Source of the DNA: a virus
Length of the DNA: 46,995 nucleotides
Reading direction: 5' to 3' (one strand)
IMG/VR virus record: IMGVR_UViG_3300030116_001948
Coordinates: 42,799-89,793 of that record
Shown here: positions 1 to 46,995 of the stretch, one piece after another
Layout: the number at the start of each line of letters is the position of its first letter
Position numbering within the stretch: the stretch's first letter is position 1
Program-made: the position numbers and the translations under genes
Notes under the pieces: model-generated
What the model was told of the DNA's origin: nothing
The model's input: the letters and a program-made list of their open reading frames with translations, nothing else
Database searches by the model: none

Positions 1-1004
1 GTTTTATTTGTTCCACCGTCATTAACTCTTAATAGTAAATCGCCATCTTGTACATTGTTAGCTAAATATAAATTTGTACCACTATCTTTTTCTATAAAAC
101 TATCTGCTGTACTATTTACATTTATAACTGCGTTAGTTCCACCTGTAAGTGTTAATTGTCCACCACCGCCTATTGTTAAATTATTGCTTGAATTAATAGT
201 AACATTAGATTCACCACGAATAGAACTAGAACCATTACCTGTTAAAATTCTGTCATTAGCAAGATTACTAATACCCAAGTTAGATTCATTCCATATTTTA
301 CTCCAAGTAGCATAAGAAGTGTTTACAGTAGTAGTACCTACATACAACTCTGCATTACTACTATATCCAACAGCTATACCACCCCAACCACCACCAGAAT
401 CTCTGTTAGCAATTTTATGAAAATAAAAATATGTTGAGCCAGGATTACCATAATTTTGATTTCCACTTCTCATCATACCACCAAAACCTACTGGAAAATC
501 AGCCCAGTTTTGTTCACTTAATTGATTACCTTCTAATCCAGTTGAACCTACAGTACCTACATTACTTACATTGTCTTGCATACCATTTGAAAATGTAATT
601 TTACCAGTAGATGTATCTGCAGCATTACTTCTTAAATATTTAGGATCTGTGTGTTGTGTAATACTTGATGCTGCAATTCTTGCATCTGCAAAAGTTCCTG
701 ATGTAATCTTAGAAGCTGCTAAATTAGCTATCCTAGCTGCTGCTACTGTACCACTTGTAATTAAATTTCCACTATGATTACCTAAATTGAGTGTTACTGT
801 ACCAGATGTACCACCACCAGATAAACCAGTACCAGCTGTTACGCCTTCAATATCTCCAGAAGAAGCACTACCAATAGCAGTTATGGTGCTACCTACTTTA
901 GTATATAGTTGATTGTTAGTATAATCATATACTAATTCATATTCATCTATACTACCTGAAACAGGTGCACCATCACCTCTTTTTATTAATAACTTACTAG
1001 CCAT
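1..1004 (-). CDS. Tail fibre protein, N-terminal part (runs off the left edge)
   Basis: An open frame starts with ATG at 1004 and stays open to base 1 (334 codons, no stop), so the C-terminus is missing. The first about 48 residues (MASKLLIKRGDGAPVSG...) and residues about 245-334 nearly match the fibre gene at 43921-46848. The residues between do not match at all. The middle contains a T-G-T-V-A-A-A-R-I-type repeat and a Gly/Asn/Trp-rich stretch (GGGWGGIAVGYSS) typical of phage fibre shaft and tip domains. It follows the 271-aa gene by 9 bases. It is probably a second allele of the same fibre gene and would be expected to end in an S74 chaperone domain, which cannot be seen here. Confidence 0.85.
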   Translation of the reverse strand, partial: MASKLLIKRGDGAPVSGSIDEYELVYDYTNNQLYTKVGSTITAIGSASSGDIEGVTAGTGLSGGGTSGTVTLNLGNHSGNLITSGTVAAARIANLAASKITSGTFADARIAASSITQHTDPKYLRSNAADTSTGKITFSNGMQDNVSNVGTVGSTGLEGNQLSEQNWADFPVGFGGMMRSGNQNYGNPGSTYFYFHKIANRDSGGGWGGIAVGYSSNAELYVGTTTVNTSYATWSKIWNESNLGISNLANDRILTGNGSSSIRGESNVTINSSNNLTIGGGGQLTLTGGTNAVINVNSTADSFIEKDSGTNLYLANNVQDGDLLLRVNDGGTNK

Positions 1005-1151
1005 TATAACCTATTAGTTAGCGTATGTTCCTAGATCTATTGTAACATTTGTCATGGTAGAACTATCTATATTAGCTACTAAAGCTCCTTTAGTAAATCC
1101 ACTCATATTACCAGTGCTAGAAGCTGTTGCTGTTGTAGTTCCTAAAGTCCA
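1..1151. repeat. Left copy of a terminal near-repeat with a swapped centre
   Basis: Bases 1 to about 270 align with 46097 to about 46366, and bases 876-1151 align with 46720-46995. In the 276-base flank I count four substitutions by eye. Between the flanks the two copies are unrelated in sequence and length (about 605 bases here, about 353 in the other copy). The frame is kept in both. This is either one circular locus seen as two alleles or a tandem duplication of a fibre module. Confidence 0.85.
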
Positions 1152-1829
1152 TTTATCTGCACTTTCATCAAAGAATATTGTAGCATTATCACCTGTAGAA
1201 CCACGTTCTATAATAAGACCACAATCATTTGCATTACTTCCTGCTCCACTATTAAGTTCTAACAACGGATCACTTACTGTAGTATTAGTAGTATTTACAG
1301 TAGTTGTTGTACCACTTACTGTAAGATTACCACTAACTGTTAAATTTTGTGCAATAGTAATACTATTAGCCAATTTATCTCCAGTAACTGCGTCATTTGC
1401 AATATGTGCTGTATCAATAGAACCATCTACATACTGGTCACTATCTACAGAATTAGCTGACATATGTGCTAAATCTACAGCTCCATTTGCAATATGTTCA
1501 CTATCTACTGCATCATCTGCTAGTTTTGCCCCAGTAACTGCGTCAGCAGCTAATTCAGCTGTTGCTACTCCAAGATCTTTAATCTGTACTGCACCACTAT
1601 TTACTACAAAATTATTTGTAGAAAAAGATGCTTTACCTTTAACACTTGATGTAGCGTCAGGAAGATTCACTTCCAACTCTGTTACTGTAACTGTATTACT
1701 TGCTGTTTGTTTACCTATATATAGTTTGCCAGCAGCATTATCCCATGCCAACTCACCATACAACAAAGAAGCTGGTGCTCCAGCACTTGCACCATATACG
1801 CTCTTTTTAATCTGTAATGTACTTGCCAT
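1014..1829 (-). CDS. Repeat-rich tail fibre / fibre-adaptor protein (271 aa)
   Basis: ATG at 1829 with a good AAGGAG site. The N-terminus (MASTLQIKKSVYGASAGAPA, then LLYGELAWDN...GKLYIGK) resembles phage fibre head domains and is a distant version of the start of the downstream fibre. Residues about 85-155 hold short repeats of the form A-D-D-A-V-D-S-E-H-I-A-N-G, expected to form a fibrous beta structure. The rest is Thr/Ser/Asn-rich. A partial second copy of its 3' end lies at 46858-46995. The role as a virion fibre or its attachment piece is inferred from composition and position beside the S74 fibre. Confidence 0.8.
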   Translation of the reverse strand: MASTLQIKKSVYGASAGAPASLLYGELAWDNAAGKLYIGKQTASNTVTVTELEVNLPDATSSVKGKASFSTNNFVVNSGAVQIKDLGVATAELAADAVTGAKLADDAVDSEHIANGAVDLAHMSANSVDSDQYVDGSIDTAHIANDAVTGDKLANSITIAQNLTVSGNLTVSGTTTTVNTTNTTVSDPLLELNSGAGSNANDCGLIIERGSTGDNATIFFDESADKWTLGTTTATASSTGNMSGFTKGALVANIDSSTMTNVTIDLGTYAN

Positions 1830-1839
1830 TTATCTCTCC

Positions 1840-2097
1840 TTATGGTTGATAGCTGCCGCCATCTATTGCCTCATTTTGCAAAAGAACATCTGCGTCTTTT
1901 ACACTTATTGTTGTAGTGCCATTGCTTGTACTAGTTTCAATTCCAGTACCTGCTGCAATATTATCTGTTAATCCATCGGCAGATGTAATTTGTACGTCTG
2001 CACTACCATTGTCAATCTTTAATTGATTATTGTCATAAAAAACAATTTTTTTATACACATCTTTAATCTTGTTTGGTCCTGTTAAACTTCCACCCAT
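1840..2097 (-). CDS. Small fibre-associated virion protein (85 aa)
   Basis: ATG at 2097 overlaps the stop of the upstream gene (TAATG), so translation is probably coupled. The product is rich in Asp, Thr, Ser and Asn, with a stretch TDNIAAGTGIETSTSNGTTT like the linkers seen in tail-fibre proteins. It sits between connector-type genes and the 271-aa fibre gene, which suggests a structural role at the tail. No catalytic motif or membrane segment is visible. Confidence 0.7.
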   Translation of the reverse strand: MGGSLTGPNKIKDVYKKIVFYDNNQLKIDNGSADVQITSADGLTDNIAAGTGIETSTSNGTTTISVKDADVLLQNEAIDGGSYQP

Positions 2098-2393
2098 TAT
2101 GTTGTCACTCCTATATCATCATAAGTTGGTTCACTTACATCTGCTACATCACTATAAGTAGGATTAGCTACTGCACTTACATTACTAAAAGTATATACAC
2201 TTCTTGTAATATCAGTATAAATACTACTGCTTGGATCACTTATATCACTAAGTGTCACATCAGCTGGTAGTGATAAGTCTGTAAAATTACCATCTGTGTT
2301 ATCATTAAAATGTTGTTCAAGATCATTAAATGATACATTAATATCACTAAATGATGCTAAACCAAAGTTTCCTTTTTTCCAGGTATTTGCCAT
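2097..2393 (-). CDS. Small structural protein with S/T-D-I/V repeats (98 aa)
   Basis: ATG at 2393 overlaps the previous stop (TAATG). The N-terminus reads MANTWKKGNFGLASFSDIN. The remainder contains repeated S-D-(I/V), Y-T-D-I, Y-S-D-V and Y-D-D-I units, acidic and Ser/Thr-rich, which suggests an extended beta-rich virion piece. The function is unknown; the place in the tail-gene block supports a structural protein. Confidence 0.7.
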   Translation of the reverse strand: MANTWKKGNFGLASFSDINVSFNDLEQHFNDNTDGNFTDLSLPADVTLSDISDPSSSIYTDITRSVYTFSNVSAVANPTYSDVADVSEPTYDDIGVTT

Positions 2394-2821
2394 TAAAAAC
2401 TATGTTGTACTATTCTTCTTCTACCACTAATACGACCTCTGTTCGCAAAAGTCTTACCTTCTTTAATACCTTTTTCAAACTTACGTTCAAAGTATGGTGC
2501 CATCTGAATCATATCTGGTTTTGTTTCATATCCCAACTGAATAGCTTTATCAACTAAATATTGATGAAACTGTGTTGGTAATTCACTCTGTTCAGACATT
2601 AATGCTGTACTTTCTAATGTAGAAGATCCAGATGAGTTTACACCAAAGTGCAATGCTTTCTTGTGATAAAACAATGTTATCGTATGAACAGCAGTTACAC
2701 TTTTAAATAATTCTTTTTCATTTTGGCTAGAATCATATAATGCAATACCAATTGAGTCACGTTCTACCCAATATACGTGTTGCTTTGTTTGTCTAGCATT
2801 TAATCTATCTCTATGGCTCAT
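2393..2821 (-). CDS. Conserved phage virion-type protein (142 aa)
   Basis: ATG at 2821 overlaps the preceding stop. The sequence has IGIALYDSS near residue 25, TITLFYHKKA near 48-57, LPTQFHQYLVDKAIQLGYE near 82-100, and a C-terminus KPDMIQMAPYFERKFEKG followed by the basic NRGRISGRRRI. This pattern is familiar from uncultured marine phage structural blocks, always next to adaptor-like genes. It may be a neck or head-to-tail connector component; that assignment is inference from position. Confidence 0.7.
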   Translation of the reverse strand: MSHRDRLNARQTKQHVYWVERDSIGIALYDSSQNEKELFKSVTAVHTITLFYHKKALHFGVNSSGSSTLESTALMSEQSELPTQFHQYLVDKAIQLGYETKPDMIQMAPYFERKFEKGIKEGKTFANRGRISGRRRIVQHSF

Positions 2822-3099
2822 TATGTTATATCCCTATACTCTGGTCTACCTTGTAGACGTTTAATTGATTTTACATTACCATCTTCGTCTTGCATATCTA
2901 CAGATTTAATTTCTAATATAGAATCTTTTAATCCGTAATAACGTTGACCTGATACTGTATCAAACTGAGTAGCTTCATCTAATATCAGTGTTCTAGAACA
3001 AAATTCATCTGATGCTTGATTTAGTAATTTAATTACTTCCACATTACCAAGATCTGGATGATGCTTTTGTACTAGTTCAATCATTTCCTGCAGCTTCAT
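2821..3099 (-). CDS. Head-tail adaptor-like protein (92 aa)
   Basis: ATG at 3099 with AGGAG upstream; it overlaps the end of the 284-aa gene by 23 bases. The protein begins MKLQEMIELVQKHHPDLGN, then NQASDEFCSRTLILDEAT and GQRYYGLKDSILEIKSVDM. A helical N-terminus followed by a fibronectin-like strand pattern is the usual look of small phage adaptor or connector proteins placed after portal and capsid genes. Family assignment is by appearance only. Confidence 0.65.
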   Translation of the reverse strand: MKLQEMIELVQKHHPDLGNVEVIKLLNQASDEFCSRTLILDEATQFDTVSGQRYYGLKDSILEIKSVDMQDEDGNVKSIKRLQGRPEYRDIT

Positions 3100-3931
3100 T
3101 TGGCACTCCTATTGGTTGTAGTCTCATCGATGAAAACATTGTTAAAAACTCTATTAATTGTCTAGATACTTTAAAATACTGACTTTCATACCATCCATAT
3201 TGACTAGTATCTCCTTGTAGTTCAGCTTGATAGTTGCTCAAAAATACATTCATTTTATTCAAGTATGCATTTGCTAATTCTACATCCTCGTCTGCTAAAT
3301 AATCTCCTACAATATTAAACCACTTATTTACATTAACTCTATCTGATTCAGTACCTTGATTTGCACTAGCATCTATTGTAGTTAAGTTAGTAGCACCTGT
3401 AGGCTTGTCTATTTCATTCATTCTTTTTTGCAATACTTGTAATGCTGCATATAAAACAACACCTCTAAAATACTCAGAAGGCAAGTTTGTAATACTAGTA
3501 GCATTTAAAGCAAAACTTGTATTCGGTGTTATGTGTCTTAACACTGCTTTTTGTGCTGCTGTTGGTACTGGTAATACTTTTAATACATTACCATCTATAA
3601 AATATCTAGGATCAGTAACTGTAGCAAAATAAATGCTATCTGAATCTAATGCATTAAAACTATCTCCAAAACTAATTCTTCTACAAAATTTAGATGCTGT
3701 TCCAGTATCTGCTTGCTCTCTAACAACAGAAATAATATCTATCACATCAGTTAATGTATAACCACTATCACTTGTAATATCTTGTGTTTGTGTTAATCGT
3801 TCTGATAAAGCAGGATTCTTTGCAATAATTCTTTGCACGTATTTATTGCCCTCTTTACAAAACTCTAATGCTTCTGTTGTAATATCAGATATACTACCAG
3901 TTATTGCTTCTATGTCAGTTTGTAAGCTCAT
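3077..3931 (-). CDS. Virion protein of the connector region (284 aa)
   Basis: ATG at 3931 overlaps the stop of the upstream 71-aa gene by four bases (ATGA). Mixed alpha/beta sequence: an acidic N-terminal helix, a middle part with DPRYFIDGNVLKVLPVPTAA, the helix YFRGVVLYAALQVLQKRMNE near residues 154-175, and a long amphipathic C-terminal part. No enzyme motif is seen. Position between the capsid block and the adaptor suggests a tail or connector component. Not recognised beyond that. Confidence 0.65.
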   Translation of the reverse strand: MSLQTDIEAITGSISDITTEALEFCKEGNKYVQRIIAKNPALSERLTQTQDITSDSGYTLTDVIDIISVVREQADTGTASKFCRRISFGDSFNALDSDSIYFATVTDPRYFIDGNVLKVLPVPTAAQKAVLRHITPNTSFALNATSITNLPSEYFRGVVLYAALQVLQKRMNEIDKPTGATNLTTIDASANQGTESDRVNVNKWFNIVGDYLADEDVELANAYLNKMNVFLSNYQAELQGDTSQYGWYESQYFKVSRQLIEFLTMFSSMRLQPIGVPNEAAGND

Positions 3932-4143
3932 ATCTTCATTTTACCTTTTTTTCTTAATACGTCAGCTGCACTTTCTAATGCACTTTCTCTATACATTTTC
4001 TTTTGTATGCCCAATTTTTTAGCTAATTCTAAGTTTGCAGAGGTATCTTTCAACTCTTGTAACGTAGGATTAAACAAACTGTCTTTACGTTTTCTTTTAC
4101 GTAAAGCTAATACTTGTTTAGTTGCTCTAGTAACCATACTCAT
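3928..4143 (-). CDS. Small basic head-region protein (71 aa)
   Basis: Starts MSMVTRATKQVLALRKRKRK, overlapping the preceding stop by four bases. The ATG two codons in (MVTR) is an alternative start. Strongly basic at both ends, helical in the middle (TSANLELAKKLGIQKKMYRE). Its first residues resemble those of the neighbouring 85-aa protein, hinting at an old duplication. A nucleic-acid-binding or capsid-internal role is possible but unproven. Confidence 0.65.
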   Translation of the reverse strand: MSMVTRATKQVLALRKRKRKDSLFNPTLQELKDTSANLELAKKLGIQKKMYRESALESAADVLRKKGKMKI

Positions 4144-4397
4144 GATTTTCTTAGAGGTAAAGAACCTCTACCTTTTTTACGTCTTTTTCTAGTTTTAAGT
4201 TTGTTAGGAATATTTATAAACTGTTTTCCTCCACTACTTAAAAACTCGTTAGCCATTCCTAAATCCATTTTAGGTGGATTAACAAAATCTGCAGGATTGT
4301 TTTTTCCTGTATGAAATAAAAAAGCATCTTCTGCCTGTCTATATCTTTTTAATCTTTTTTTAGCTGCTTTACCTAGTTTTCTAATTACCATGCTCAT
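4140..4397 (-). CDS. Small basic head-region protein (85 aa)
   Basis: ATG at 4397. The product begins MSMVIRKLGKAAKKRLKRY and ends with a second basic cluster (KLKTRKRRKKGRGSLPL). A less charged middle contains FHTGKNNPADFVNPPKMDLG. It is followed by the 71-aa gene through an ATGA overlap. Possibly a minor capsid or DNA-binding protein, judged only from charge and place after the capsid gene. Confidence 0.65.
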   Translation of the reverse strand: MSMVIRKLGKAAKKRLKRYRQAEDAFLFHTGKNNPADFVNPPKMDLGMANEFLSSGGKQFINIPNKLKTRKRRKKGRGSLPLRKS

Positions 4398-4399
4398 AA

Positions 4400-4639
4400 T
4401 TATTTCTCTTTCTTTTTCTTTCTTCTGTTAGCAAGTATTCCAATTCCAGCAACTACACCAGCTGCTGCTGCACCACCAAGAAGTAATTTACCCATACCTC
4501 TTCCTGCACCACTATATTTACCCATACTTTTAACAATAACAGGTTTAATAGCTGCTGCTTTGCTTTTTCTAGCTTGCTGCATTGCAGAAGGTTTTACTTG
4601 TCCCTCTTTTGGAAAATCTATCTTCATTTGTTTTGGCAT
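4400..4639 (-). CDS. Basic protein with one glycine/alanine-rich hydrophobic segment (79 aa)
   Basis: ATG at 4639 has a strong AAGGAG site. The N-terminal 48 residues are Lys/Gln-rich and soluble. A segment GKLLLGGAAAAGVVAGIGIL (about residues 50-69) could cross a membrane and is closed by NRRKKKKEK. First gene after the major capsid gene. Such a Gly/Ala helix with a lysine tail could be a small virion membrane-active peptide or a holin-like protein; neither is established. Confidence 0.65.
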   Translation of the reverse strand: MPKQMKIDFPKEGQVKPSAMQQARKSKAAAIKPVIVKSMGKYSGAGRGMGKLLLGGAAAAGVVAGIGILANRRKKKKEK

Positions 4640-4659
4640 TTCTCTCTCTCCTTTTAATA

Positions 4660-4683
4660 GAGGGGGAATATTTCATCCCCCTC
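4660..4683 (-). terminator. GC-rich hairpin after the capsid gene
   Basis: Between the capsid stop (4694) and the next gene, 4660-4667 and 4676-4683 form a perfect 8-bp stem (GAGGGGGA with TCCCCCTC) around an 8-base loop. In the leftward direction it is followed by TATTAAAAGG rather than a T run, so it is at best a partial terminator or an RNA-stabilising 3' end that lets the capsid mRNA accumulate above downstream genes. Confidence 0.5.
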
Positions 4684-4693
4684 ATTATTCAAC

Positions 4694-6121
4694 TTAACTA
4701 AACTGTAGTACAGTGTGTGTTTCTGGAAGTTGAATTTCAAGACCTGCTTCTGTAAGAATCATGTCTTTTCTTCCGTCAATGTCACGATTTTGAACGTTAG
4801 TGATAATTTGAGTATCTCTTGATACACCATTACCAACTAATGGTCTGTATGCTACATTGTTTAGATCAACCATAATAGCGGTGTTTTCATAAGCACCTCT
4901 AAATAGTGGTTCCATTACAAGATTTAAGTTACCATAAATAGTACTTACTCTTGTTACGTTGTGTCCAAATGAACCTTCAACGTTTTGAATGTCTAAACCA
5001 CTACCAGTTTGTGAGCTTAATGCCATAGTGTTACCTAGGAATGAAGTTCCGCCTAGTTTGTTAAAGTATGATATAACTTTTCTAGAAGCTAGAACAAGTT
5101 TCTCGCCGCTGTTTCCAGACTCTGGTGAGAATACATCTTCCATTGCGTCTACAAAAGTATCATATGAAGCATCTGCGTAAGTAAATGTTTTTACTTTACC
5201 ATAAGCTTCAGTGTAAGGTACAATACCCCAAGTTCTACGAATAGGACCTGAAGCTGTTGAATCGTCAGTACCAATACCGAATAACATAGCGTGTTCAAGA
5301 TCCATCTTATGTTCCATAAGTTTTTCTTGATATACTCTCATGTATTCGTTAGAAATACCACGATAACGAGTAGCAAGTGCTGTACCAGAGAATAAAGGCA
5401 CTGAAGTCTTAAAGATTTGACAATACCCTTCTCTGTTATAGAACTCGTCTCTCCAACTTTCAGGATCAGCAGAACCTTCAGCAAATGCAGAACCTACTAC
5501 TTGTCCATCGCCATCTGCTCTAAAAATTAATTTAGAAGCATTAGCAGGTGTAATTTGTCCAGCATTTGTTGCTGTGGCTCCATTAGAACCTGATGGTTTA
5601 TAATTTACTCTGATAAAACTCATTACAAGTCTAGCTGCTGCTGCATCTGAAGTTAAATCAGGTGCGGCTGTAATTTTGTAATAAGCGATAGCAGCTGTCT
5701 CACTTCCTACACCAGCATCAGAACCGTTAGCATCGTATTCACATTCGATAGCAACGATTTGATCTTTAAGTAAAAAGTTAGGTTGAACTGCTGTTGATAC
5801 TTCTCTTCCATATTTATCATATAAAACGTCTACATCAAAGTTTTGACCTGAAGCAATGTCGAAACCTGAACTGTAAGCAGCAGTAGTAACCGCAGCTTGC
5901 ACTTGAAAGTTTCTTCTTTGATATTGATGTCTTTGTTCCAAAAATTTAAATACAGGATCATCTGTAGGCTTATTTGCAACTTTTGATAAGTAAGTAAGAA
6001 AAGGTGATTGTTGAGGAGCTAATTCAGCTACACGTTCTCCAAAGTTAAAGATTCTTCTAGAATCATTAATTGAAGTACCCTGAACTGCTTCTCCTGGTCC
6101 TATGCTATATACATCAGACAT
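4694..6121 (-). CDS. Major capsid protein (475 aa)
   Basis: ATG at 6121 with AAAGGAG upstream. It lies directly after the scaffold-like gene and the portal, the classic head order. The sequence has the look of an HK97-fold capsid subunit: an N-terminal arm (RRIFNFGERVAELAPQQSPF), charged central domain, and a C-terminal half with EAYGKVKTFTYADASYDTF and MVDLNNVAYRPLVGNG. Its base composition is more even than that of its neighbours and a GC-rich hairpin follows it, both expected of a very highly expressed gene. The fold is inferred, not shown. Confidence 0.85.
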   Translation of the reverse strand: MSDVYSIGPGEAVQGTSINDSRRIFNFGERVAELAPQQSPFLTYLSKVANKPTDDPVFKFLEQRHQYQRRNFQVQAAVTTAAYSSGFDIASGQNFDVDVLYDKYGREVSTAVQPNFLLKDQIVAIECEYDANGSDAGVGSETAAIAYYKITAAPDLTSDAAAARLVMSFIRVNYKPSGSNGATATNAGQITPANASKLIFRADGDGQVVGSAFAEGSADPESWRDEFYNREGYCQIFKTSVPLFSGTALATRYRGISNEYMRVYQEKLMEHKMDLEHAMLFGIGTDDSTASGPIRRTWGIVPYTEAYGKVKTFTYADASYDTFVDAMEDVFSPESGNSGEKLVLASRKVISYFNKLGGTSFLGNTMALSSQTGSGLDIQNVEGSFGHNVTRVSTIYGNLNLVMEPLFRGAYENTAIMVDLNNVAYRPLVGNGVSRDTQIITNVQNRDIDGRKDMILTEAGLEIQLPETHTVLQFS

Positions 6122-6137
6122 CTTATTTCTCCTTTAA

Positions 6138-7028
6138 TTAAAATGGATTTCTCTTTTTATAGTTTGTAACCATAGAATCCATCATTTGATCTTCTATACT
6201 CTTATTAGATGACTGCTTATTAACACTCGGCTGCGTGCTGATAGGTTTAGGAATAGCTAACTTCTGTTGTCTTTGTGCATACTCAGAAGCTCTTTGGTCA
6301 ATAACATTAGGTTGTGCTACTGGGATGTTTTCACTTTCCGTTGAGTTTAATACCTTATGTAGTTTAACCAAATTATCTAGTGATAACGATTCTGGTGATG
6401 ACATTGTTTGTACAAAGTCGTTAGCTTGTTCAGGAGTGTATCCATAACCAGCTTGTAAATCAGACAACAATTGATTTTGTGACTGTAACTTTTGTTGTTC
6501 AGCCAGCTGTTGTTCTGAAAGTTGATTACGTTTTTCTTCCTGAGACATTAAGTATTCAGTCATATCGTCTAAATACTGTTCCTTAGCTGCAAGATATTTT
6601 GCAGATTTACTATCAGGATCAGTTAGTGCCTCGGAATTATCAAAGTCAGACGGTCTAACAGGCTTAACGGGTTTAACCATTTCCTTAGACTCAACTACTG
6701 GTTGAGGTTGTGCAGGAGCAGAAGATTCTTTCGACTTAAGAGCTTCTAATTCCTTTTTCAACGTTTCAACTTCAGCAGTTTTTTTATCTGCTTGACTCTG
6801 CCAATACTGAAATTGGTCAGGACTTTCCTTAGGATTACTAACATCAGATACTTCGGATGGTTCACTTTCAATGGTATTTTGGACTTCTTCGCCAACTTTA
6901 GCTACAAATTGGTCTGTATTCACTCCAAATACTTCATTAAAAATGTCATCGTCACCAGTAGGTACACTAGCAGTTGTAAGTGGATCTACTGATTGTTCTG
7001 TGTTTAGCATCTCATTTTCGTTACTCAT
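6138..7028 (-). CDS. Capsid assembly scaffolding protein (296 aa)
   Basis: ATG at 7028 with AGGAGG upstream. The protein is acidic at the N-terminus, has coiled-coil segments (QADKKTAEVETLKKELEALK near 74-93; a Gln/Glu-rich helix near 160-190), a Pro/Val/Lys linker (VKPVKPVRPSDFD) and a basic C-terminal tail (MVTNYKKRNPF). Placement between portal and capsid genes and this acidic-helical plan match phage scaffolds. No protease motif is visible. Confidence 0.8.
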   Translation of the reverse strand: MSNENEMLNTEQSVDPLTTASVPTGDDDIFNEVFGVNTDQFVAKVGEEVQNTIESEPSEVSDVSNPKESPDQFQYWQSQADKKTAEVETLKKELEALKSKESSAPAQPQPVVESKEMVKPVKPVRPSDFDNSEALTDPDSKSAKYLAAKEQYLDDMTEYLMSQEEKRNQLSEQQLAEQQKLQSQNQLLSDLQAGYGYTPEQANDFVQTMSSPESLSLDNLVKLHKVLNSTESENIPVAQPNVIDQRASEYAQRQQKLAIPKPISTQPSVNKQSSNKSIEDQMMDSMVTNYKKRNPF

Positions 7029-7037
7029 TTTATCCTC

Positions 7038-9368
7038 CTAACTCTCCATCTCTCCAAGTTTAGGTTCATTTAGCTCTTCAGCTAGTTCCTGTTCTACGGA
7101 GCTAACGGAGTTCATTAGATTGTTTTCAACGTCTGCTATTCTAGCTTTATATAACTGAGTAGCAGATTCAGCCCTATTAGATATTTTATCTAAATCGGAA
7201 CTAAATTTTTCTACCTCTAAACGTTTCTTAGCGTGTAGCTCTTCACGTGTAGCGGTTTGTAAGTCACCTTTGACTTTCTTCAATTCTTCTTGTAACATTT
7301 GCATCTGCTGTTGCATTTGTAGCATTTGTCCACTACGTTGCATTACACCATCAATATCTACAAGTTCAGATTTTTTCAATACTTCAACTTGATCAATTAA
7401 TCCAGCTTGATACATTTGCATATAAGTATTCAACATTGCCATTCTATTTGTTGGTAATGTAGAACCAGAAACAACTTTAACATCATATCTACCAATAGTT
7501 ACATCGTGAAAACGTGCAACATCTCCATTTTCCATTTCTTTAAAAAAGTTAAAGCGTTCTTCTTTTTCTAAACCATTTGGTTGTACTAATCTAATTACTT
7601 TTTCTTCTGTGTAGATTTGCTGCATTAACGGTACAGCTACTTTAGCACATTGATTTAAAAAGTTTTCTATATCATCTCTACGAGATTTAATTCTTCGTTG
7701 ACCGAACTCGTCAACGACAAGTGTTCCTCTATAAGTTGAGGGAGAGTTCATACCACTACCTTGCATTAATTCAAAAATACCAAATCCATATTCAAGATCG
7801 TACTTGGCATCTGCTTCGTTTTTATATAATTCATTAGGTAGTGGTACAGGTCCAGCAACGATAGGTGCACCTAGCTCAGCATCAAACTCAATAACACTGG
7901 TACCTGCTCTACTCCACTCTTCTTCGATTTGACGAAGATCTGCTGAGCCACGAGGAATCAACAACTTAACATTTGTACTTGTACTTGCGTGTGCAATAAT
8001 TAATGAACGAATCTTATTAATGTATTCCTGTAATGGTCTATATAGACGCACATCTGATTCAGGAAATGGATTTCTATGGTGAATATTCATTAATGGTACA
8101 ATAGGATAATCTTCTGTTGGTAATATTCTAGTATACAATAAATTGTTTCCTACGGTAGCTGTAAGCTTTACGCAGCATTTTTCAATTTTGTTTACCATAA
8201 TATTTTCCATACCAATCATTTCTTCTGCTGTTAACGGAGTAATAACAGTAGTACTACCTGGTATCGCATCTTCGTCTTCCATTCCTGATACCTTTACAGG
8301 ACTTTGAGGAATCATATTACCAGCGTCGTCTATCTCAGGATCTGGTAGTTCGAAGTGAAAGATTGGTCCGTAATCTTCAATAACTTCTAATAATTCTTCT
8401 TTTGCATTTTCATCAGAGATAAATACTTCTTCACCAGTTGCTTTGGTTAAACGCATATAGTATGTATCTTTATACTCTTGATATTCTTCTGCGTTAAATA
8501 AATATTCTTTTTGTGAAAACGGTTCATACACATTGTAGTATGTATGCATTTCTTTTGTATAACGCTCTATATATTTTCTTTTAGTATGATAGTTTGTATC
8601 TTCGTCAGTGTTAAATATTTGACCTTCAGTAGCAGCTAAGTCTGTTGCTGGTACTTCTTCGTCATTATCAACAGCACTATCAGCATCTTCAATAATATCC
8701 ATAAAGTCTGGATAAAGTTGCATAGCTTGTTCATCGGTAATGTATTTTACTACCAATATATGTGCAGCATCACGTGCATATACGTCTTTTGCATTTGGAT
8801 CTATGTAAACATCTAATGGATTTATAGATTTTAAAAATACTTCACCTTTACCTAAATCAGCCATAGGGTCCTGATAAATGTGCATCACACCCATACCACC
8901 GACATAATAATCGTCTACAATTTTCTTTAATTCTTCATTACCAGATGATTGATCCCACATCCAAGCAAATAAATCAGAAAATACTTTAGCTGTATCTCTA
9001 TCAGAATCTTCACGTGCAGATGAACGAAACTCAGGAGAGTTGTAGGTAAGTAAAGATTTAGCTGTTTCTACAATTGGGTGAATACGATTTACAACAATAG
9101 GTGCTTGACCACGTTGTTCTAGAATATCACGTTCATCTTGCGACCATTGTGCTCCAGCTCTAAACTCAATAGACTCTTGGAACTTTACAGCCCATATTTC
9201 ACGCAAGTTATTGTATTCAGTTAATAATTCAATAGACTCTTGTACTTCATCAGGTATTTCACCAGACTCTGGGTTTAATCTACCTGGTACATAACCAAAT
9301 ACATCAATCAGATCATTATAGTTCTGACTTCTTTGTGACTTCTTCGTCTTTTTTATGCTCTCTGGCAT
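7038..9368 (-). CDS. Portal protein (776 aa)
   Basis: The start is taken as the ATG at 9368; a TTG immediately upstream (9371) would add one residue. Length and layout fit large P22-type portals. Visible signs include an N-terminal helical part with FRAGAQWSQDERDILEQRG, the clip/wing-like KSINPLDVYIDPNAK, a conserved PESDVRLYRPLQEYINK stretch, and a long C-terminal coiled coil rich in Gln/Met (near residues 675-700) followed by charged helices, as expected for a portal barrel. It sits between the large terminase and the scaffold. A dodecameric DNA channel is known for the family. Confidence 0.88.
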   Translation of the reverse strand: MPESIKKTKKSQRSQNYNDLIDVFGYVPGRLNPESGEIPDEVQESIELLTEYNNLREIWAVKFQESIEFRAGAQWSQDERDILEQRGQAPIVVNRIHPIVETAKSLLTYNSPEFRSSAREDSDRDTAKVFSDLFAWMWDQSSGNEELKKIVDDYYVGGMGVMHIYQDPMADLGKGEVFLKSINPLDVYIDPNAKDVYARDAAHILVVKYITDEQAMQLYPDFMDIIEDADSAVDNDEEVPATDLAATEGQIFNTDEDTNYHTKRKYIERYTKEMHTYYNVYEPFSQKEYLFNAEEYQEYKDTYYMRLTKATGEEVFISDENAKEELLEVIEDYGPIFHFELPDPEIDDAGNMIPQSPVKVSGMEDEDAIPGSTTVITPLTAEEMIGMENIMVNKIEKCCVKLTATVGNNLLYTRILPTEDYPIVPLMNIHHRNPFPESDVRLYRPLQEYINKIRSLIIAHASTSTNVKLLIPRGSADLRQIEEEWSRAGTSVIEFDAELGAPIVAGPVPLPNELYKNEADAKYDLEYGFGIFELMQGSGMNSPSTYRGTLVVDEFGQRRIKSRRDDIENFLNQCAKVAVPLMQQIYTEEKVIRLVQPNGLEKEERFNFFKEMENGDVARFHDVTIGRYDVKVVSGSTLPTNRMAMLNTYMQMYQAGLIDQVEVLKKSELVDIDGVMQRSGQMLQMQQQMQMLQEELKKVKGDLQTATREELHAKKRLEVEKFSSDLDKISNRAESATQLYKARIADVENNLMNSVSSVEQELAEELNEPKLGEMES

Positions 9369-9420
9369 CAACTATCCTATATCCCTTTGGTATTTCTACC
9401 TTAGTATGTTTATCCACCAT
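9316..9420 (-). CDS. Possible small overlapping ORF upstream of portal (34 aa)
   Basis: An ATG at 9420 opens MVDKHTKVEIPKGYRIVDAR and ends inside the portal gene, overlapping it by 53 bases. A GTG at 9471 in the same frame would give 51 residues. No clear Shine-Dalgarno precedes either start. It fills most of the 147-base gap between terminase and portal, so it may be real, but the large overlap argues for caution. Confidence 0.3.
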   Translation of the reverse strand: MVDKHTKVEIPKGYRIVDAREHKKDEEVTKKSEL

Positions 9421-9515
9421 TTGTACTAAACGTTCTTTAGTAAAATAATATTTTGCTATATCTATCTGCACCTTATATTAACTTATAAGAAAAAATAGAC
9501 GAAAGTCAAGAGATA

Positions 9516-11009
9516 TTAGTTAATTTTCCAACTTTTTTGTAGACGAGGGTAATAATCTTCGATTTTCTTGCTAAATGGCGTATAAGAATGCCCAGGTCTG
9601 TATGAATTTTTATTTGCATAATAAAATCCGTCTAACAAGTCATCGTGCTTACCTCTAGGGTATAAAAGTAACTCATCTTCTAATGCTTGCATACCTTTAT
9701 TAATAAATACTTTTTTATTTGCAAATAATGGCTGCAAACTTTCTAATCTGTACGATTTTCTAGTTCTCGGGTTCTCTTTAATCTCAAGACCAGGAATAAA
9801 TAGTCCAAGTTTCTCAGATTCTTCTTTAATGTATTGACGAAGCATTTCCTGATAACCAACAGACTCAATTCTTGTTTTAGTACTACGATATGTCTTAAAA
9901 TTTGTTATAATAGCATCTGCTAAGTGTAGTGGCGTTGCTCGTTTTCTATAGTAAGGCAATACAAATCTGTTGTTGTCCTCATCAATAGCTAAATTAAATA
10001 CCACGGAATAGTCTGCAGTTTTTTTGGTACTAGATGCAGGATCGACACCAGTAAACACGTTTACAGGTCTTCTCTCGTCTACTTCCTCACCATTTAGGCT
10101 CGTCAGGACAAGAGTCGACAATCCTTCCTCATCTTGTTCGAGAAATCCTTCGTAATACTGAATATCTTCTTTTCTAAACAAATTATCTTCATCACCAACG
10201 ATTTGACACAAATATTCTCTATAAAATACCGAAAGACGATTAATACTATCTAACTCTTCTTTCTTTTGTATCAATTTGTCTATAGACCATACTTCTTTCC
10301 ATAATGGTATTTTATTTTCTAGATCTGGACGAAACTCCAAGGTTTTCCAACCTTTCATATCTTTTAAAGTTTCTACCATACAACGTTCATGCTGCGGAGT
10401 ACCAATAACACAGATTCTACCGTTAAGTGGGTCCAGGGATGGAACACCAGATTGCAACAACCAACGTAAGTTGTATTCCATAGCTTCTGCTGTTTTCGTA
10501 TTGTTTTCATCTTCAGGATCATCCAATATTAAAAGAGTAGGTCGTTGATTTCCGTGTTTAATACCACGTATCTGTTGACCAGTACCTTTACAAATAATAA
10601 CACTACCATCTTTGAGTTCTACTTCCGTGTTTGTCCATTTACGTGCTGATTGCATTCCCCAATAACCAAAAAAGTATCTAAACTCTTGAGAATAGTCTAA
10701 TACATCTTTGATGGTACCTAATAGTTTAGTAGCGTGTGATTGCGTTCTAGACACAAGCACAATCACTTTTACACCTTGATCAAACATTAAATGAAACAAC
10801 GGATAAATACCAGCAACCACTGAAGATTTTGCGTGACCACGTGGTGCTATAATGTTTATTTGTTTTTGTTCCCTGTCTAATAAATGTTTTGTTAGGTCAT
10901 AGTGAAACGGAGGAGACTCACTACTAAACATATTAGGCATTACCATCCTACCGAATAGCAACATATCTTGTTGCATTGATGTTATAATTTCTTTTTTACT
11001 ATTTTTCAT
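9516..11009 (-). CDS. terL: Terminase large subunit (497 aa)
   Basis: ATP-driven DNA packaging motor and headful/cos nuclease. Walker A-like APRGHAKSS at residues 55-63, Walker B LLILDDPED at 159-167, and a motif III-like IGTPQHE near 202-208. The C-terminal RNase H-fold nuclease shows D323 (GVDPASS), E382 (RIESVG) and D456/D457/D460 (KHDDLLDGF). Length and motifs fit the T7/P22-like large-subunit families. The start overlaps a 39-aa gene that lies between it and the small subunit. Confidence 0.95.
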   Translation of the reverse strand: MKNSKKEIITSMQQDMLLFGRMVMPNMFSSESPPFHYDLTKHLLDREQKQINIIAPRGHAKSSVVAGIYPLFHLMFDQGVKVIVLVSRTQSHATKLLGTIKDVLDYSQEFRYFFGYWGMQSARKWTNTEVELKDGSVIICKGTGQQIRGIKHGNQRPTLLILDDPEDENNTKTAEAMEYNLRWLLQSGVPSLDPLNGRICVIGTPQHERCMVETLKDMKGWKTLEFRPDLENKIPLWKEVWSIDKLIQKKEELDSINRLSVFYREYLCQIVGDEDNLFRKEDIQYYEGFLEQDEEGLSTLVLTSLNGEEVDERRPVNVFTGVDPASSTKKTADYSVVFNLAIDEDNNRFVLPYYRKRATPLHLADAIITNFKTYRSTKTRIESVGYQEMLRQYIKEESEKLGLFIPGLEIKENPRTRKSYRLESLQPLFANKKVFINKGMQALEDELLLYPRGKHDDLLDGFYYANKNSYRPGHSYTPFSKKIEDYYPRLQKSWKIN

Positions 11010-11118
11010 CTACAATAACGGTCAGTTCTAATTCCATATCTTTTGCTACTTGTATCATCGTAGCTAAAAATACTAAGATATTATCTTCTTCACCCTTCAG
11101 TACTATTCTCTTCTCCAT
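10999..11118 (-). CDS. Mini-protein between the terminase subunits (39 aa)
   Basis: ATG at 11118 follows AGAGAGATAAGTG. The product begins MEKRIVLKGEEDNILVFLAT and ends TVIVDEK. It overlaps the small-terminase end by 29 bases and the large-terminase start by 11, which fills an otherwise empty gap exactly. Beta-strand then amphipathic helix pattern. Function unknown; a packaging accessory role is only suggested by position. Confidence 0.5.
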   Translation of the reverse strand: MEKRIVLKGEEDNILVFLATMIQVAKDMELELTVIVDEK

Positions 11119-11866
11119 CACTTATCTCTCTAGTTTGTGTAGCTTTCAATTTTTTCTTTTGCGTTTCAAACTGATTTGATATTTGATGACTAATATCCAT
11201 TTCTAATGTTTCTGTTTGTTGAGTCTTTTGTGGTTTCATATCTAAAAACTCAGATAACTTATCTGCTGCACGTATCATATTGCCTGGATCTTCTTTCATC
11301 TGGGCAACTGCTACTGCATCTTTCATTACATCCAATACATATCCTTCATCTATACCTTTTTCAGTTAACACTTCTTGTAACTTATCTTTTATCATTTGCT
11401 TTGTCTCCTTCAGCTTAAATAATCTTTTGGCAGCTATATGCGGTTCAGCTTGATCTGGTCTATATATCTTACCAATCTGTTCCATATCAGGTTTTTCCCC
11501 CGCTACCTTATATGCAATAAATGCATCTACTGCTAATGCTGCTCTTTGAGATCGTGACTCTATCTCACTATACGGTTTGGTAGAAACATTGTTTAAATTG
11601 CCAGAATGCCAATGTGGTTCAAATTCTAAACGTCTATTGCTACCTAACCATTGCCTACCATAGGGAAACGTCACTAACGTTCCTTTTTTGTAGGTATTAC
11701 GATAAATACACTTACTAATGTATCCATCATCGCTAATTCCCCAATCATCTACATCGCATTCTTGCCAATGTACATACTCTGGTATACTTTTGTCTTTGGT
11801 AGTATACACTACGTATTCTTTCGGCTGAAAATTATTTTTCTTCAGTCTTTTTGTTATCTTTATCAT
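11090..11866 (-). CDS. terS: Terminase small subunit-like protein with an extra N-terminal domain (258 aa)
   Basis: Residues about 105-215 have the look of small-terminase proteins: AALAVDAFIAYKVAGEKPD, then AAKRLFKLKETKQMIKDKL, the typical LTEKGIDEGYVLDVMKDAV and IRAADKLSEFLDMK. The first about 100 residues are different, aromatic and glycine-rich (DDWGISDDGYISKCIYRN, TLVTFPYGRQWLG), and look like a separate beta domain. The tail is Gln/Lys/Thr-rich. It would recognise DNA for packaging. The position just upstream of the large subunit supports the call; the N-terminal fusion is unusual. Confidence 0.7.
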   Translation of the reverse strand: MIKITKRLKKNNFQPKEYVVYTTKDKSIPEYVHWQECDVDDWGISDDGYISKCIYRNTYKKGTLVTFPYGRQWLGSNRRLEFEPHWHSGNLNNVSTKPYSEIESRSQRAALAVDAFIAYKVAGEKPDMEQIGKIYRPDQAEPHIAAKRLFKLKETKQMIKDKLQEVLTEKGIDEGYVLDVMKDAVAVAQMKEDPGNMIRAADKLSEFLDMKPQKTQQTETLEMDISHQISNQFETQKKKLKATQTREISDGEENSTEG

Positions 11867-12050
11867 CTATAGGGAATTTTTTTTCCAAAAATTTTTTAAA
11901 GTCTTCTTTATCGCCTTTCATCTCTAAATATAGATCTAGGGCTCTATCGCCGTTCCAAATTTGCATTTTCAATTGTTCTATTTGTACGGCTAGTGTTCCT
12001 ACTAGTCTTACCACTTCTTTTAACGTCGGCTTGTCTTTTTTTTGTTTCAT
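11832..12050 (-). CDS. Small charged helical protein (72 aa)
   Basis: ATG at 12050; it overlaps the small-terminase gene by 35 bases. The sequence (MKQKKDKPTLKEVVRLVGTL, then LEMKGDKEDFKKFLEKKFP) is helical and highly charged with a mid-protein coiled-coil-like stretch. It heads the packaging genes and is preceded by an AT-rich 109-base gap containing ATACGT-type repeats and one copy of the TACCTTGCAATCA motif. Unknown function. Confidence 0.6.
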   Translation of the reverse strand: MKQKKDKPTLKEVVRLVGTLAVQIEQLKMQIWNGDRALDLYLEMKGDKEDFKKFLEKKFPIDDKDNKKTEEK

Positions 12051-12159
12051 AGTTTATTTATAAACGTTTATTATATAGCAATACATATAAATGTATGTAT
12101 AATCGTACGAATATACTCGTTTATCTATATACGTATATATATACGTTTATACCTTGCAA
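12051..12159. promoter_or_regulatory. AT-rich gap with ATACGT repeats
   Basis: This stretch between two leftward genes is almost entirely A/T with alternating TATACGTATATATATACG-type sequence near 12125-12146, ending at one copy of TACCTTGCAATCA (12150-12162). It could melt easily and may carry a leftward promoter, but no canonical -35/-10 pair stands out. Confidence 0.3.
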
Positions 12160-12162
12160 TCA
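12150..12162 (-). repeat. Direct repeat TACCTTGCAATCA, copy 1
   Basis: An exact 13-base repeat, read leftward as TGATTGCAAGGTA. It lies 100 bases upstream of the 72-aa gene start. The second copy is at 12401-12413. Both precede a leftward gene, so it may be a binding site for a phage or host regulator. Confidence 0.45.
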
Positions 12163-12375
12163 GTTAACATCTTTCCTACTAGGTTTAATCCCTAATTCCA
12201 TTTCTTCGATACGTACTAAAATGTCTAATTCTGCTGACATTGTCTGTACTAAACCGAACGTTTCTTCATCTGATAGATCAAGTTCTACTTCTTCCCACTT
12301 GTTCTTTGCTTTATTGTAACGTTCCATTACTCTATTCTTTTTAAGAAAGGTAATTAGTTTTTTCACCTGTTTCAT
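12160..12375 (-). CDS. First leftward gene: small helical protein (71 aa)
   Basis: ATG at 12375. Sequence MKQVKKLITFLKKNRVMERY, then an acidic part (WEEVELDLSDEETFG) and an amphipathic helix (MSAELDILVRIEEMELG). It is the first gene read leftward from the divergent control region, so it may be expressed early in the late transcript. A DNA-binding or regulatory role is possible but no helix-turn-helix is convincing. Confidence 0.6.
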   Translation of the reverse strand: MKQVKKLITFLKKNRVMERYNKAKNKWEEVELDLSDEETFGLVQTMSAELDILVRIEEMELGIKPSRKDVN

Positions 12376-12400
12376 ATTTTAACTTAATCATTTTTTTAGC

Positions 12401-12413
12401 TACCTTGCAATCA
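12401..12413 (-). repeat. Direct repeat TACCTTGCAATCA, copy 2
   Basis: Second exact copy of the 13-mer, 26 bases upstream of the 71-aa gene start in the divergent control region. In the leftward direction TGATTGCAAGGTA is followed by GCTAAAAAAATG. Confidence 0.45.
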
Positions 12414-12469
12414 TTTTAAAAAATTGCCTTAGATTGCGTGTGCGTAGTATATATTACACCTACACCCTA

Positions 12470-12536
12470 CAAATATTGACTTTTCATATTCAATATCGTT
12501 GAAAACATTCGTTTGAATATTCTAAGTCAATATTTG
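12470..12536. repeat. Large inverted repeat in the divergent control region
   Basis: Left arm 12470-12493 and right arm 12513-12536 match over 24 positions: 13 perfect (CAAATATTGACTT), three mismatches, 8 perfect (ATATTCAA), around a 19-base centre. It is too AT-rich and lacks a T run for a terminator. As DNA it is a strong dyad suited to a dimeric regulator or a cruciform. Confidence 0.7.
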
Positions 12537-12560
12537 CTTAACGGGCGTAGCTGCACCCTC

Positions 12561-12575
12561 GGGGACTGCGTCCCC
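12561..12575. promoter_or_regulatory. Short GC-rich hairpin GGGGAC-TGC-GTCCCC
   Basis: A perfect 6-bp stem with a 3-base loop ends 36 bases before the first rightward gene. It stands out in an AT-rich genome and would lie in the 5' leader of the early mRNA, where it could protect the 5' end or act as an operator. No T run follows. Confidence 0.5.
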
Positions 12576-12611
12576 TAATATTAATTAAAACAAAAAACAA
12601 GGGAGTTAACC

Positions 12612-13067
12612 ATGTCTAATAAAATAGCGTTAAAAGATGCGTGGACTATGCTTAATAGTCGTGACATCAACATCAAGGATTACTTAGTAAACACTAAGAT
12701 GCGTCCAACCACTACTACTTGCAGTAGTGCTAAGGTTCGCAATAAACTTGCTGAGAATGTCACGTTAGGTTCTATCAGCGGTAAAACACTTCATTCCCAG
12801 AATGAACTATATTCTGATAAAGAGTATAGATTTATCTATCTGATAACCCTACGATCCGACAGTTGGACGAGTGCAACGTTCCGTCCGTCATTAGAGAAAT
12901 ACCTTGCATTAAAGAATTTGCAAGTTATCACCGAGGACGGCGACGGTAATAAGATTGAATATCAGTCTTATCCATACAATAAGGACGAATCAGTAAACCT
13001 GATTACCTTGTATGTCCAACCATCCAACGATAATGTTGGTGAGTTAGAATTTGACGATGAAGAATAA
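12612..13067 (+). CDS. First early gene, unknown protein with acidic tail (151 aa)
   Basis: ATG at 12612 with AAGGGAG seven bases upstream. The gene is clearly richer in G+C and more varied in codons than its neighbours. The N-terminus is helical (KIALKDAWTMLNSRDINIKD), a Thr/Cys-rich loop follows (RPTTTTCSS), then a beta-rich C-terminal half (YRFIYLITLRSDSW, LQVITEDGDGNKIEYQSYPY) and the acidic end GELEFDDEE, like tails of proteins that bind partners at replication sites. Not recognised. As the first early gene, set apart by a hairpin after it, it is probably abundant and may act on the host. Confidence 0.75.
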   Translation: MSNKIALKDAWTMLNSRDINIKDYLVNTKMRPTTTTCSSAKVRNKLAENVTLGSISGKTLHSQNELYSDKEYRFIYLITLRSDSWTSATFRPSLEKYLALKNLQVITEDGDGNKIEYQSYPYNKDESVNLITLYVQPSNDNVGELEFDDEE

Positions 13068-13331
13068 TTATCGTTAATCTAACAGTACTATGGTATCAGC
13101 AGAGATGTTGGTACCATAGTGCAACCATCGGTGCTATCGCATCGAAGAACTTTTTAAACCATTAGTAATGCCTTTTATAAAAACGCCTTGCTATTGGTGT
13201 ATGAAATAACTATTATAACTTATGCCGACCAGTATCACAACAGATCACACTATCCTATCAATATACCTATATCAGTTAATCCACAATATTGGTCGGCAAA
13301 GAATTGTATTAATAAAACAAGAGGGTGCACT
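13068..13331 (+). promoter_or_regulatory. Gap with two hairpins between early genes
   Basis: No convincing gene. A 9-bp stem (ACTATGGTA at 13087-13095 with TACCATAGT at 13112-13120) follows the first early gene and a T5 run lies about 30 bases further on, so partial termination is possible. A second perfect 9-bp inverted repeat (TGCCGACCA at 13223-13231 with TGGTCGGCA at 13290-13298) encloses 58 bases just upstream of the next ribosome site. Direct CATCG repeats lie between them. Confidence 0.5.
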
Positions 13332-13676
13332 ATGCCATATAACAAAATAAAAGAATATGCCTTGAAGATAAAAACAGCGTACAAAGGTAAGAACGCTGGA
13401 TTTGCATATTCTTACATTAACAATTACCTAATGAATGTGCTAAAAGTATTAACGCTTAGCACAGCAACAATAGTAACAACGATAGTTCTATTTGTACGAT
13501 TTGATACGAAATACTCTATGTTTACAGCAGAGTATATGAATACCATATCGTCAGTAGCACTTGATTTGTCACTATGGTTTTTCTTCTTTATCAGCATAAT
13601 GATCATGCTAAAAATAGCAGAGATTGTCTATGATAGTCTAGAACGTCTACGAAAGGATATGTTCTATGAATGGTGA
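13332..13676 (+). CDS. Small protein with two membrane segments (114 aa)
   Basis: The start chosen is the ATG at 13332, which has AAGAGGG upstream; an upstream TTG at 13188 in frame runs through the hairpin gap and has no ribosome site. The first about 35 residues are basic and cytoplasmic in character. Two hydrophobic segments follow, near residues 36-58 (VLKVLTLSTATIVTTIVLF) and 82-105 (VALDLSLWFFFFISIMIMLK), then a charged tail. Early membrane proteins of phages often alter the host envelope or block superinfection; here this is only inference. Confidence 0.65.
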   Translation: MPYNKIKEYALKIKTAYKGKNAGFAYSYINNYLMNVLKVLTLSTATIVTTIVLFVRFDTKYSMFTAEYMNTISSVALDLSLWFFFFISIMIMLKIAEIVYDSLERLRKDMFYEW

Positions 13677-13845
13677 AGAAAAAAAGCCAAGAAAGAAACA
13701 CGTACCAAAAGATAAAAATATGGACGTGAATCTTACGTTTGATGAGTTACCAGATGAACAGTTTGACTTTAACGATGAGGTTATTGAAACCTATGTCAAT
13801 GTTAAAGCCAAAACAAAAACAATAAGGATACTCAAAGATGACTAA
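13666..13845 (+). CDS. Small charged early protein (59 aa)
   Basis: ATG at 13666 inside the end of the membrane-protein gene, with AAGGA just upstream, and an 8-base overlap with the next gene. Basic N-terminus (MNGEEKKPRKKHVPKDKN), acidic middle (FDELPDEQFDFNDEV), basic end. The chain of short overlaps on both sides supports it being a real gene. Function unknown. Confidence 0.65.
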   Translation: MNGEEKKPRKKHVPKDKNMDVNLTFDELPDEQFDFNDEVIETYVNVKAKTKTIRILKDD

Positions 13846-14038
13846 AAAAGCAATATACCACACAAAGTTGCAACATTCTACACTATTTAGTGATTGGTTT
13901 AAACATCAATACAATATTGACTTAAAACCATTACAAAAAACAGCAGATAACGCATACGATCCAGCGTTAAATGTAGTGTGTAAGAAAATGTCAAAACCTT
14001 TGATGTGGGCGATATACTATAATGTGGTGAACAAATGA
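13838..14038 (+). CDS. Small early protein (66 aa)
   Basis: ATG at 13838 overlaps the end of the 59-aa gene. Sequence begins MTKKAIYHTKLQHSTLFSDW and has KKMSKPLMWAIYYNVVNK at the end. Soluble, slightly basic and aromatic. It runs into the next gene through an ATGA overlap. No motif recognised. Confidence 0.65.
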   Translation: MTKKAIYHTKLQHSTLFSDWFKHQYNIDLKPLQKTADNAYDPALNVVCKKMSKPLMWAIYYNVVNK

Positions 14039-14301
14039 AAAGAGAACCATTAAGAACAGTATGTCCAACGTGCAGAGAAGTTATAGCCGAAAGTAAATAT
14101 AACTATGAAACACAACAATACCATTGGTATACAGTGGAAAATGTTTGTTGTGATGATAGTTTAGAAACCTTGGCTAAAACTTCTATGAATGAAGTTATTG
14201 TGACAAACAATAACAAAGAGAGTGATGTACCAAGTTTAAAAGATGAGGCAGACAAAGGCGAAATAGAGCCTTCTTTTTATTCTTGGGAAATCAATAGATG
14301 A
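14035..14301 (+). CDS. Small putative zinc-binding protein (88 aa)
   Basis: ATG at 14035, four-base overlap with the previous stop. Residues near 9-13 read VCPTCRE and a CC pair lies near residue 38, so four cysteines could hold a zinc ion in a ribbon-like N-terminal half. The C-terminal half is acidic and probably disordered. Such small zinc ribbons often contact host RNA polymerase or nucleic acid, but this one is unknown. Confidence 0.65.
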   Translation: MKREPLRTVCPTCREVIAESKYNYETQQYHWYTVENVCCDDSLETLAKTSMNEVIVTNNNKESDVPSLKDEADKGEIEPSFYSWEINR

Positions 14302-14444
14302 ACAAGATAGTGTATAGCGGTTCTCTCTTGCCGCTATATGCGATTATATTTTATAGCCAAGTTATCTACGATAGCCTGAAGCCTAGGCAAATGTATACAG
14401 TAAAAAGCTGGTTGGCGTATACACTTGGCTATAAAATAAACTAA
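14298..14444 (+). CDS. Possible small membrane peptide overlapping a folded element (48 aa)
   Basis: ATG at 14298 overlaps the preceding TGA (ATGA). It encodes MNKIVYSGSLLPLYAIIFYS and more, with one possible membrane segment. The whole second half of the frame coincides with the perfect 16-bp inverted repeat and inner stems described separately, so the open frame may be accidental and the RNA or DNA structure the real feature. Confidence 0.35.
   Translation: MNKIVYSGSLLPLYAIIFYSQVIYDSLKPRQMYTVKSWLAYTLGYKIN
14347..14438 (+). other. Branched, long-stem intergenic element A
   Basis: A perfect 16-bp outer stem pairs 14347-14362 with 14423-14438. Inside are three smaller stems: TATC/GATA (14363-14366, 14370-14373), GCCT/AGGC with a 7-base loop (14374-14377, 14385-14388), and GTATAC/GTATAC (14393-14398, 14417-14422) whose loop contains TGGTTGGC. 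The outline is cloverleaf-like but lacks tRNA signature bases (no GTTCGA arm, no CCA). It could be a small non-coding RNA, a processing site, or a DNA element. Confidence 0.55.
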
Positions 14445-14456
14445 AAGGGAAATAAA

Positions 14457-14687
14457 ATGTTTAAAAAAATATTACATTGGTTAGGTATTAAAAAAAGCAA
14501 CAACGAATCAATACTTGAACTAATACAAGAAAGACTTCGACACGGTGCTATAGAGCACGGAGAAGAAGTACCATTAGACGGTACAAGAGATCACTTGCAA
14601 GATGCTATTGAAGAGGCGTTAGATATGATAGTATATCTTGCAGCAATGTTAATTGAGTTACAAAATAAAACAAAGAGGAGGCAGTAA
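14457..14687 (+). CDS. MazG-like nucleotide pyrophosphohydrolase-type protein (76 aa)
   Basis: ATG at 14457 after AAAAGGGAAATAAA. The core reads ERLRHGAIEHGEEV, then GTRDHLQDAIEEALDMIVYL. The helical E-E-A-x-D-x-x-x-Y pattern is that of short phage proteins in the MazG/all-alpha NTP pyrophosphohydrolase group, which in the family use acidic residues on two helices to bind Mg and cleave NTPs. The protein is short and may need to form dimers. Positioned in the early operon, it could tune nucleotide or ppGpp levels. The assignment rests on pattern only. Confidence 0.5.
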   Translation: MFKKILHWLGIKKSNNESILELIQERLRHGAIEHGEEVPLDGTRDHLQDAIEEALDMIVYLAAMLIELQNKTKRRQ

Positions 14688-15724
14688 TGAGCTTTAATGA
14701 TGTAAACTTTACAAACCTTAAAATTAAGTTTGGTAAAGCTATGAGTAAAACACTTGGTTCAAACAAAGACGGTTCACCAATAAAGGTACACGGTTATGGT
14801 TGGAGCCAACTTAGTGTTATACAAGATATGTTTAAAAGCTATGCAACTAAAATTGACTTACACGAAAAGTTTAAATCAATTATGGAACATACTAATATCA
14901 AAAGTATCAAACTTGAATACAACGGATATGGTGATGACGGTTGTTTAGAAAACGTAGAATTTCGTGATAAAAATGGTGCACAAATACATCCATCGCATAT
15001 AATGAGACATTTTTATATGCACACACATCACGGTGAAAACGTAAAACCAGAAACCGTAATTAACTATTCGTTATGGGAAACTGATGAACATACAAGATCA
15101 CTAAGAGAACACATAGAAAAACGCAAACAATATCTTATAGATATGGAACCAGAAGCGTTTGCTACTATGGATCTAGAAGACTGGTCTAACGGCGTTGTAC
15201 AAAGCGTTTTAGACTTAGGATGGTCAATACATGAAATCACAACGGTACCTGGTAGTGGTGAACGTGGCATTACATTGCGTAGAACACAATCATATGTATA
15301 TGATGAGTTTACACACTTTGATACAAGAATTTTACAATTGATGTATCCAAGAGTACGCAAAGATGAATGGGAAAATATTGATGAAGCATTTTATCAAATG
15401 TTGCATCCTGGTTGGCAAAACAATCACGGTAGCCAAAACTACTTTAAAGTAGAGTTTGATAATAACAAAGTTAAACTCAATATTAACCAAGAAACAAATG
15501 TAATGGTCCAAGAGTCTGAGAAAACAGAAGTAATATTAGATGAAACACTTTCAAAAAGATTTCAAGGATTTTTAAAGGATATATTTCCTAAGAAAAAACC
15601 TTACGAAAATGTTGAATTAGATATTTCTTTGAAGAAAGATCAGCCAAAACTCAAACAATTACACGATTTTATTACAGATATGCTTAACGAAAAAATAGAG
15701 CGTAAAACTGAAGAGGTAGAATAA
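14687..15724 (+). CDS. DUF6878-like early protein (345 aa)
   Basis: ATG at 14687 overlaps the previous stop (TAATG). Two separated blocks are characteristic: KLEYNGYGDDGCLENVEF near residues 75-92 and HPGWQNNHGSQNYFKVEFDN near 242-261, followed by NNKVKLNINQ. These match my memory of the DUF6878 family found in phages and bacteria. Between them lies a long insert with a helical TRSLREHIEKRKQYLIDM and an aromatic RRTQSYVYDEFTHFD part. Function unknown; the next gene is also from a phage family of unknown function, and the two are translationally coupled. Confidence 0.6.
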   Translation: MSFNDVNFTNLKIKFGKAMSKTLGSNKDGSPIKVHGYGWSQLSVIQDMFKSYATKIDLHEKFKSIMEHTNIKSIKLEYNGYGDDGCLENVEFRDKNGAQIHPSHIMRHFYMHTHHGENVKPETVINYSLWETDEHTRSLREHIEKRKQYLIDMEPEAFATMDLEDWSNGVVQSVLDLGWSIHEITTVPGSGERGITLRRTQSYVYDEFTHFDTRILQLMYPRVRKDEWENIDEAFYQMLHPGWQNNHGSQNYFKVEFDNNKVKLNINQETNVMVQESEKTEVILDETLSKRFQGFLKDIFPKKKPYENVELDISLKKDQPKLKQLHDFITDMLNEKIERKTEEVE

Positions 15725-16062
15725 TGGACCCTCTTTATCATAGTAAAAGCAGTGTAAAGAAGTGGGGCGGTACAGTAGACGACTACATTAAGATTCATCA
15801 TTGGTTTGATGATTCTAAACGTGGTTGTTCACTACCAACTCACAGATCAATGAGACATCATACAGAAGGTATTGGCTGGTGTATTGACGTATTTGGTAAA
15901 TACATCACCAATTCTGATGGCAGAAAAGTACCAGTAAGACAAATAGGTGAACAACATGTCATAGAAGACATAGGTAAACTTATTTCAATGTCAGACTGGT
16001 TATTGCATATGTCATTAGAACCTTGGATGATGAAGGTCGGTAAACGACCGAATGAACTATAA
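15724..16062 (+). CDS. DUF6915-like conserved phage protein (112 aa)
   Basis: ATG at 15724 (TAATG coupling). Typical features: HSKSSVKKWGGTVDDYIKIH at 6-25, HWFDDSK, a histidine-rich MRHHTEGIGWCIDVFG, NSDGRKVPVRQIGEQHVIED and the end SDWLLHMSLEPWM. This order (SS-K-GG, DY-IH-W, HRS-RHH-G, VPVR-IGEQHV-ED-G, DW) matches the DUF6915 family as I remember it. The conserved His, Glu and Asp residues look like a metal or catalytic site, but no activity is known to me. Confidence 0.65.
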   Translation: MDPLYHSKSSVKKWGGTVDDYIKIHHWFDDSKRGCSLPTHRSMRHHTEGIGWCIDVFGKYITNSDGRKVPVRQIGEQHVIEDIGKLISMSDWLLHMSLEPWMMKVGKRPNEL

Positions 16063-16086
16063 TCAACCAGGATATTCCTGGTGATT
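16061..16086 (+). other. Stem-loop after the 112-aa gene
   Basis: ACCAGGA (16066-16072) and TCCTGGT (16076-16082) pair around TAT, extended by AATC/GATT across a bulged A. A second small stem GGTCG/CGACC lies in the last codons just before (16035-16049). No T run follows, so this is more likely an mRNA end protector or processing signal than a terminator. Confidence 0.5.
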
Positions 16087-16276
16087 GCGTAATAGTCACA
16101 TTACAGGTCCCTAAAATGCACAAGGTCCCTGAGTGGCTTAAATCAGAATAGAGGCAACAACGATACATGGAAGAGCTCCAGTAAATACTTCAAAATAGGC
16201 GAGTCTTATATAAGGTCCATGGAAGCCTGAATAATGAAGTATAGTTGCCTCAGTTCTGAAAGGAGAGAAAACAAAT
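16087..16276 (+). other. Folded leader-like gap with nested inverted repeats
   Basis: No gene seen. AGGTCCCT occurs twice (16105-16112, 16123-16130) and a partial third copy (AAGGTCCATGG) lies at 16212. GAGGCAAC (16151-16158) pairs perfectly with GTTGCCTC (16244-16251), and nested inside ATACTTCA (16185-16192) pairs with TGAAGTAT (16235-16242). The structure ends 10 bases before the AAAGGAGAG ribosome site of the next gene, so it would form the leader of that mRNA and could control it or be a separate small RNA. Confidence 0.5.
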
Positions 16277-16417
16277 ATGAAGTATAAGTATAATGTATGG
16301 ATTGGAGGAGTTTGCAATACTTTTTCAACCTACAAAGAAGCAATGAAAGAATATAGACATTGGACTAGCAAAGGCTATGATGATGTTATATTCATAAAGA
16401 GGAAAGTAAATGAATAA
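16277..16417 (+). CDS. Small early protein (46 aa)
   Basis: ATG at 16277 with AAAGGAGAG upstream. The product starts MKYKYNVWIGGVCNTFSTYK and has a helix EAMKEYRHWTSKGYDD, then VIFIKRKVNE: a compact beta-alpha-beta layout familiar from tiny phage proteins of unknown role. It overlaps the next gene by 8 bases. Confidence 0.6.
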   Translation: MKYKYNVWIGGVCNTFSTYKEAMKEYRHWTSKGYDDVIFIKRKVNE

Positions 16418-16655
16418 TAGAGAAAAAGCTTGGTTAAATCGTAAAGGAGATAAAACACCTGAAACGATTTACGATAGAATGAAAAAAATGAAATTTAATA
16501 ATCCTTGGTCAAAAAAAGGAATTGCTGAACGTGAAGCATTTGCAAAGAAATATGGAAGAGCTTGGTGGTTATTTACAGATAACAATTCATCAGAAAAACA
16601 TAAAGATCAATGGATTTATCAATATTGGAAAATGGAGGAAGACAGTAATGAATGA
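16410..16655 (+). CDS. Small basic aromatic early protein (81 aa)
   Basis: ATG at 16410 with AAGAGGAAA upstream. Basic first half (EKAWLNRKGDKTPETIYDRM) and tryptophan-rich end (WWLFTDNNSSEKHKDQWIYQ). The next gene starts at 16648, an 8-base overlap. Not recognised. Confidence 0.6.
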   Translation: MNNREKAWLNRKGDKTPETIYDRMKKMKFNNPWSKKGIAEREAFAKKYGRAWWLFTDNNSSEKHKDQWIYQYWKMEEDSNE

Positions 16656-17004
16656 CGAAGTAGCAGCAATATTTAGACCTATTACAAAAAAACTATATCC
16701 AAGAGAAGTAACAAATCTAAATACAGAAAAAGATTGTATGGTTAAAGCAATTGATGAAGAGTATTTAGGTGATTGGGTATGTAATTGGTGCGGTAGTGAT
16801 CAAGTGTATGAAAAAGTTTTTATTAATATGAATACACTCAAAAACGACTACAGTAAAGAAACAACAGAACCAGAATATGCTGGTGATTGTTGTGGTAAAT
16901 TTGAATATCCTATGCACCAACAAGAATGGGAAGAACAAGTAATTGAAGATTGCAATGGCAATAAAGATAAATATATGAAAATATTAGATGGAGGAAGAGC
17001 GTGA
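16648..17004 (+). CDS. Zinc-ribbon-like early protein (118 aa)
   Basis: The start used is the ATG at 16648 with GGAGG upstream; a longer in-frame extension to 16522 only shadows the preceding gene. Residues near 45-52 contain VCNWCGSD, and CC occurs near residue 84 (GDCCGKFEY), giving a possible four-cysteine zinc site. The tail is acidic (EWEEQVIEDCNGN). Similar short zinc proteins are common in early regions of environmental phages. Function unknown. Confidence 0.65.
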   Translation: MNDEVAAIFRPITKKLYPREVTNLNTEKDCMVKAIDEEYLGDWVCNWCGSDQVYEKVFINMNTLKNDYSKETTEPEYAGDCCGKFEYPMHQQEWEEQVIEDCNGNKDKYMKILDGGRA

Positions 17005-17309
17005 AAGATAAATTAACATATCAAGAAGTATACGATAGTTTTTATACTATAATTGAGAGAGATACTTATACTTGTAAAAGATGTAAAATACAAGCTAAGT
17101 ATTCTTTACATACTTTTAAAAAAGAGTATAAAAAGAAGTTCGAAAAAATGGTAAAAGAAATATACGATTGGTATATAAGAGGTCCGCAAAATGATATATA
17201 TCTTGCAGATCTTGGTACGTTTAACGATGTAATGCTAAACAAAGAACCGAAATACAATAATCACATAAACCAATATAAATGGGGAGGACTATATAATGGA
17301 GGACATTAA
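17001..17309 (+). CDS. Small early protein with a CxxC pair, GTG start (102 aa)
   Basis: GTG at 17001 overlaps the preceding TGA (GTGA) and has GGAGGAAGA upstream. Sequence: VKDKLTYQEVYDSFYTIIER, then TYTCKRCKIQAKY, a lysine-rich helix, and an aromatic tail ending WGGLYNGGH. One CxxC only, so zinc binding would need extra ligands or a dimer. Overlaps the next gene by 14 bases. Confidence 0.6.
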   Translation: MKDKLTYQEVYDSFYTIIERDTYTCKRCKIQAKYSLHTFKKEYKKKFEKMVKEIYDWYIRGPQNDIYLADLGTFNDVMLNKEPKYNNHINQYKWGGLYNGGH

Positions 17310-17742
17310 GAAAACAATGCAAAGAACAGAAGCTTGGCACAAGAAAGCTTTTGCTCTATTGCAAGGACAAAAAATAGAACACGTCATATGGAAAAAATGG
17401 GATGAAAACAGTACTACTGGTTTAGTATTAATACTAGATAGTGGAGTCGCAATATTTGTATCTATGGACGACGAAGGTAATGGTCCTGGTGCTTTACATT
17501 GGAACACTGGAAGAGAAAAATCTATGCAAATAGACATAGGTAACGGTGAAAGTGTTTTCATAGAACCAGACGGAATATTACCAGTAGGCGTTATGGAAAC
17601 AGCAGAGTGGAGACAAAAAGAAATAGAAGCTGAAAATGAAGCTATTGATAAAATTGTTGAAGCTAATAAACAAATGATTGCTAACAAAGTTGATGAAATC
17701 AATAATTTAGCAAATGAAGTGGAAGGGGTAACAAATGGGTAA
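17296..17742 (+). CDS. Early protein, beta core plus coiled coil (148 aa)
   Basis: ATG at 17296 with GGGGAGG upstream. After a basic helix, residues 28-85 form a likely beta domain (KIEHVIWKKWDENSTTGLVL, VAIFVSMDDEGNGPGALHW). The last third is a long acidic helix (EIEAENEAIDKIVEANKQMI). The next gene overlaps its end. Not recognised; dimerisation through the helix is likely. Confidence 0.6.
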   Translation: MEDIKKTMQRTEAWHKKAFALLQGQKIEHVIWKKWDENSTTGLVLILDSGVAIFVSMDDEGNGPGALHWNTGREKSMQIDIGNGESVFIEPDGILPVGVMETAEWRQKEIEAENEAIDKIVEANKQMIANKVDEINNLANEVEGVTNG

Positions 17743-17938
17743 ACTATCCGAAATGGATGCAGTAAGACAAGAATTAGATGAGCTAGATGAAAGCAGCGTA
17801 TCTGAACTTGCATTACAAGCACAAAGAACAATCAAAGATCAAATTTCTTTACTTGATGATTTAGGATATGAATTTATGTATGTCCAAGATGGTAAAGGCA
17901 GTATGATAACATCAATACGTAGAAAGAGGGGTGTCTAA
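17735..17938 (+). CDS. Small early protein (67 aa)
   Basis: ATG at 17735 after GGAAGGGGTAACAA. An acidic helical first half (EMDAVRQELDELDESSVSEL) and a beta-hairpin-like end (YEFMYVQDGKGSMITSIRRK). It joins the next gene by a shared base (TAATG). Function unknown. Confidence 0.6.
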   Translation: MGKLSEMDAVRQELDELDESSVSELALQAQRTIKDQISLLDDLGYEFMYVQDGKGSMITSIRRKRGV

Positions 17939-18414
17939 TGTCAACACGATCAAACATCGTATTTAAAAGAACCAACGAAGAAGGCTTTAAAACAGTGAAA
18001 GCAGTTTATTGTCACTTTGACGGTTATCCTGGATTCAAAAGAAATGGCGAGTTTATAGGTGGAGTTGGGTATGAATTGCTACATCATTTCAATACTCAAT
18101 CAGCGGTAGATGAAATACAACTTAAATCTATTCGTTCTATAAGTGATGCTCAGATTGAATATATGGGTGAAAAAGAAGAATCCGATTCATATGAAAGTAT
18201 AGAACAGTATTTTCGTATGACGCTAGGAGATATATGGATTGAATATATCTACTATTGGGACGGAGTTCAATGGATGATGTCTGAATTAACTTATCTAGAT
18301 ACAGATAAAAATAAGTATCAAGATATATCAGTACCAATCAGAACAAAACTCAAACCATTAGAAATGGTAATGGATGAAATAACTAGTACAATACCACCAT
18401 CTGATGAGGAATAA
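17938..18414 (+). CDS. MSTRSNIV-type conserved phage protein (158 aa)
   Basis: ATG at 17938. The N-terminus MSTRSNIVFKR, followed by AVYCHFDGYPGF and GGVGYELLHHFN, is a pattern seen in many phage early or auxiliary proteins: a beta sheet with a conserved Cys-His-x-Asp-Gly motif. The C-terminal part is acidic (WIEYIYYWDGVQWMM, TSTIPPSDEE). No biochemical role is known to me. It overlaps the next gene by 11 bases. Confidence 0.65.
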   Translation: MSTRSNIVFKRTNEEGFKTVKAVYCHFDGYPGFKRNGEFIGGVGYELLHHFNTQSAVDEIQLKSIRSISDAQIEYMGEKEESDSYESIEQYFRMTLGDIWIEYIYYWDGVQWMMSELTYLDTDKNKYQDISVPIRTKLKPLEMVMDEITSTIPPSDEE

Positions 18415-18634
18415 ACACTATGTGGTTTCAGTAGCAGAAACTCATCCAGATCCAAACTATATAGTATTATTAAAAATACTATCAGTTAAACACTATCAAG
18501 CAGCTAGAAATGCTAAGTTTCATCCTAACTATGCTACAGAGGAAGAAGCTAAAATATGGCACAAAAAGCTGCTTGATCAACTATCAAAGGAGGGATTTAC
18601 ATGGGAAATAGTCCGAGTAAAACACTTGAAATGA
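18404..18634 (+). CDS. Small early protein (76 aa)
   Basis: ATG at 18404 (the GATGAGGAA end of the previous gene supplies a weak ribosome site). Sequence MRNKHYVVSVAETHPDPNYI, then a helix with HYQAARNAKFHPNYATEEEA. It overlaps the start of the following gene by 34 bases. Unknown function; compact alpha/beta protein. Confidence 0.55.
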   Translation: MRNKHYVVSVAETHPDPNYIVLLKILSVKHYQAARNAKFHPNYATEEEAKIWHKKLLDQLSKEGFTWEIVRVKHLK

Positions 18635-19185
18635 AAAAGAAAGTACAACTATTTGGTGCGGGTAGTAAAGAACTTGTAAAGTTTTTAGATAAAAAACTTG
18701 AAGACGCACAATCTGGTTCAGTATGGTTTTGGTTACAAGGTATATACAAAGTAGAACAATATCTAAACGAAGATGGAACGCTTGACGAAATAACAATGCA
18801 AGGCGAGTTCAACGAAGAAATAGATATTGTTAAAGAATGGATAAAGGAATGGAAGGAGGAAACAGTGAAAAAAGATAATATAACTTACACTGACGTATAT
18901 GGATATGAACATACTACAACAAGAAAGTATAGTAAATTTCCATACGATATGTCTGAATGTAAGTTCCTAGATCACGAAGACATCGATTTAGATGTCAGAA
19001 ATCCTTTTAGTGGTGAATCTCATAAATTATCACCAGTAGAAGAAGCAGTATATAGAAAAGTAATAAAGGCACAATTAGAATCACCTAATTATTTTCTAGA
19101 TCCTGATGCACAAAAAATTGTACGTAAAGGTTGTGATTGGTTCAGAGCTAACAATGCTGAAGCGTACATGAAACTACTAGATTAA
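18601..19185 (+). CDS. Two-part early protein with a possible internal start (194 aa)
   Basis: ATG at 18601 with AAAGGAGGG upstream. Residues 1-88 form a helical domain (VQLFGAGSKELVKFLDKKLE). Residues about 89-194 are another domain: YTDVYGYEHTTTRKYSKFP, CKFLDHEDIDLDVRNPFSGE, and the end GCDWFRANNAEAYMKLLD, a C-terminal pattern common in marine phage small proteins. Exactly at the boundary an in-frame GTG (18865) has the strong site AAGGAGGAAACA, so the second domain may also be made alone. Confidence 0.65.
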   Translation: MGNSPSKTLEMKKKVQLFGAGSKELVKFLDKKLEDAQSGSVWFWLQGIYKVEQYLNEDGTLDEITMQGEFNEEIDIVKEWIKEWKEETVKKDNITYTDVYGYEHTTTRKYSKFPYDMSECKFLDHEDIDLDVRNPFSGESHKLSPVEEAVYRKVIKAQLESPNYFLDPDAQKIVRKGCDWFRANNAEAYMKLLD

Positions 19186-19195
19186 GGAGGAATCA

Positions 19196-19279
19196 ATGTT
19201 AGAATTACTTCTATTATTTGCAGTATGTTACGGCATATTATATGCTTGTAATTATGTAAATAAATCTGATAAAAAGTAG
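19196..19279 (+). CDS. 27-residue membrane peptide
   Basis: ATG at 19196 has one of the best ribosome sites in the arm (AAGGAGGAATCA). It encodes MLELLLLFAVCYGILYACNY followed by VNKSDKK: one membrane span and a short charged tail. It stops 8 bases before the long hairpin at 19287. Could be a true micro-protein or a leader peptide for that hairpin. Confidence 0.5.
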   Translation: MLELLLLFAVCYGILYACNYVNKSDKK

Positions 19280-19286
19280 TAAAAAC

Positions 19287-19329
19287 GCTTGGATAATTGA
19301 GTTGGGAATACTAACTTAGTTATCCAAGC
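19287..19329 (+). other. 17-bp RNA hairpin between the membrane peptide and annealing-protein gene
   Basis: 19287-19303 pairs with 19313-19329 over 17 positions (10 perfect from GCTTGGATAA/TTATCCAAGC, then two G-U wobbles in RNA) around a 9-base loop. On the rightward RNA no T run follows, so it is not a standard terminator there. Read leftward it is followed by GTTTTTACTACTTTTT, which does look like an intrinsic terminator against antisense transcription into the early arm. Confidence 0.6.
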
Positions 19330-19362
19330 TAACCAATATAAACAAATAAACGGAGGAACCTT

Positions 19363-19944
19363 ATGGGATTTAATCTGAAAGATTATGCCTTAGTTAACGA
19401 TCGTATTAAAGAGTTTCATAATATGTATCCATACGGCATGATAGTGACTAAAGTAATAGAAGTCACACAAGTAATAGATACACCAACTGGAGAACAATGC
19501 AATGAATACAGAATCCAAGCAACGGTCACGCCTAATGTACTCGAAGTACCAGAAAGATATTTCACTGGAACAGCAGCTGAGCGAGACAATACTGGCTTTG
19601 TTAATAAGACGAGTGCTATGGAAAATTGCGAGACGAGTGCCGTCGGTAGGGCACTTGCCAATATGGGTATTGGTGCAGATTTTGCCATTGCTAGCAAAGA
19701 AGAAGTTGAGAATGCTAAGGCAAAACAAGCAGTATTCAAACCTAAAGTTAAGGAACTTACAGAAATTGACACGCTTGCAAAAAAGTGTGAAAAGGCTCAA
19801 GTAATTCCCGAAGAAGCTTATCTAGCATATACTAAAAAACGTGAAAGCGGATTTTATGATACTGTTGCTAGAGTAAAAACAGCTAAGAAATACTTCGAAG
19901 ATCAACTTAAGGAGGCAGAGAATGTCAAAAAAGAAAATGCCTAG
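19363..19944 (+). CDS. ERF-like single-strand annealing / recombination protein (193 aa)
   Basis: ATG at 19363 after ACGGAGGAACCTT. The N-terminal half is beta-rich (LVNDRIKEFHNMYPYGMIVT, EYRIQATVTP). Near residues 86-110 is the block AMENCETSAVGRALANMGIG, then ASKEEVENAK. The E-x-x-E-T-S-A-x-G-R-A-L block is common in phage proteins encoded next to SSB and replication genes and often assigned to ERF/annealing-type functions. It would act on phage single-stranded DNA with the SSB-like protein 1.0 kb away. Assignment by pattern and neighbourhood. Confidence 0.55.
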   Translation: MGFNLKDYALVNDRIKEFHNMYPYGMIVTKVIEVTQVIDTPTGEQCNEYRIQATVTPNVLEVPERYFTGTAAERDNTGFVNKTSAMENCETSAVGRALANMGIGADFAIASKEEVENAKAKQAVFKPKVKELTEIDTLAKKCEKAQVIPEEAYLAYTKKRESGFYDTVARVKTAKKYFEDQLKEAENVKKENA

Positions 19945-20176
19945 TGAACATAGAATAGGTTCTATGGAACCTGGCGAAACAAAACATATAGTAAACGACT
20001 TTGGTACTTTTGTTTTAATTAAAATACCATTCGAGAAAGACGAATTACTAGATGTAGAGTTAGCAGACTATGCTAAATCAATGGATGCACTTAGCACTTA
20101 TATTGAAAATATCAATCAAGGGCTAATTGACGGTGCATCAGAACGTAATCAAGATCACGCTAATGACCAAAGATAA
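19922..20176 (+). CDS. Small early protein next to the annealing-like gene (84 aa)
   Basis: ATG at 19922, overlapping the previous gene by 23 bases, with AAGGAGGCAGAGA upstream. Sequence MSKKKMPSEHRIGSMEPGET, then a short beta part (GTFVLIKIPFEKDELLD) and acidic helix. Possibly a partner of the recombination proteins; no motif recognised. Confidence 0.55.
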   Translation: MSKKKMPSEHRIGSMEPGETKHIVNDFGTFVLIKIPFEKDELLDVELADYAKSMDALSTYIENINQGLIDGASERNQDHANDQR

Positions 20177-20187
20177 GGAGGTATCAT

Positions 20188-20712
20188 ATGGCAATTACGG
20201 GTACTAAGGTAAAGTCACAAGGTGGCGGAAATAAACCTTATTTCATTAACAAATGCTTCATTGTTGGAGCAGAACAAATCGAATCACAGTATACTGATAC
20301 AACAGTTAAATTAGAACTTGAAGACTCTACTAACGGATACAAGTCTAATTTATTCCTAAATCAAAACTATGAGAAAGATACAAACGGTGTAGTATTGGAT
20401 TTAAAATATCCAGACTTAGTAAACACATTGTATCTTGCAGCTGGTAAAGATTTAGAAGTATCTGATACTGGTGACATTAATTTAGATGTCTTAGCAAATG
20501 CAAAGATTGCAGTATTAAGTTATCAGTCTACTGGTAAATACAAACGTAATCTTTGGAACAGAGTTTCTTCTTGGGAAGATACAGATCAACTTGAGAAAGA
20601 CTTTGAAAAATCACTAAAACAAGGTTATCCACAAAACTTTCGTAAAGGAACATCAGAACCTGCCGTACCTGAAGTTCAAGAAAGTGTAAGTGTAGATGAC
20701 TTACCATTTTAA
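20188..20712 (+). CDS. SSB-like single-stranded DNA-binding protein (174 aa)
   Basis: ATG at 20188 with AAGGAGGTATCAT. The body has beta strands with aromatic and basic residues (NKPYFINKCFIVGAEQIESQ, KYKRNLWNRVSSWED). The very end, VSVDDLPF, copies the acidic D-D-x-P-F tip that SSB proteins use to recruit partners. Position among the annealing-like protein, the primase-helicase and the resolvase-like nuclease supports the call. The OB fold cannot be confirmed from sequence reading alone. Confidence 0.65.
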   Translation: MAITGTKVKSQGGGNKPYFINKCFIVGAEQIESQYTDTTVKLELEDSTNGYKSNLFLNQNYEKDTNGVVLDLKYPDLVNTLYLAAGKDLEVSDTGDINLDVLANAKIAVLSYQSTGKYKRNLWNRVSSWEDTDQLEKDFEKSLKQGYPQNFRKGTSEPAVPEVQESVSVDDLPF

Positions 20713-20978
20713 TGACTGCTAAAACTATTGTTATCAATTGGCTTGACTCTTTAGAAAACGGTGAAGTATTCTTTACCTGGAACTTTGAGAGTCAAGTACC
20801 ACATTATGGTAAAATCAAGTATAACAAAATACATACGGCAAGTACATATTCCAGAGCATTTAGAAAGTTGCGTGAAGAAAATATATTTACCGACGAGCTT
20901 ATGGGATTTGCACTAAAAGAAGTTAAATCGGCAACTAATGGGAAAATAAAAGGATGGAAGAAAATAAATACTATCTAG
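20712..20978 (+). CDS. Small replication-region protein (88 aa)
   Basis: ATG at 20712 (TAATG with the SSB-like gene) and a 25-base overlap with the primase-helicase gene. Sequence MTAKTIVINWLDSLENGEVF, then GKIKYNKIHTASTYSRAFRK LREENIF, ending in basic KGWKKINTI. The middle helix pair is winged-helix-like (aromatic loop, S-T-Y-S-R-A-F-R), so DNA binding is plausible. A primase or helicase partner role is inference. Confidence 0.55.
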   Translation: MTAKTIVINWLDSLENGEVFFTWNFESQVPHYGKIKYNKIHTASTYSRAFRKLREENIFTDELMGFALKEVKSATNGKIKGWKKINTI

Positions 20979-22792
20979 AACTAGTAGAAGGTAGTCTATC
21001 CAAACGTAACTCTATTGCTGATGTCGTTACTTATCAAAAGAAAGTTATAGACAATGCGTGGAAAGGAACAGAAATGTATCGTTCTTATTTCACATTTGGT
21101 CAAGACTTTAAAGATCACGTTGAAGAAACAGAGTCCGTAAAAGGATTTAATGGTATTGCATATATCGATTACATTATACTTGACATCGATAAAGGCGATA
21201 TACCTGACGACCATTTTATAGGATATGTTCAACAATGTATATCTGAAATGTTTGATAAGGGCGTAATGGAAGAAGACATAAACTTATGGTTTAGTGGTAG
21301 TGGTTTCCATATTGAGATGAAGAATGTTTTTGGTTTACAACCAAGCAGAGACATACACGAAAAGCTTAAACTAACAATGAATAAGCATTTCGACTTTGCA
21401 GATAGCATCTATGATAAGACAAGGATCATTCGATGCAAATGGTCGTTAAACACAAAGACAAACCTCCACAAGATATGGATTCCACTACAACTACTATCAG
21501 ACTTAGATATGGATATGATACAAGAAATATCATCGTCTCAGTCAAGCTATATGAGTTATGTCAATAAAACTCAATCAGCTATGAATACTAGTTTCTTTGC
21601 TACATTATTTACAGAACCTACAGTAGAACCTTATTTACAATCTATGGTAGTTGCATCTCCTACGATTCAGTATACAAACAAGAATACCAACACGGATTCT
21701 GATGTTACATCCGTAGTATCTTGTATGCAACACGTATTTAACGAAGGTCCTATGAAAGGTTCTAGAAATATGAAACTAATGCGAATGGTTAGTGCATATA
21801 AAAGAGCTGGTGTTCCTATGTTAGTTGCCCTTAATGGTATGTTTACCTGGGCAGATAACACAATGTCTGAAGAAGAAATAAAAAGAACAGTAACAAATGT
21901 TTACGAAGGTTCATATCAATACGGTTGTGATGACCACATTATGGCAGAATATTGCGATTCAAAATGTATTTATTACAAACGTAAAGATTATACTCTTGAT
22001 ATTAAAGGTGTAGATGCGTTAGAAGATGCACTAAGAACCTATGTAACAAAACAACTAGAGCAAAACTCTATCAAGCTGCAAGATATATATGGTTGTAATC
22101 CATATCAATTTAGTCCTGGTGAGTTAGTAATATTCTCTGGTGATACTGGTCTTGGTAAGACAGCTTTTATACAAGACTTAATTGTAAAAGCAAAACAACA
22201 GACATTGTTTTTGTCGTTAGAAATGAACGAACAACTTATTTTTAGACGATTTGTACAAATTGCTACAAACAAATCTAAAGAGTGGGTTCTTGAACAATAC
22301 AAGACTAATCCAGACTTTAGTATTAAAGATAAGTTAGATCATGTCCAAGTAATGACAATAGCACCAAGGATAGAATCTATCAAGAAAGTAGTAGCAGAAT
22401 ATGAACCTAAGGTTCTTGTTGTAGATACTACAGACGAAGTTGAAGTTGATTTTGTTAAAGGTGAAATTGAAAAACAAAATGTAGTTATTGGTGCATTAAA
22501 ACAAATAGCACAGAAAACTAATATAATAATTATAGCAATTCATCACTTAAACAAAACATCGGCAGCTAACAATGTTATTAACTTGCATTCTTTAAAAGGT
22601 AGTAGTAACGTTGTACAAAAAGCAGATAAGGTTGTATTGATTAAAGGCAACAGAAACGATCCAGCAAGAGAGATTACATCAGTAAAATCTCGTGACGAAG
22701 GTCAGTTCAAGATGTTAGCAGCATTCAATGCAACTAATATGACATTTAAACAAATAAACGGAGGAAATACATATGTTGAAGAAGTTGTTTAG
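20954..22792 (+). CDS. Primase-helicase fusion: AEP-type primase domain plus DnaB-like helicase (612 aa)
   Basis: ATG at 20954 with AAAGGATGG context. N-terminal domain: ILDIDKG (75-81) fits archaeo-eukaryotic primase motif I, SGSGFHI (114-120) fits the sxH motif, and a basic/acidic FADSIYDKTRIIR follows (148-160). Middle: GSRNMKLMRMVSAYKRAG and cysteines at 325, 334 and 338 (YGCDDH, EYCDSKC), a primase C-terminal-like or zinc part. C-terminal RecA/DnaB-type motor: Walker A SGDTGLGKTAF (395-405), SLEM (421-424), Walker B VLVVDTTDEV (488-497) and HHLNK (530-534). It should unwind and prime phage DNA. Since no polymerase was found, the host enzyme probably extends the primers. Confidence 0.85.
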   Translation: MEENKYYLELVEGSLSKRNSIADVVTYQKKVIDNAWKGTEMYRSYFTFGQDFKDHVEETESVKGFNGIAYIDYIILDIDKGDIPDDHFIGYVQQCISEMFDKGVMEEDINLWFSGSGFHIEMKNVFGLQPSRDIHEKLKLTMNKHFDFADSIYDKTRIIRCKWSLNTKTNLHKIWIPLQLLSDLDMDMIQEISSSQSSYMSYVNKTQSAMNTSFFATLFTEPTVEPYLQSMVVASPTIQYTNKNTNTDSDVTSVVSCMQHVFNEGPMKGSRNMKLMRMVSAYKRAGVPMLVALNGMFTWADNTMSEEEIKRTVTNVYEGSYQYGCDDHIMAEYCDSKCIYYKRKDYTLDIKGVDALEDALRTYVTKQLEQNSIKLQDIYGCNPYQFSPGELVIFSGDTGLGKTAFIQDLIVKAKQQTLFLSLEMNEQLIFRRFVQIATNKSKEWVLEQYKTNPDFSIKDKLDHVQVMTIAPRIESIKKVVAEYEPKVLVVDTTDEVEVDFVKGEIEKQNVVIGALKQIAQKTNIIIIAIHHLNKTSAANNVINLHSLKGSSNVVQKADKVVLIKGNRNDPAREITSVKSRDEGQFKMLAAFNATNMTFKQINGGNTYVEEVV

Positions 22793-23036
22793 CGCACAAT
22801 ATGTAGATAAAAACAATATACAAAAAGCAGAATTACGTTTGCTTAAGTTTATTGTATTGTCCACACGAATGGATAATAATTTCGGTAACCACTTATGGTT
22901 CGATACCAGATTCGGTCCAATGGAGTTTTCATTTGGTCTAAGATACTGGGACGAGTCACCAGAAGCTATTAAGAAATACGAGGAAGATTTCAACATCGTT
23001 AGTATGCAAGGAAATCTTGGCGGAAGTGACGCATAA
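22773..23036 (+). CDS. Small replication-region protein (87 aa)
   Basis: ATG at 22773 with GGAGGAAATACAT, overlapping the helicase end by 20 bases. Sequence MLKKLFSAQYVDKNNIQKAE, then FIVLSTRMDNNFGNHLWFDT and RFGPMEFSFGLRYWDESPEA. A compact alpha/beta protein with several aromatic residues. Not recognised; it overlaps the nuclease gene by 20 bases. Confidence 0.55.
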   Translation: MLKKLFSAQYVDKNNIQKAELRLLKFIVLSTRMDNNFGNHLWFDTRFGPMEFSFGLRYWDESPEAIKKYEEDFNIVSMQGNLGGSDA

Positions 23037-23370
23037 AAATAAAGTACGTGGTAACAATCTCGAACGTGAGATAGTAAACACAGCTAAGGACATGGGCATG
23101 TATGCAAAACGTGCCTATGCTTCCGACGGTAGATCGTTAGGAAAATCAGAAGTAGTTGATGTGATAGTAGAAGATACTACAATACAAGCAAAACGAAAAA
23201 AGAAAGTTGCTCAATGGTTGTATCCAGACTATCACGGAGACGATGTTGATGCAGTTGTTACACGTATGGATAGAAAAGAAGCTCTTGCTATAATACCATT
23301 AAAGAGATTCTTAAGACTATTACAAATTGAAAAGGAGAATCGTGATGGATTTGAACAAGAAAGAAGCTGA
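23017..23370 (+). CDS. QxK-type nuclease resembling a Holliday-junction resolvase, TTG start (117 aa)
   Basis: TTG at 23017 preceded by AAGGAAATC. The protein reads GNNLEREIVNTAKDMGMYAK (helix with a conserved Glu), ASDGRSLGKSEVVDVIVED, then TTIQAKRKKKVAQWL. The order E...D...Q-x-K is the PD-(D/E)xK superfamily active site in its QxK form, as in Mrr-like nucleases, and the size suits Hjc-like resolvases. It would cut recombination or replication junctions before packaging. Function is inferred from motif and neighbours. Confidence 0.6.
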   Translation: MAEVTHKNKVRGNNLEREIVNTAKDMGMYAKRAYASDGRSLGKSEVVDVIVEDTTIQAKRKKKVAQWLYPDYHGDDVDAVVTRMDRKEALAIIPLKRFLRLLQIEKENRDGFEQERS

Positions 23371-23521
23371 AGCTATACTATCAATAGCTAAGAAAATTAT
23401 TGTTGCAATAGAAAAAAATAACAATAAAATTGTAAGATCAACCGAAGATAGGCTTGATCACGATGATATTGATTTGACTGGTGTTAGAGCACCAGAAAAA
23501 TGTGAAGAATGTAACGATTAA
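23345..23521 (+). CDS. Small early protein (58 aa)
   Basis: The ATG at 23345 follows AAAAGGAGAATCGTG, a better start than the in-frame TTG at 23327, which lies on top of the ribosome site. Sequence begins MDLNKKEAEAILSIAKKIIV and ends APEKCEECND with a C-x-x-C pair. Helical and amphipathic. Function unknown. Confidence 0.6.
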   Translation: MDLNKKEAEAILSIAKKIIVAIEKNNNKIVRSTEDRLDHDDIDLTGVRAPEKCEECND

Positions 23522-23545
23522 AGTTGTTATTTACCATATAACAAA

Positions 23546-23664
23546 ACTGCCCGCTTATGAAAATACATGTTTGGTTGGCTACTAAAACAAGACATAACTT
23601 AGTCGCTATGTCTTCGTATTTATGTATAAATAATCTTAAAGAGATTATAACGTAAGCGGGCGGT
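23546..23664 (+). other. Branched, long-stem intergenic element B
   Basis: A 12-bp outer stem pairs 23546-23557 (ACTGCCCGCTTA) with 23653-23664 (one G-U). Three hairpins sit inside: TGTTT/AAACA (23568-23572, 23585-23589) with the loop GGTTGGCTACTA, AGACATA/TATGTCT (23590-23596, 23607-23613), and ATAATCT/AGATTAT (23630-23636, 23642-23648). The plan resembles element A at 14347-14438, and both carry TGGTTGGC at or in a hairpin loop. The outer stem is the most GC-rich sequence in this gap. It lies just upstream of the last early gene. Confidence 0.55.
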
Positions 23665-23681
23665 TCGAAAGGAAAGCAAAT

Positions 23682-23813
23682 ATGGACAAAAAAGAAAAAG
23701 AAATGTTTATAAATGAAACGAAAGAACTAATAAGTTTGACTGAACAAGCAATAAATCTTTTGACCACAAAACATAAAAGGTTAAAAGATTTGTTGCGTAT
23801 TTTAAAAAAATAA
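23682..23813 (+). CDS. Last early gene, small coiled protein (43 aa)
   Basis: ATG at 23682 after AAAGGAAAGCAAAT. Sequence MDKKEKEMFINETKELISLT and a basic end (RLKDLLRILKK). A single amphipathic helix or coiled coil. It is the final rightward gene before convergence with the giant late gene. Function unknown. Confidence 0.55.
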   Translation: MDKKEKEMFINETKELISLTEQAINLLTTKHKRLKDLLRILKK

Positions 23814-23832
23814 TTCCTATGCCGTATGAAAA

Positions 23833-23885
23833 AGACGTCAAGTCGTTGGATCTTCGTTTATCTCTCTCTGCTCGGCTTGACGTCT
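23833..23885 (-). terminator. Terminator-like inverted repeat at the convergent junction
   Basis: AGACGTCAAG (23833-23842) and CTTGACGTCT (23876-23885) form a perfect 10-bp stem with a 33-base loop, spanning the last codons of the giant gene. Read leftward the stem is followed directly by TTTTT, the form of an intrinsic terminator for the late transcript. Rightward no T run follows. Confidence 0.55.
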
Positions 23886-26800
23886 GACCTTTGCCATATG
23901 CCACTTAAAGCTATTATATGGTAATCCAGTCTGATATTCCACAGCGTATTTTGGATTGTTAACAGTCTTATATACATCTCTAGCAAATCTACCACCTGGT
24001 ACATAAGTCCAAGCAGTATACTTCCAGAATGCTTCATAGTCACCATTAACCATACCATTAATGTGTGGTAATATAAATCTACTTGCTGGTGGTGTTATAA
24101 TTTGCAATGGTGCTAATGCTTGTATTGGATACTGATTAAAAAATGCTTTTTTTCTAGTTTCTTCATCGCCAAATAAAAACTCCGCAGTTTCTTTCATCCA
24201 AGACATTGGTGGTGATAATGCATATTCAAATATAGAATAAGCAAACAATGTACCTAGTGCCATTGTCATCATATCATTAGCTACTTGTCTTTGGAATCGT
24301 TTTGTAACCTCAAAGTTTGGATGACCTTCTGCTGCCATCATATCTTCAAAGATCACCTTTCTTCTACGTATACTATTCCACGCATACGGCTGAAAACGTG
24401 TCATAATACGTCCAAAAGCTGTATTACTAAAGTTAGGTCTAAATGTAGCGTGATAAATAAACTGAGACGCTTCTACGCCTTTTCTAGCACTATCTACTAA
24501 AAACTCATCTGTTACTCTTACATTTCCTTCAAGATCAGAATAAATTTCTCTAGCTTTTAAATAATGTGCTAAGAATGCTTTACGTCTCAAATGTTTTTCA
24601 GTAGAAGACATAAAGAAACTACCTTTATCCATTACTGCTTTATTAACGTTATATTTTTTAGCTAACTCACCTACAGTAGTATTAACGTATTTATTAATTT
24701 TATCGTTTACTTCTTTACTATTACCATATAGTTTTTCAGCTCTAGTATGTGCAGTAACTTTCTTTACTAATTCTTTTAAAAACTTTTTAGCCTGCACAGG
24801 TTCATTTGCTTGTATATATGCCAACTCTTGTAATAGATTACCTTCAAGTAATCCTAATGAATCAATCATTTCATGTATATCTTCTCTATTACGTAGTTCT
24901 CTAAATTCAAACTTACCTGTTTGTTTATTAAATAATTTAAACTTTTGACCAGCAAATACTTCTTTAATTAAATAATTAGTGTCTCCTGATTTAAAGAAAT
25001 GATCAAACCCTGTATCAGTAATAATGTTTTGATAACCACCATAGATATTTGTAATAGCTGCTTTAGGACTAAACAATAATGATAACAATTCAAATCTACC
25101 TTCAAGATCAGAAATATACTGTGCACGATCTACTAATGCTTTATGTCTAGCTTGTACATTGTCTGGTAATGACGGAAATAGTTTCTTCCCTGTAATACCA
25201 CCATATACTTTAGATATTCTATTTTCTAGTTTTAATCCTAGATTACCAACACTTTCATCACTAAACCATTGTCTTGGTGTATTATTAATATTGAGTTTGT
25301 CTATATTTTCATCTTTAATAAACTCGTTAAGATTCTTAATAGTTTGTGTTTCTAAATATTTAGCAAACTGTTTCTTAACATTTTCATACATTTTTTGTTT
25401 TAAGTTTGCCATTTCTACTATTATTTCTTCTTTACGCTGCTCACTTTTAACAGTTTTTAATTCTTTACGTAATGCATTTAATTTATTACCATTAGTAGAC
25501 TTATACGCTCTAACAATTAATTCACGTTTTTTCATACGTTGTTCACTAGTAGTAGGTATTGATTGCTGCTCTAGATCATATAATAGTTTTTTACTTACTA
25601 CATCTAGCTTACCAACTTTCCATTCTTGGTCAAAGTTTGCTTTTTGCCAATCTTTTAATAGTTGCATTTCTTTAGCTGTAACACCGTGTACTTCTAATAC
25701 TCTTGTTGAAGGGAAACCCATATACCCTCTAGTAAAATCAATCATTGTAGCGTGCCATTTTTCAGCGTTTTCACGCATACGTGGATTCTGTTTAGATTGT
25801 GTTAAAAACTTATCTAAATAAATTCTACTATACATAGCACCAATGTTTTGCATTAAACCTCTACTTAAACTATTCATATAGTCTAATGGTACATTACCAT
25901 CACTTCTCCAACCAGGCATAGAACGTTCTAAACGTGAACGTGCGTGTGTTGTAGTACCCATACCAGGATAAGGATTCTTACCTTTTCTAGTGCTAATCTG
26001 ATTTAACATGTCCATAGCTTCTGGATCTATATATGGATTCTCATACTTGTTTTGCTCAAGAACTTTATTCTCAAGTCTTTGGTATTCTAATTCTTTTGCT
26101 TCCTTAAATGTAATTAATCTATCTCTAACATCTTCTGCAAGCTTAGCATCAGTAAGCTGCTTGTAGTTTGTTTTAGCCATAATACGTTCTTTTTCAGTTG
26201 GTAGCCATTCTTCTTGAATAAACTTTCTATTAAGTTTTGTATCCATTTGTCCCATTTGTGGAAAGAATCTATCAGATACACCATCTTCTGCAAACTTACC
26301 AACTTCACTTGACCATTCACCATACTTACCACTAAATGCTCTAATGTCTCTACGAACTTTGTCAGCCATACTAATAGTTTTCTTACCTTCTTTTATTTTT
26401 GTTCTACCTAATGCATTCCAATCTAACGAACCGTTGTTGTTTACATAGTCAGAATACTTATCAAGAATGTGATCACGTAGATTCAAATGAAACTTAATCC
26501 ATACCATATCATCGTAATGGAAGTGATTCTTTTGTACATCAAACCCAGTTTGTTTATCTGCTTGTAATCGAACAGTTTTATCAAACCATAACAATCTACG
26601 TACTTCAATTAATCCGTGTTTGTTTAAAAACAATTGTGCCATACGTTGTTGCCAATACTTTGGATGACCTTCTGGTAATGTAGTATTAGAAAAAAACTCT
26701 AATGGAAATGTAGTTTGCTGCTCAAATAATTTACCAATGTTTTTATAATTACTCTTAATCATACTATTTAAAGAGTATTCCATAATAGGTTGTATTACTT

Positions 26801-29800
26801 CAGTTCTAATTATATCAGCATACTCTAAAGGTTCTACGTATACACGATCACCTTTTGAGTTAGTATAATAAAATTTTTGGTTGATTTTTTTAATTTCAGA
26901 TTCTGCTTTTTCTAAACGTTTAATTAAATCTACCTGCTCTTCAGCAGTTGTTTGACCTTTCTTTGGTCCAAGATTATCTTCACCCAATGTATGTTTTACT
27001 GCTGCGTATTCCCACAATGCATTACCGTGATCTTTATAACCTTTCTGAGATTCGTTTAATACTTTTTTTACTAATCCAATATACTTAGTATTAAAGTCTG
27101 ATAGCTGATTAGCATTTACGTGTAAACGATATATTGTTTCTGCTACAGTCTTTAACGTAGATGTAGGTACAGTAATACCATACTCTTCCATTTGACCAGT
27201 CTTTTCGTTGAATTTTAATACTCTATCAAATTGTAAACGTTGTTCAAACGGTGCTAGTTCTTTATTAAGTCTTTGATAAATACCAAGCACTTGGTCTAAT
27301 TTTTTAGGATCACGCAAGTGTGCTCTACTAGGATTTAATGCATTAATTTCATTGGTAATTAACTCAGATAATCTAAAAGGTTCTAGTTCTTGTATATATG
27401 GATACTTATTGTTTTTCTTTTCAAAACTTTCTCTGCTTTTATACTTTTGTATTTTTTGTGTTTTTTCATTGTATCCATAAATAATAGTATCAGAATCTTT
27501 TAATATCTTAGCCTCAGTTTTATCTGCAACTTCATTTACTAATTTAGAATTACCCTTAGCCCAGCTATCTACATACACTTTGTATTGCTGTGATATATTC
27601 ATAAACTCTTCTTTTGTATTTTCTTTAGCACGTTTTTTATAGAACTCATCAAAAGTATCTAACGGTATATCTTTAGTAATATCAGCTTTTAGAGTGTTTT
27701 CAGCTTCTTGTAACAACTCTTTATTACGTTTAATTTTTGTTAACACATCTTCTTTACCATACTTATTATTCATCATCTTCATAAAAAATCCAAAACGAGT
27801 ACCATCTATATTTTGTATAAAGTCTGATGTTCTATCAATACGTTTTAAGAAAAATGAATACTCACTTGGTAAATTAAACAATAGCTTTTCATTACCAACT
27901 GCAGTCTGTGAATAAATTAAATTTTTAAACTCATTTAAATTTTCTTTTAGTAGTGGCGTCTGTGATTTCTTTAATGGTTTTAAACTATCTATCAAAGCAT
28001 CTAACTTAGCTGGATCTGTAAGAACATCTAAATCGATTAAATCGGGAACCATTTTTTTTGTTTTGAGTACAACTTCTTGACCAGGTTTTGCATCTACTTT
28101 AGATTGCCTACCTTTTGGTGGTACATTCAAATCGTCCATTATAACTTCTTCAAACTTATCTAACTCTAATTCTTGACGTAATTTATCAATACGTTGTTGT
28201 CTAGATTCTTGTGATAGCTTCAATGTTTCATATCTAGCTTTAGACATATACTCTTTATTTCTAGCACGTATTGCCCAAGTCTGTTCACGATCAGGTAACT
28301 GTCCAGTAAATTCAGCTTGTAAAGAACCTCTAAGTGCGTATAGCCCTTCTAATCTATTTGATTTGTTAAAAAACTCACCAAGTTTTTCTTTTTGTTCTTT
28401 CTCTTTTAATAGTTCATTAATTCTACTATTTACTCTTCTTAAAAACTCAAAACGATTCTCACCTCTAAATCCTACAAAGTCTGATTTAATTAATGGTGTT
28501 GCTATATAAAATACATCAAACAAATCTTCTACTCTATTAAATGCTTCTTCTGGTAATGGTTTACCTTCTTCTTTTCTTCTATTAGATAACTGTTCTAACT
28601 GTTCTCTAAGTATTATTTTAGTGTAAGCTATTTGATCACCGTAAGAACGTCTGTTATGTTTTTTGAAATACTTTTGGTCGTTCGTAAATGATTGGTATAA
28701 TCTATTACGCTGCTCAAATGTAAGCTCTACTACTTGTGTAATAAAATCATCTACAGACTCACTAGTCATTTCTAATTCTTTCATTGCATATTGTTTAAAG
28801 TCATTAGACTTTTTTAATGCAGAAGACAAATCAATAACCTGATTTAGTTTATTCCATAAAAATGTTTCATATTCTACAATGTTATCAAACTCTTTAGGGT
28901 TTAATCCTTTCATAAAATGTTCTGAAAAATCTTTTATACCTACTTTACGATATATTGGATGACTAATAATTTGTTCAGAAATATCTTTTAACAATGCTAC
29001 GCTTTGCTCTTTACTAAATCTATTCCAAGGATTTAACTCCAAACGTAATCCAATGTATTGATCTGCAATCAATCCTAAATATGATTTAGCATCTTGTGTT
29101 TTTTCAAGGTAATGTGTAGCAGTTTCTTGAACATCTAAAGGCATATCTGTTTTACGTCTACTACCAAATACAAGTTTATGCATATTTTTAATAGCTTGTC
29201 TACGTGCTTCCATTTCACCAGTCTCAGCACCTTCATACATCCATTCATATCTAGCACGCATTTTACGTAACGCAACAATAGGTAAATCTATATTAGACAA
29301 ATCTGCAGCGTCAATGTATGTATTCAACATAACATTTCTATCAATAATTAATTCATTAAATGCATTTAAATAATTATCACGCATTTTACCTTTTGTTTTA
29401 ACATCTGTACGTGGCGTATTGTCTTCGAGCTGTCTATTAATATCTAACTCTAATGCAATCTGATTAACACCATTAGTAATTAAACCAATAGAATCTTGAG
29501 ACATAGTTGATATTTTACCATTTCTTAACTTAGCTCTTGTATCTAATATGTCTGCTAAATGTTGTTTTTTTCCTTTACTTTCTGATGGTTCTGCATTTGC
29601 TAATTCTCTACCACGTTCTGGATCTTTCAAGTCTACTGTATCTTTTTTACCATTCTTTCTACGAACTAATTGGTCTTGTATAAAAGATTGTTTATATGCA
29701 GTAGTTAATTCTTTTGGCAATCCCCAGAACATATGTGCAGAGTCAATATCTTTATCAGCACCAGACATCATAAAATCATTATATTCGTTGGTAATTAATG

Positions 29801-32800
29801 AAATACCTTCACGTGTCTTAGCAAATCCAACAAACTCTCCTATACGAAAACCACCATTACTAATCATAGGTGAACGTATAAATCCTACGTTTTTACGTAC
29901 AAAATCATATTCTTCAAAGTCACGCTGTGCTCTTTTTGTTGTAGGATTCTCTTTCATTTCTACCCAAGTATCCCAAAACTTACCAAGTGTCATTGTTTTT
30001 TCGTTTTTCTTACCTTCGTATACAGTAACCTCTATAACATCTCTTGCACCCTCATTCATCATAAATTCGTTGTTTGCTAGACCTTTCTTAGCTTTAGAGT
30101 ACTTTTGCTTACGTCCACTAATTAAAACGTCATATAAGCCCAATTTAGAGCTATATGAGTGCCTAATACGTGGTCTAGTAAGTCTTTTAGCTACATATTG
30201 CTTAACTCTTTCATTAATATATTCTCTAACGCCAGGTCTTAAATATGTACCAGGATCAAAATTTGTATCAATTAAATAATCTTCTACTAGTTGTCTATTG
30301 TATGTATTAGTTCTATAATCAGTCCATTCTTGCATCGCTTGTTTATCAAAATCAGATAAACGTTCTATTTCTAAAATTTGTTTAATAATACTTTGTGCTG
30401 CTTTACTATCAGGTCTTTCAAATAATATTTGATCTAGTAGCTTAATGCTTATATCGTCTATCCTACCTGATAATTCTTTGTTGCCTAAGTATTCTTTTTC
30501 AGCTAATGCTGTAGCTTTAGGATCACCAGCTGCTGCTTTAGAAACTAATTCTTCCCATTTATTCCAATAATCTCTACCTACTTTGGTATTTGGGTCCATT
30601 TCAAATGTGTTTATATTAGACATAACCTGCTGCAATAGTTTTTGATTACCTATCTTTTCAAAGTTTTCATACACATTTAAATTCAAATAGTTATCTTCTA
30701 TTTTAGATTTAAATACATTCAACTTACCAACCAGCTCAAACTCTTTGGTTTTTTCATTCCAACGTACTTTTGTTGGTTCTACTCCAGTCATTTCTTTAAT
30801 ACCAGAAACGTAATGTATTTTATCTAAATTGTGTTTTTCTGCAAATGCTTGCCAATAACTATCCATTTTAAAATCAGCTGTTTTATTAATAATCTGTCCA
30901 CGAACACCGTACTCTGGTCTAAATAATCCCAACGTTTTAAACACGCCTGTACGAGGATCATATCCATAATTATCTTTTACAATTTCAAATAACTTTTGAT
31001 GTGTCATAGTTACACCATCTGTACCTGAATTGTTTTCTTTCAATGCTTTACCCATATTTTTTACGCTACTTGGTAAATCTTCTATAACGATATGGTTAAA
31101 TGTATCTCCTTCAAATCGTGAAAATCTACTCATAGATATTTGACTTAAAGGTTCATATTCTGGTATAGCTCCTAACTTGGCAAATCCTATATCATTAAAT
31201 TTATCTTGTAAACGATAAGTACCAGATTCAATACTTTCTAAAACTTTTTTATTGTGTGCCTCAACACGTTGTATTAACTCTGGATTATCTTTAGCAAACT
31301 GTTCATACAAATCATTGTTAGCTTTACTAGAACGTTTACCATACAAAGTAATATAAGTATTCTCAAATATTGGTGTCATATCAATATCTGTATAACGCTT
31401 GTCATTTAAAAATCTTTCTATTACTAAAGGATCTAGAGATAATTTAATATCAGTAAAATTCTTAGGATTGAATACGTCCATATCTACTTGACGTGTTCTT
31501 GTTAAGTTTTTGTATCCAGCAAAGTATTCTGGATTTAATGCTATTTCAATACCAGAATGATGTTTAGTACGTTTCTGGAATTTAGTTACACTTTCATACG
31601 GTTCTGTTTTTACCCACTCACGTATTAAATCTTTAGTAGGAATTTCACCTAATCTAATTAATCCTGTTTCTTGCATACGCCACATTAATGTAGCAATATT
31701 ACTTTTATATCTACCTTTAGTAACTGGTATCTTTAATTCATTAATTAAAAAGTTATTTAATGCTTTAATATCTTTTAACTTTGTGCCTCTTGCCCAAGGA
31801 TATGCTCTGACTTGTATTCTACCAGTCTCACCATTAGCAGCGTAAATAAATGCACCTTCTTTTTCTAGCTGCTTAGCCATATTATTTAACTGTTTATCAG
31901 TCATATGTTCTGCTAATTGCAATGGTCTAATACGATTACCTTTGCTATCTGTTTTACCTTCAGGTATATATCTAAAAATATCTACAGATAACGGTGCAAC
32001 ATTTTTGACTCTTGGTCTATTCTTGTATGAATTAGATGCGTAATCCCAATAACGTTCTAAAATACGTGCAGTTAAATACTCGTAATCATAATGTAATGTA
32101 TTACCCTCTTTGACACTAAAATTGTTATTTTTATTTACACGACTAGAACCATGTGTAGGATTACCAGCTTTACTACCACCAATAGGTTTATCATAAGAAT
32201 CTGTTTCAGGTGCCTCTTTTTCTAATGTAGGTTCTAGATTTTTATCTTTTGATAATGCACCTTCTCCTACAATGTAAATTCTAGCAATAGGAAAACGATC
32301 TATTTCTTTTAAATAATGCGCAGTTTGTATTAACTCTCTTTTTTGTTTATCACTTACAGTAATTCTATATTTACCAGATACTTCTTTAACAAAAGCGTTA
32401 ATATCATAGTTTACATCATCAATAGTTTTTTTAAACATATTGTGTAGATCTTGCACACTAGCGTCTTTGTTTCTACGCTTTACATCTATAAAAATATTTT
32501 TCAATGATTTTTGTTTCGGTAAATGTTCAGACAACGGATCAACTTCTTGTACTTGATACTCAATAGTTCTACCGTCTTCTAATGTAATAGAATCTAATCT
32601 AAATTTTTTCTTTTCAATATCTTTAGCAACTTGCTCTGTATCGCCTATTTGGTTTTCTGTACGATTAGCTATAATGCTTTCTTCTATTTCAGCCTTTTGT
32701 TTATCTAAAGCATCGTACATTTCTCCTAGTATTTTCTCTTTAGCTTTACGATCTGTTTTAGCTTTCTGCTCCATTTCAGAGGTAATAATACCTTTTTCTT

Positions 32801-34172
32801 TTAACTCTTTATATGTTTCTGCATATGCTAATATAATATCGTTGTATTGATTTACAGTATAATCTATCTGCTGTTGTTGTATATTTTTTAAATATCTACT
32901 CCAGTATGCTTGATACTCAGGACTTTCATTTTGATACCAAGGTTGTTCAGTAAGCCAGTTTCTAGCTTTTTTCATATTGTAATCTCTTGGTATTGCATTC
33001 ATAGAATTATAAATATCTCTTGTAGCTCTATTTTCAAATGATGCTCTACTATTTACACTAAAGAATGCAGCCATTAATGTTTCATATATTTGGTCTTCTA
33101 ATGGTAAATCGTTTAACTCAGAAGTAACAGTACCATAAGAAACACCTGCACCACCACGCATAATAAAGTTAATGGTATTATATTGATCTATTCTATTAGG
33201 TTGCGTTCCTAATGCTTTAGCAAATCCACGAACTACTCTTTCTCCAGAACCACGAACTACTGCGTTACTACTACCTAACATTCTACCAATACTTACATAC
33301 TCACCAATAGTACCAAATATACTACCTGCTACGGCACCATGTACACCAGCCATAGCCATTCCTTTAAATCCTTCACCTCTAGTACCATAAGGTTGTGCAG
33401 ACATAGCCATTAGCAAACTTAAGTGTATAGATTGATTTACAATATTTTCTACTGCTGCTTTATCTATATACTTGCTTTTGAGTATACCTTTGTTCATATA
33501 CTCTAAAATTCTTACGTTATTGTTATGTAAACCTTTTGTAGCTTGTTTCTGTATAAAGTTAGCTGCTAATCCAGGTATAGATACTACACCATATAGTTTT
33601 TGTCCAGTAGCAGGATCAATACCTGTTGGTGTAGGTGATGCTAATTTTGTAGCTCTAGCAAACCTATCCATAGCTTTTTGTATTTTTAGATTACTGTTTT
33701 GCCAATCTTGAGATTTGAGTTCTATACGTTCTGCTACTTTTTCTAAACGTTTGTTGCCGCTTTTCTTAGCTTTTTCTTTCAGTCCACGACTTACGACACC
33801 AGCAGCAGCTCTACCACCAGTAATAGTTGATACTACTAAACTTGGTGCTAATCCAATCAAATGTCCTATGTTATTAGCAATACGTTCTGTAGATGTGTCA
33901 GGTGTATCTGCAAAACCAAAAGTTGTAAAACCTTCAATCAATCCAGATACGGTCTGTGCTAAAACTCCGTCACTACGCCCTTGTCTACCTTCCGTAAGGG
34001 GTAAGCCTGCCTCATTGATTTTAGTCTCCATAAAACGTAAACTACGGGTGTCAAATGACGTAGGAGAACGGTCATAGAATGATTTAAGTCCTCTTGCAAA
34101 CTGAAATTCATCTATTCTACCGCCTTCAAGTTCTTTTTGAAGTAGCGTTATTCTGTTATCTAGTTTAAACAT
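23838..34172 (-). CDS. Giant internal virion / ejection-type protein (3444 aa)
   Basis: ATG at 34172 directly abuts the stop of the 407-aa gene; no frameshift in over 10 kb. It takes more than a fifth of the window. Hydrophobic stretches occur near residues 100-120 (NIGHLIGLAPSLVVSTITGG), 270-295 (MAMAGVHGAVAGSIFGTIG) and about 3299-3319 (NDMMTMALGTLFAYSIFEYA); the rest is charged, mostly helical. Around 1050-1128 is a distinct block with SGTDGVT, GVFKTLG, NKTADFK and YVSGIKEM. It is the last gene of a proposed ejection set (162, 407, 3444 aa), like gp14-gp15-gp16 of T7-type phages but far larger. A tape measure of this length would imply an implausibly long tail. Enzymatic activities are possible but none is clear. 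Confidence 0.85.
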   Translation of the reverse strand: MFKLDNRITLLQKELEGGRIDEFQFARGLKSFYDRSPTSFDTRSLRFMETKINEAGLPLTEGRQGRSDGVLAQTVSGLIEGFTTFGFADTPDTSTERIANNIGHLIGLAPSLVVSTITGGRAAAGVVSRGLKEKAKKSGNKRLEKVAERIELKSQDWQNSNLKIQKAMDRFARATKLASPTPTGIDPATGQKLYGVVSIPGLAANFIQKQATKGLHNNNVRILEYMNKGILKSKYIDKAAVENIVNQSIHLSLLMAMSAQPYGTRGEGFKGMAMAGVHGAVAGSIFGTIGEYVSIGRMLGSSNAVVRGSGERVVRGFAKALGTQPNRIDQYNTINFIMRGGAGVSYGTVTSELNDLPLEDQIYETLMAAFFSVNSRASFENRATRDIYNSMNAIPRDYNMKKARNWLTEQPWYQNESPEYQAYWSRYLKNIQQQQIDYTVNQYNDIILAYAETYKELKEKGIITSEMEQKAKTDRKAKEKILGEMYDALDKQKAEIEESIIANRTENQIGDTEQVAKDIEKKKFRLDSITLEDGRTIEYQVQEVDPLSEHLPKQKSLKNIFIDVKRRNKDASVQDLHNMFKKTIDDVNYDINAFVKEVSGKYRITVSDKQKRELIQTAHYLKEIDRFPIARIYIVGEGALSKDKNLEPTLEKEAPETDSYDKPIGGSKAGNPTHGSSRVNKNNNFSVKEGNTLHYDYEYLTARILERYWDYASNSYKNRPRVKNVAPLSVDIFRYIPEGKTDSKGNRIRPLQLAEHMTDKQLNNMAKQLEKEGAFIYAANGETGRIQVRAYPWARGTKLKDIKALNNFLINELKIPVTKGRYKSNIATLMWRMQETGLIRLGEIPTKDLIREWVKTEPYESVTKFQKRTKHHSGIEIALNPEYFAGYKNLTRTRQVDMDVFNPKNFTDIKLSLDPLVIERFLNDKRYTDIDMTPIFENTYITLYGKRSSKANNDLYEQFAKDNPELIQRVEAHNKKVLESIESGTYRLQDKFNDIGFAKLGAIPEYEPLSQISMSRFSRFEGDTFNHIVIEDLPSSVKNMGKALKENNSGTDGVTMTHQKLFEIVKDNYGYDPRTGVFKTLGLFRPEYGVRGQIINKTADFKMDSYWQAFAEKHNLDKIHYVSGIKEMTGVEPTKVRWNEKTKEFELVGKLNVFKSKIEDNYLNLNVYENFEKIGNQKLLQQVMSNINTFEMDPNTKVGRDYWNKWEELVSKAAAGDPKATALAEKEYLGNKELSGRIDDISIKLLDQILFERPDSKAAQSIIKQILEIERLSDFDKQAMQEWTDYRTNTYNRQLVEDYLIDTNFDPGTYLRPGVREYINERVKQYVAKRLTRPRIRHSYSSKLGLYDVLISGRKQKYSKAKKGLANNEFMMNEGARDVIEVTVYEGKKNEKTMTLGKFWDTWVEMKENPTTKRAQRDFEEYDFVRKNVGFIRSPMISNGGFRIGEFVGFAKTREGISLITNEYNDFMMSGADKDIDSAHMFWGLPKELTTAYKQSFIQDQLVRRKNGKKDTVDLKDPERGRELANAEPSESKGKKQHLADILDTRAKLRNGKISTMSQDSIGLITNGVNQIALELDINRQLEDNTPRTDVKTKGKMRDNYLNAFNELIIDRNVMLNTYIDAADLSNIDLPIVALRKMRARYEWMYEGAETGEMEARRQAIKNMHKLVFGSRRKTDMPLDVQETATHYLEKTQDAKSYLGLIADQYIGLRLELNPWNRFSKEQSVALLKDISEQIISHPIYRKVGIKDFSEHFMKGLNPKEFDNIVEYETFLWNKLNQVIDLSSALKKSNDFKQYAMKELEMTSESVDDFITQVVELTFEQRNRLYQSFTNDQKYFKKHNRRSYGDQIAYTKIILREQLEQLSNRRKEEGKPLPEEAFNRVEDLFDVFYIATPLIKSDFVGFRGENRFEFLRRVNSRINELLKEKEQKEKLGEFFNKSNRLEGLYALRGSLQAEFTGQLPDREQTWAIRARNKEYMSKARYETLKLSQESRQQRIDKLRQELELDKFEEVIMDDLNVPPKGRQSKVDAKPGQEVVLKTKKMVPDLIDLDVLTDPAKLDALIDSLKPLKKSQTPLLKENLNEFKNLIYSQTAVGNEKLLFNLPSEYSFFLKRIDRTSDFIQNIDGTRFGFFMKMMNNKYGKEDVLTKIKRNKELLQEAENTLKADITKDIPLDTFDEFYKKRAKENTKEEFMNISQQYKVYVDSWAKGNSKLVNEVADKTEAKILKDSDTIIYGYNEKTQKIQKYKSRESFEKKNNKYPYIQELEPFRLSELITNEINALNPSRAHLRDPKKLDQVLGIYQRLNKELAPFEQRLQFDRVLKFNEKTGQMEEYGITVPTSTLKTVAETIYRLHVNANQLSDFNTKYIGLVKKVLNESQKGYKDHGNALWEYAAVKHTLGEDNLGPKKGQTTAEEQVDLIKRLEKAESEIKKINQKFYYTNSKGDRVYVEPLEYADIIRTEVIQPIMEYSLNSMIKSNYKNIGKLFEQQTTFPLEFFSNTTLPEGHPKYWQQRMAQLFLNKHGLIEVRRLLWFDKTVRLQADKQTGFDVQKNHFHYDDMVWIKFHLNLRDHILDKYSDYVNNNGSLDWNALGRTKIKEGKKTISMADKVRRDIRAFSGKYGEWSSEVGKFAEDGVSDRFFPQMGQMDTKLNRKFIQEEWLPTEKERIMAKTNYKQLTDAKLAEDVRDRLITFKEAKELEYQRLENKVLEQNKYENPYIDPEAMDMLNQISTRKGKNPYPGMGTTTHARSRLERSMPGWRSDGNVPLDYMNSLSRGLMQNIGAMYSRIYLDKFLTQSKQNPRMRENAEKWHATMIDFTRGYMGFPSTRVLEVHGVTAKEMQLLKDWQKANFDQEWKVGKLDVVSKKLLYDLEQQSIPTTSEQRMKKRELIVRAYKSTNGNKLNALRKELKTVKSEQRKEEIIVEMANLKQKMYENVKKQFAKYLETQTIKNLNEFIKDENIDKLNINNTPRQWFSDESVGNLGLKLENRISKVYGGITGKKLFPSLPDNVQARHKALVDRAQYISDLEGRFELLSLLFSPKAAITNIYGGYQNIITDTGFDHFFKSGDTNYLIKEVFAGQKFKLFNKQTGKFEFRELRNREDIHEMIDSLGLLEGNLLQELAYIQANEPVQAKKFLKELVKKVTAHTRAEKLYGNSKEVNDKINKYVNTTVGELAKKYNVNKAVMDKGSFFMSSTEKHLRRKAFLAHYLKAREIYSDLEGNVRVTDEFLVDSARKGVEASQFIYHATFRPNFSNTAFGRIMTRFQPYAWNSIRRRKVIFEDMMAAEGHPNFEVTKRFQRQVANDMMTMALGTLFAYSIFEYALSPPMSWMKETAEFLFGDEETRKKAFFNQYPIQALAPLQIITPPASRFILPHINGMVNGDYEAFWKYTAWTYVPGGRFARDVYKTVNNPKYAVEYQTGLPYNSFKWHMAKVRRQAEQREINEDPTT

Positions 34173-35396
34173 TTATCGTTGTAATGCCTGTATCCAGGTA
34201 TTTAACATCTTAATAGAATCACCGTAATACTGTTTGTAGTTTTCTATATTTTCTTTAGAAGTGCTGCCAAACTTAGTATCTTTCATTAAACGCTCTGCTA
34301 ATGTTTTAGCTTCAATTAGGTCTTTCAAAGCTTCTTTTTGTCTTGATCTGTTAATACCACCGAACTTGTCTTCCAATGCATATTGTGCTTGCATAGTAGC
34401 TAAGCCTAAAGATGATGAATATGCATTCTTTGTAGCAGTTGCTAGCTCCATTCTTTGCTCAGGAGAACGACCAAAAAATCTATCTCTTTTAGTATTTTTG
34501 CTAACATTCCCTACAATTTCATTAATATCAAACTCAGGAGTTGCTCCGCTTTGTAAAACATTTCTCATAGCAAATCCTTTTTGATTATCAACTACCATTT
34601 GTGCATACAAACCATCGTTTTGCATATTTAATAAATTTCTAGCAGCTAACATACTTGCTGGATCTTGCATATTTAATCCACCGTACAAAGCATTAAATCC
34701 TTGTTGTGTAGAAGAATGTTCTTCTTGGAACTGAGGACTTACACCAGATGCTTCATAAATAGCTTTTAAAACTTCTTCTTGGTTTCTTCTTTGGTCAAAT
34801 AAAGTATCACCTCTTCTCACCATATTTCCAGTTTCAAAATCATATTCTCTTGCACCTAATTGTTGTCGTTTTCTTTGCATACCAGCACCTTCTGGTGCAA
34901 AAAAACCACGAGATGCATCAAATATAAGATTTCCAAAAAATCTACCTTTTTCATAATCATAATTATTTTCATCAAGAAACTTTTGAAATTTAGTTTGACT
35001 ATCTGCTATTTTCTTTGCATTGTTAGCAAACCATTCTGTATCATTGTCTCTTCTTGCTTGCCTCATTTCTTCATCAAACTTTTTATCTCTTTCGTTTAAT
35101 CCTTGATTATATTCATTAATAGCATTTGTTGATTTTGTAGTTACAATACCTTGAGTGCTTATTCTTTCAAGAAAATCTTTCTGACCTTCATCCATTTCTG
35201 TTAATCTAAAGTCTTGTCTATCTTCCAACTCCTCCATTTTAAAATCTTGAAGTTGTTGATTAAGTCTCATTTGAGATTGTTCTTCAATTTTAACTCTTTC
35301 TTGAAAATCGGGTTCACGTATATCACGCATCAATCCCGACAATGATTGACTCGTAATACTTAGTGCATTTAAAAAATCTGTTTGATAGTTACTCAT
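34173..35396 (-). CDS. Coiled-coil internal virion protein (407 aa)
   Basis: ATG at 35396 (TAATG with the upstream gene). Gln/Glu/Arg-rich helices dominate: EERVKIEEQSQ-like first 90 residues, FDEEMRQARRDNDTEWFANN, and ALKDLIEAKTLAERLMKDTK near the end. No membrane segment. The middle position in a three-gene set (small membrane-touching protein, this one, giant protein) matches ejection-protein operons of podoviruses. Function inferred from order and composition. Confidence 0.65.
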   Translation of the reverse strand: MSNYQTDFLNALSITSQSLSGLMRDIREPDFQERVKIEEQSQMRLNQQLQDFKMEELEDRQDFRLTEMDEGQKDFLERISTQGIVTTKSTNAINEYNQGLNERDKKFDEEMRQARRDNDTEWFANNAKKIADSQTKFQKFLDENNYDYEKGRFFGNLIFDASRGFFAPEGAGMQRKRQQLGAREYDFETGNMVRRGDTLFDQRRNQEEVLKAIYEASGVSPQFQEEHSSTQQGFNALYGGLNMQDPASMLAARNLLNMQNDGLYAQMVVDNQKGFAMRNVLQSGATPEFDINEIVGNVSKNTKRDRFFGRSPEQRMELATATKNAYSSSLGLATMQAQYALEDKFGGINRSRQKEALKDLIEAKTLAERLMKDTKFGSTSKENIENYKQYYGDSIKMLNTWIQALQR

Positions 35397-35884
35397 TATC
35401 CTACATTTCCTTTCTTAATATTGTCTTGCATTTGTAAAGCTTCTACAGAAGGAAGACTAACTCCTTGCTCTAGTGCTTGTGCTCTTAATTGTCTTTCAGC
35501 TGCATCTATAGTACCTAAACGTTGTTCAAGTGCTTGTGACTGCTGTAATAAACTTGCTTCACCTTGTAATCCAATAGCTGCTAATCTAGACGTTGGATCT
35601 CCTAACGCTGGATTTGAATATCCTGCTAAACCAGCTCTACCATAACCAGACATATCAGCCATATATCCAGCTCTAGCTTGATCTACTTGCAATCCTTGTT
35701 GATCAAATCTTAGTCCAGCCATTGTAGCCGCATCTTGTCTATACTGACTATACAATGGTTGTAAATCTAAAATACCCTTACTAGTCTCTGATGCAACTCT
35801 ACGTTGACGTGCTTGTTCTCTTTTTTTAGCATCGTGTGCTATTACACCACCAACTAATGCTCCTATTGCATATCCCCAAGCCAT
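35396..35884 (-). CDS. Small internal virion protein with N-terminal glycine-rich membrane helix (162 aa)
   Basis: ATG at 35884. Begins MAWGYAIGALVGGVIAHDAK, a short glycine-rich hydrophobic helix, followed by Ala/Gln/Leu-rich helices (LRFDQQGLQVDQARAGYMAD, LLQQSQALEQRLGTIDAAER). This plan recalls T7 gp14 and P22 gp7-like ejection proteins that enter the host envelope first. It precedes the 407-aa and giant genes with coupled starts, which supports a shared role. Confidence 0.65.
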   Translation of the reverse strand: MAWGYAIGALVGGVIAHDAKKREQARQRRVASETSKGILDLQPLYSQYRQDAATMAGLRFDQQGLQVDQARAGYMADMSGYGRAGLAGYSNPALGDPTSRLAAIGLQGEASLLQQSQALEQRLGTIDAAERQLRAQALEQGVSLPSVEALQMQDNIKKGNVG

Positions 35885-36096
35885 TACTTTACCTCCTCTT
35901 GGTTGCCAAATGGTTTAAATTCTAAATTAGGAGAAATAGCCTTTAACCAATTTAATTCTTTAAAATATGGTGCATACTCTTTTGACATCTCTCTTTTTAA
36001 AGAATCTAATTCATCCATTTGTTGTATAAAAACATCATCTTCCTGCTTCGGTTGTTCAGCAGGTTGCACCATTTCTTTATTCATTTCTTCAGCCAT
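35884..36096 (-). CDS. Small acidic virion-region protein (70 aa)
   Basis: ATG at 36096 with AAAGGAGATAGATA upstream; TAATG coupling to the next gene. Sequence MAEEMNKEMVQPAEQPKQED, then DELDSLKREMSKEYAPYFKE and LNWLKAISPNLEF. Acidic and helical; perhaps a chaperone or minor component for the ejection proteins that follow. Not recognised. Confidence 0.55.
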   Translation of the reverse strand: MAEEMNKEMVQPAEQPKQEDDVFIQQMDELDSLKREMSKEYAPYFKELNWLKAISPNLEFKPFGNQEEVK

Positions 36097-36592
36097 TATC
36101 TATCTCCTTTAATCTTTTTATTGCTGTTACAAAATCTTCTACACGTACTGGTGTTTGTTTATACCAACGTGAATGTCTACCCGAATCCTTGTCTGCATAC
36201 ATTATTTCATCAATAGCACGATCATATTCTTTATGACATAAACATTTCCAAGCAGTCGGAAACTTCTTAGTCCAACTTCTACCTAACTGATAATTAACAG
36301 ATGTTAATGCTATAACAATATGTTCATCGTCTGTAGATAGTATACTAGCTTGTTTTTTAGCTGCTTGTAAAGCAGTGGTTATATCTTCCATATACCATTC
36401 TTTAATCTTGTAGTCATCTACTTCAGTTCCAACAGGGAAATCTTCCTGTTCTTGTTTTGTAAGTAAATGCCCAATACCACAAGTAGGTTTATTTAATGTA
36501 TCAAGATATACTTCGTTTTTATATCCTTCACGAAGTTTCATATGTTCATACAATTTTTCTTCAAATGTTTTTTTATTTATTGCCAAAGCCAT
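36089..36592 (-). CDS. Endolysin, T4-like lysozyme (GH24, 167 aa)
   Basis: Cleaves peptidoglycan glycan strands at the end of infection or at entry. The start chosen is ATG at 36592 (MALAINKKTFEEKLYEHMK) with GGGAG upstream; an in-frame ATG at 36628 has no ribosome site and lies deeper in the upstream gene. Catalytic residues keep T4 lysozyme spacing: E22 (LREG), D31 (YLDT), T37 (PTCGIGH). The later part has SVNYQLGRSWTKKFPTAWKC. No signal peptide, so release would need a holin, unless it is carried in the virion; its place among virion genes allows either. Confidence 0.88.
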   Translation of the reverse strand: MALAINKKTFEEKLYEHMKLREGYKNEVYLDTLNKPTCGIGHLLTKQEQEDFPVGTEVDDYKIKEWYMEDITTALQAAKKQASILSTDDEHIVIALTSVNYQLGRSWTKKFPTAWKCLCHKEYDRAIDEIMYADKDSGRHSRWYKQTPVRVEDFVTAIKRLKEIDNG

Positions 36593-37478
36593 ATCCAAAT
36601 CTTGCTCCCATATAGTTTCTAGTAACATTATTTACTGCTTGTCTATTATTCATATAAAAATCGTACATATTATTAAAATAACCCATTCCTTGCATAAATA
36701 TATTTCTATTTACAAAATCATCATTTGTATTAGGTTGAGTCATAGCTTGAGTGCTAACAACTGGCGGTTGTTGACCCATTACTGGACCAGGAGTAACGCT
36801 ATTTTGTTGATTAATAACATTAGGACTTATCATTCCTCTTCCCATAAATCCACCAGGCATTACTGGAGCTTGTGGATTGTACTGATTAATTAATCCAGTA
36901 GGATTTTGATATGTATTAAAACCTTGAGATGTAAACATATTTCCTACATTTACAGTAGGAGTATTTTGAACCGTTCTACCTTCATTGTCTATTGAATAGT
37001 CTTTCATGCCATTTAAATAAAAAGCTCTCAGCTTTATTCTGTCTTGAAAGTTTTTCATTTTTCTTTCACCAAGATTTTGACCATCTATAATTATATCATC
37101 TCCAGCTTGAAATTGACGTAAAGATCTTTGAGTAGGTTGTCTAAGAGTTTGTCTAATATATCTTCTAAAGTTTCCATAACCTCTTTTTTCATCGTCTGGC
37201 AAAGCGTTCCATTCAGCTCTTTTTGCTTTTCTTTGAGAAAACATTTCTTTTAAACCTTCAAATCCTTCCTGCAATCCTTCTTGTATAGCAGGAATAGTTT
37301 CTGCTACTTGCCCACCTACTCTAGCACCCATAATCATACTAGGTATATAAAATAACGCTTTACCTAATGCACTATCTTGAAACTCTCTTCGTTCTGCTAA
37401 ATTGCCTTCACCAATACGCAGCATTGTATCGCCAACAACACTATTAGGTGTTACTCTTTCATCACTACCATTTGCCAT
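36573..37478 (-). CDS. Asn/Gln/Pro-rich virion-region protein (301 aa)
   Basis: The ATG at 37478 (MANGSDERVTPNSVVGDTML) has GGAGGAAGTATA upstream and overlaps the preceding stop, so it is preferred over an ATG ten codons upstream. A short hydrophobic part (KALFYIPSMIMGARVGG) is followed by a basic helix region (RRYIRQTLRQPTQRSLRQFQ). Residues about 185-300 are Asn/Gln/Pro/Gly/Met-rich and probably extended. It overlaps the lysozyme start by 20 bases. Likely an internal virion protein, unproven. Confidence 0.6.
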   Translation of the reverse strand: MANGSDERVTPNSVVGDTMLRIGEGNLAERREFQDSALGKALFYIPSMIMGARVGGQVAETIPAIQEGLQEGFEGLKEMFSQRKAKRAEWNALPDDEKRGYGNFRRYIRQTLRQPTQRSLRQFQAGDDIIIDGQNLGERKMKNFQDRIKLRAFYLNGMKDYSIDNEGRTVQNTPTVNVGNMFTSQGFNTYQNPTGLINQYNPQAPVMPGGFMGRGMISPNVINQQNSVTPGPVMGQQPPVVSTQAMTQPNTNDDFVNRNIFMQGMGYFNNMYDFYMNNRQAVNNVTRNYMGARFGYGFGNK

Positions 37479-37693
37479 TATACTTCCTCCAAATCTGTTT
37501 TCATCCATCTATCAGCAACTTTAATATATAAAAAACTACCAGCATCGTTTTCCACCACAACACGATCACCACTAAATCCATCTCCGTTATCTGGTACTTC
37601 TGATTGTACCTTTATAGGTGTTTCCATAGAATTTTCTACTTCACTTACCTTAGAAGATTGTTCTTTTAAAATATCTAATATACTTTGTCTCAT
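37478..37693 (-). CDS. Small protein (71 aa)
   Basis: ATG at 37693 overlaps the previous stop. Acidic helix first (ILDILKEQSSKVSEVENSME), then a beta part (DGFSGDRVVVENDAGSFLYI) ending KVADRWMKTDLEEV. Such small beta proteins sometimes decorate virions. Function unknown. Confidence 0.55.
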   Translation of the reverse strand: MRQSILDILKEQSSKVSEVENSMETPIKVQSEVPDNGDGFSGDRVVVENDAGSFLYIKVADRWMKTDLEEV

Positions 37694-37932
37694 TATCTAA
37701 AACTCTTAGTTTTTTTAGCAATTTTTTTAGGTTGCTTACTATGTTGCTTACCTTTTTTAGTATCTTTTCTTTTTTTACGAGTAGTTGCAGCATACTCTGC
37801 ACTACTCAAACTTTTTATAGCAGCATCTGGTAAATAACGTTCACCAGTCTCAGCAGACGGTTTGCCAGACTTTGTACGCCATTTTTGTTTAGTCCATTTA
37901 TCTAAACTTTGTTGCGATTTAGCCTTAGCCAT
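37693..37932 (-). CDS. Basic miniprotein, DUF5872-like (79 aa)
   Basis: ATG at 37932 overlaps the previous stop (TAATG). Contains KWTKQKWRTKSGKPS, GERYLPDAAIKSLSSAEYAA and TRKKRKDTKKGKQHSKQPKK. The RYLP-A-K-L-S-E-Y-T-K-K...G-K-Q-x-x-Q-P order matches what I remember of DUF5872 proteins in phages and large viruses. Strongly basic. First listed in a six-gene string of small basic proteins; probably packaged with or bound to DNA, but this is inference. Confidence 0.6.
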   Translation of the reverse strand: MAKAKSQQSLDKWTKQKWRTKSGKPSAETGERYLPDAAIKSLSSAEYAATTRKKRKDTKKGKQHSKQPKKIAKKTKSFR

Positions 37933-38108
37933 TATTTATATCCTCCGCCTGCTGCTTTGTATCTTCTAGCTAATAATTGTGCTTTACGTGCAGACCATTG
38001 TCCTGGTTTGCCTCCTTTACTACCAGCTTTAATTTGCTCAAACAAACGTTTACGCATACCTGGTTTGGTATAATTACCAGCTTCGTTTACTCTACTTTTT
38101 TTTGCCAT
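37932..38108 (-). CDS. Basic miniprotein (58 aa)
   Basis: ATG at 38108, sharing a base with the next start. Sequence MAKKSRVNEAGNYTKPGMRK, then KAGSKGGKPGQWSARKAQLL and the end KAAGGGYK. The GNYTKP-MRK and GKPGQWSARKAQLLA blocks recur in small marine phage and large-virus proteins of unknown function. Overlaps the 3' end of the 57-aa gene by 17 bases across an A-rich run. A DNA-binding or virion role is suggested by charge. Confidence 0.65.
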   Translation of the reverse strand: MAKKSRVNEAGNYTKPGMRKRLFEQIKAGSKGGKPGQWSARKAQLLARRYKAAGGGYK

Positions 38109-38265
38109 TTTTTTTCTTTTTCATTATTGCGTTTTGTAATTTCTTAGGCAACTTCTTTTGTTTAGCAGTTAATCCTTTGCCGTTCATTTTCTTTCTTCCA
38201 GCAGCTTTTGCTTTTTTAGAAGGTCTACCTCTTTTACTTCCGTATGTTCCTTTTCCGTAAGGCAT
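38092..38265 (-). CDS. Basic miniprotein (57 aa)
   Basis: ATG at 38265 with AAAGGAGTAAAAT. Sequence MPYGKGTYGSKRGRPSKKAK, then MNGKGLTAKQKKLPKKLQNA and a lysine tail (MKKKKNGKKK). I count 23 Lys/Arg in 57 residues. The GLTAKQKKLPKKLQ block recurs in phage genomes. Protamine-like composition. Confidence 0.6.
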   Translation of the reverse strand: MPYGKGTYGSKRGRPSKKAKAAGRKKMNGKGLTAKQKKLPKKLQNAIMKKKKNGKKK

Positions 38266-38276
38266 ATTTTACTCCT

Positions 38277-38564
38277 TTACCATTTTACTTTATGCGACCA
38301 ATATCTAGCACTTAATTTGCTTGGTTTAGCATCTTGTGCATTGTGTCTAGCATAATATGATTTACGTCTTGCTTTATCTTTTTTACTCTTTGGATTTTTA
38401 CCAGCTCCTCTTACGCCTTGCTGTCCAAATCTTATTAACTTTGTTTTATCTCCAACTTTAGCTACCACTACGTGTGATTTCTTAGGATGATTAGGTGTTC
38501 TTTTAGGTTTATTATAACCAGACACACCTGCTCTTGCTAGTTTAGGATCTTTCTTCTTAGCCAT
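38277..38564 (-). CDS. Basic conserved phage protein (95 aa)
   Basis: ATG at 38564 (TAATG). Sequence has SGYNKPKRTPNHPKKSHVVV, then DKTKLIRFGQQGVRGAGKNP and a C-terminus ARYWSHKVKW. The HP-KSHVV-A ... IRFGQQGV-GAG order is a pattern I know from phage proteins of unknown function with a short beta domain flanked by basic tails. It may bind nucleic acid. Confidence applies to the gene, not the role. Confidence 0.65.
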   Translation of the reverse strand: MAKKKDPKLARAGVSGYNKPKRTPNHPKKSHVVVAKVGDKTKLIRFGQQGVRGAGKNPKSKKDKARRKSYYARHNAQDAKPSKLSARYWSHKVKW

Positions 38565-38695
38565 TACTTTTTTCCTTTTTTAATAGTTTTAATTTTACCA
38601 TTTTTAGTTCTAGCATATTTATGTGTTTTAGTTTCACGAATTAAAGTTCCTGAATAACGTTTGCCTTTCCACATCCAACTTACAGTTTTAGCCAT
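38564..38695 (-). CDS. Basic miniprotein (43 aa)
   Basis: ATG at 38695, sharing bases with both neighbours (TAATG on each side). Sequence MAKTVSWMWKGKRYSGTLIR, then THKYARTKNGKIKTIKKGKK. A small beta-hairpin-like, very basic protein. Coupled translation with the genes on both sides supports it as a real gene. Confidence 0.6.
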   Translation of the reverse strand: MAKTVSWMWKGKRYSGTLIRETKTHKYARTKNGKIKTIKKGKK

Positions 38696-38835
38696 TATCC
38701 TTGTCCTCTTTTACGTTTTTTATAATACTTCTTGCTTAACTTATTACCGTATTTAGTACGTTTGCCACGACCTTGTCTAGTTTTTTTCTTTGTAGGTTTT
38801 CTAACCTCTACAGATCCAAAACCTTTTCTTCTCAT
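38695..38835 (-). CDS. Basic miniprotein (46 aa)
   Basis: ATG at 38835 overlaps the stop of the large tail gene (ATGA). Sequence MRRKGFGSVEVRKPTKKKTR and RTKYGNKLSKKYYKKRKRGQ. I count 21 Lys/Arg in 46 residues, the most basic of the series. The RTKYGNKLSKKYYKK block is recurrent in marine phages. Probably nucleic-acid binding. Confidence 0.6.
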   Translation of the reverse strand: MRRKGFGSVEVRKPTKKKTRQGRGKRTKYGNKLSKKYYKKRKRGQG

Positions 38836-41312
38836 CTAGCAACCTTTTCTCTAAATACTATTTGTATATCATTTACAGTAAAATCTTTATGTATTGTACC
38901 ACTACTATCTGCATATAACTCAATACCAAAAGAAGTAACATTCTTAAATAATGAATTACTTACTTTTATTTTTTGTGTCTGAAAATTTGCAGTAGTATTT
39001 GTTAATTCTTGGGTTTGACCAGAAACTAAATTATCACTAATCTCTGCACCACTAGCACGTACACCAAATCCTTTAATTAATACATTTTCACCACGTTTGT
39101 AGGTAATGTATATGTTTACAATACTTTTATTAACACTAGGACTGTCCATATCATATTCTTTAGATTTAAACAATACTTGTCCATTAGCTGTAAAAGCAGC
39201 AGGATTGTTATTCCATTTACGCAATCTAGATCCATCATTAGGAGAGTTGGAGTTGCGTTCTATAGCATATACCAAGTCTCCATTGTTTATATTTACAAAA
39301 TTAGTTATATCAGCATCTGATGCTCTTGATACAACATTAGAAGAGTTAGCATTGCTATCAAAGTTTTTACCTTCACTCCAACTTTCTGATTTCATATCAT
39401 ACTTTAATATTTGACCAGACGGATTGCTAATTACTAATTCTTTAGATTCAGGTAAATATCCTATAATACTTTCTGTAAATCCAGCATCTACTGTAGAACC
39501 TCCTAATTTGTCGTATACGCTCGTAAAACGACCTTGCCCTAGCTTAGATAAGTCTAAGTCTAACAAACGTTGACCATCGTACATATAAACGCCTTGTCGA
39601 TTAAACCAGGCAACAAATCCAGGACCAGTTGTTACGTGATATGAATGTTCACATCCTTTATACTCTAATTCTACTTCTAAAAACTCAAGATCTCTTTGAC
39701 AATTTACTACAAATAATTTATTCTTTTTAAATTGTAGCAATTTACTGTTTATTGCAGCTAAATGTATTATTTCATCACCATCTTCTACTGCAACATCTAA
39801 AAAACTATTAGTAGGAAAATAATCAAATTTATTTGGCAAAGATTTCAAAACTCTGTCATTTTTAGTAATTAAATTATTATGTTCATCATAATAAGTAACA
39901 TTACCAGCATAAACTCTTCTATTTAACATAACGCTAGTTTCAAATGTAGTTCCTTGTCTACCAATACCACTTGGTTTTTTAGATCCTGTATATGGTTCTG
40001 TAACTGCCAAAGAAGATATAGCTAAAGGTTTTAAAACACTGTAAGCAGAAGTACTTGTTGCAGTTCCATTCCAACCATCTTCTGGAAAAATAAATTGATT
40101 ATTGCTAGTAGTAATATCTTTTACTCTAAATGAAGCATAATCTTGTTCTCCTCCCAATCTTAATCCTTTTTCGTAATCTACTTCGCATAATAAATACTTA
40201 GCTCCTACATTACCAGTATCATTTGAAGTAGCACCTACATTAACATAATTATTAATTCTAGCCCAATACACTTTAAATCCTGCTACTCTATTAGCACGTT
40301 CACCCATTCTACCAACAACATGGATATATAATTTTTGATTTCTGTCTGTGCTACCAGCTGCCGTAATACTTTGTTTTGCTATTCCTATAAACACTGGATA
40401 AGATTCTTGAGAAATTAATCCATCCTGAGACTTATAAACTAAAGAACAAAATAATCCATATCTAAATGTATGACTTACTAAAATAGAACCACCAGTATCA
40501 TCTGATGTCGAATCAGTAAAATGAGCCATAAATGCCATAGAACCTTTATCTGTTCCATGACTTGGATAACTATCTAGTTCTCCGTATAAACTATCAGAAG
40601 CGGAAGTATCAAATAAATTAGCATTACTTATTTGTTGTACATTATTTACACTGTAATTATCAAATAAAAATACTTCGCTTTTATTTGTTGGATCAAAAAA
40701 GTTAGAAAAATGCAAATCTTCTACATCGTAATTTGATGTATTCCCTTTTAAAGGAGCTAAATCCATATTAGAAGTATCGTATAGTTCTTGAGTATTTGTA
40801 ATTGCATCTGTACTAGTAGTTCCCAACTTTCTTTCATAATTATAATATTCAAAAATTTTTGATTGATTTGTACCTGAAGTTGACTTTGGTATTATTCTTG
40901 TTGATCCGTCAATTGTGTACATACTTATATTACAAGCACTATTTCCATATTCAATAGTTTTTGTAGCTAAACTACCAGTCGAAGTAATATCTACAATACG
41001 TACTTTAGAATCTGAAAAATCATTTATAAATAAATATTGATTAGGACCTACAGATTCGTCATCTACATCTCTATCTAAATTAATATGATGTAATCCAGTT
41101 CCATGTTTTAAAAGTGTTATATAGTCGTTACTAGGACCTATATTACCAGTAAATGGTCCATTTACAGACTCTCCAAATACTGTTAACTTACCAGGAATTT
41201 CATTGTTCATATTATCTGCACGTTGAAACTCATTAGGTGCTAAGTCTCTTGGAGTAGTCTTTTCATTAAGACCACCACTAAAGTTATTTATATTTAATAT
41301 CTTTTTTGGCAT
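38832..41312 (-). CDS. Tail hub / stabilisation-type structural protein (826 aa)
   Basis: ATG at 41312. The N-terminus KKILNINNFSGGLNEKTTPR followed by DLAPNEFQRADNM is the usual opening of podovirus tail hub, nozzle or packaged-DNA stabilisation proteins (P22 gp10, T7 gp12 type). The body is beta-rich with repeated blade-like stretches such as LLQFKKNKLFVVNCQRDLEF, GPGFVAWFNRQGVYMYDGQR and GYLPESKELVISNPSGQIL, consistent with a propeller. Located between the basic miniproteins and the metallophosphoesterase. Structural role inferred. Confidence 0.7.
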   Translation of the reverse strand: MPKKILNINNFSGGLNEKTTPRDLAPNEFQRADNMNNEIPGKLTVFGESVNGPFTGNIGPSNDYITLLKHGTGLHHINLDRDVDDESVGPNQYLFINDFSDSKVRIVDITSTGSLATKTIEYGNSACNISMYTIDGSTRIIPKSTSGTNQSKIFEYYNYERKLGTTSTDAITNTQELYDTSNMDLAPLKGNTSNYDVEDLHFSNFFDPTNKSEVFLFDNYSVNNVQQISNANLFDTSASDSLYGELDSYPSHGTDKGSMAFMAHFTDSTSDDTGGSILVSHTFRYGLFCSLVYKSQDGLISQESYPVFIGIAKQSITAAGSTDRNQKLYIHVVGRMGERANRVAGFKVYWARINNYVNVGATSNDTGNVGAKYLLCEVDYEKGLRLGGEQDYASFRVKDITTSNNQFIFPEDGWNGTATSTSAYSVLKPLAISSLAVTEPYTGSKKPSGIGRQGTTFETSVMLNRRVYAGNVTYYDEHNNLITKNDRVLKSLPNKFDYFPTNSFLDVAVEDGDEIIHLAAINSKLLQFKKNKLFVVNCQRDLEFLEVELEYKGCEHSYHVTTGPGFVAWFNRQGVYMYDGQRLLDLDLSKLGQGRFTSVYDKLGGSTVDAGFTESIIGYLPESKELVISNPSGQILKYDMKSESWSEGKNFDSNANSSNVVSRASDADITNFVNINNGDLVYAIERNSNSPNDGSRLRKWNNNPAAFTANGQVLFKSKEYDMDSPSVNKSIVNIYITYKRGENVLIKGFGVRASGAEISDNLVSGQTQELTNTTANFQTQKIKVSNSLFKNVTSFGIELYADSSGTIHKDFTVNDIQIVFREKVAR

Positions 41313-41442
41313 TTCTAGTTACGTCCATCATTGTCTTTAACTTCTTTACTTTTTTCTTTTTAGCAGTAAAATTATACTTTCTTCTGCTGTTATTTGTAGA
41401 AGTGCCTTTTACACTATCTGATATGGTATTACTTGTTTCCAT
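41284..41442 (-). CDS. Small basic protein (52 aa)
   Basis: ATG at 41442, inside the end of the metallophosphoesterase gene; it overlaps the start of the large tail gene by 29 bases. Sequence METSNTISDSVKGTSTNNSR then TAKKKKVKKLKTMMDVTRNA. Ser/Thr/Asn-rich first third, lysine-rich second. It exactly fills the gap between two genes, and its character fits the other basic miniproteins. Confidence 0.5.
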   Translation of the reverse strand: METSNTISDSVKGTSTNNSRRKYNFTAKKKKVKKLKTMMDVTRNAKKDIKYK

Positions 41443-42196
41443 CTATTACTTCACCCCACACAGTTGTCTTACCGTCAATTATCTCTACAATTTCTACTTT
41501 GAACTCACCATTTGTAAACCAATCTACAATTGCAAATGCGTGTGCCCAATTATGTAATCTACCACGTAGCCACTTATTATCTTCGTGTGACATATTCTTC
41601 AAACATCCTAAAGACCAAGCTGCTATATTACCACCTAGCTTTGTCTGTGTATGTCTTTGAAGATCGTGCGTATGTCCATACATTACATTCTCTCCATACG
41701 TTTCTAAATGTTTCTTTGCATGATACGTTGTTGCAAACGCACCGTGAAAGAAAGCTAACTTACCTACCTGGATAGGCAAGTTATACTCCGTATATTTATA
41801 TCCTCTTTCTTTTATTTTACACGCTTTAAAAAAAGTGTAATCAGAAAGGTAAGGATATTTATTAGCAAAATTATCCAACCAGAGATCGTGGTTACCTTGG
41901 AGTAAATACTTTTCTTTACATCCCACTTTTTTAAGCACTTCATCCCACTCATCCAGTCCATTGTTTACTAACCTTATTTCTTCATCTACTAATGGAAGTT
42001 GAAACTCAAGTGGTGGTAATTTCTTATCTTTATATCTCCAGGCAGATACAGAATCCCACTCCCCCACATCACCAAGATTTACAAACACTTTTGGTTTTAT
42101 TTTCAGTATTGCTTTTTTAACACACTCTACTGCAGCTCTATCTTCTAATGGATAATGCTGGTCTGGTATTACGATACCACGTTTTTTAAGTTTCAA
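41429..42196 (-). CDS. Calcineurin-like metallophosphoesterase, TTG start (255 aa)
   Basis: TTG at 42196 with GGGGG five bases upstream; no ATG fits. The full two-metal motif set is present: D12-x-H14 (IPDQHYP), G42-D43 (NLGDVGEWD), G101-N-H-D104 (LLQGNHDLW), H151-G (FFHGAF) and G174-H-T-H177 (YGHTHDLQ). The enzyme should hydrolyse phosphodiesters or phosphomonoesters; substrate unknown (nucleic acid, cyclic nucleotides or others). It lies in the late block between lysis-type genes and the tail hub, not with replication, so nucleotide recycling or countering a host signal late in infection are possibilities. Confidence 0.88.
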   Translation of the reverse strand: MKLKKRGIVIPDQHYPLEDRAAVECVKKAILKIKPKVFVNLGDVGEWDSVSAWRYKDKKLPPLEFQLPLVDEEIRLVNNGLDEWDEVLKKVGCKEKYLLQGNHDLWLDNFANKYPYLSDYTFFKACKIKERGYKYTEYNLPIQVGKLAFFHGAFATTYHAKKHLETYGENVMYGHTHDLQRHTQTKLGGNIAAWSLGCLKNMSHEDNKWLRGRLHNWAHAFAIVDWFTNGEFKVEIVEIIDGKTTVWGEVIDGNK

Positions 42197-42202
42197 TGAA
42201 AC
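42190..42202 (-). promoter_or_regulatory. Palindrome over the TTG start of the phosphoesterase
   Basis: Read leftward, GTTTCATTGAAAC is a 6-bp inverted repeat centred on the TTG start codon and set five bases after GGGGG. In RNA it could form only a very tight loop, so a protein operator or translational brake are both possible; it may also be chance. Confidence 0.35.
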
Positions 42203-42205
42203 CCC

Positions 42206-42364
42206 CTATTTTTTTTCTAAAGCTTTTTTAACTTCAGCCCAAAGCTTGTCATCTAGCTTATTAGAAGATTTAGCTACTAACCAATCTCCTAAATGCATAA
42301 TAACAGCTTTAATTAGTTTTTCTGTTCCTAAACTAGTTAGAACTTTACCTAATATTGGTCCCAT
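42206..42364 (-). CDS. Small helical protein near lysis genes (52 aa)
   Basis: ATG at 42364 overlaps the preceding stop (TAATG); its own TAG overlaps the ribosome site of the phosphoesterase. Sequence MGPILGKVLTSLGTEKLIKA, then HLGDWLVAKSSNKLDDKLWA and EVKKALEKK. The LVAKS-NKLDDKLW-VKKAL ending is common in small phage proteins of lysis or structural regions. One weakly hydrophobic N-terminal helix; function unknown. Confidence 0.6.
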   Translation of the reverse strand: MGPILGKVLTSLGTEKLIKAVIMHLGDWLVAKSSNKLDDKLWAEVKKALEKK

Positions 42365-42561
42365 TATTTAACCTCGCAATCTTTTTCACAAGCTTCAAGA
42401 CCTTTCACATATCCCTGATGCTCTATGATCATTTGTTTAACTTCTGCTAATCTTTCGTTAGCACTTTGTATTTCTTGTACAAGTTGATTATGCTGCTCAA
42501 CTAAAGTATCCATTTTAGTTTTAGCTTCTTGTTTTAGATCTACTTTTTTTTCTTTTGACAT
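42364..42561 (-). CDS. Coiled-coil small protein (65 aa)
   Basis: ATG at 42561 with CGGAGACATA. Nearly all heptad-like: LKQEAKTKMDTLVEQHNQLV, QEIQSANERLAEVKQMII, ending LEACEKDCEVK with two cysteines that could link chains. No membrane segment. Possibly a virion or lysis accessory; not recognised. Confidence 0.6.
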   Translation of the reverse strand: MSKEKKVDLKQEAKTKMDTLVEQHNQLVQEIQSANERLAEVKQMIIEHQGYVKGLEACEKDCEVK

Positions 42562-42625
42562 TATGTCTCCGTGTTTATTTACATTAATTAAACTTATTAA
42601 ATTTCTATAATATAAATCAATAAAT

Positions 42626-43006
42626 CTATTTTATCTGTTTTTTGATTTTATCAAAAACTTCTCTTTCGTCGAATCTCATTGATATACCTGGCTCATATCT
42701 TTCAATTTCTTTGCCTTCTTTAAGAATAATAATAGTAGGTACAACCTTAATATTCCATTCTTTTTGAATAACTGCACCTATAGCTTTATTCGTTAAATCT
42801 ATTTCTGCTACATAACAAAGATCTGCTAACTTTTCTACTTTAACTCTATTGTTATAGTTCCATGCAGCATTTACTTGTACTACAGCACATTTTTGTATAT
42901 TCAATGCTTGTATCTCTTGAAAACTATCCAAAGATACTGATTGCGATAATAGCGATGATGTAAAGAGTCCAAGACCCAATAACCACGTATTTATCCATTT
43001 TTTCAT
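42626..43006 (-). CDS. Exported thioredoxin-fold protein lacking the CxxC motif (126 aa)
   Basis: The ATG at 43006 with GAGG upstream gives MKKWINTWLLGLGLFTSSLL, a clear signal peptide or membrane anchor (cleavage perhaps after LLSQS). The mature part has thioredoxin features: a strand-turn VVQVNAAWNYNNRVKVEKLA where the WCxxC site would be, ICYVAEIDLTN-like strand, and NIKVVPTIIILKEGKEIERY with the cis-Pro of VPT. The CxxC is replaced by WNYNN, so redox activity is unlikely. It probably acts in the periplasm as a chaperone, binding protein or superinfection factor; inference. Confidence 0.65.
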   Translation of the reverse strand: MKKWINTWLLGLGLFTSSLLSQSVSLDSFQEIQALNIQKCAVVQVNAAWNYNNRVKVEKLADLCYVAEIDLTNKAIGAVIQKEWNIKVVPTIIILKEGKEIERYEPGISMRFDEREVFDKIKKQIK

Positions 43007-43018
43007 AATCAAACCTCA

Positions 43019-43315
43019 TTATTTATTATTCATATCTATAAGTGTTTGAGTAATAGCTTTTGTGTCTTCTTTAATATCATCTACTTTCTCTTCTAACTTA
43101 TCTACTTTATTTTCAGTATTTAATATAGAATCACGAATCATTTGATCTTTCAAATCATACTCCATACGTGAAACCTCAGGCTCTGGTAATTCTTTAGCAA
43201 GTTCTATTTCTGCTTGTAAAGAATACCACATACCTATAATCATACCTATAGTAACTACGATACTAATACCTGTTTCTACAGATAATGTAAATTTAGTGTC
43301 TTTACCTACTTCCAT
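43019..43315 (-). CDS. Holin-like membrane protein with coiled-coil tail (98 aa)
   Basis: ATG at 43315. Sequence MEVGKDTKFTLSVETGISIV with a single membrane segment at about residues 12-32 (VETGISIVVTIGMIIGMWYS), then a long charged coiled coil (TENKVDKLEEKVDDIKEDTK). One-span proteins with this layout are common next to lysis genes and are sometimes called holins or inner-membrane spanins. The lysozyme lies 6.5 kb away, so this is the best but not certain holin candidate. Confidence 0.55.
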   Translation of the reverse strand: MEVGKDTKFTLSVETGISIVVTIGMIIGMWYSLQAEIELAKELPEPEVSRMEYDLKDQMIRDSILNTENKVDKLEEKVDDIKEDTKAITQTLIDMNNK

Positions 43316-43331
43316 TATTATCCCCTATTGT

Positions 43332-43679
43332 TTATCTACCTGGTCCACCACCGCCACCACCAATGTCAGCGTGTTGCCCACCAAAGGTGTGACTCATATT
43401 AAAAGGTGCTGATCCTATATTGTTTAATAAAGTAGCATCAGGATTATCTATTGATGTACTTTGTATAGGATTGTTTGTACCACCTAATCTATTAAATGTA
43501 TCTGCTGGTCCACTATCATCGTTGTTAGGAAAGGTATTTTGTATTCCATTAAAAGAATCTCCGCTACATAAACTAGACAAACTTATGTCTGTACTTTGTT
43601 GTACGCCTGTAGCTTCTCCTAAAGCACTACCTATTGCACTTAGACCTACATTACTTGTTCCTACTGCTGGACCTGCCAT
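43332..43679 (-). CDS. Low-complexity glycine/asparagine-rich protein (115 aa)
   Basis: ATG at 43679. Sequence MAGPAVGTSNVGLSAIGSAL, then SLSSLCSGDSFNGIQNTFPN and a C-terminus HTFGGQHADIGGGGGGPGR. Ser/Gly/Asn/Thr-rich, little predicted order, six glycines in a row near the end. Probably a virion accessory attached to the fibre or tail; function unknown. Confidence 0.55.
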   Translation of the reverse strand: MAGPAVGTSNVGLSAIGSALGEATGVQQSTDISLSSLCSGDSFNGIQNTFPNNDDSGPADTFNRLGGTNNPIQSTSIDNPDATLLNNIGSAPFNMSHTFGGQHADIGGGGGGPGR

Positions 43680-43682
43680 TTA

Positions 43683-43928
43683 CTACTCAGCGTCTTTAAT
43701 TGCTTTATATTCTACTAATTCAGCTTCTACTTCTGCTAACGATGCTTCTAAACTTGCTTTTTGAGCTTCTGCGTCTGCTATAGCAGTATCAACATCTTTA
43801 GTTTCTTCATAATCCATAACAGTAACATCGTTACCATTTGCATTTTGCATAACTCTAGTATGTTTAATTGACACCATTTTTGTTGATGCAGATGTTTCTT
43901 CTGACATTGCACTTATTACTTTAGCCAT
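43683..43928 (-). CDS. Small helical protein after the fibre gene (81 aa)
   Basis: ATG at 43928 overlaps the fibre stop by 8 bases. First half VISAMSEETSASTKMVSIKH then a beta stretch (HTRVMQNANGNDVTVMDYEE), second half an acidic Ala/Glu helix (AIADAEAQKASLEASLAEVE). May be a fibre chaperone or a structural accessory, inferred from position only. Confidence 0.55.
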   Translation of the reverse strand: MAKVISAMSEETSASTKMVSIKHTRVMQNANGNDVTVMDYEETKDVDTAIADAEAQKASLEASLAEVEAELVEYKAIKDAE

Positions 43929-46848
43929 TTAACTTCTCCTTAAGATCGTTTATTTGTTGTTGTTGTTCTTGCACTGCTTTTATTAATACTGAAGTTAGTT
44001 TAGCATAGTCTACAGTCTTATGAGTATCTTCACTATTTAATGTATCTACTTCTACTACCACTTCAGGTATAATCTTTTCTATCTCTTGTGCTATCACACC
44101 AATATCATGTTTTCCATCTCTTTTATCTATCCAATCAAATGATACTGGTCTAATATCTAACACATCTTTTAATCCATAATTTAAATCTTTTACATTTTCT
44201 TTTAATCTAGCATCTGATGCAATGGTAGTTGAGTATGCCACTACATCACCATCAAACAATCCATTACCATTTTCATCTACTCTCATACAAACATCAGTCA
44301 TAGGGGCTGTTGCTGAATTATCTATATCCCCAGTAACCAAATTATCTCTACCCCAAAATAAATATTTATCACTATTTATTAACATACCATGAGTAGTAGT
44401 ACTATTACCACTTGCTTTTAGATATACATAATCACCCAAGTTGCTTGCATAGGCATTATATATAACATCGTGCGTTTGTTGTCCACTGGTCCAAGTACCT
44501 ACATATCTTCTTAAAGTAGTACCATTACTATTTACTTGATATTCGCTAGTTACCCTGTGTTGTCCACTAGTTAAAGCTCCACTTGCGTCTACTCTAAATT
44601 CTTCATTGTTATTTACAATAACTCTTGTATAACTACCTGTTATGTCTATTCTATGGGCACTACTATTAGCTCTTCTTAAAACTAAATCTTCGTCATAAGA
44701 TTGAACAATACCTTCGTCAACCGTAATTCTTTTGTTAAAATAAAAACTTGCTCTATCAGTATTTATATGACCCCAACCACTATTTTGTGGACCAAATTCT
44801 ATATGTCCATGGTCAGTTAAAAATCTATGTGTTGTTCCATGAGCATGATGATAAAAAGCGTGAGTATCATTTACATATAATTCTAAATAATCACTTGTAT
44901 CGCCATTTTGATATAATCTTAAATAATTGTTACTTTGTAATTGCATAGCAAGACTTTCTGTACCGCCTTGTCTTGTCCAAAATCTTAAATGTCCAGCTCT
45001 ATTAGCTTGACTACCATCTGTTAAGTAAGATGATATTCTTGCTACACTATTTGTACCGCTTTGACTATGTCCAAATGTTAAACTTGAACCACTACCAGCA
45101 CTTGTAGCTGTATTTCTAAGTTCTAACTCAGGATTAGAGTTATATCCTAATTTTGCACTACCAGTTTCAGACATTAAGAATAATACTTTACTTGTTGTTC
45201 TATTGTAAAAATATAATTGAGAACTATCTTGTTCTATACTTACTACATCAGCACCACTTCTGGAAAACCTTAACATTTGGTCTCCATTACCTTCTAAATA
45301 TAAAACATCTTGAACTCTAGCATCGCCTGCAACATCTAATTTGTAACTTGGTGATGCAGTATTAATTCCGACATTTTGCCCACTTTCCTCGTTTATAGCT
45401 AATGAACCTCTTAATGAGTTCATTCTCACATTGCCATCATAATGTTCAATTCTAAATTGTTCTGGATTACCTGTTGCAGAAGAATTTTGAGTACTTAAAA
45501 TATAAGAATGATCATAACCTCTTATACGCATAGCAATAGGATTACCACTTGATGTACTTTCGGTAATATTAAATCTACCGCCTAACCCACTTCCGTTAAT
45601 AGCAACTATATCTGCAGAAGCATCTACAAATAACATTTTATCTCTACCGTCAGACTCTACTCTGAAATCTGTATTTAATTGAGAGTCGTTAACTACTACT
45701 TCTCCGTTACCTTCGTGAAGTCTAAGCATATTTCTACCACCAATATAAAACATTACATTATCAGCAGATTCTTCCCAAATATAACTATTACCTCCTCCGT
45801 CTAAAAATAGTTTCTTACCAGCTTTTACCCTTGTGTCTTGTAATAAATCTATAGCAGTAGCACCACCATCAATAACCATATAATTAGTAGTTCCACCACT
45901 ACCATTATCTGATTTAAATATAATATCGCCATCGTCTTGATTGTTAATGATATTAAATTGTCCAGTATAATTATCAATATAAGTATTACTTCCGTCGTGG
46001 TTTATTTGTAAATCTTGACCAGCACCTATTGCTAGTCTTTGATTGTCATAAGGCAATTTGACTCTTGCATTATCACTTGCATCAATGCTAATAGCAGTTT
46101 TATTTGTTCCACCATCATTAACTCTTAATAGTAAATCGCCATCTTGTACATTGTTAGCTAAATATAAATTTGTACCACTATCTTTTTCTATAAAACTATC
46201 TGCTGTACTATTTACGTTAATAACTGCATTTGTTCCACCAGTAAGTGTTAGTTGTCCTCCACCGCCTATTGTTAGATTGTTGCTTGAGTTAATAGTAACA
46301 TTAGATTCACCTCTAATGGTTGTAGAAGAATTACCAGTAACAATTCTATCATTAGCCATATTAGAAATAGTTGGTATTGTATTTCCTTTATAAGAAATAC
46401 TTGAACTATTAAAAGCTAATAGATTGGTAAAACTTCCACCAGTTTTATATCTAAATTTAAATTCAGATTGGTCACTATCATTGTCATTATCGAGGTCAAC
46501 ATACAATCCAAAATCATCTAAATGTAAATCGACAATATCATCTCCATCAGTAGAACCAGAATTTCTTTTTATTCTAAGTTTACCTCCACCTGTACCAGAT
46601 AAGATGTGTACGCCACCATTTAATGTTAGTAGTCCAGTTGCTGTATCTGCAGCATCACTTCTAAGAAATGAGGTAGAGTTAATACCGTCTAAAGTATCAG
46701 CATCTCCACCACCACCAACAGCAGTTATGGTGCTACCTACTTTAGTATATAGTTGATTATTAGTATAATCATATACTAATTCGTATTCATCTATACTACC
46801 TGAAACAGGTGCACCATCACCTCTTTTTATTAATAACTTACTAGCCAT
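43921..46848 (-). CDS. Tail fibre with C-terminal S74 intramolecular chaperone (975 aa)
   Basis: ATG at 46848. N-terminal about 48 residues (MASKLLIKRGDGAPVSG) serve for attachment and match the left-edge fibre. The long body is built of short beta repeats rich in Gly, Asn, Ser and Asp (LTGGTNAVINVNSTADSF, LDGGGNSYIWEESADN). Residues about 868-975 are an S74 domain: TTIASDARLKENVKDL with the Ser and Lys expected for self-cleavage, then DVLDIRPVSFDW, DIGVIAQEIEKIIPEVV, and a coiled coil LTSVLIKAVQEQQQQINDLK. Such domains help trimer assembly and are then cut off. It should bind the host surface. Bases 46097-46848 vary against the left copy. Confidence 0.9.
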   Translation of the reverse strand: MASKLLIKRGDGAPVSGSIDEYELVYDYTNNQLYTKVGSTITAVGGGGDADTLDGINSTSFLRSDAADTATGLLTLNGGVHILSGTGGGKLRIKRNSGSTDGDDIVDLHLDDFGLYVDLDNDNDSDQSEFKFRYKTGGSFTNLLAFNSSSISYKGNTIPTISNMANDRIVTGNSSTTIRGESNVTINSSNNLTIGGGGQLTLTGGTNAVINVNSTADSFIEKDSGTNLYLANNVQDGDLLLRVNDGGTNKTAISIDASDNARVKLPYDNQRLAIGAGQDLQINHDGSNTYIDNYTGQFNIINNQDDGDIIFKSDNGSGGTTNYMVIDGGATAIDLLQDTRVKAGKKLFLDGGGNSYIWEESADNVMFYIGGRNMLRLHEGNGEVVVNDSQLNTDFRVESDGRDKMLFVDASADIVAINGSGLGGRFNITESTSSGNPIAMRIRGYDHSYILSTQNSSATGNPEQFRIEHYDGNVRMNSLRGSLAINEESGQNVGINTASPSYKLDVAGDARVQDVLYLEGNGDQMLRFSRSGADVVSIEQDSSQLYFYNRTTSKVLFLMSETGSAKLGYNSNPELELRNTATSAGSGSSLTFGHSQSGTNSVARISSYLTDGSQANRAGHLRFWTRQGGTESLAMQLQSNNYLRLYQNGDTSDYLELYVNDTHAFYHHAHGTTHRFLTDHGHIEFGPQNSGWGHINTDRASFYFNKRITVDEGIVQSYDEDLVLRRANSSAHRIDITGSYTRVIVNNNEEFRVDASGALTSGQHRVTSEYQVNSNGTTLRRYVGTWTSGQQTHDVIYNAYASNLGDYVYLKASGNSTTTHGMLINSDKYLFWGRDNLVTGDIDNSATAPMTDVCMRVDENGNGLFDGDVVAYSTTIASDARLKENVKDLNYGLKDVLDIRPVSFDWIDKRDGKHDIGVIAQEIEKIIPEVVVEVDTLNSEDTHKTVDYAKLTSVLIKAVQEQQQQINDLKEKLNG

Positions 46849-46995
46849 TATAATCTATTAGTTAGCGTATGTTCCTAGATCTATTGTAACATTTGTCATG
46901 GTAGAATTATCTATATTAGCTACTAAAGCTCCTTTAGTAAATCCACTCATATTACCAGTGCTAGAAGCTGTTGCTGTTGTAGTTCCTAAAGTCCA
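46097..46995. repeat. Right copy of the terminal near-repeat with a swapped centre
   Basis: 46097 to about 46366 aligns with 1 to about 270, and 46720-46995 aligns with 876-1151. The centre (about 46367-46719) encodes LDGINSTSFLRSDAADTATG and a DLDNDNDSDQSEFKFRYKTG-type segment that is absent from the left copy. Same reading frame in both copies. Confidence 0.85.
46858..46995 (-). CDS. C-terminal end of a second copy of the 271-aa fibre protein (partial)
   Basis: The frame enters from the right edge and ends at TAA (46858-46860), giving 45 residues that start WTLGTTTATASSTGNMSG and end TNVTIDLGTYAN. It equals the end of the 1014-1829 protein except for one substitution (N for S, in ANIDNST). 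Its spacing to the fibre start at 46848 is the same as in the left copy. Confidence 0.85.
   Translation of the reverse strand, partial: WTLGTTTATASSTGNMSGFTKGALVANIDNSTMTNVTIDLGTYAN

Follow-up and report, generated by a model that had tools for sequence, protein, structure and literature searches.

Two versions of a tail fibre gene at the ends of one viral contig probably stem from a chimeric assembly of two related marine phages

Several cases of tail fibre modules moving between phages have been reported. In Litunavirus, recombination is concentrated in the fibre gene and an adjacent small gene, and the fibre domains, the pyocin knob included, follow separate paths (PMC9786124). Among the Alteromonas phages, distantly related members share host-recognition modules, with knob domains similar to R-pyocin fibres (PMC10579305). 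Concerning sequence records, the authors of CheckV described concatemers made by assemblers in IMG/VR (PMC8116208). The locus analysed here lies in a stretch of 46,995 nucleotides (the window, to which all unprefixed positions refer), bases 42799-89793 of the 89,793-base IMG/VR record IMGVR_UViG_3300030116_001948, which carries the start of the same tail fibre gene at both ends (1-1151 and 46097-46995). An initial annotation read this pair as two alleles coexisting in one population of a 46-kb circular genome, or as a tandem duplication. With a probability of about 0.9, the end-to-end pair is instead the product of a chimeric assembly of two distinct, related marine phages, A and B, whose fibre flanks were recently shared by recombination.

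Both copies are minus-strand ORFs beginning MASKLLIKRGDGAPVSGSIDEYELVYDYTNNQLYTKVGSTITA, as the initial annotation had described; they split after about residue 45-48 and rejoin in a common block (1-272 and about 46097-46368), and together they form the strongest direct repeat in the window, far beyond chance. The flanks had been called almost identical, which is true of the inner one, where 866-1151 and 46710-46995 differ at 6 of 286 positions (869, 875, 915, 939, 1010 and 1063; 98% identity), four of them within 876-1151, matching the four differences in 276 bases counted earlier; the other flank (1-273 versus 46097-46369) contains 27 differences and is 90% identical. The right copy is the complete 975-residue fibre gene of phage B (43921-46848, minus strand), with PHROG tail fibre matches and a Peptidase_S74 domain. 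The left copy (1-1004, minus strand) proved not to be a whole gene: it holds the first 334 of the 890 residues of the A fibre, is cut at base 1 by a scaffold gap of 10 Ns, and continues across it into phage A. In these fibres an anchor (residues 1-45) precedes the exchangeable cassette; a shaft block follows, then a variable distal part and an S74 intramolecular chaperone. The anchor (870-1004, minus strand) is common to both phages, with 44 of 45 residues (98%) and all 18 fourfold sites identical, and 41 bases of it are present exactly in a third phage, L174. The common shaft block occupies 45868-46368 in B (minus strand, residues 161-327) and, by alignment to it, begins in A at residues 245-334 (1-272, minus strand); A residues 245-411 and B residues 161-327 are 94% identical in amino acids and 91.8% in nucleotides, with 51 of 56 fourfold sites identical. 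The fibres also differ beyond the cassette, with 25% identity between A residues 412-770 and B residues 328-860 and 63% between the S74 tips; in B the chaperone lies at residues 878-931 (44056-44217, minus strand; PF13884, E 1.6e-15). A host-range switch of the inversion type was considered and rejected, as no inverted repeats were found near the fibre.

Between anchor and shaft, phage A carries cassette alpha (273-869, minus strand, residues 46-244) and phage B cassette beta (46369-46713, minus strand, residues 46-160), in keeping with the lengths of about 600 and 350 bases first estimated. The two had been described as unrelated, and overall they are indeed not alignable; both nevertheless hold the motif LRS(N/D)AADT(S/A)TG, 48 nt at 77% identity. 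Comparison of the two centres with related fibres, which the initial annotation had proposed, located the alpha core, a module of about 99 residues (285-581, minus strand), at other positions of other fibres in L049 and L089-L091 (66-77% identical in L049, L089 and L091), and beta in the fibre of L097, at 71% identity. A 30-base stretch of beta has no exact copy elsewhere in IMG/VR. The alpha core gave no Pfam match; a profile search returned R1 and R2 pyocin fibres as top matches at E 0.11, and a fold search placed an R-pyocin fibre first (probability 0.90, E 0.16) from a low-confidence model with a pLDDT of 50, so that the core is possibly a domain of the pyocin-knob type.

The composition of the record points to two genomes. 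Record bases 42789-42798, directly preceding window base 1, are the ten Ns, and bases 1-42788 do not repeat phage B of the window; they belong to a related and different phage, A, whose alignable DNA is for the most part 65-81% identical to that of the window, reaching at least 91% only near the fibre locus. Phage A was met alone in a separate assembly, IMGVR_UViG_3300030451_001371 (44,033 bases, no Ns), in which the alpha-bearing fibre is complete at 890 aa. This record matches bases 2-42788 of the longer one over 42,787 bases with 0 mismatches, has 31 bases where the longer one shows the 10 Ns, and is identical to window 1-1161 at all 1161 positions (42873-44033). The absence of mismatches suggests that both A-bearing assemblies share a sample or source, and hence that they are separate as assemblies, perhaps not as samples. 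The record of A ends at the equivalent of window position 1161 and starts at that of 1867, with 92% identity to the window there. A separate record of phage B was not found in the IMG/VR searches, from which near records may be missing. Terminal redundancy was rejected as a candidate, neither the window nor phage A having an exact terminal repeat. Two MCPs and two terminases occur in the 89,793-base record only, each of the 14 other records tested having one of each, and syntenic relatives carry one fibre after g271. We therefore give almost no credence to a molecule of about 90 kb in which both phages are truly joined as a cointegrate, or to a fibre gene duplicated in tandem within B: the layout of the record speaks for these readings, but A is found alone, its own record ends at g271 and does not run into B, and relatives of 41-54 kb, together with one of 69.5 kb, have a single MCP and a single terminase, with a single fibre following g271 wherever the locus is present. 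Copy numbers and the separate A record led us to reject both, and what IMG/VR lists as an 89.8-kb "virus" is a pair of phages, about 45 and 46 kb in size.

The two backbones have diverged strongly. Amino acid identity between A and B is 90% for the MCP, 82% for the terminase, 71% for the portal, 54% for the helicase and 47% for a large structural protein, and many early genes have no counterpart; A and B are not one species. At fourfold sites, 98 of 105 (93%) are identical in anchor, shaft and g85, versus 253 of 510 (50%) for the backbone genes portal, terminase, helicase and g38832 taken together (Fisher p 6e-19). Two genes near the distal end of the fibre (43019-43679) also show high fourfold identity, 83-87%, and the MCP is intermediate at 71%. 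Judged from these sites, the exchange of the fibre neighbourhood is far more recent than the parting of the A and B backbones. The modular exchange of fibre parts put forward in the initial annotation is thus supported, with recently shared flanks on strongly diverged backbones and cassettes that recur in other fibres. That the copies are two alleles of one phage population is highly improbable: the 98% identity of the inner flank speaks for it, but the left copy matches at 100% the fibre of A, a separate phage that is represented by a 44-kb record and whose terminase, portal and helicase differ from those of B to the extent given above, and the two versions do not sit on the same backbone, alpha being found on backbone A and beta on backbone B.

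The place where the contig passes from A to B can be narrowed. Adjoining the fibre is g271 (1014-1829, minus strand), a fibre-like virion protein (phrog_892 tail fibre, E 2.6e-13), of which a truncated second copy of the C-terminus lies at 46858-46995 (minus strand), at B's end of the break, identical to 1014-1151 at 137 of 138 positions. Beyond g271 lies g85 (1840-2097, minus strand), exchanged together with the fibre anchor, in which 77 of 77 residues and 29 of 31 fourfold sites are identical between A and B. The final A/B difference on the fibre side is at 1063, and the next positions at which the window departs from A are 1879 and 1900, leaving 1064-1878 as the interval of the switch; identical runs cover 1064-1151 (at least 88 bases, in g271) and 1901-2010 (110 bases, in g85). 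On these comparisons, the switch would lie in g271 or just upstream of its start, and A and B may be identical across the rest of g271, for which A lacks the equivalents of 1162-1866. The right end of B lies 88 bases past 1063, A's own record ends 98 bases past it, and the A piece of the 89,793-base record starts 90 bases before 2011, so that the switch and the loose ends all fall in stretches identical between A and B; this near-constant distance of the loose ends from the nearest difference (88-98 bases) is expected at a shared-word branch of the assembly graph.

The chimeric assembly probably arose as follows. Recombination recently made anchor, shaft block, g271 and g85 common to the two phages, the cassette and the distal part remaining different, and an assembler using words shorter than the A/B identical runs would merge A and B there. 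The contig would then enter from A's fibre and exit into B, with B's own fibre left as a loose right end; B would own about 1879-46995, the first 1.1 kb or so (the fibre start and the end of g271) would belong to A, and the other 42.8 kb of A would precede the window within the same record. Homologous recombination on the conserved flanks may in turn swap exposed fibre parts and change receptor recognition, as fibre biology would suggest. The earlier idea that coexisting variants brought the assembly to a halt was right in spirit, the stop being where two phages become identical, although the variants are two phages. One feature does not fit so easily: a symmetric repeat should break an assembly on both sides, and here the assembler passed through one, which leaves room for a real recombinant. 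Such a phage, a B backbone that acquired the first part of the A fibre together with the end of g271, would be present beside A and B in the sample. In its favour, alpha and B are joined in the contig with no gap between them, the flanks have enough sequence in common to allow homologous recombination, and the fibre of L090 pairs an alpha-type core with a tip much like that of B; nonetheless, both the scaffold link and the separate record connect alpha with the distal fibre and the genome of A, no sequence was found that joins alpha to B's distal fibre, and the break positions are shaped as expected of graph branches, which makes this reading decidedly unlikely. The broader proposal that co-occurring species often trade anchor, shaft, g271 and g85 as a unit, the join representing real recombinant molecules of B backbone and A fibre start, is also unlikely. 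The common flanks and the unlike cassettes themselves are real, a case of ordinary tail fibre mosaicism, of a known kind, in an uncultured marine group.

For a comparison of this locus, 80 MCP relatives were drawn from IMG/VR. The gene order MCP ... g92, g142, g98, g85, g271, fibre is kept where the locus is present. Relatives whose MCP identity is 76% or higher fall into two classes by g271, with 80-95% or 27-43% identity to that of the window, regardless of MCP identity; relatives carry discrete g271 types on unrelated backbones, and three further contigs, L093, L174 and L175, share g271 at 95% or more with flanks that are otherwise different. Contig ends 3-9 kb from the MCP numbered 48 per 150 at-risk kb on the fibre side and 32 per 229 at-risk kb on the opposite side, a roughly twofold difference per kb, with p 3.5e-5 serving as a guide only, the loci having been picked by MCP similarity and some being near duplicates. 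L014 (69,528 bases) and L015 (53,709 bases), from two samples, give equal match statistics over the MCP-to-fibre region; they are probably one phage assembled to different lengths, and each has a single MCP and a single terminase. In the phage collection, the terminase is at most about 26% identical to those of named relatives among the matches listed, an 826-aa protein has no match, and neither a cultured relative nor a host was found. The MCP search of bacterial and archaeal genomes gave one match only (L262:7971-9395, 70%), on a 14-kb contig in a Euryarchaeota MAG that may be a stray viral contig or a hint of the host; a host call from this single contig was rejected as too weak.

Other genes of the window were recorded alongside. 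An ORF of 3444 residues (23838-34172) has no Pfam match, and its 3182-residue counterpart in A is 28% identical over 1191 residues despite the 82-90% identity of MCP and terminase. A small basic protein (SGYNKPKRTPNHP...) is encoded at 38277-38564 and at L252:1248-1544; its place varies, being far from the fibre in B and, in A, within an insertion of roughly 1 kb between g142 and g98, where several relatives also have extra sequence. A phage lysozyme domain (36089-36628, E 8e-8) and a weak metallophosphoesterase match (41429-42196) were also seen.

The correction of this record bears on the size and gene content of the genome and on any claim of a phage with two fibres. Fibre neighbourhoods exchanged between species are the longest identical stretches that these phages share, and for this reason it is precisely at the genes for host recognition that assemblies break off or cross from one phage to another; with contig ends commoner on the fibre side in this group, genes for host range are lost or wrongly joined more often than any other part. 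As in the concatemers reported with CheckV (PMC8116208), two phage genome equivalents were joined in one contig by the assembler; CheckV, however, uses word frequencies or long duplicated segments to detect a genome that occurs more than once, whereas here the genomes are different, and two genomes at about 70% identity would probably escape its filter, so that similar mixed records may exist in IMG/VR. As in Litunavirus (PMC9786124), recombination affects the fibre and its neighbour, and domains have separate paths; unlike those cultured Pseudomonas phages, the present group is uncultured, its exchange was met by way of a chimeric assembly, and the exchanged stretch takes in the neighbours g271 and g85. 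The Alteromonas phages (PMC10579305) are likewise marine, with fibre modules common to divergent backbones; there, whole modules and a separate chaperone are shared between families, whereas in the present case the members of one group have anchor and shaft in common, the S74 chaperone is part of the fibre itself, and the cassette in between is replaced.

Follow-up and report, generated by a model that had tools for sequence, protein, structure and literature searches.

The window, the whole stretch of 46,995 nucleotides analysed here, carries a P22-like portal, an SU10-like capsid and adaptor, and a terminase family, which together identify the virus, as judged from its sequence, as a tailed phage. 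No host is named, because the capsid and terminase matches are all below 60% identity and lie in phages of unrelated hosts. A block of genes extends along the + strand from 12612 to 23521. About 1.7 kb into this block, a 155-base gap between genes contains the element studied here, which we call gamma (this and all other cassette names are our own). It stands there alone with one hairpin; the nearest array of structured segments is about 1.6 kb away. A separate conserved hairpin (14312-14339, + strand, found by alignment; fold z = −5.18) is located directly upstream of the inserted element; it shows changes on both sides of the stem in relatives such as L006, and in the window it is terminator-like by a consensus scan.

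Other structures were observed around the block. More conserved hairpins lie in gaps between its genes (13087-13120 and 19287-19329), and a 13-bp inverted repeat is found in the divergent region between two gene blocks (12470-12536) and is kept in L002, L004, L005 and L009. At 23547-23663, an outer stem of 13 bp encloses several inner stems (z = −5.94); this second branched element is possibly the element B of the earlier note, and it contains TGGTTGGC, which also occurs within the gamma core, possibly by chance. On the minus strand, a 3444-aa open frame (23838-34172) is matched by none of the PHROGs.

The outer stem of gamma, P1, is formed by perfect pairing of 14347-14362 with 14423-14438 over 16 bp; both arms were assigned on the + strand from pairing and covariation. 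It is the sole perfect stem longer than 13 bp at a span of at most 250 anywhere in the window. Only one of 60 whole-window dinucleotide shuffles gave a stem of at least 16 bp at a span below 150, and by our own arithmetic the chance scaled to the 155-base gap is roughly 5 in 100,000. The fold of gamma was better than every one of 200 shuffles (z = −4.14). Thus, the perfect 16-bp stem described in the earlier note, and its judgement that such a stem exceeds chance in this gap, both hold.

The same note described three inner stems in a cloverleaf-like layout. Two of them exist in the window sequence: the GCCT/AGGC hairpin P3 (14374-14388, GCCTG AAGCC TAGGC) and the helix P4, in which GTATAC at 14393-14398 pairs with GTATAC at 14417-14422, its apical part (within 14393-14422) being of uncertain register. 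The third, a TATC/GATA arm (14363-14373; 14363-14366 with 14370-14373), is missing from the minimum-energy fold of the window. It appears in that of L002, which differs from the window by one base, and it is lost in L010, L014/L012, L038 and L063. Because this arm is not common to the other sequence types, what all types share is a three-way junction in which a fourth arm is optional, and not a cloverleaf. All these parts are on the + strand, including the 51-nt core (14372-14422), which is identical in L010, L014 and L012. The whole element measures about 85-92 nt.

Searching with the neighbouring 345-aa protein yielded eight relatives. Among nine related sequences at the window site, gamma was present in three (the window, L002 and L003) and cleanly absent from six (L004-L009), in which the same neighbouring genes are kept and the flanks join directly where the window has 96 bp. 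The insertion accordingly spans 14346-14441 on the + strand (presence/absence alignment; blastn breaks at 14345/14442 against L004, L005 and L007), with edges that come from one alignment and carry an ambiguity of a few bases in the flanks. At a second site, gamma in L010 is replaced by a different structured segment in the close relative L091, with identical flanking bases; the two contigs are 95-98% identical across their longest matching stretches, and L091 lacks gamma. About 1.5 kb of L091 (386-1862) is noncoding; several potential stems occur there, and Rfam gave no match. The presence and absence at two sites support, at the level of sequence comparison, the view that gamma is a cassette. 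No clear target duplication was seen in the flanks, where one empty site was aligned and a duplication of one or two bases would remain compatible.

When viral contigs were scanned for exact matches to parts of the core, gamma was placed on nine contigs beyond the record of the window (L002, L003, L010, L012, L014, L038, L040, L042 and L063), always on the gene strand and between genes. The genes downstream of it differ from phage to phage. It forms part of a string of structured segments (about 0.2-0.6 kb) in L014, L012, L038 and L063; in L010, roughly 0.85 kb of sequence is noncoding, and gamma lies close to the end of it.

The covariance search in related genomes that the earlier note proposed was carried out with a model built from six copies; it recovered the known copies and no further strong ones. 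Across 42 sources it gave 14 matches, namely 13 known copies (some held twice) and L068 (22.4 bits), which we took as chance given its other DNA composition and the missing continuous outer stem. Among 26 whole virus records, nine had one true copy each, 15 had no match and two had only weak matches (16 bits). The one second match was the opposite strand of the same place, so that two copies were never found in a record. In 80 further loci, all three matches fell on contigs already known. No host homologue of the core held up in 84,980 species genomes (two patterns, with zero and five matches); the five matches were regarded as chance, four of them having no model match at E values up to 5 and the fifth being L068. 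A plasmid search returned no gamma, and the 3.1-kb region had no match in named phages. A 24-base match to the element in two Streptococcus satellite phage records (E = 4) was likewise taken as chance, as were the pattern matches L015, L016, L017 and L158-L160, judged by sequence and context.

The stem and the core of gamma have evolved very differently. The window and L010 show 17 differences in the 32 arm positions and none in the 50 core positions; against L014/L012, the corresponding values are 9 of 32 and none of 50. Outside gamma, the stretches of the L010 and L014/L012 genomes that match the window are only 67-80% identical. Recent exchange between phages could be a partial cause of the identical cores. 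The core of L063 differs from that of the window at 5 of 49 positions and that of L038 at 8 of 49. Counted outward from the inner end with U-G allowed, P1 nevertheless retains consecutive pairs in every type (16 in the window, 11 in L010, 13 in L014, 11 in L038 and 12 in L063). The stem includes T-G pairs, which can form as wobble pairs only if the + strand is the one transcribed.

Covariation was analysed in alignments freed of duplicates (A5 omits L003, L040 and L042 as duplicates of L002 or L038, and A4 also omits L002). In a structure-blind MAFFT alignment of six rows, double changes were found in 5 of 25 predicted pairs. In a model-fitted alignment of six distinct rows, which leans towards its own structure and whose rows are related, 90.1% of cells pair, compared with 21-41% for structures slid along it. 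On this alignment, 8 of 29 pairs showed double changes (shuffle mean 3.8; 1 of 500 shuffles as high), and the covariation score was 0.228, which none of the 500 shuffles reached (0.116 for shuffles). The pairs of the inner helices hardly vary; P4 is invariant, and covariation therefore gives no test of it. In P3, two pairs are broken in L038 and one in L063. The fold of L038 is barely better than its shuffles, 29 of 200 of which do as well (z = −1.17), and the other types reach −2.15 (L010), −2.59 (L014), −2.81 (L063) and −3.81 (L002). The broken pairs and the weak L038 fold count against P3 being essential.

A 48-codon frame (14298-14444, + strand) overlaps the element, and the earlier note already doubted it. 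The frame exists and is prolonged by the insertion, and we judged it not to be a conserved gene. It is open only in the window and its near relatives L002 and L003. Among the six relatives without the insertion it is 16 codons long in five and 19 in the sixth. In L010, L014, L038 and L063, in-frame stops occur within the element before the core, and in L038 and L063 a 1-nt deletion in the core shifts the frame and changes the peptide while the outer stem still pairs. The earlier note had held that a frame conserved in relatives with loss of pairing would speak against its element; the opposite was found, with the frame lost and the pairing kept. Pairing maintained under change, wobble pairs that suit only the + strand and the loss of the frame support the classification of gamma as a structured RNA domain.

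We compared gamma with known classes. ARAGORN predicted no tRNA or tmRNA gene in the window, L002, L004, L010, L012 or L014, which agrees with the first impression that the element is not a tRNA and leaves the suggestion of a tRNA mimic unsupported. In phage tRNA clusters, genes for small structured RNAs form runs among the protein genes, and these runs are polymorphic; gamma differs in that the six sequences named contain no tRNA. At the gathering score, Rfam 15 gave no match in the window, L010, L012 or L014, and on 14200-14520 there were five matches, all below threshold, the highest at 17 bits where the cut-off is 76. Under the E limits applied, the L014 array, 16040-16300 of the window and the noncoding stretch of L091 gave no Rfam match. 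A riboswitch was rejected because the downstream gene varies between contexts and none is fixed. The tandem RNA units of type III antitoxins were not observed, there being a single true copy in each of 9 of the 26 records. The literature covered, PMC2864571 included and most subscription papers lying outside it, contains no description of the gamma motif or of such cassettes, and this is weak evidence.

Gamma is not the only structured cassette of these phages. At least seven others recur (alpha, beta, delta, epsilon, zeta, eta and theta), each in two to eight contexts. A context was defined by distinct 22-base flanks, and the counts from pattern searches in the loci examined (beta 8, epsilon 7, alpha 5, delta 5, zeta 4, eta 2 and theta 2) do not represent independent events, since several come from related contigs. 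In the window, a second structured region with alpha, epsilon and beta cassettes (16060-16262, + strand) is arranged within two conserved stems (16093-16140 and 16143-16259) upstream of an 81-aa gene at 16410; relatives of the window retain both stems with their contents swapped. In epsilon, UGGA/UCCA corresponds to UGGU/ACCA, with changes on both sides. In zeta (L002 7670-7731; L095 about 659-714), both sides of a potential H-type pseudoknot change between the two contigs (GGUC/GACC and GGUU/AACC). The arrays examined had no Rfam match, and those of L014 and L002 had no match in named phages.

The explanation that we tentatively place first, at a probability somewhat below even, is that gamma is one of a set of polymorphic structured phage RNA cassettes that act in trans, its core binding a partner that is probably of the host. 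The anatomy of an RNA cassette is well supported; the partner and the decoy role are what we infer. Gamma would be a small structured RNA domain that a group of uncultured tailed phages exchange as a cassette, placed in the gaps that separate genes of the same strand, and it would be transcribed within the operon RNA. The outer stem, free in sequence and kept in pairing, would ensure a self-contained fold at any landing site, which the covariation supports. The near-invariant 50-nt core, whose conservation is observed directly, is likely to be the working surface. The core could act on a factor of the host (a nuclease, the transcription machinery or a protein of defence, for instance), and which hosts are encountered may decide whether the cassette is retained or lost.

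Action in trans is suggested because the gene downstream of gamma varies, because close relatives either have or lack it and because it is one of at least eight cassettes combined differently from phage to phage. A partner that binds by sequence would be expected to hold the core fixed and leave the stem free, and a trans-acting RNA, perhaps a decoy, is therefore favoured. Of the options raised in the earlier note, a phage small RNA is thus the best supported, given the covarying pairing, the conserved core and the gain and loss as a unit. Such a decoy has precedents. RNA anti-CRISPRs (Racr) are small phage RNAs that counter host defence in trans (PMC10651486), and in phage PhiTE a phage RNA mimics ToxI, a structured host antitoxin (PMC3475682). 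Racr mimics CRISPR repeats, whereas gamma has a branched fold; type III antitoxins are described as repeats of an RNA unit, whereas gamma is single. The location of all copies on the gene strand counts against the trans reading to the extent that it fits action in cis too.

The main competitor, which we consider somewhat unlikely, is that gamma is a cis element of the mRNA that serves its own operon, either as a nascent-RNA antiterminator of the HK022 put type or as a stable or processed intercistronic structure such as an RNase III site. It would explain why gamma is on the gene strand, between genes and once per record, and hairpins occur in other gaps of the block too. The put RNA of HK022 suppresses termination through RNA polymerase binding. 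It is described as a phage RNA of about 70 nt with two stem-loops and exacting sequence (PMC9378689), and gamma is of similar size with two inner helices. The likeness compared is one of size and layout. A difference is that putL is found shortly after an early promoter, whereas gamma is about 1.7 kb inside the gene block and a consensus scan, whose consensus may not fit this phage, showed no promoter-like site at the element. We know of no put that behaves as a swappable cassette. Six close relatives have these neighbouring genes and cleanly lack gamma, which speaks against its being an essential signal of the operon. An RNase processing site, which the earlier note had also proposed, requires no invariant core and fails to explain a core identical at 50 of 50 positions while the stem varies.

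It is improbable that gamma is instead one branch of a large ornate RNA, a peripheral domain that can be shed or regained. The copies inside strings of structured segments (L014, L012, L038 and L063) and the one near the end of a noncoding stretch (L010) would suit such an origin, but the window copy stands far from its nearest array, and the arrays have no Rfam match. We also think it quite improbable that gamma is a small mobile DNA element, MITE-like or otherwise, that is bounded by terminal inverted repeats and has no RNA function. MITEs and the Rickettsia palindromic elements are small palindromic insertions, some of them in frame, and gamma shares with them a clean insertion, inverted-repeat ends and several genomic sites. 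However, its ends are the least conserved part and its middle the most, the reverse of what a transposase requires. The conserved terminal inverted repeats of MITEs and insertion sequences were not seen, the arms of different copies diverging at as many as 17 of 32 positions. These ends change together with pairing kept, no clear target duplication was seen, and a record never holds two copies. Finally, a coding insertion, with the 48-aa protein as its product and the stem incidental, is very improbable and largely refuted: its length of 96 bp is divisible by three and one core reading frame is open in all element types, but the stops and the deletion described above destroy the peptide while the outer stem is kept.

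A broader version of the trans reading, which is speculative and rather unlikely in our estimate, is that at least eight families of RNA cassettes form a combinatorial armoury, swapped among stem "sockets" and intergenic sites, with cores that block different host proteins or defence complexes. If true, this set would correspond, at the level of RNA, to an island of anti-defence genes. Structured phage RNAs other than tRNAs are poorly catalogued. The core sequence and the covariance model open the question to direct testing, and a conserved RNA core that is gained, lost and exchanged like an accessory gene offers a handle on whether phages use RNA, besides protein, as interchangeable weapons or control parts.
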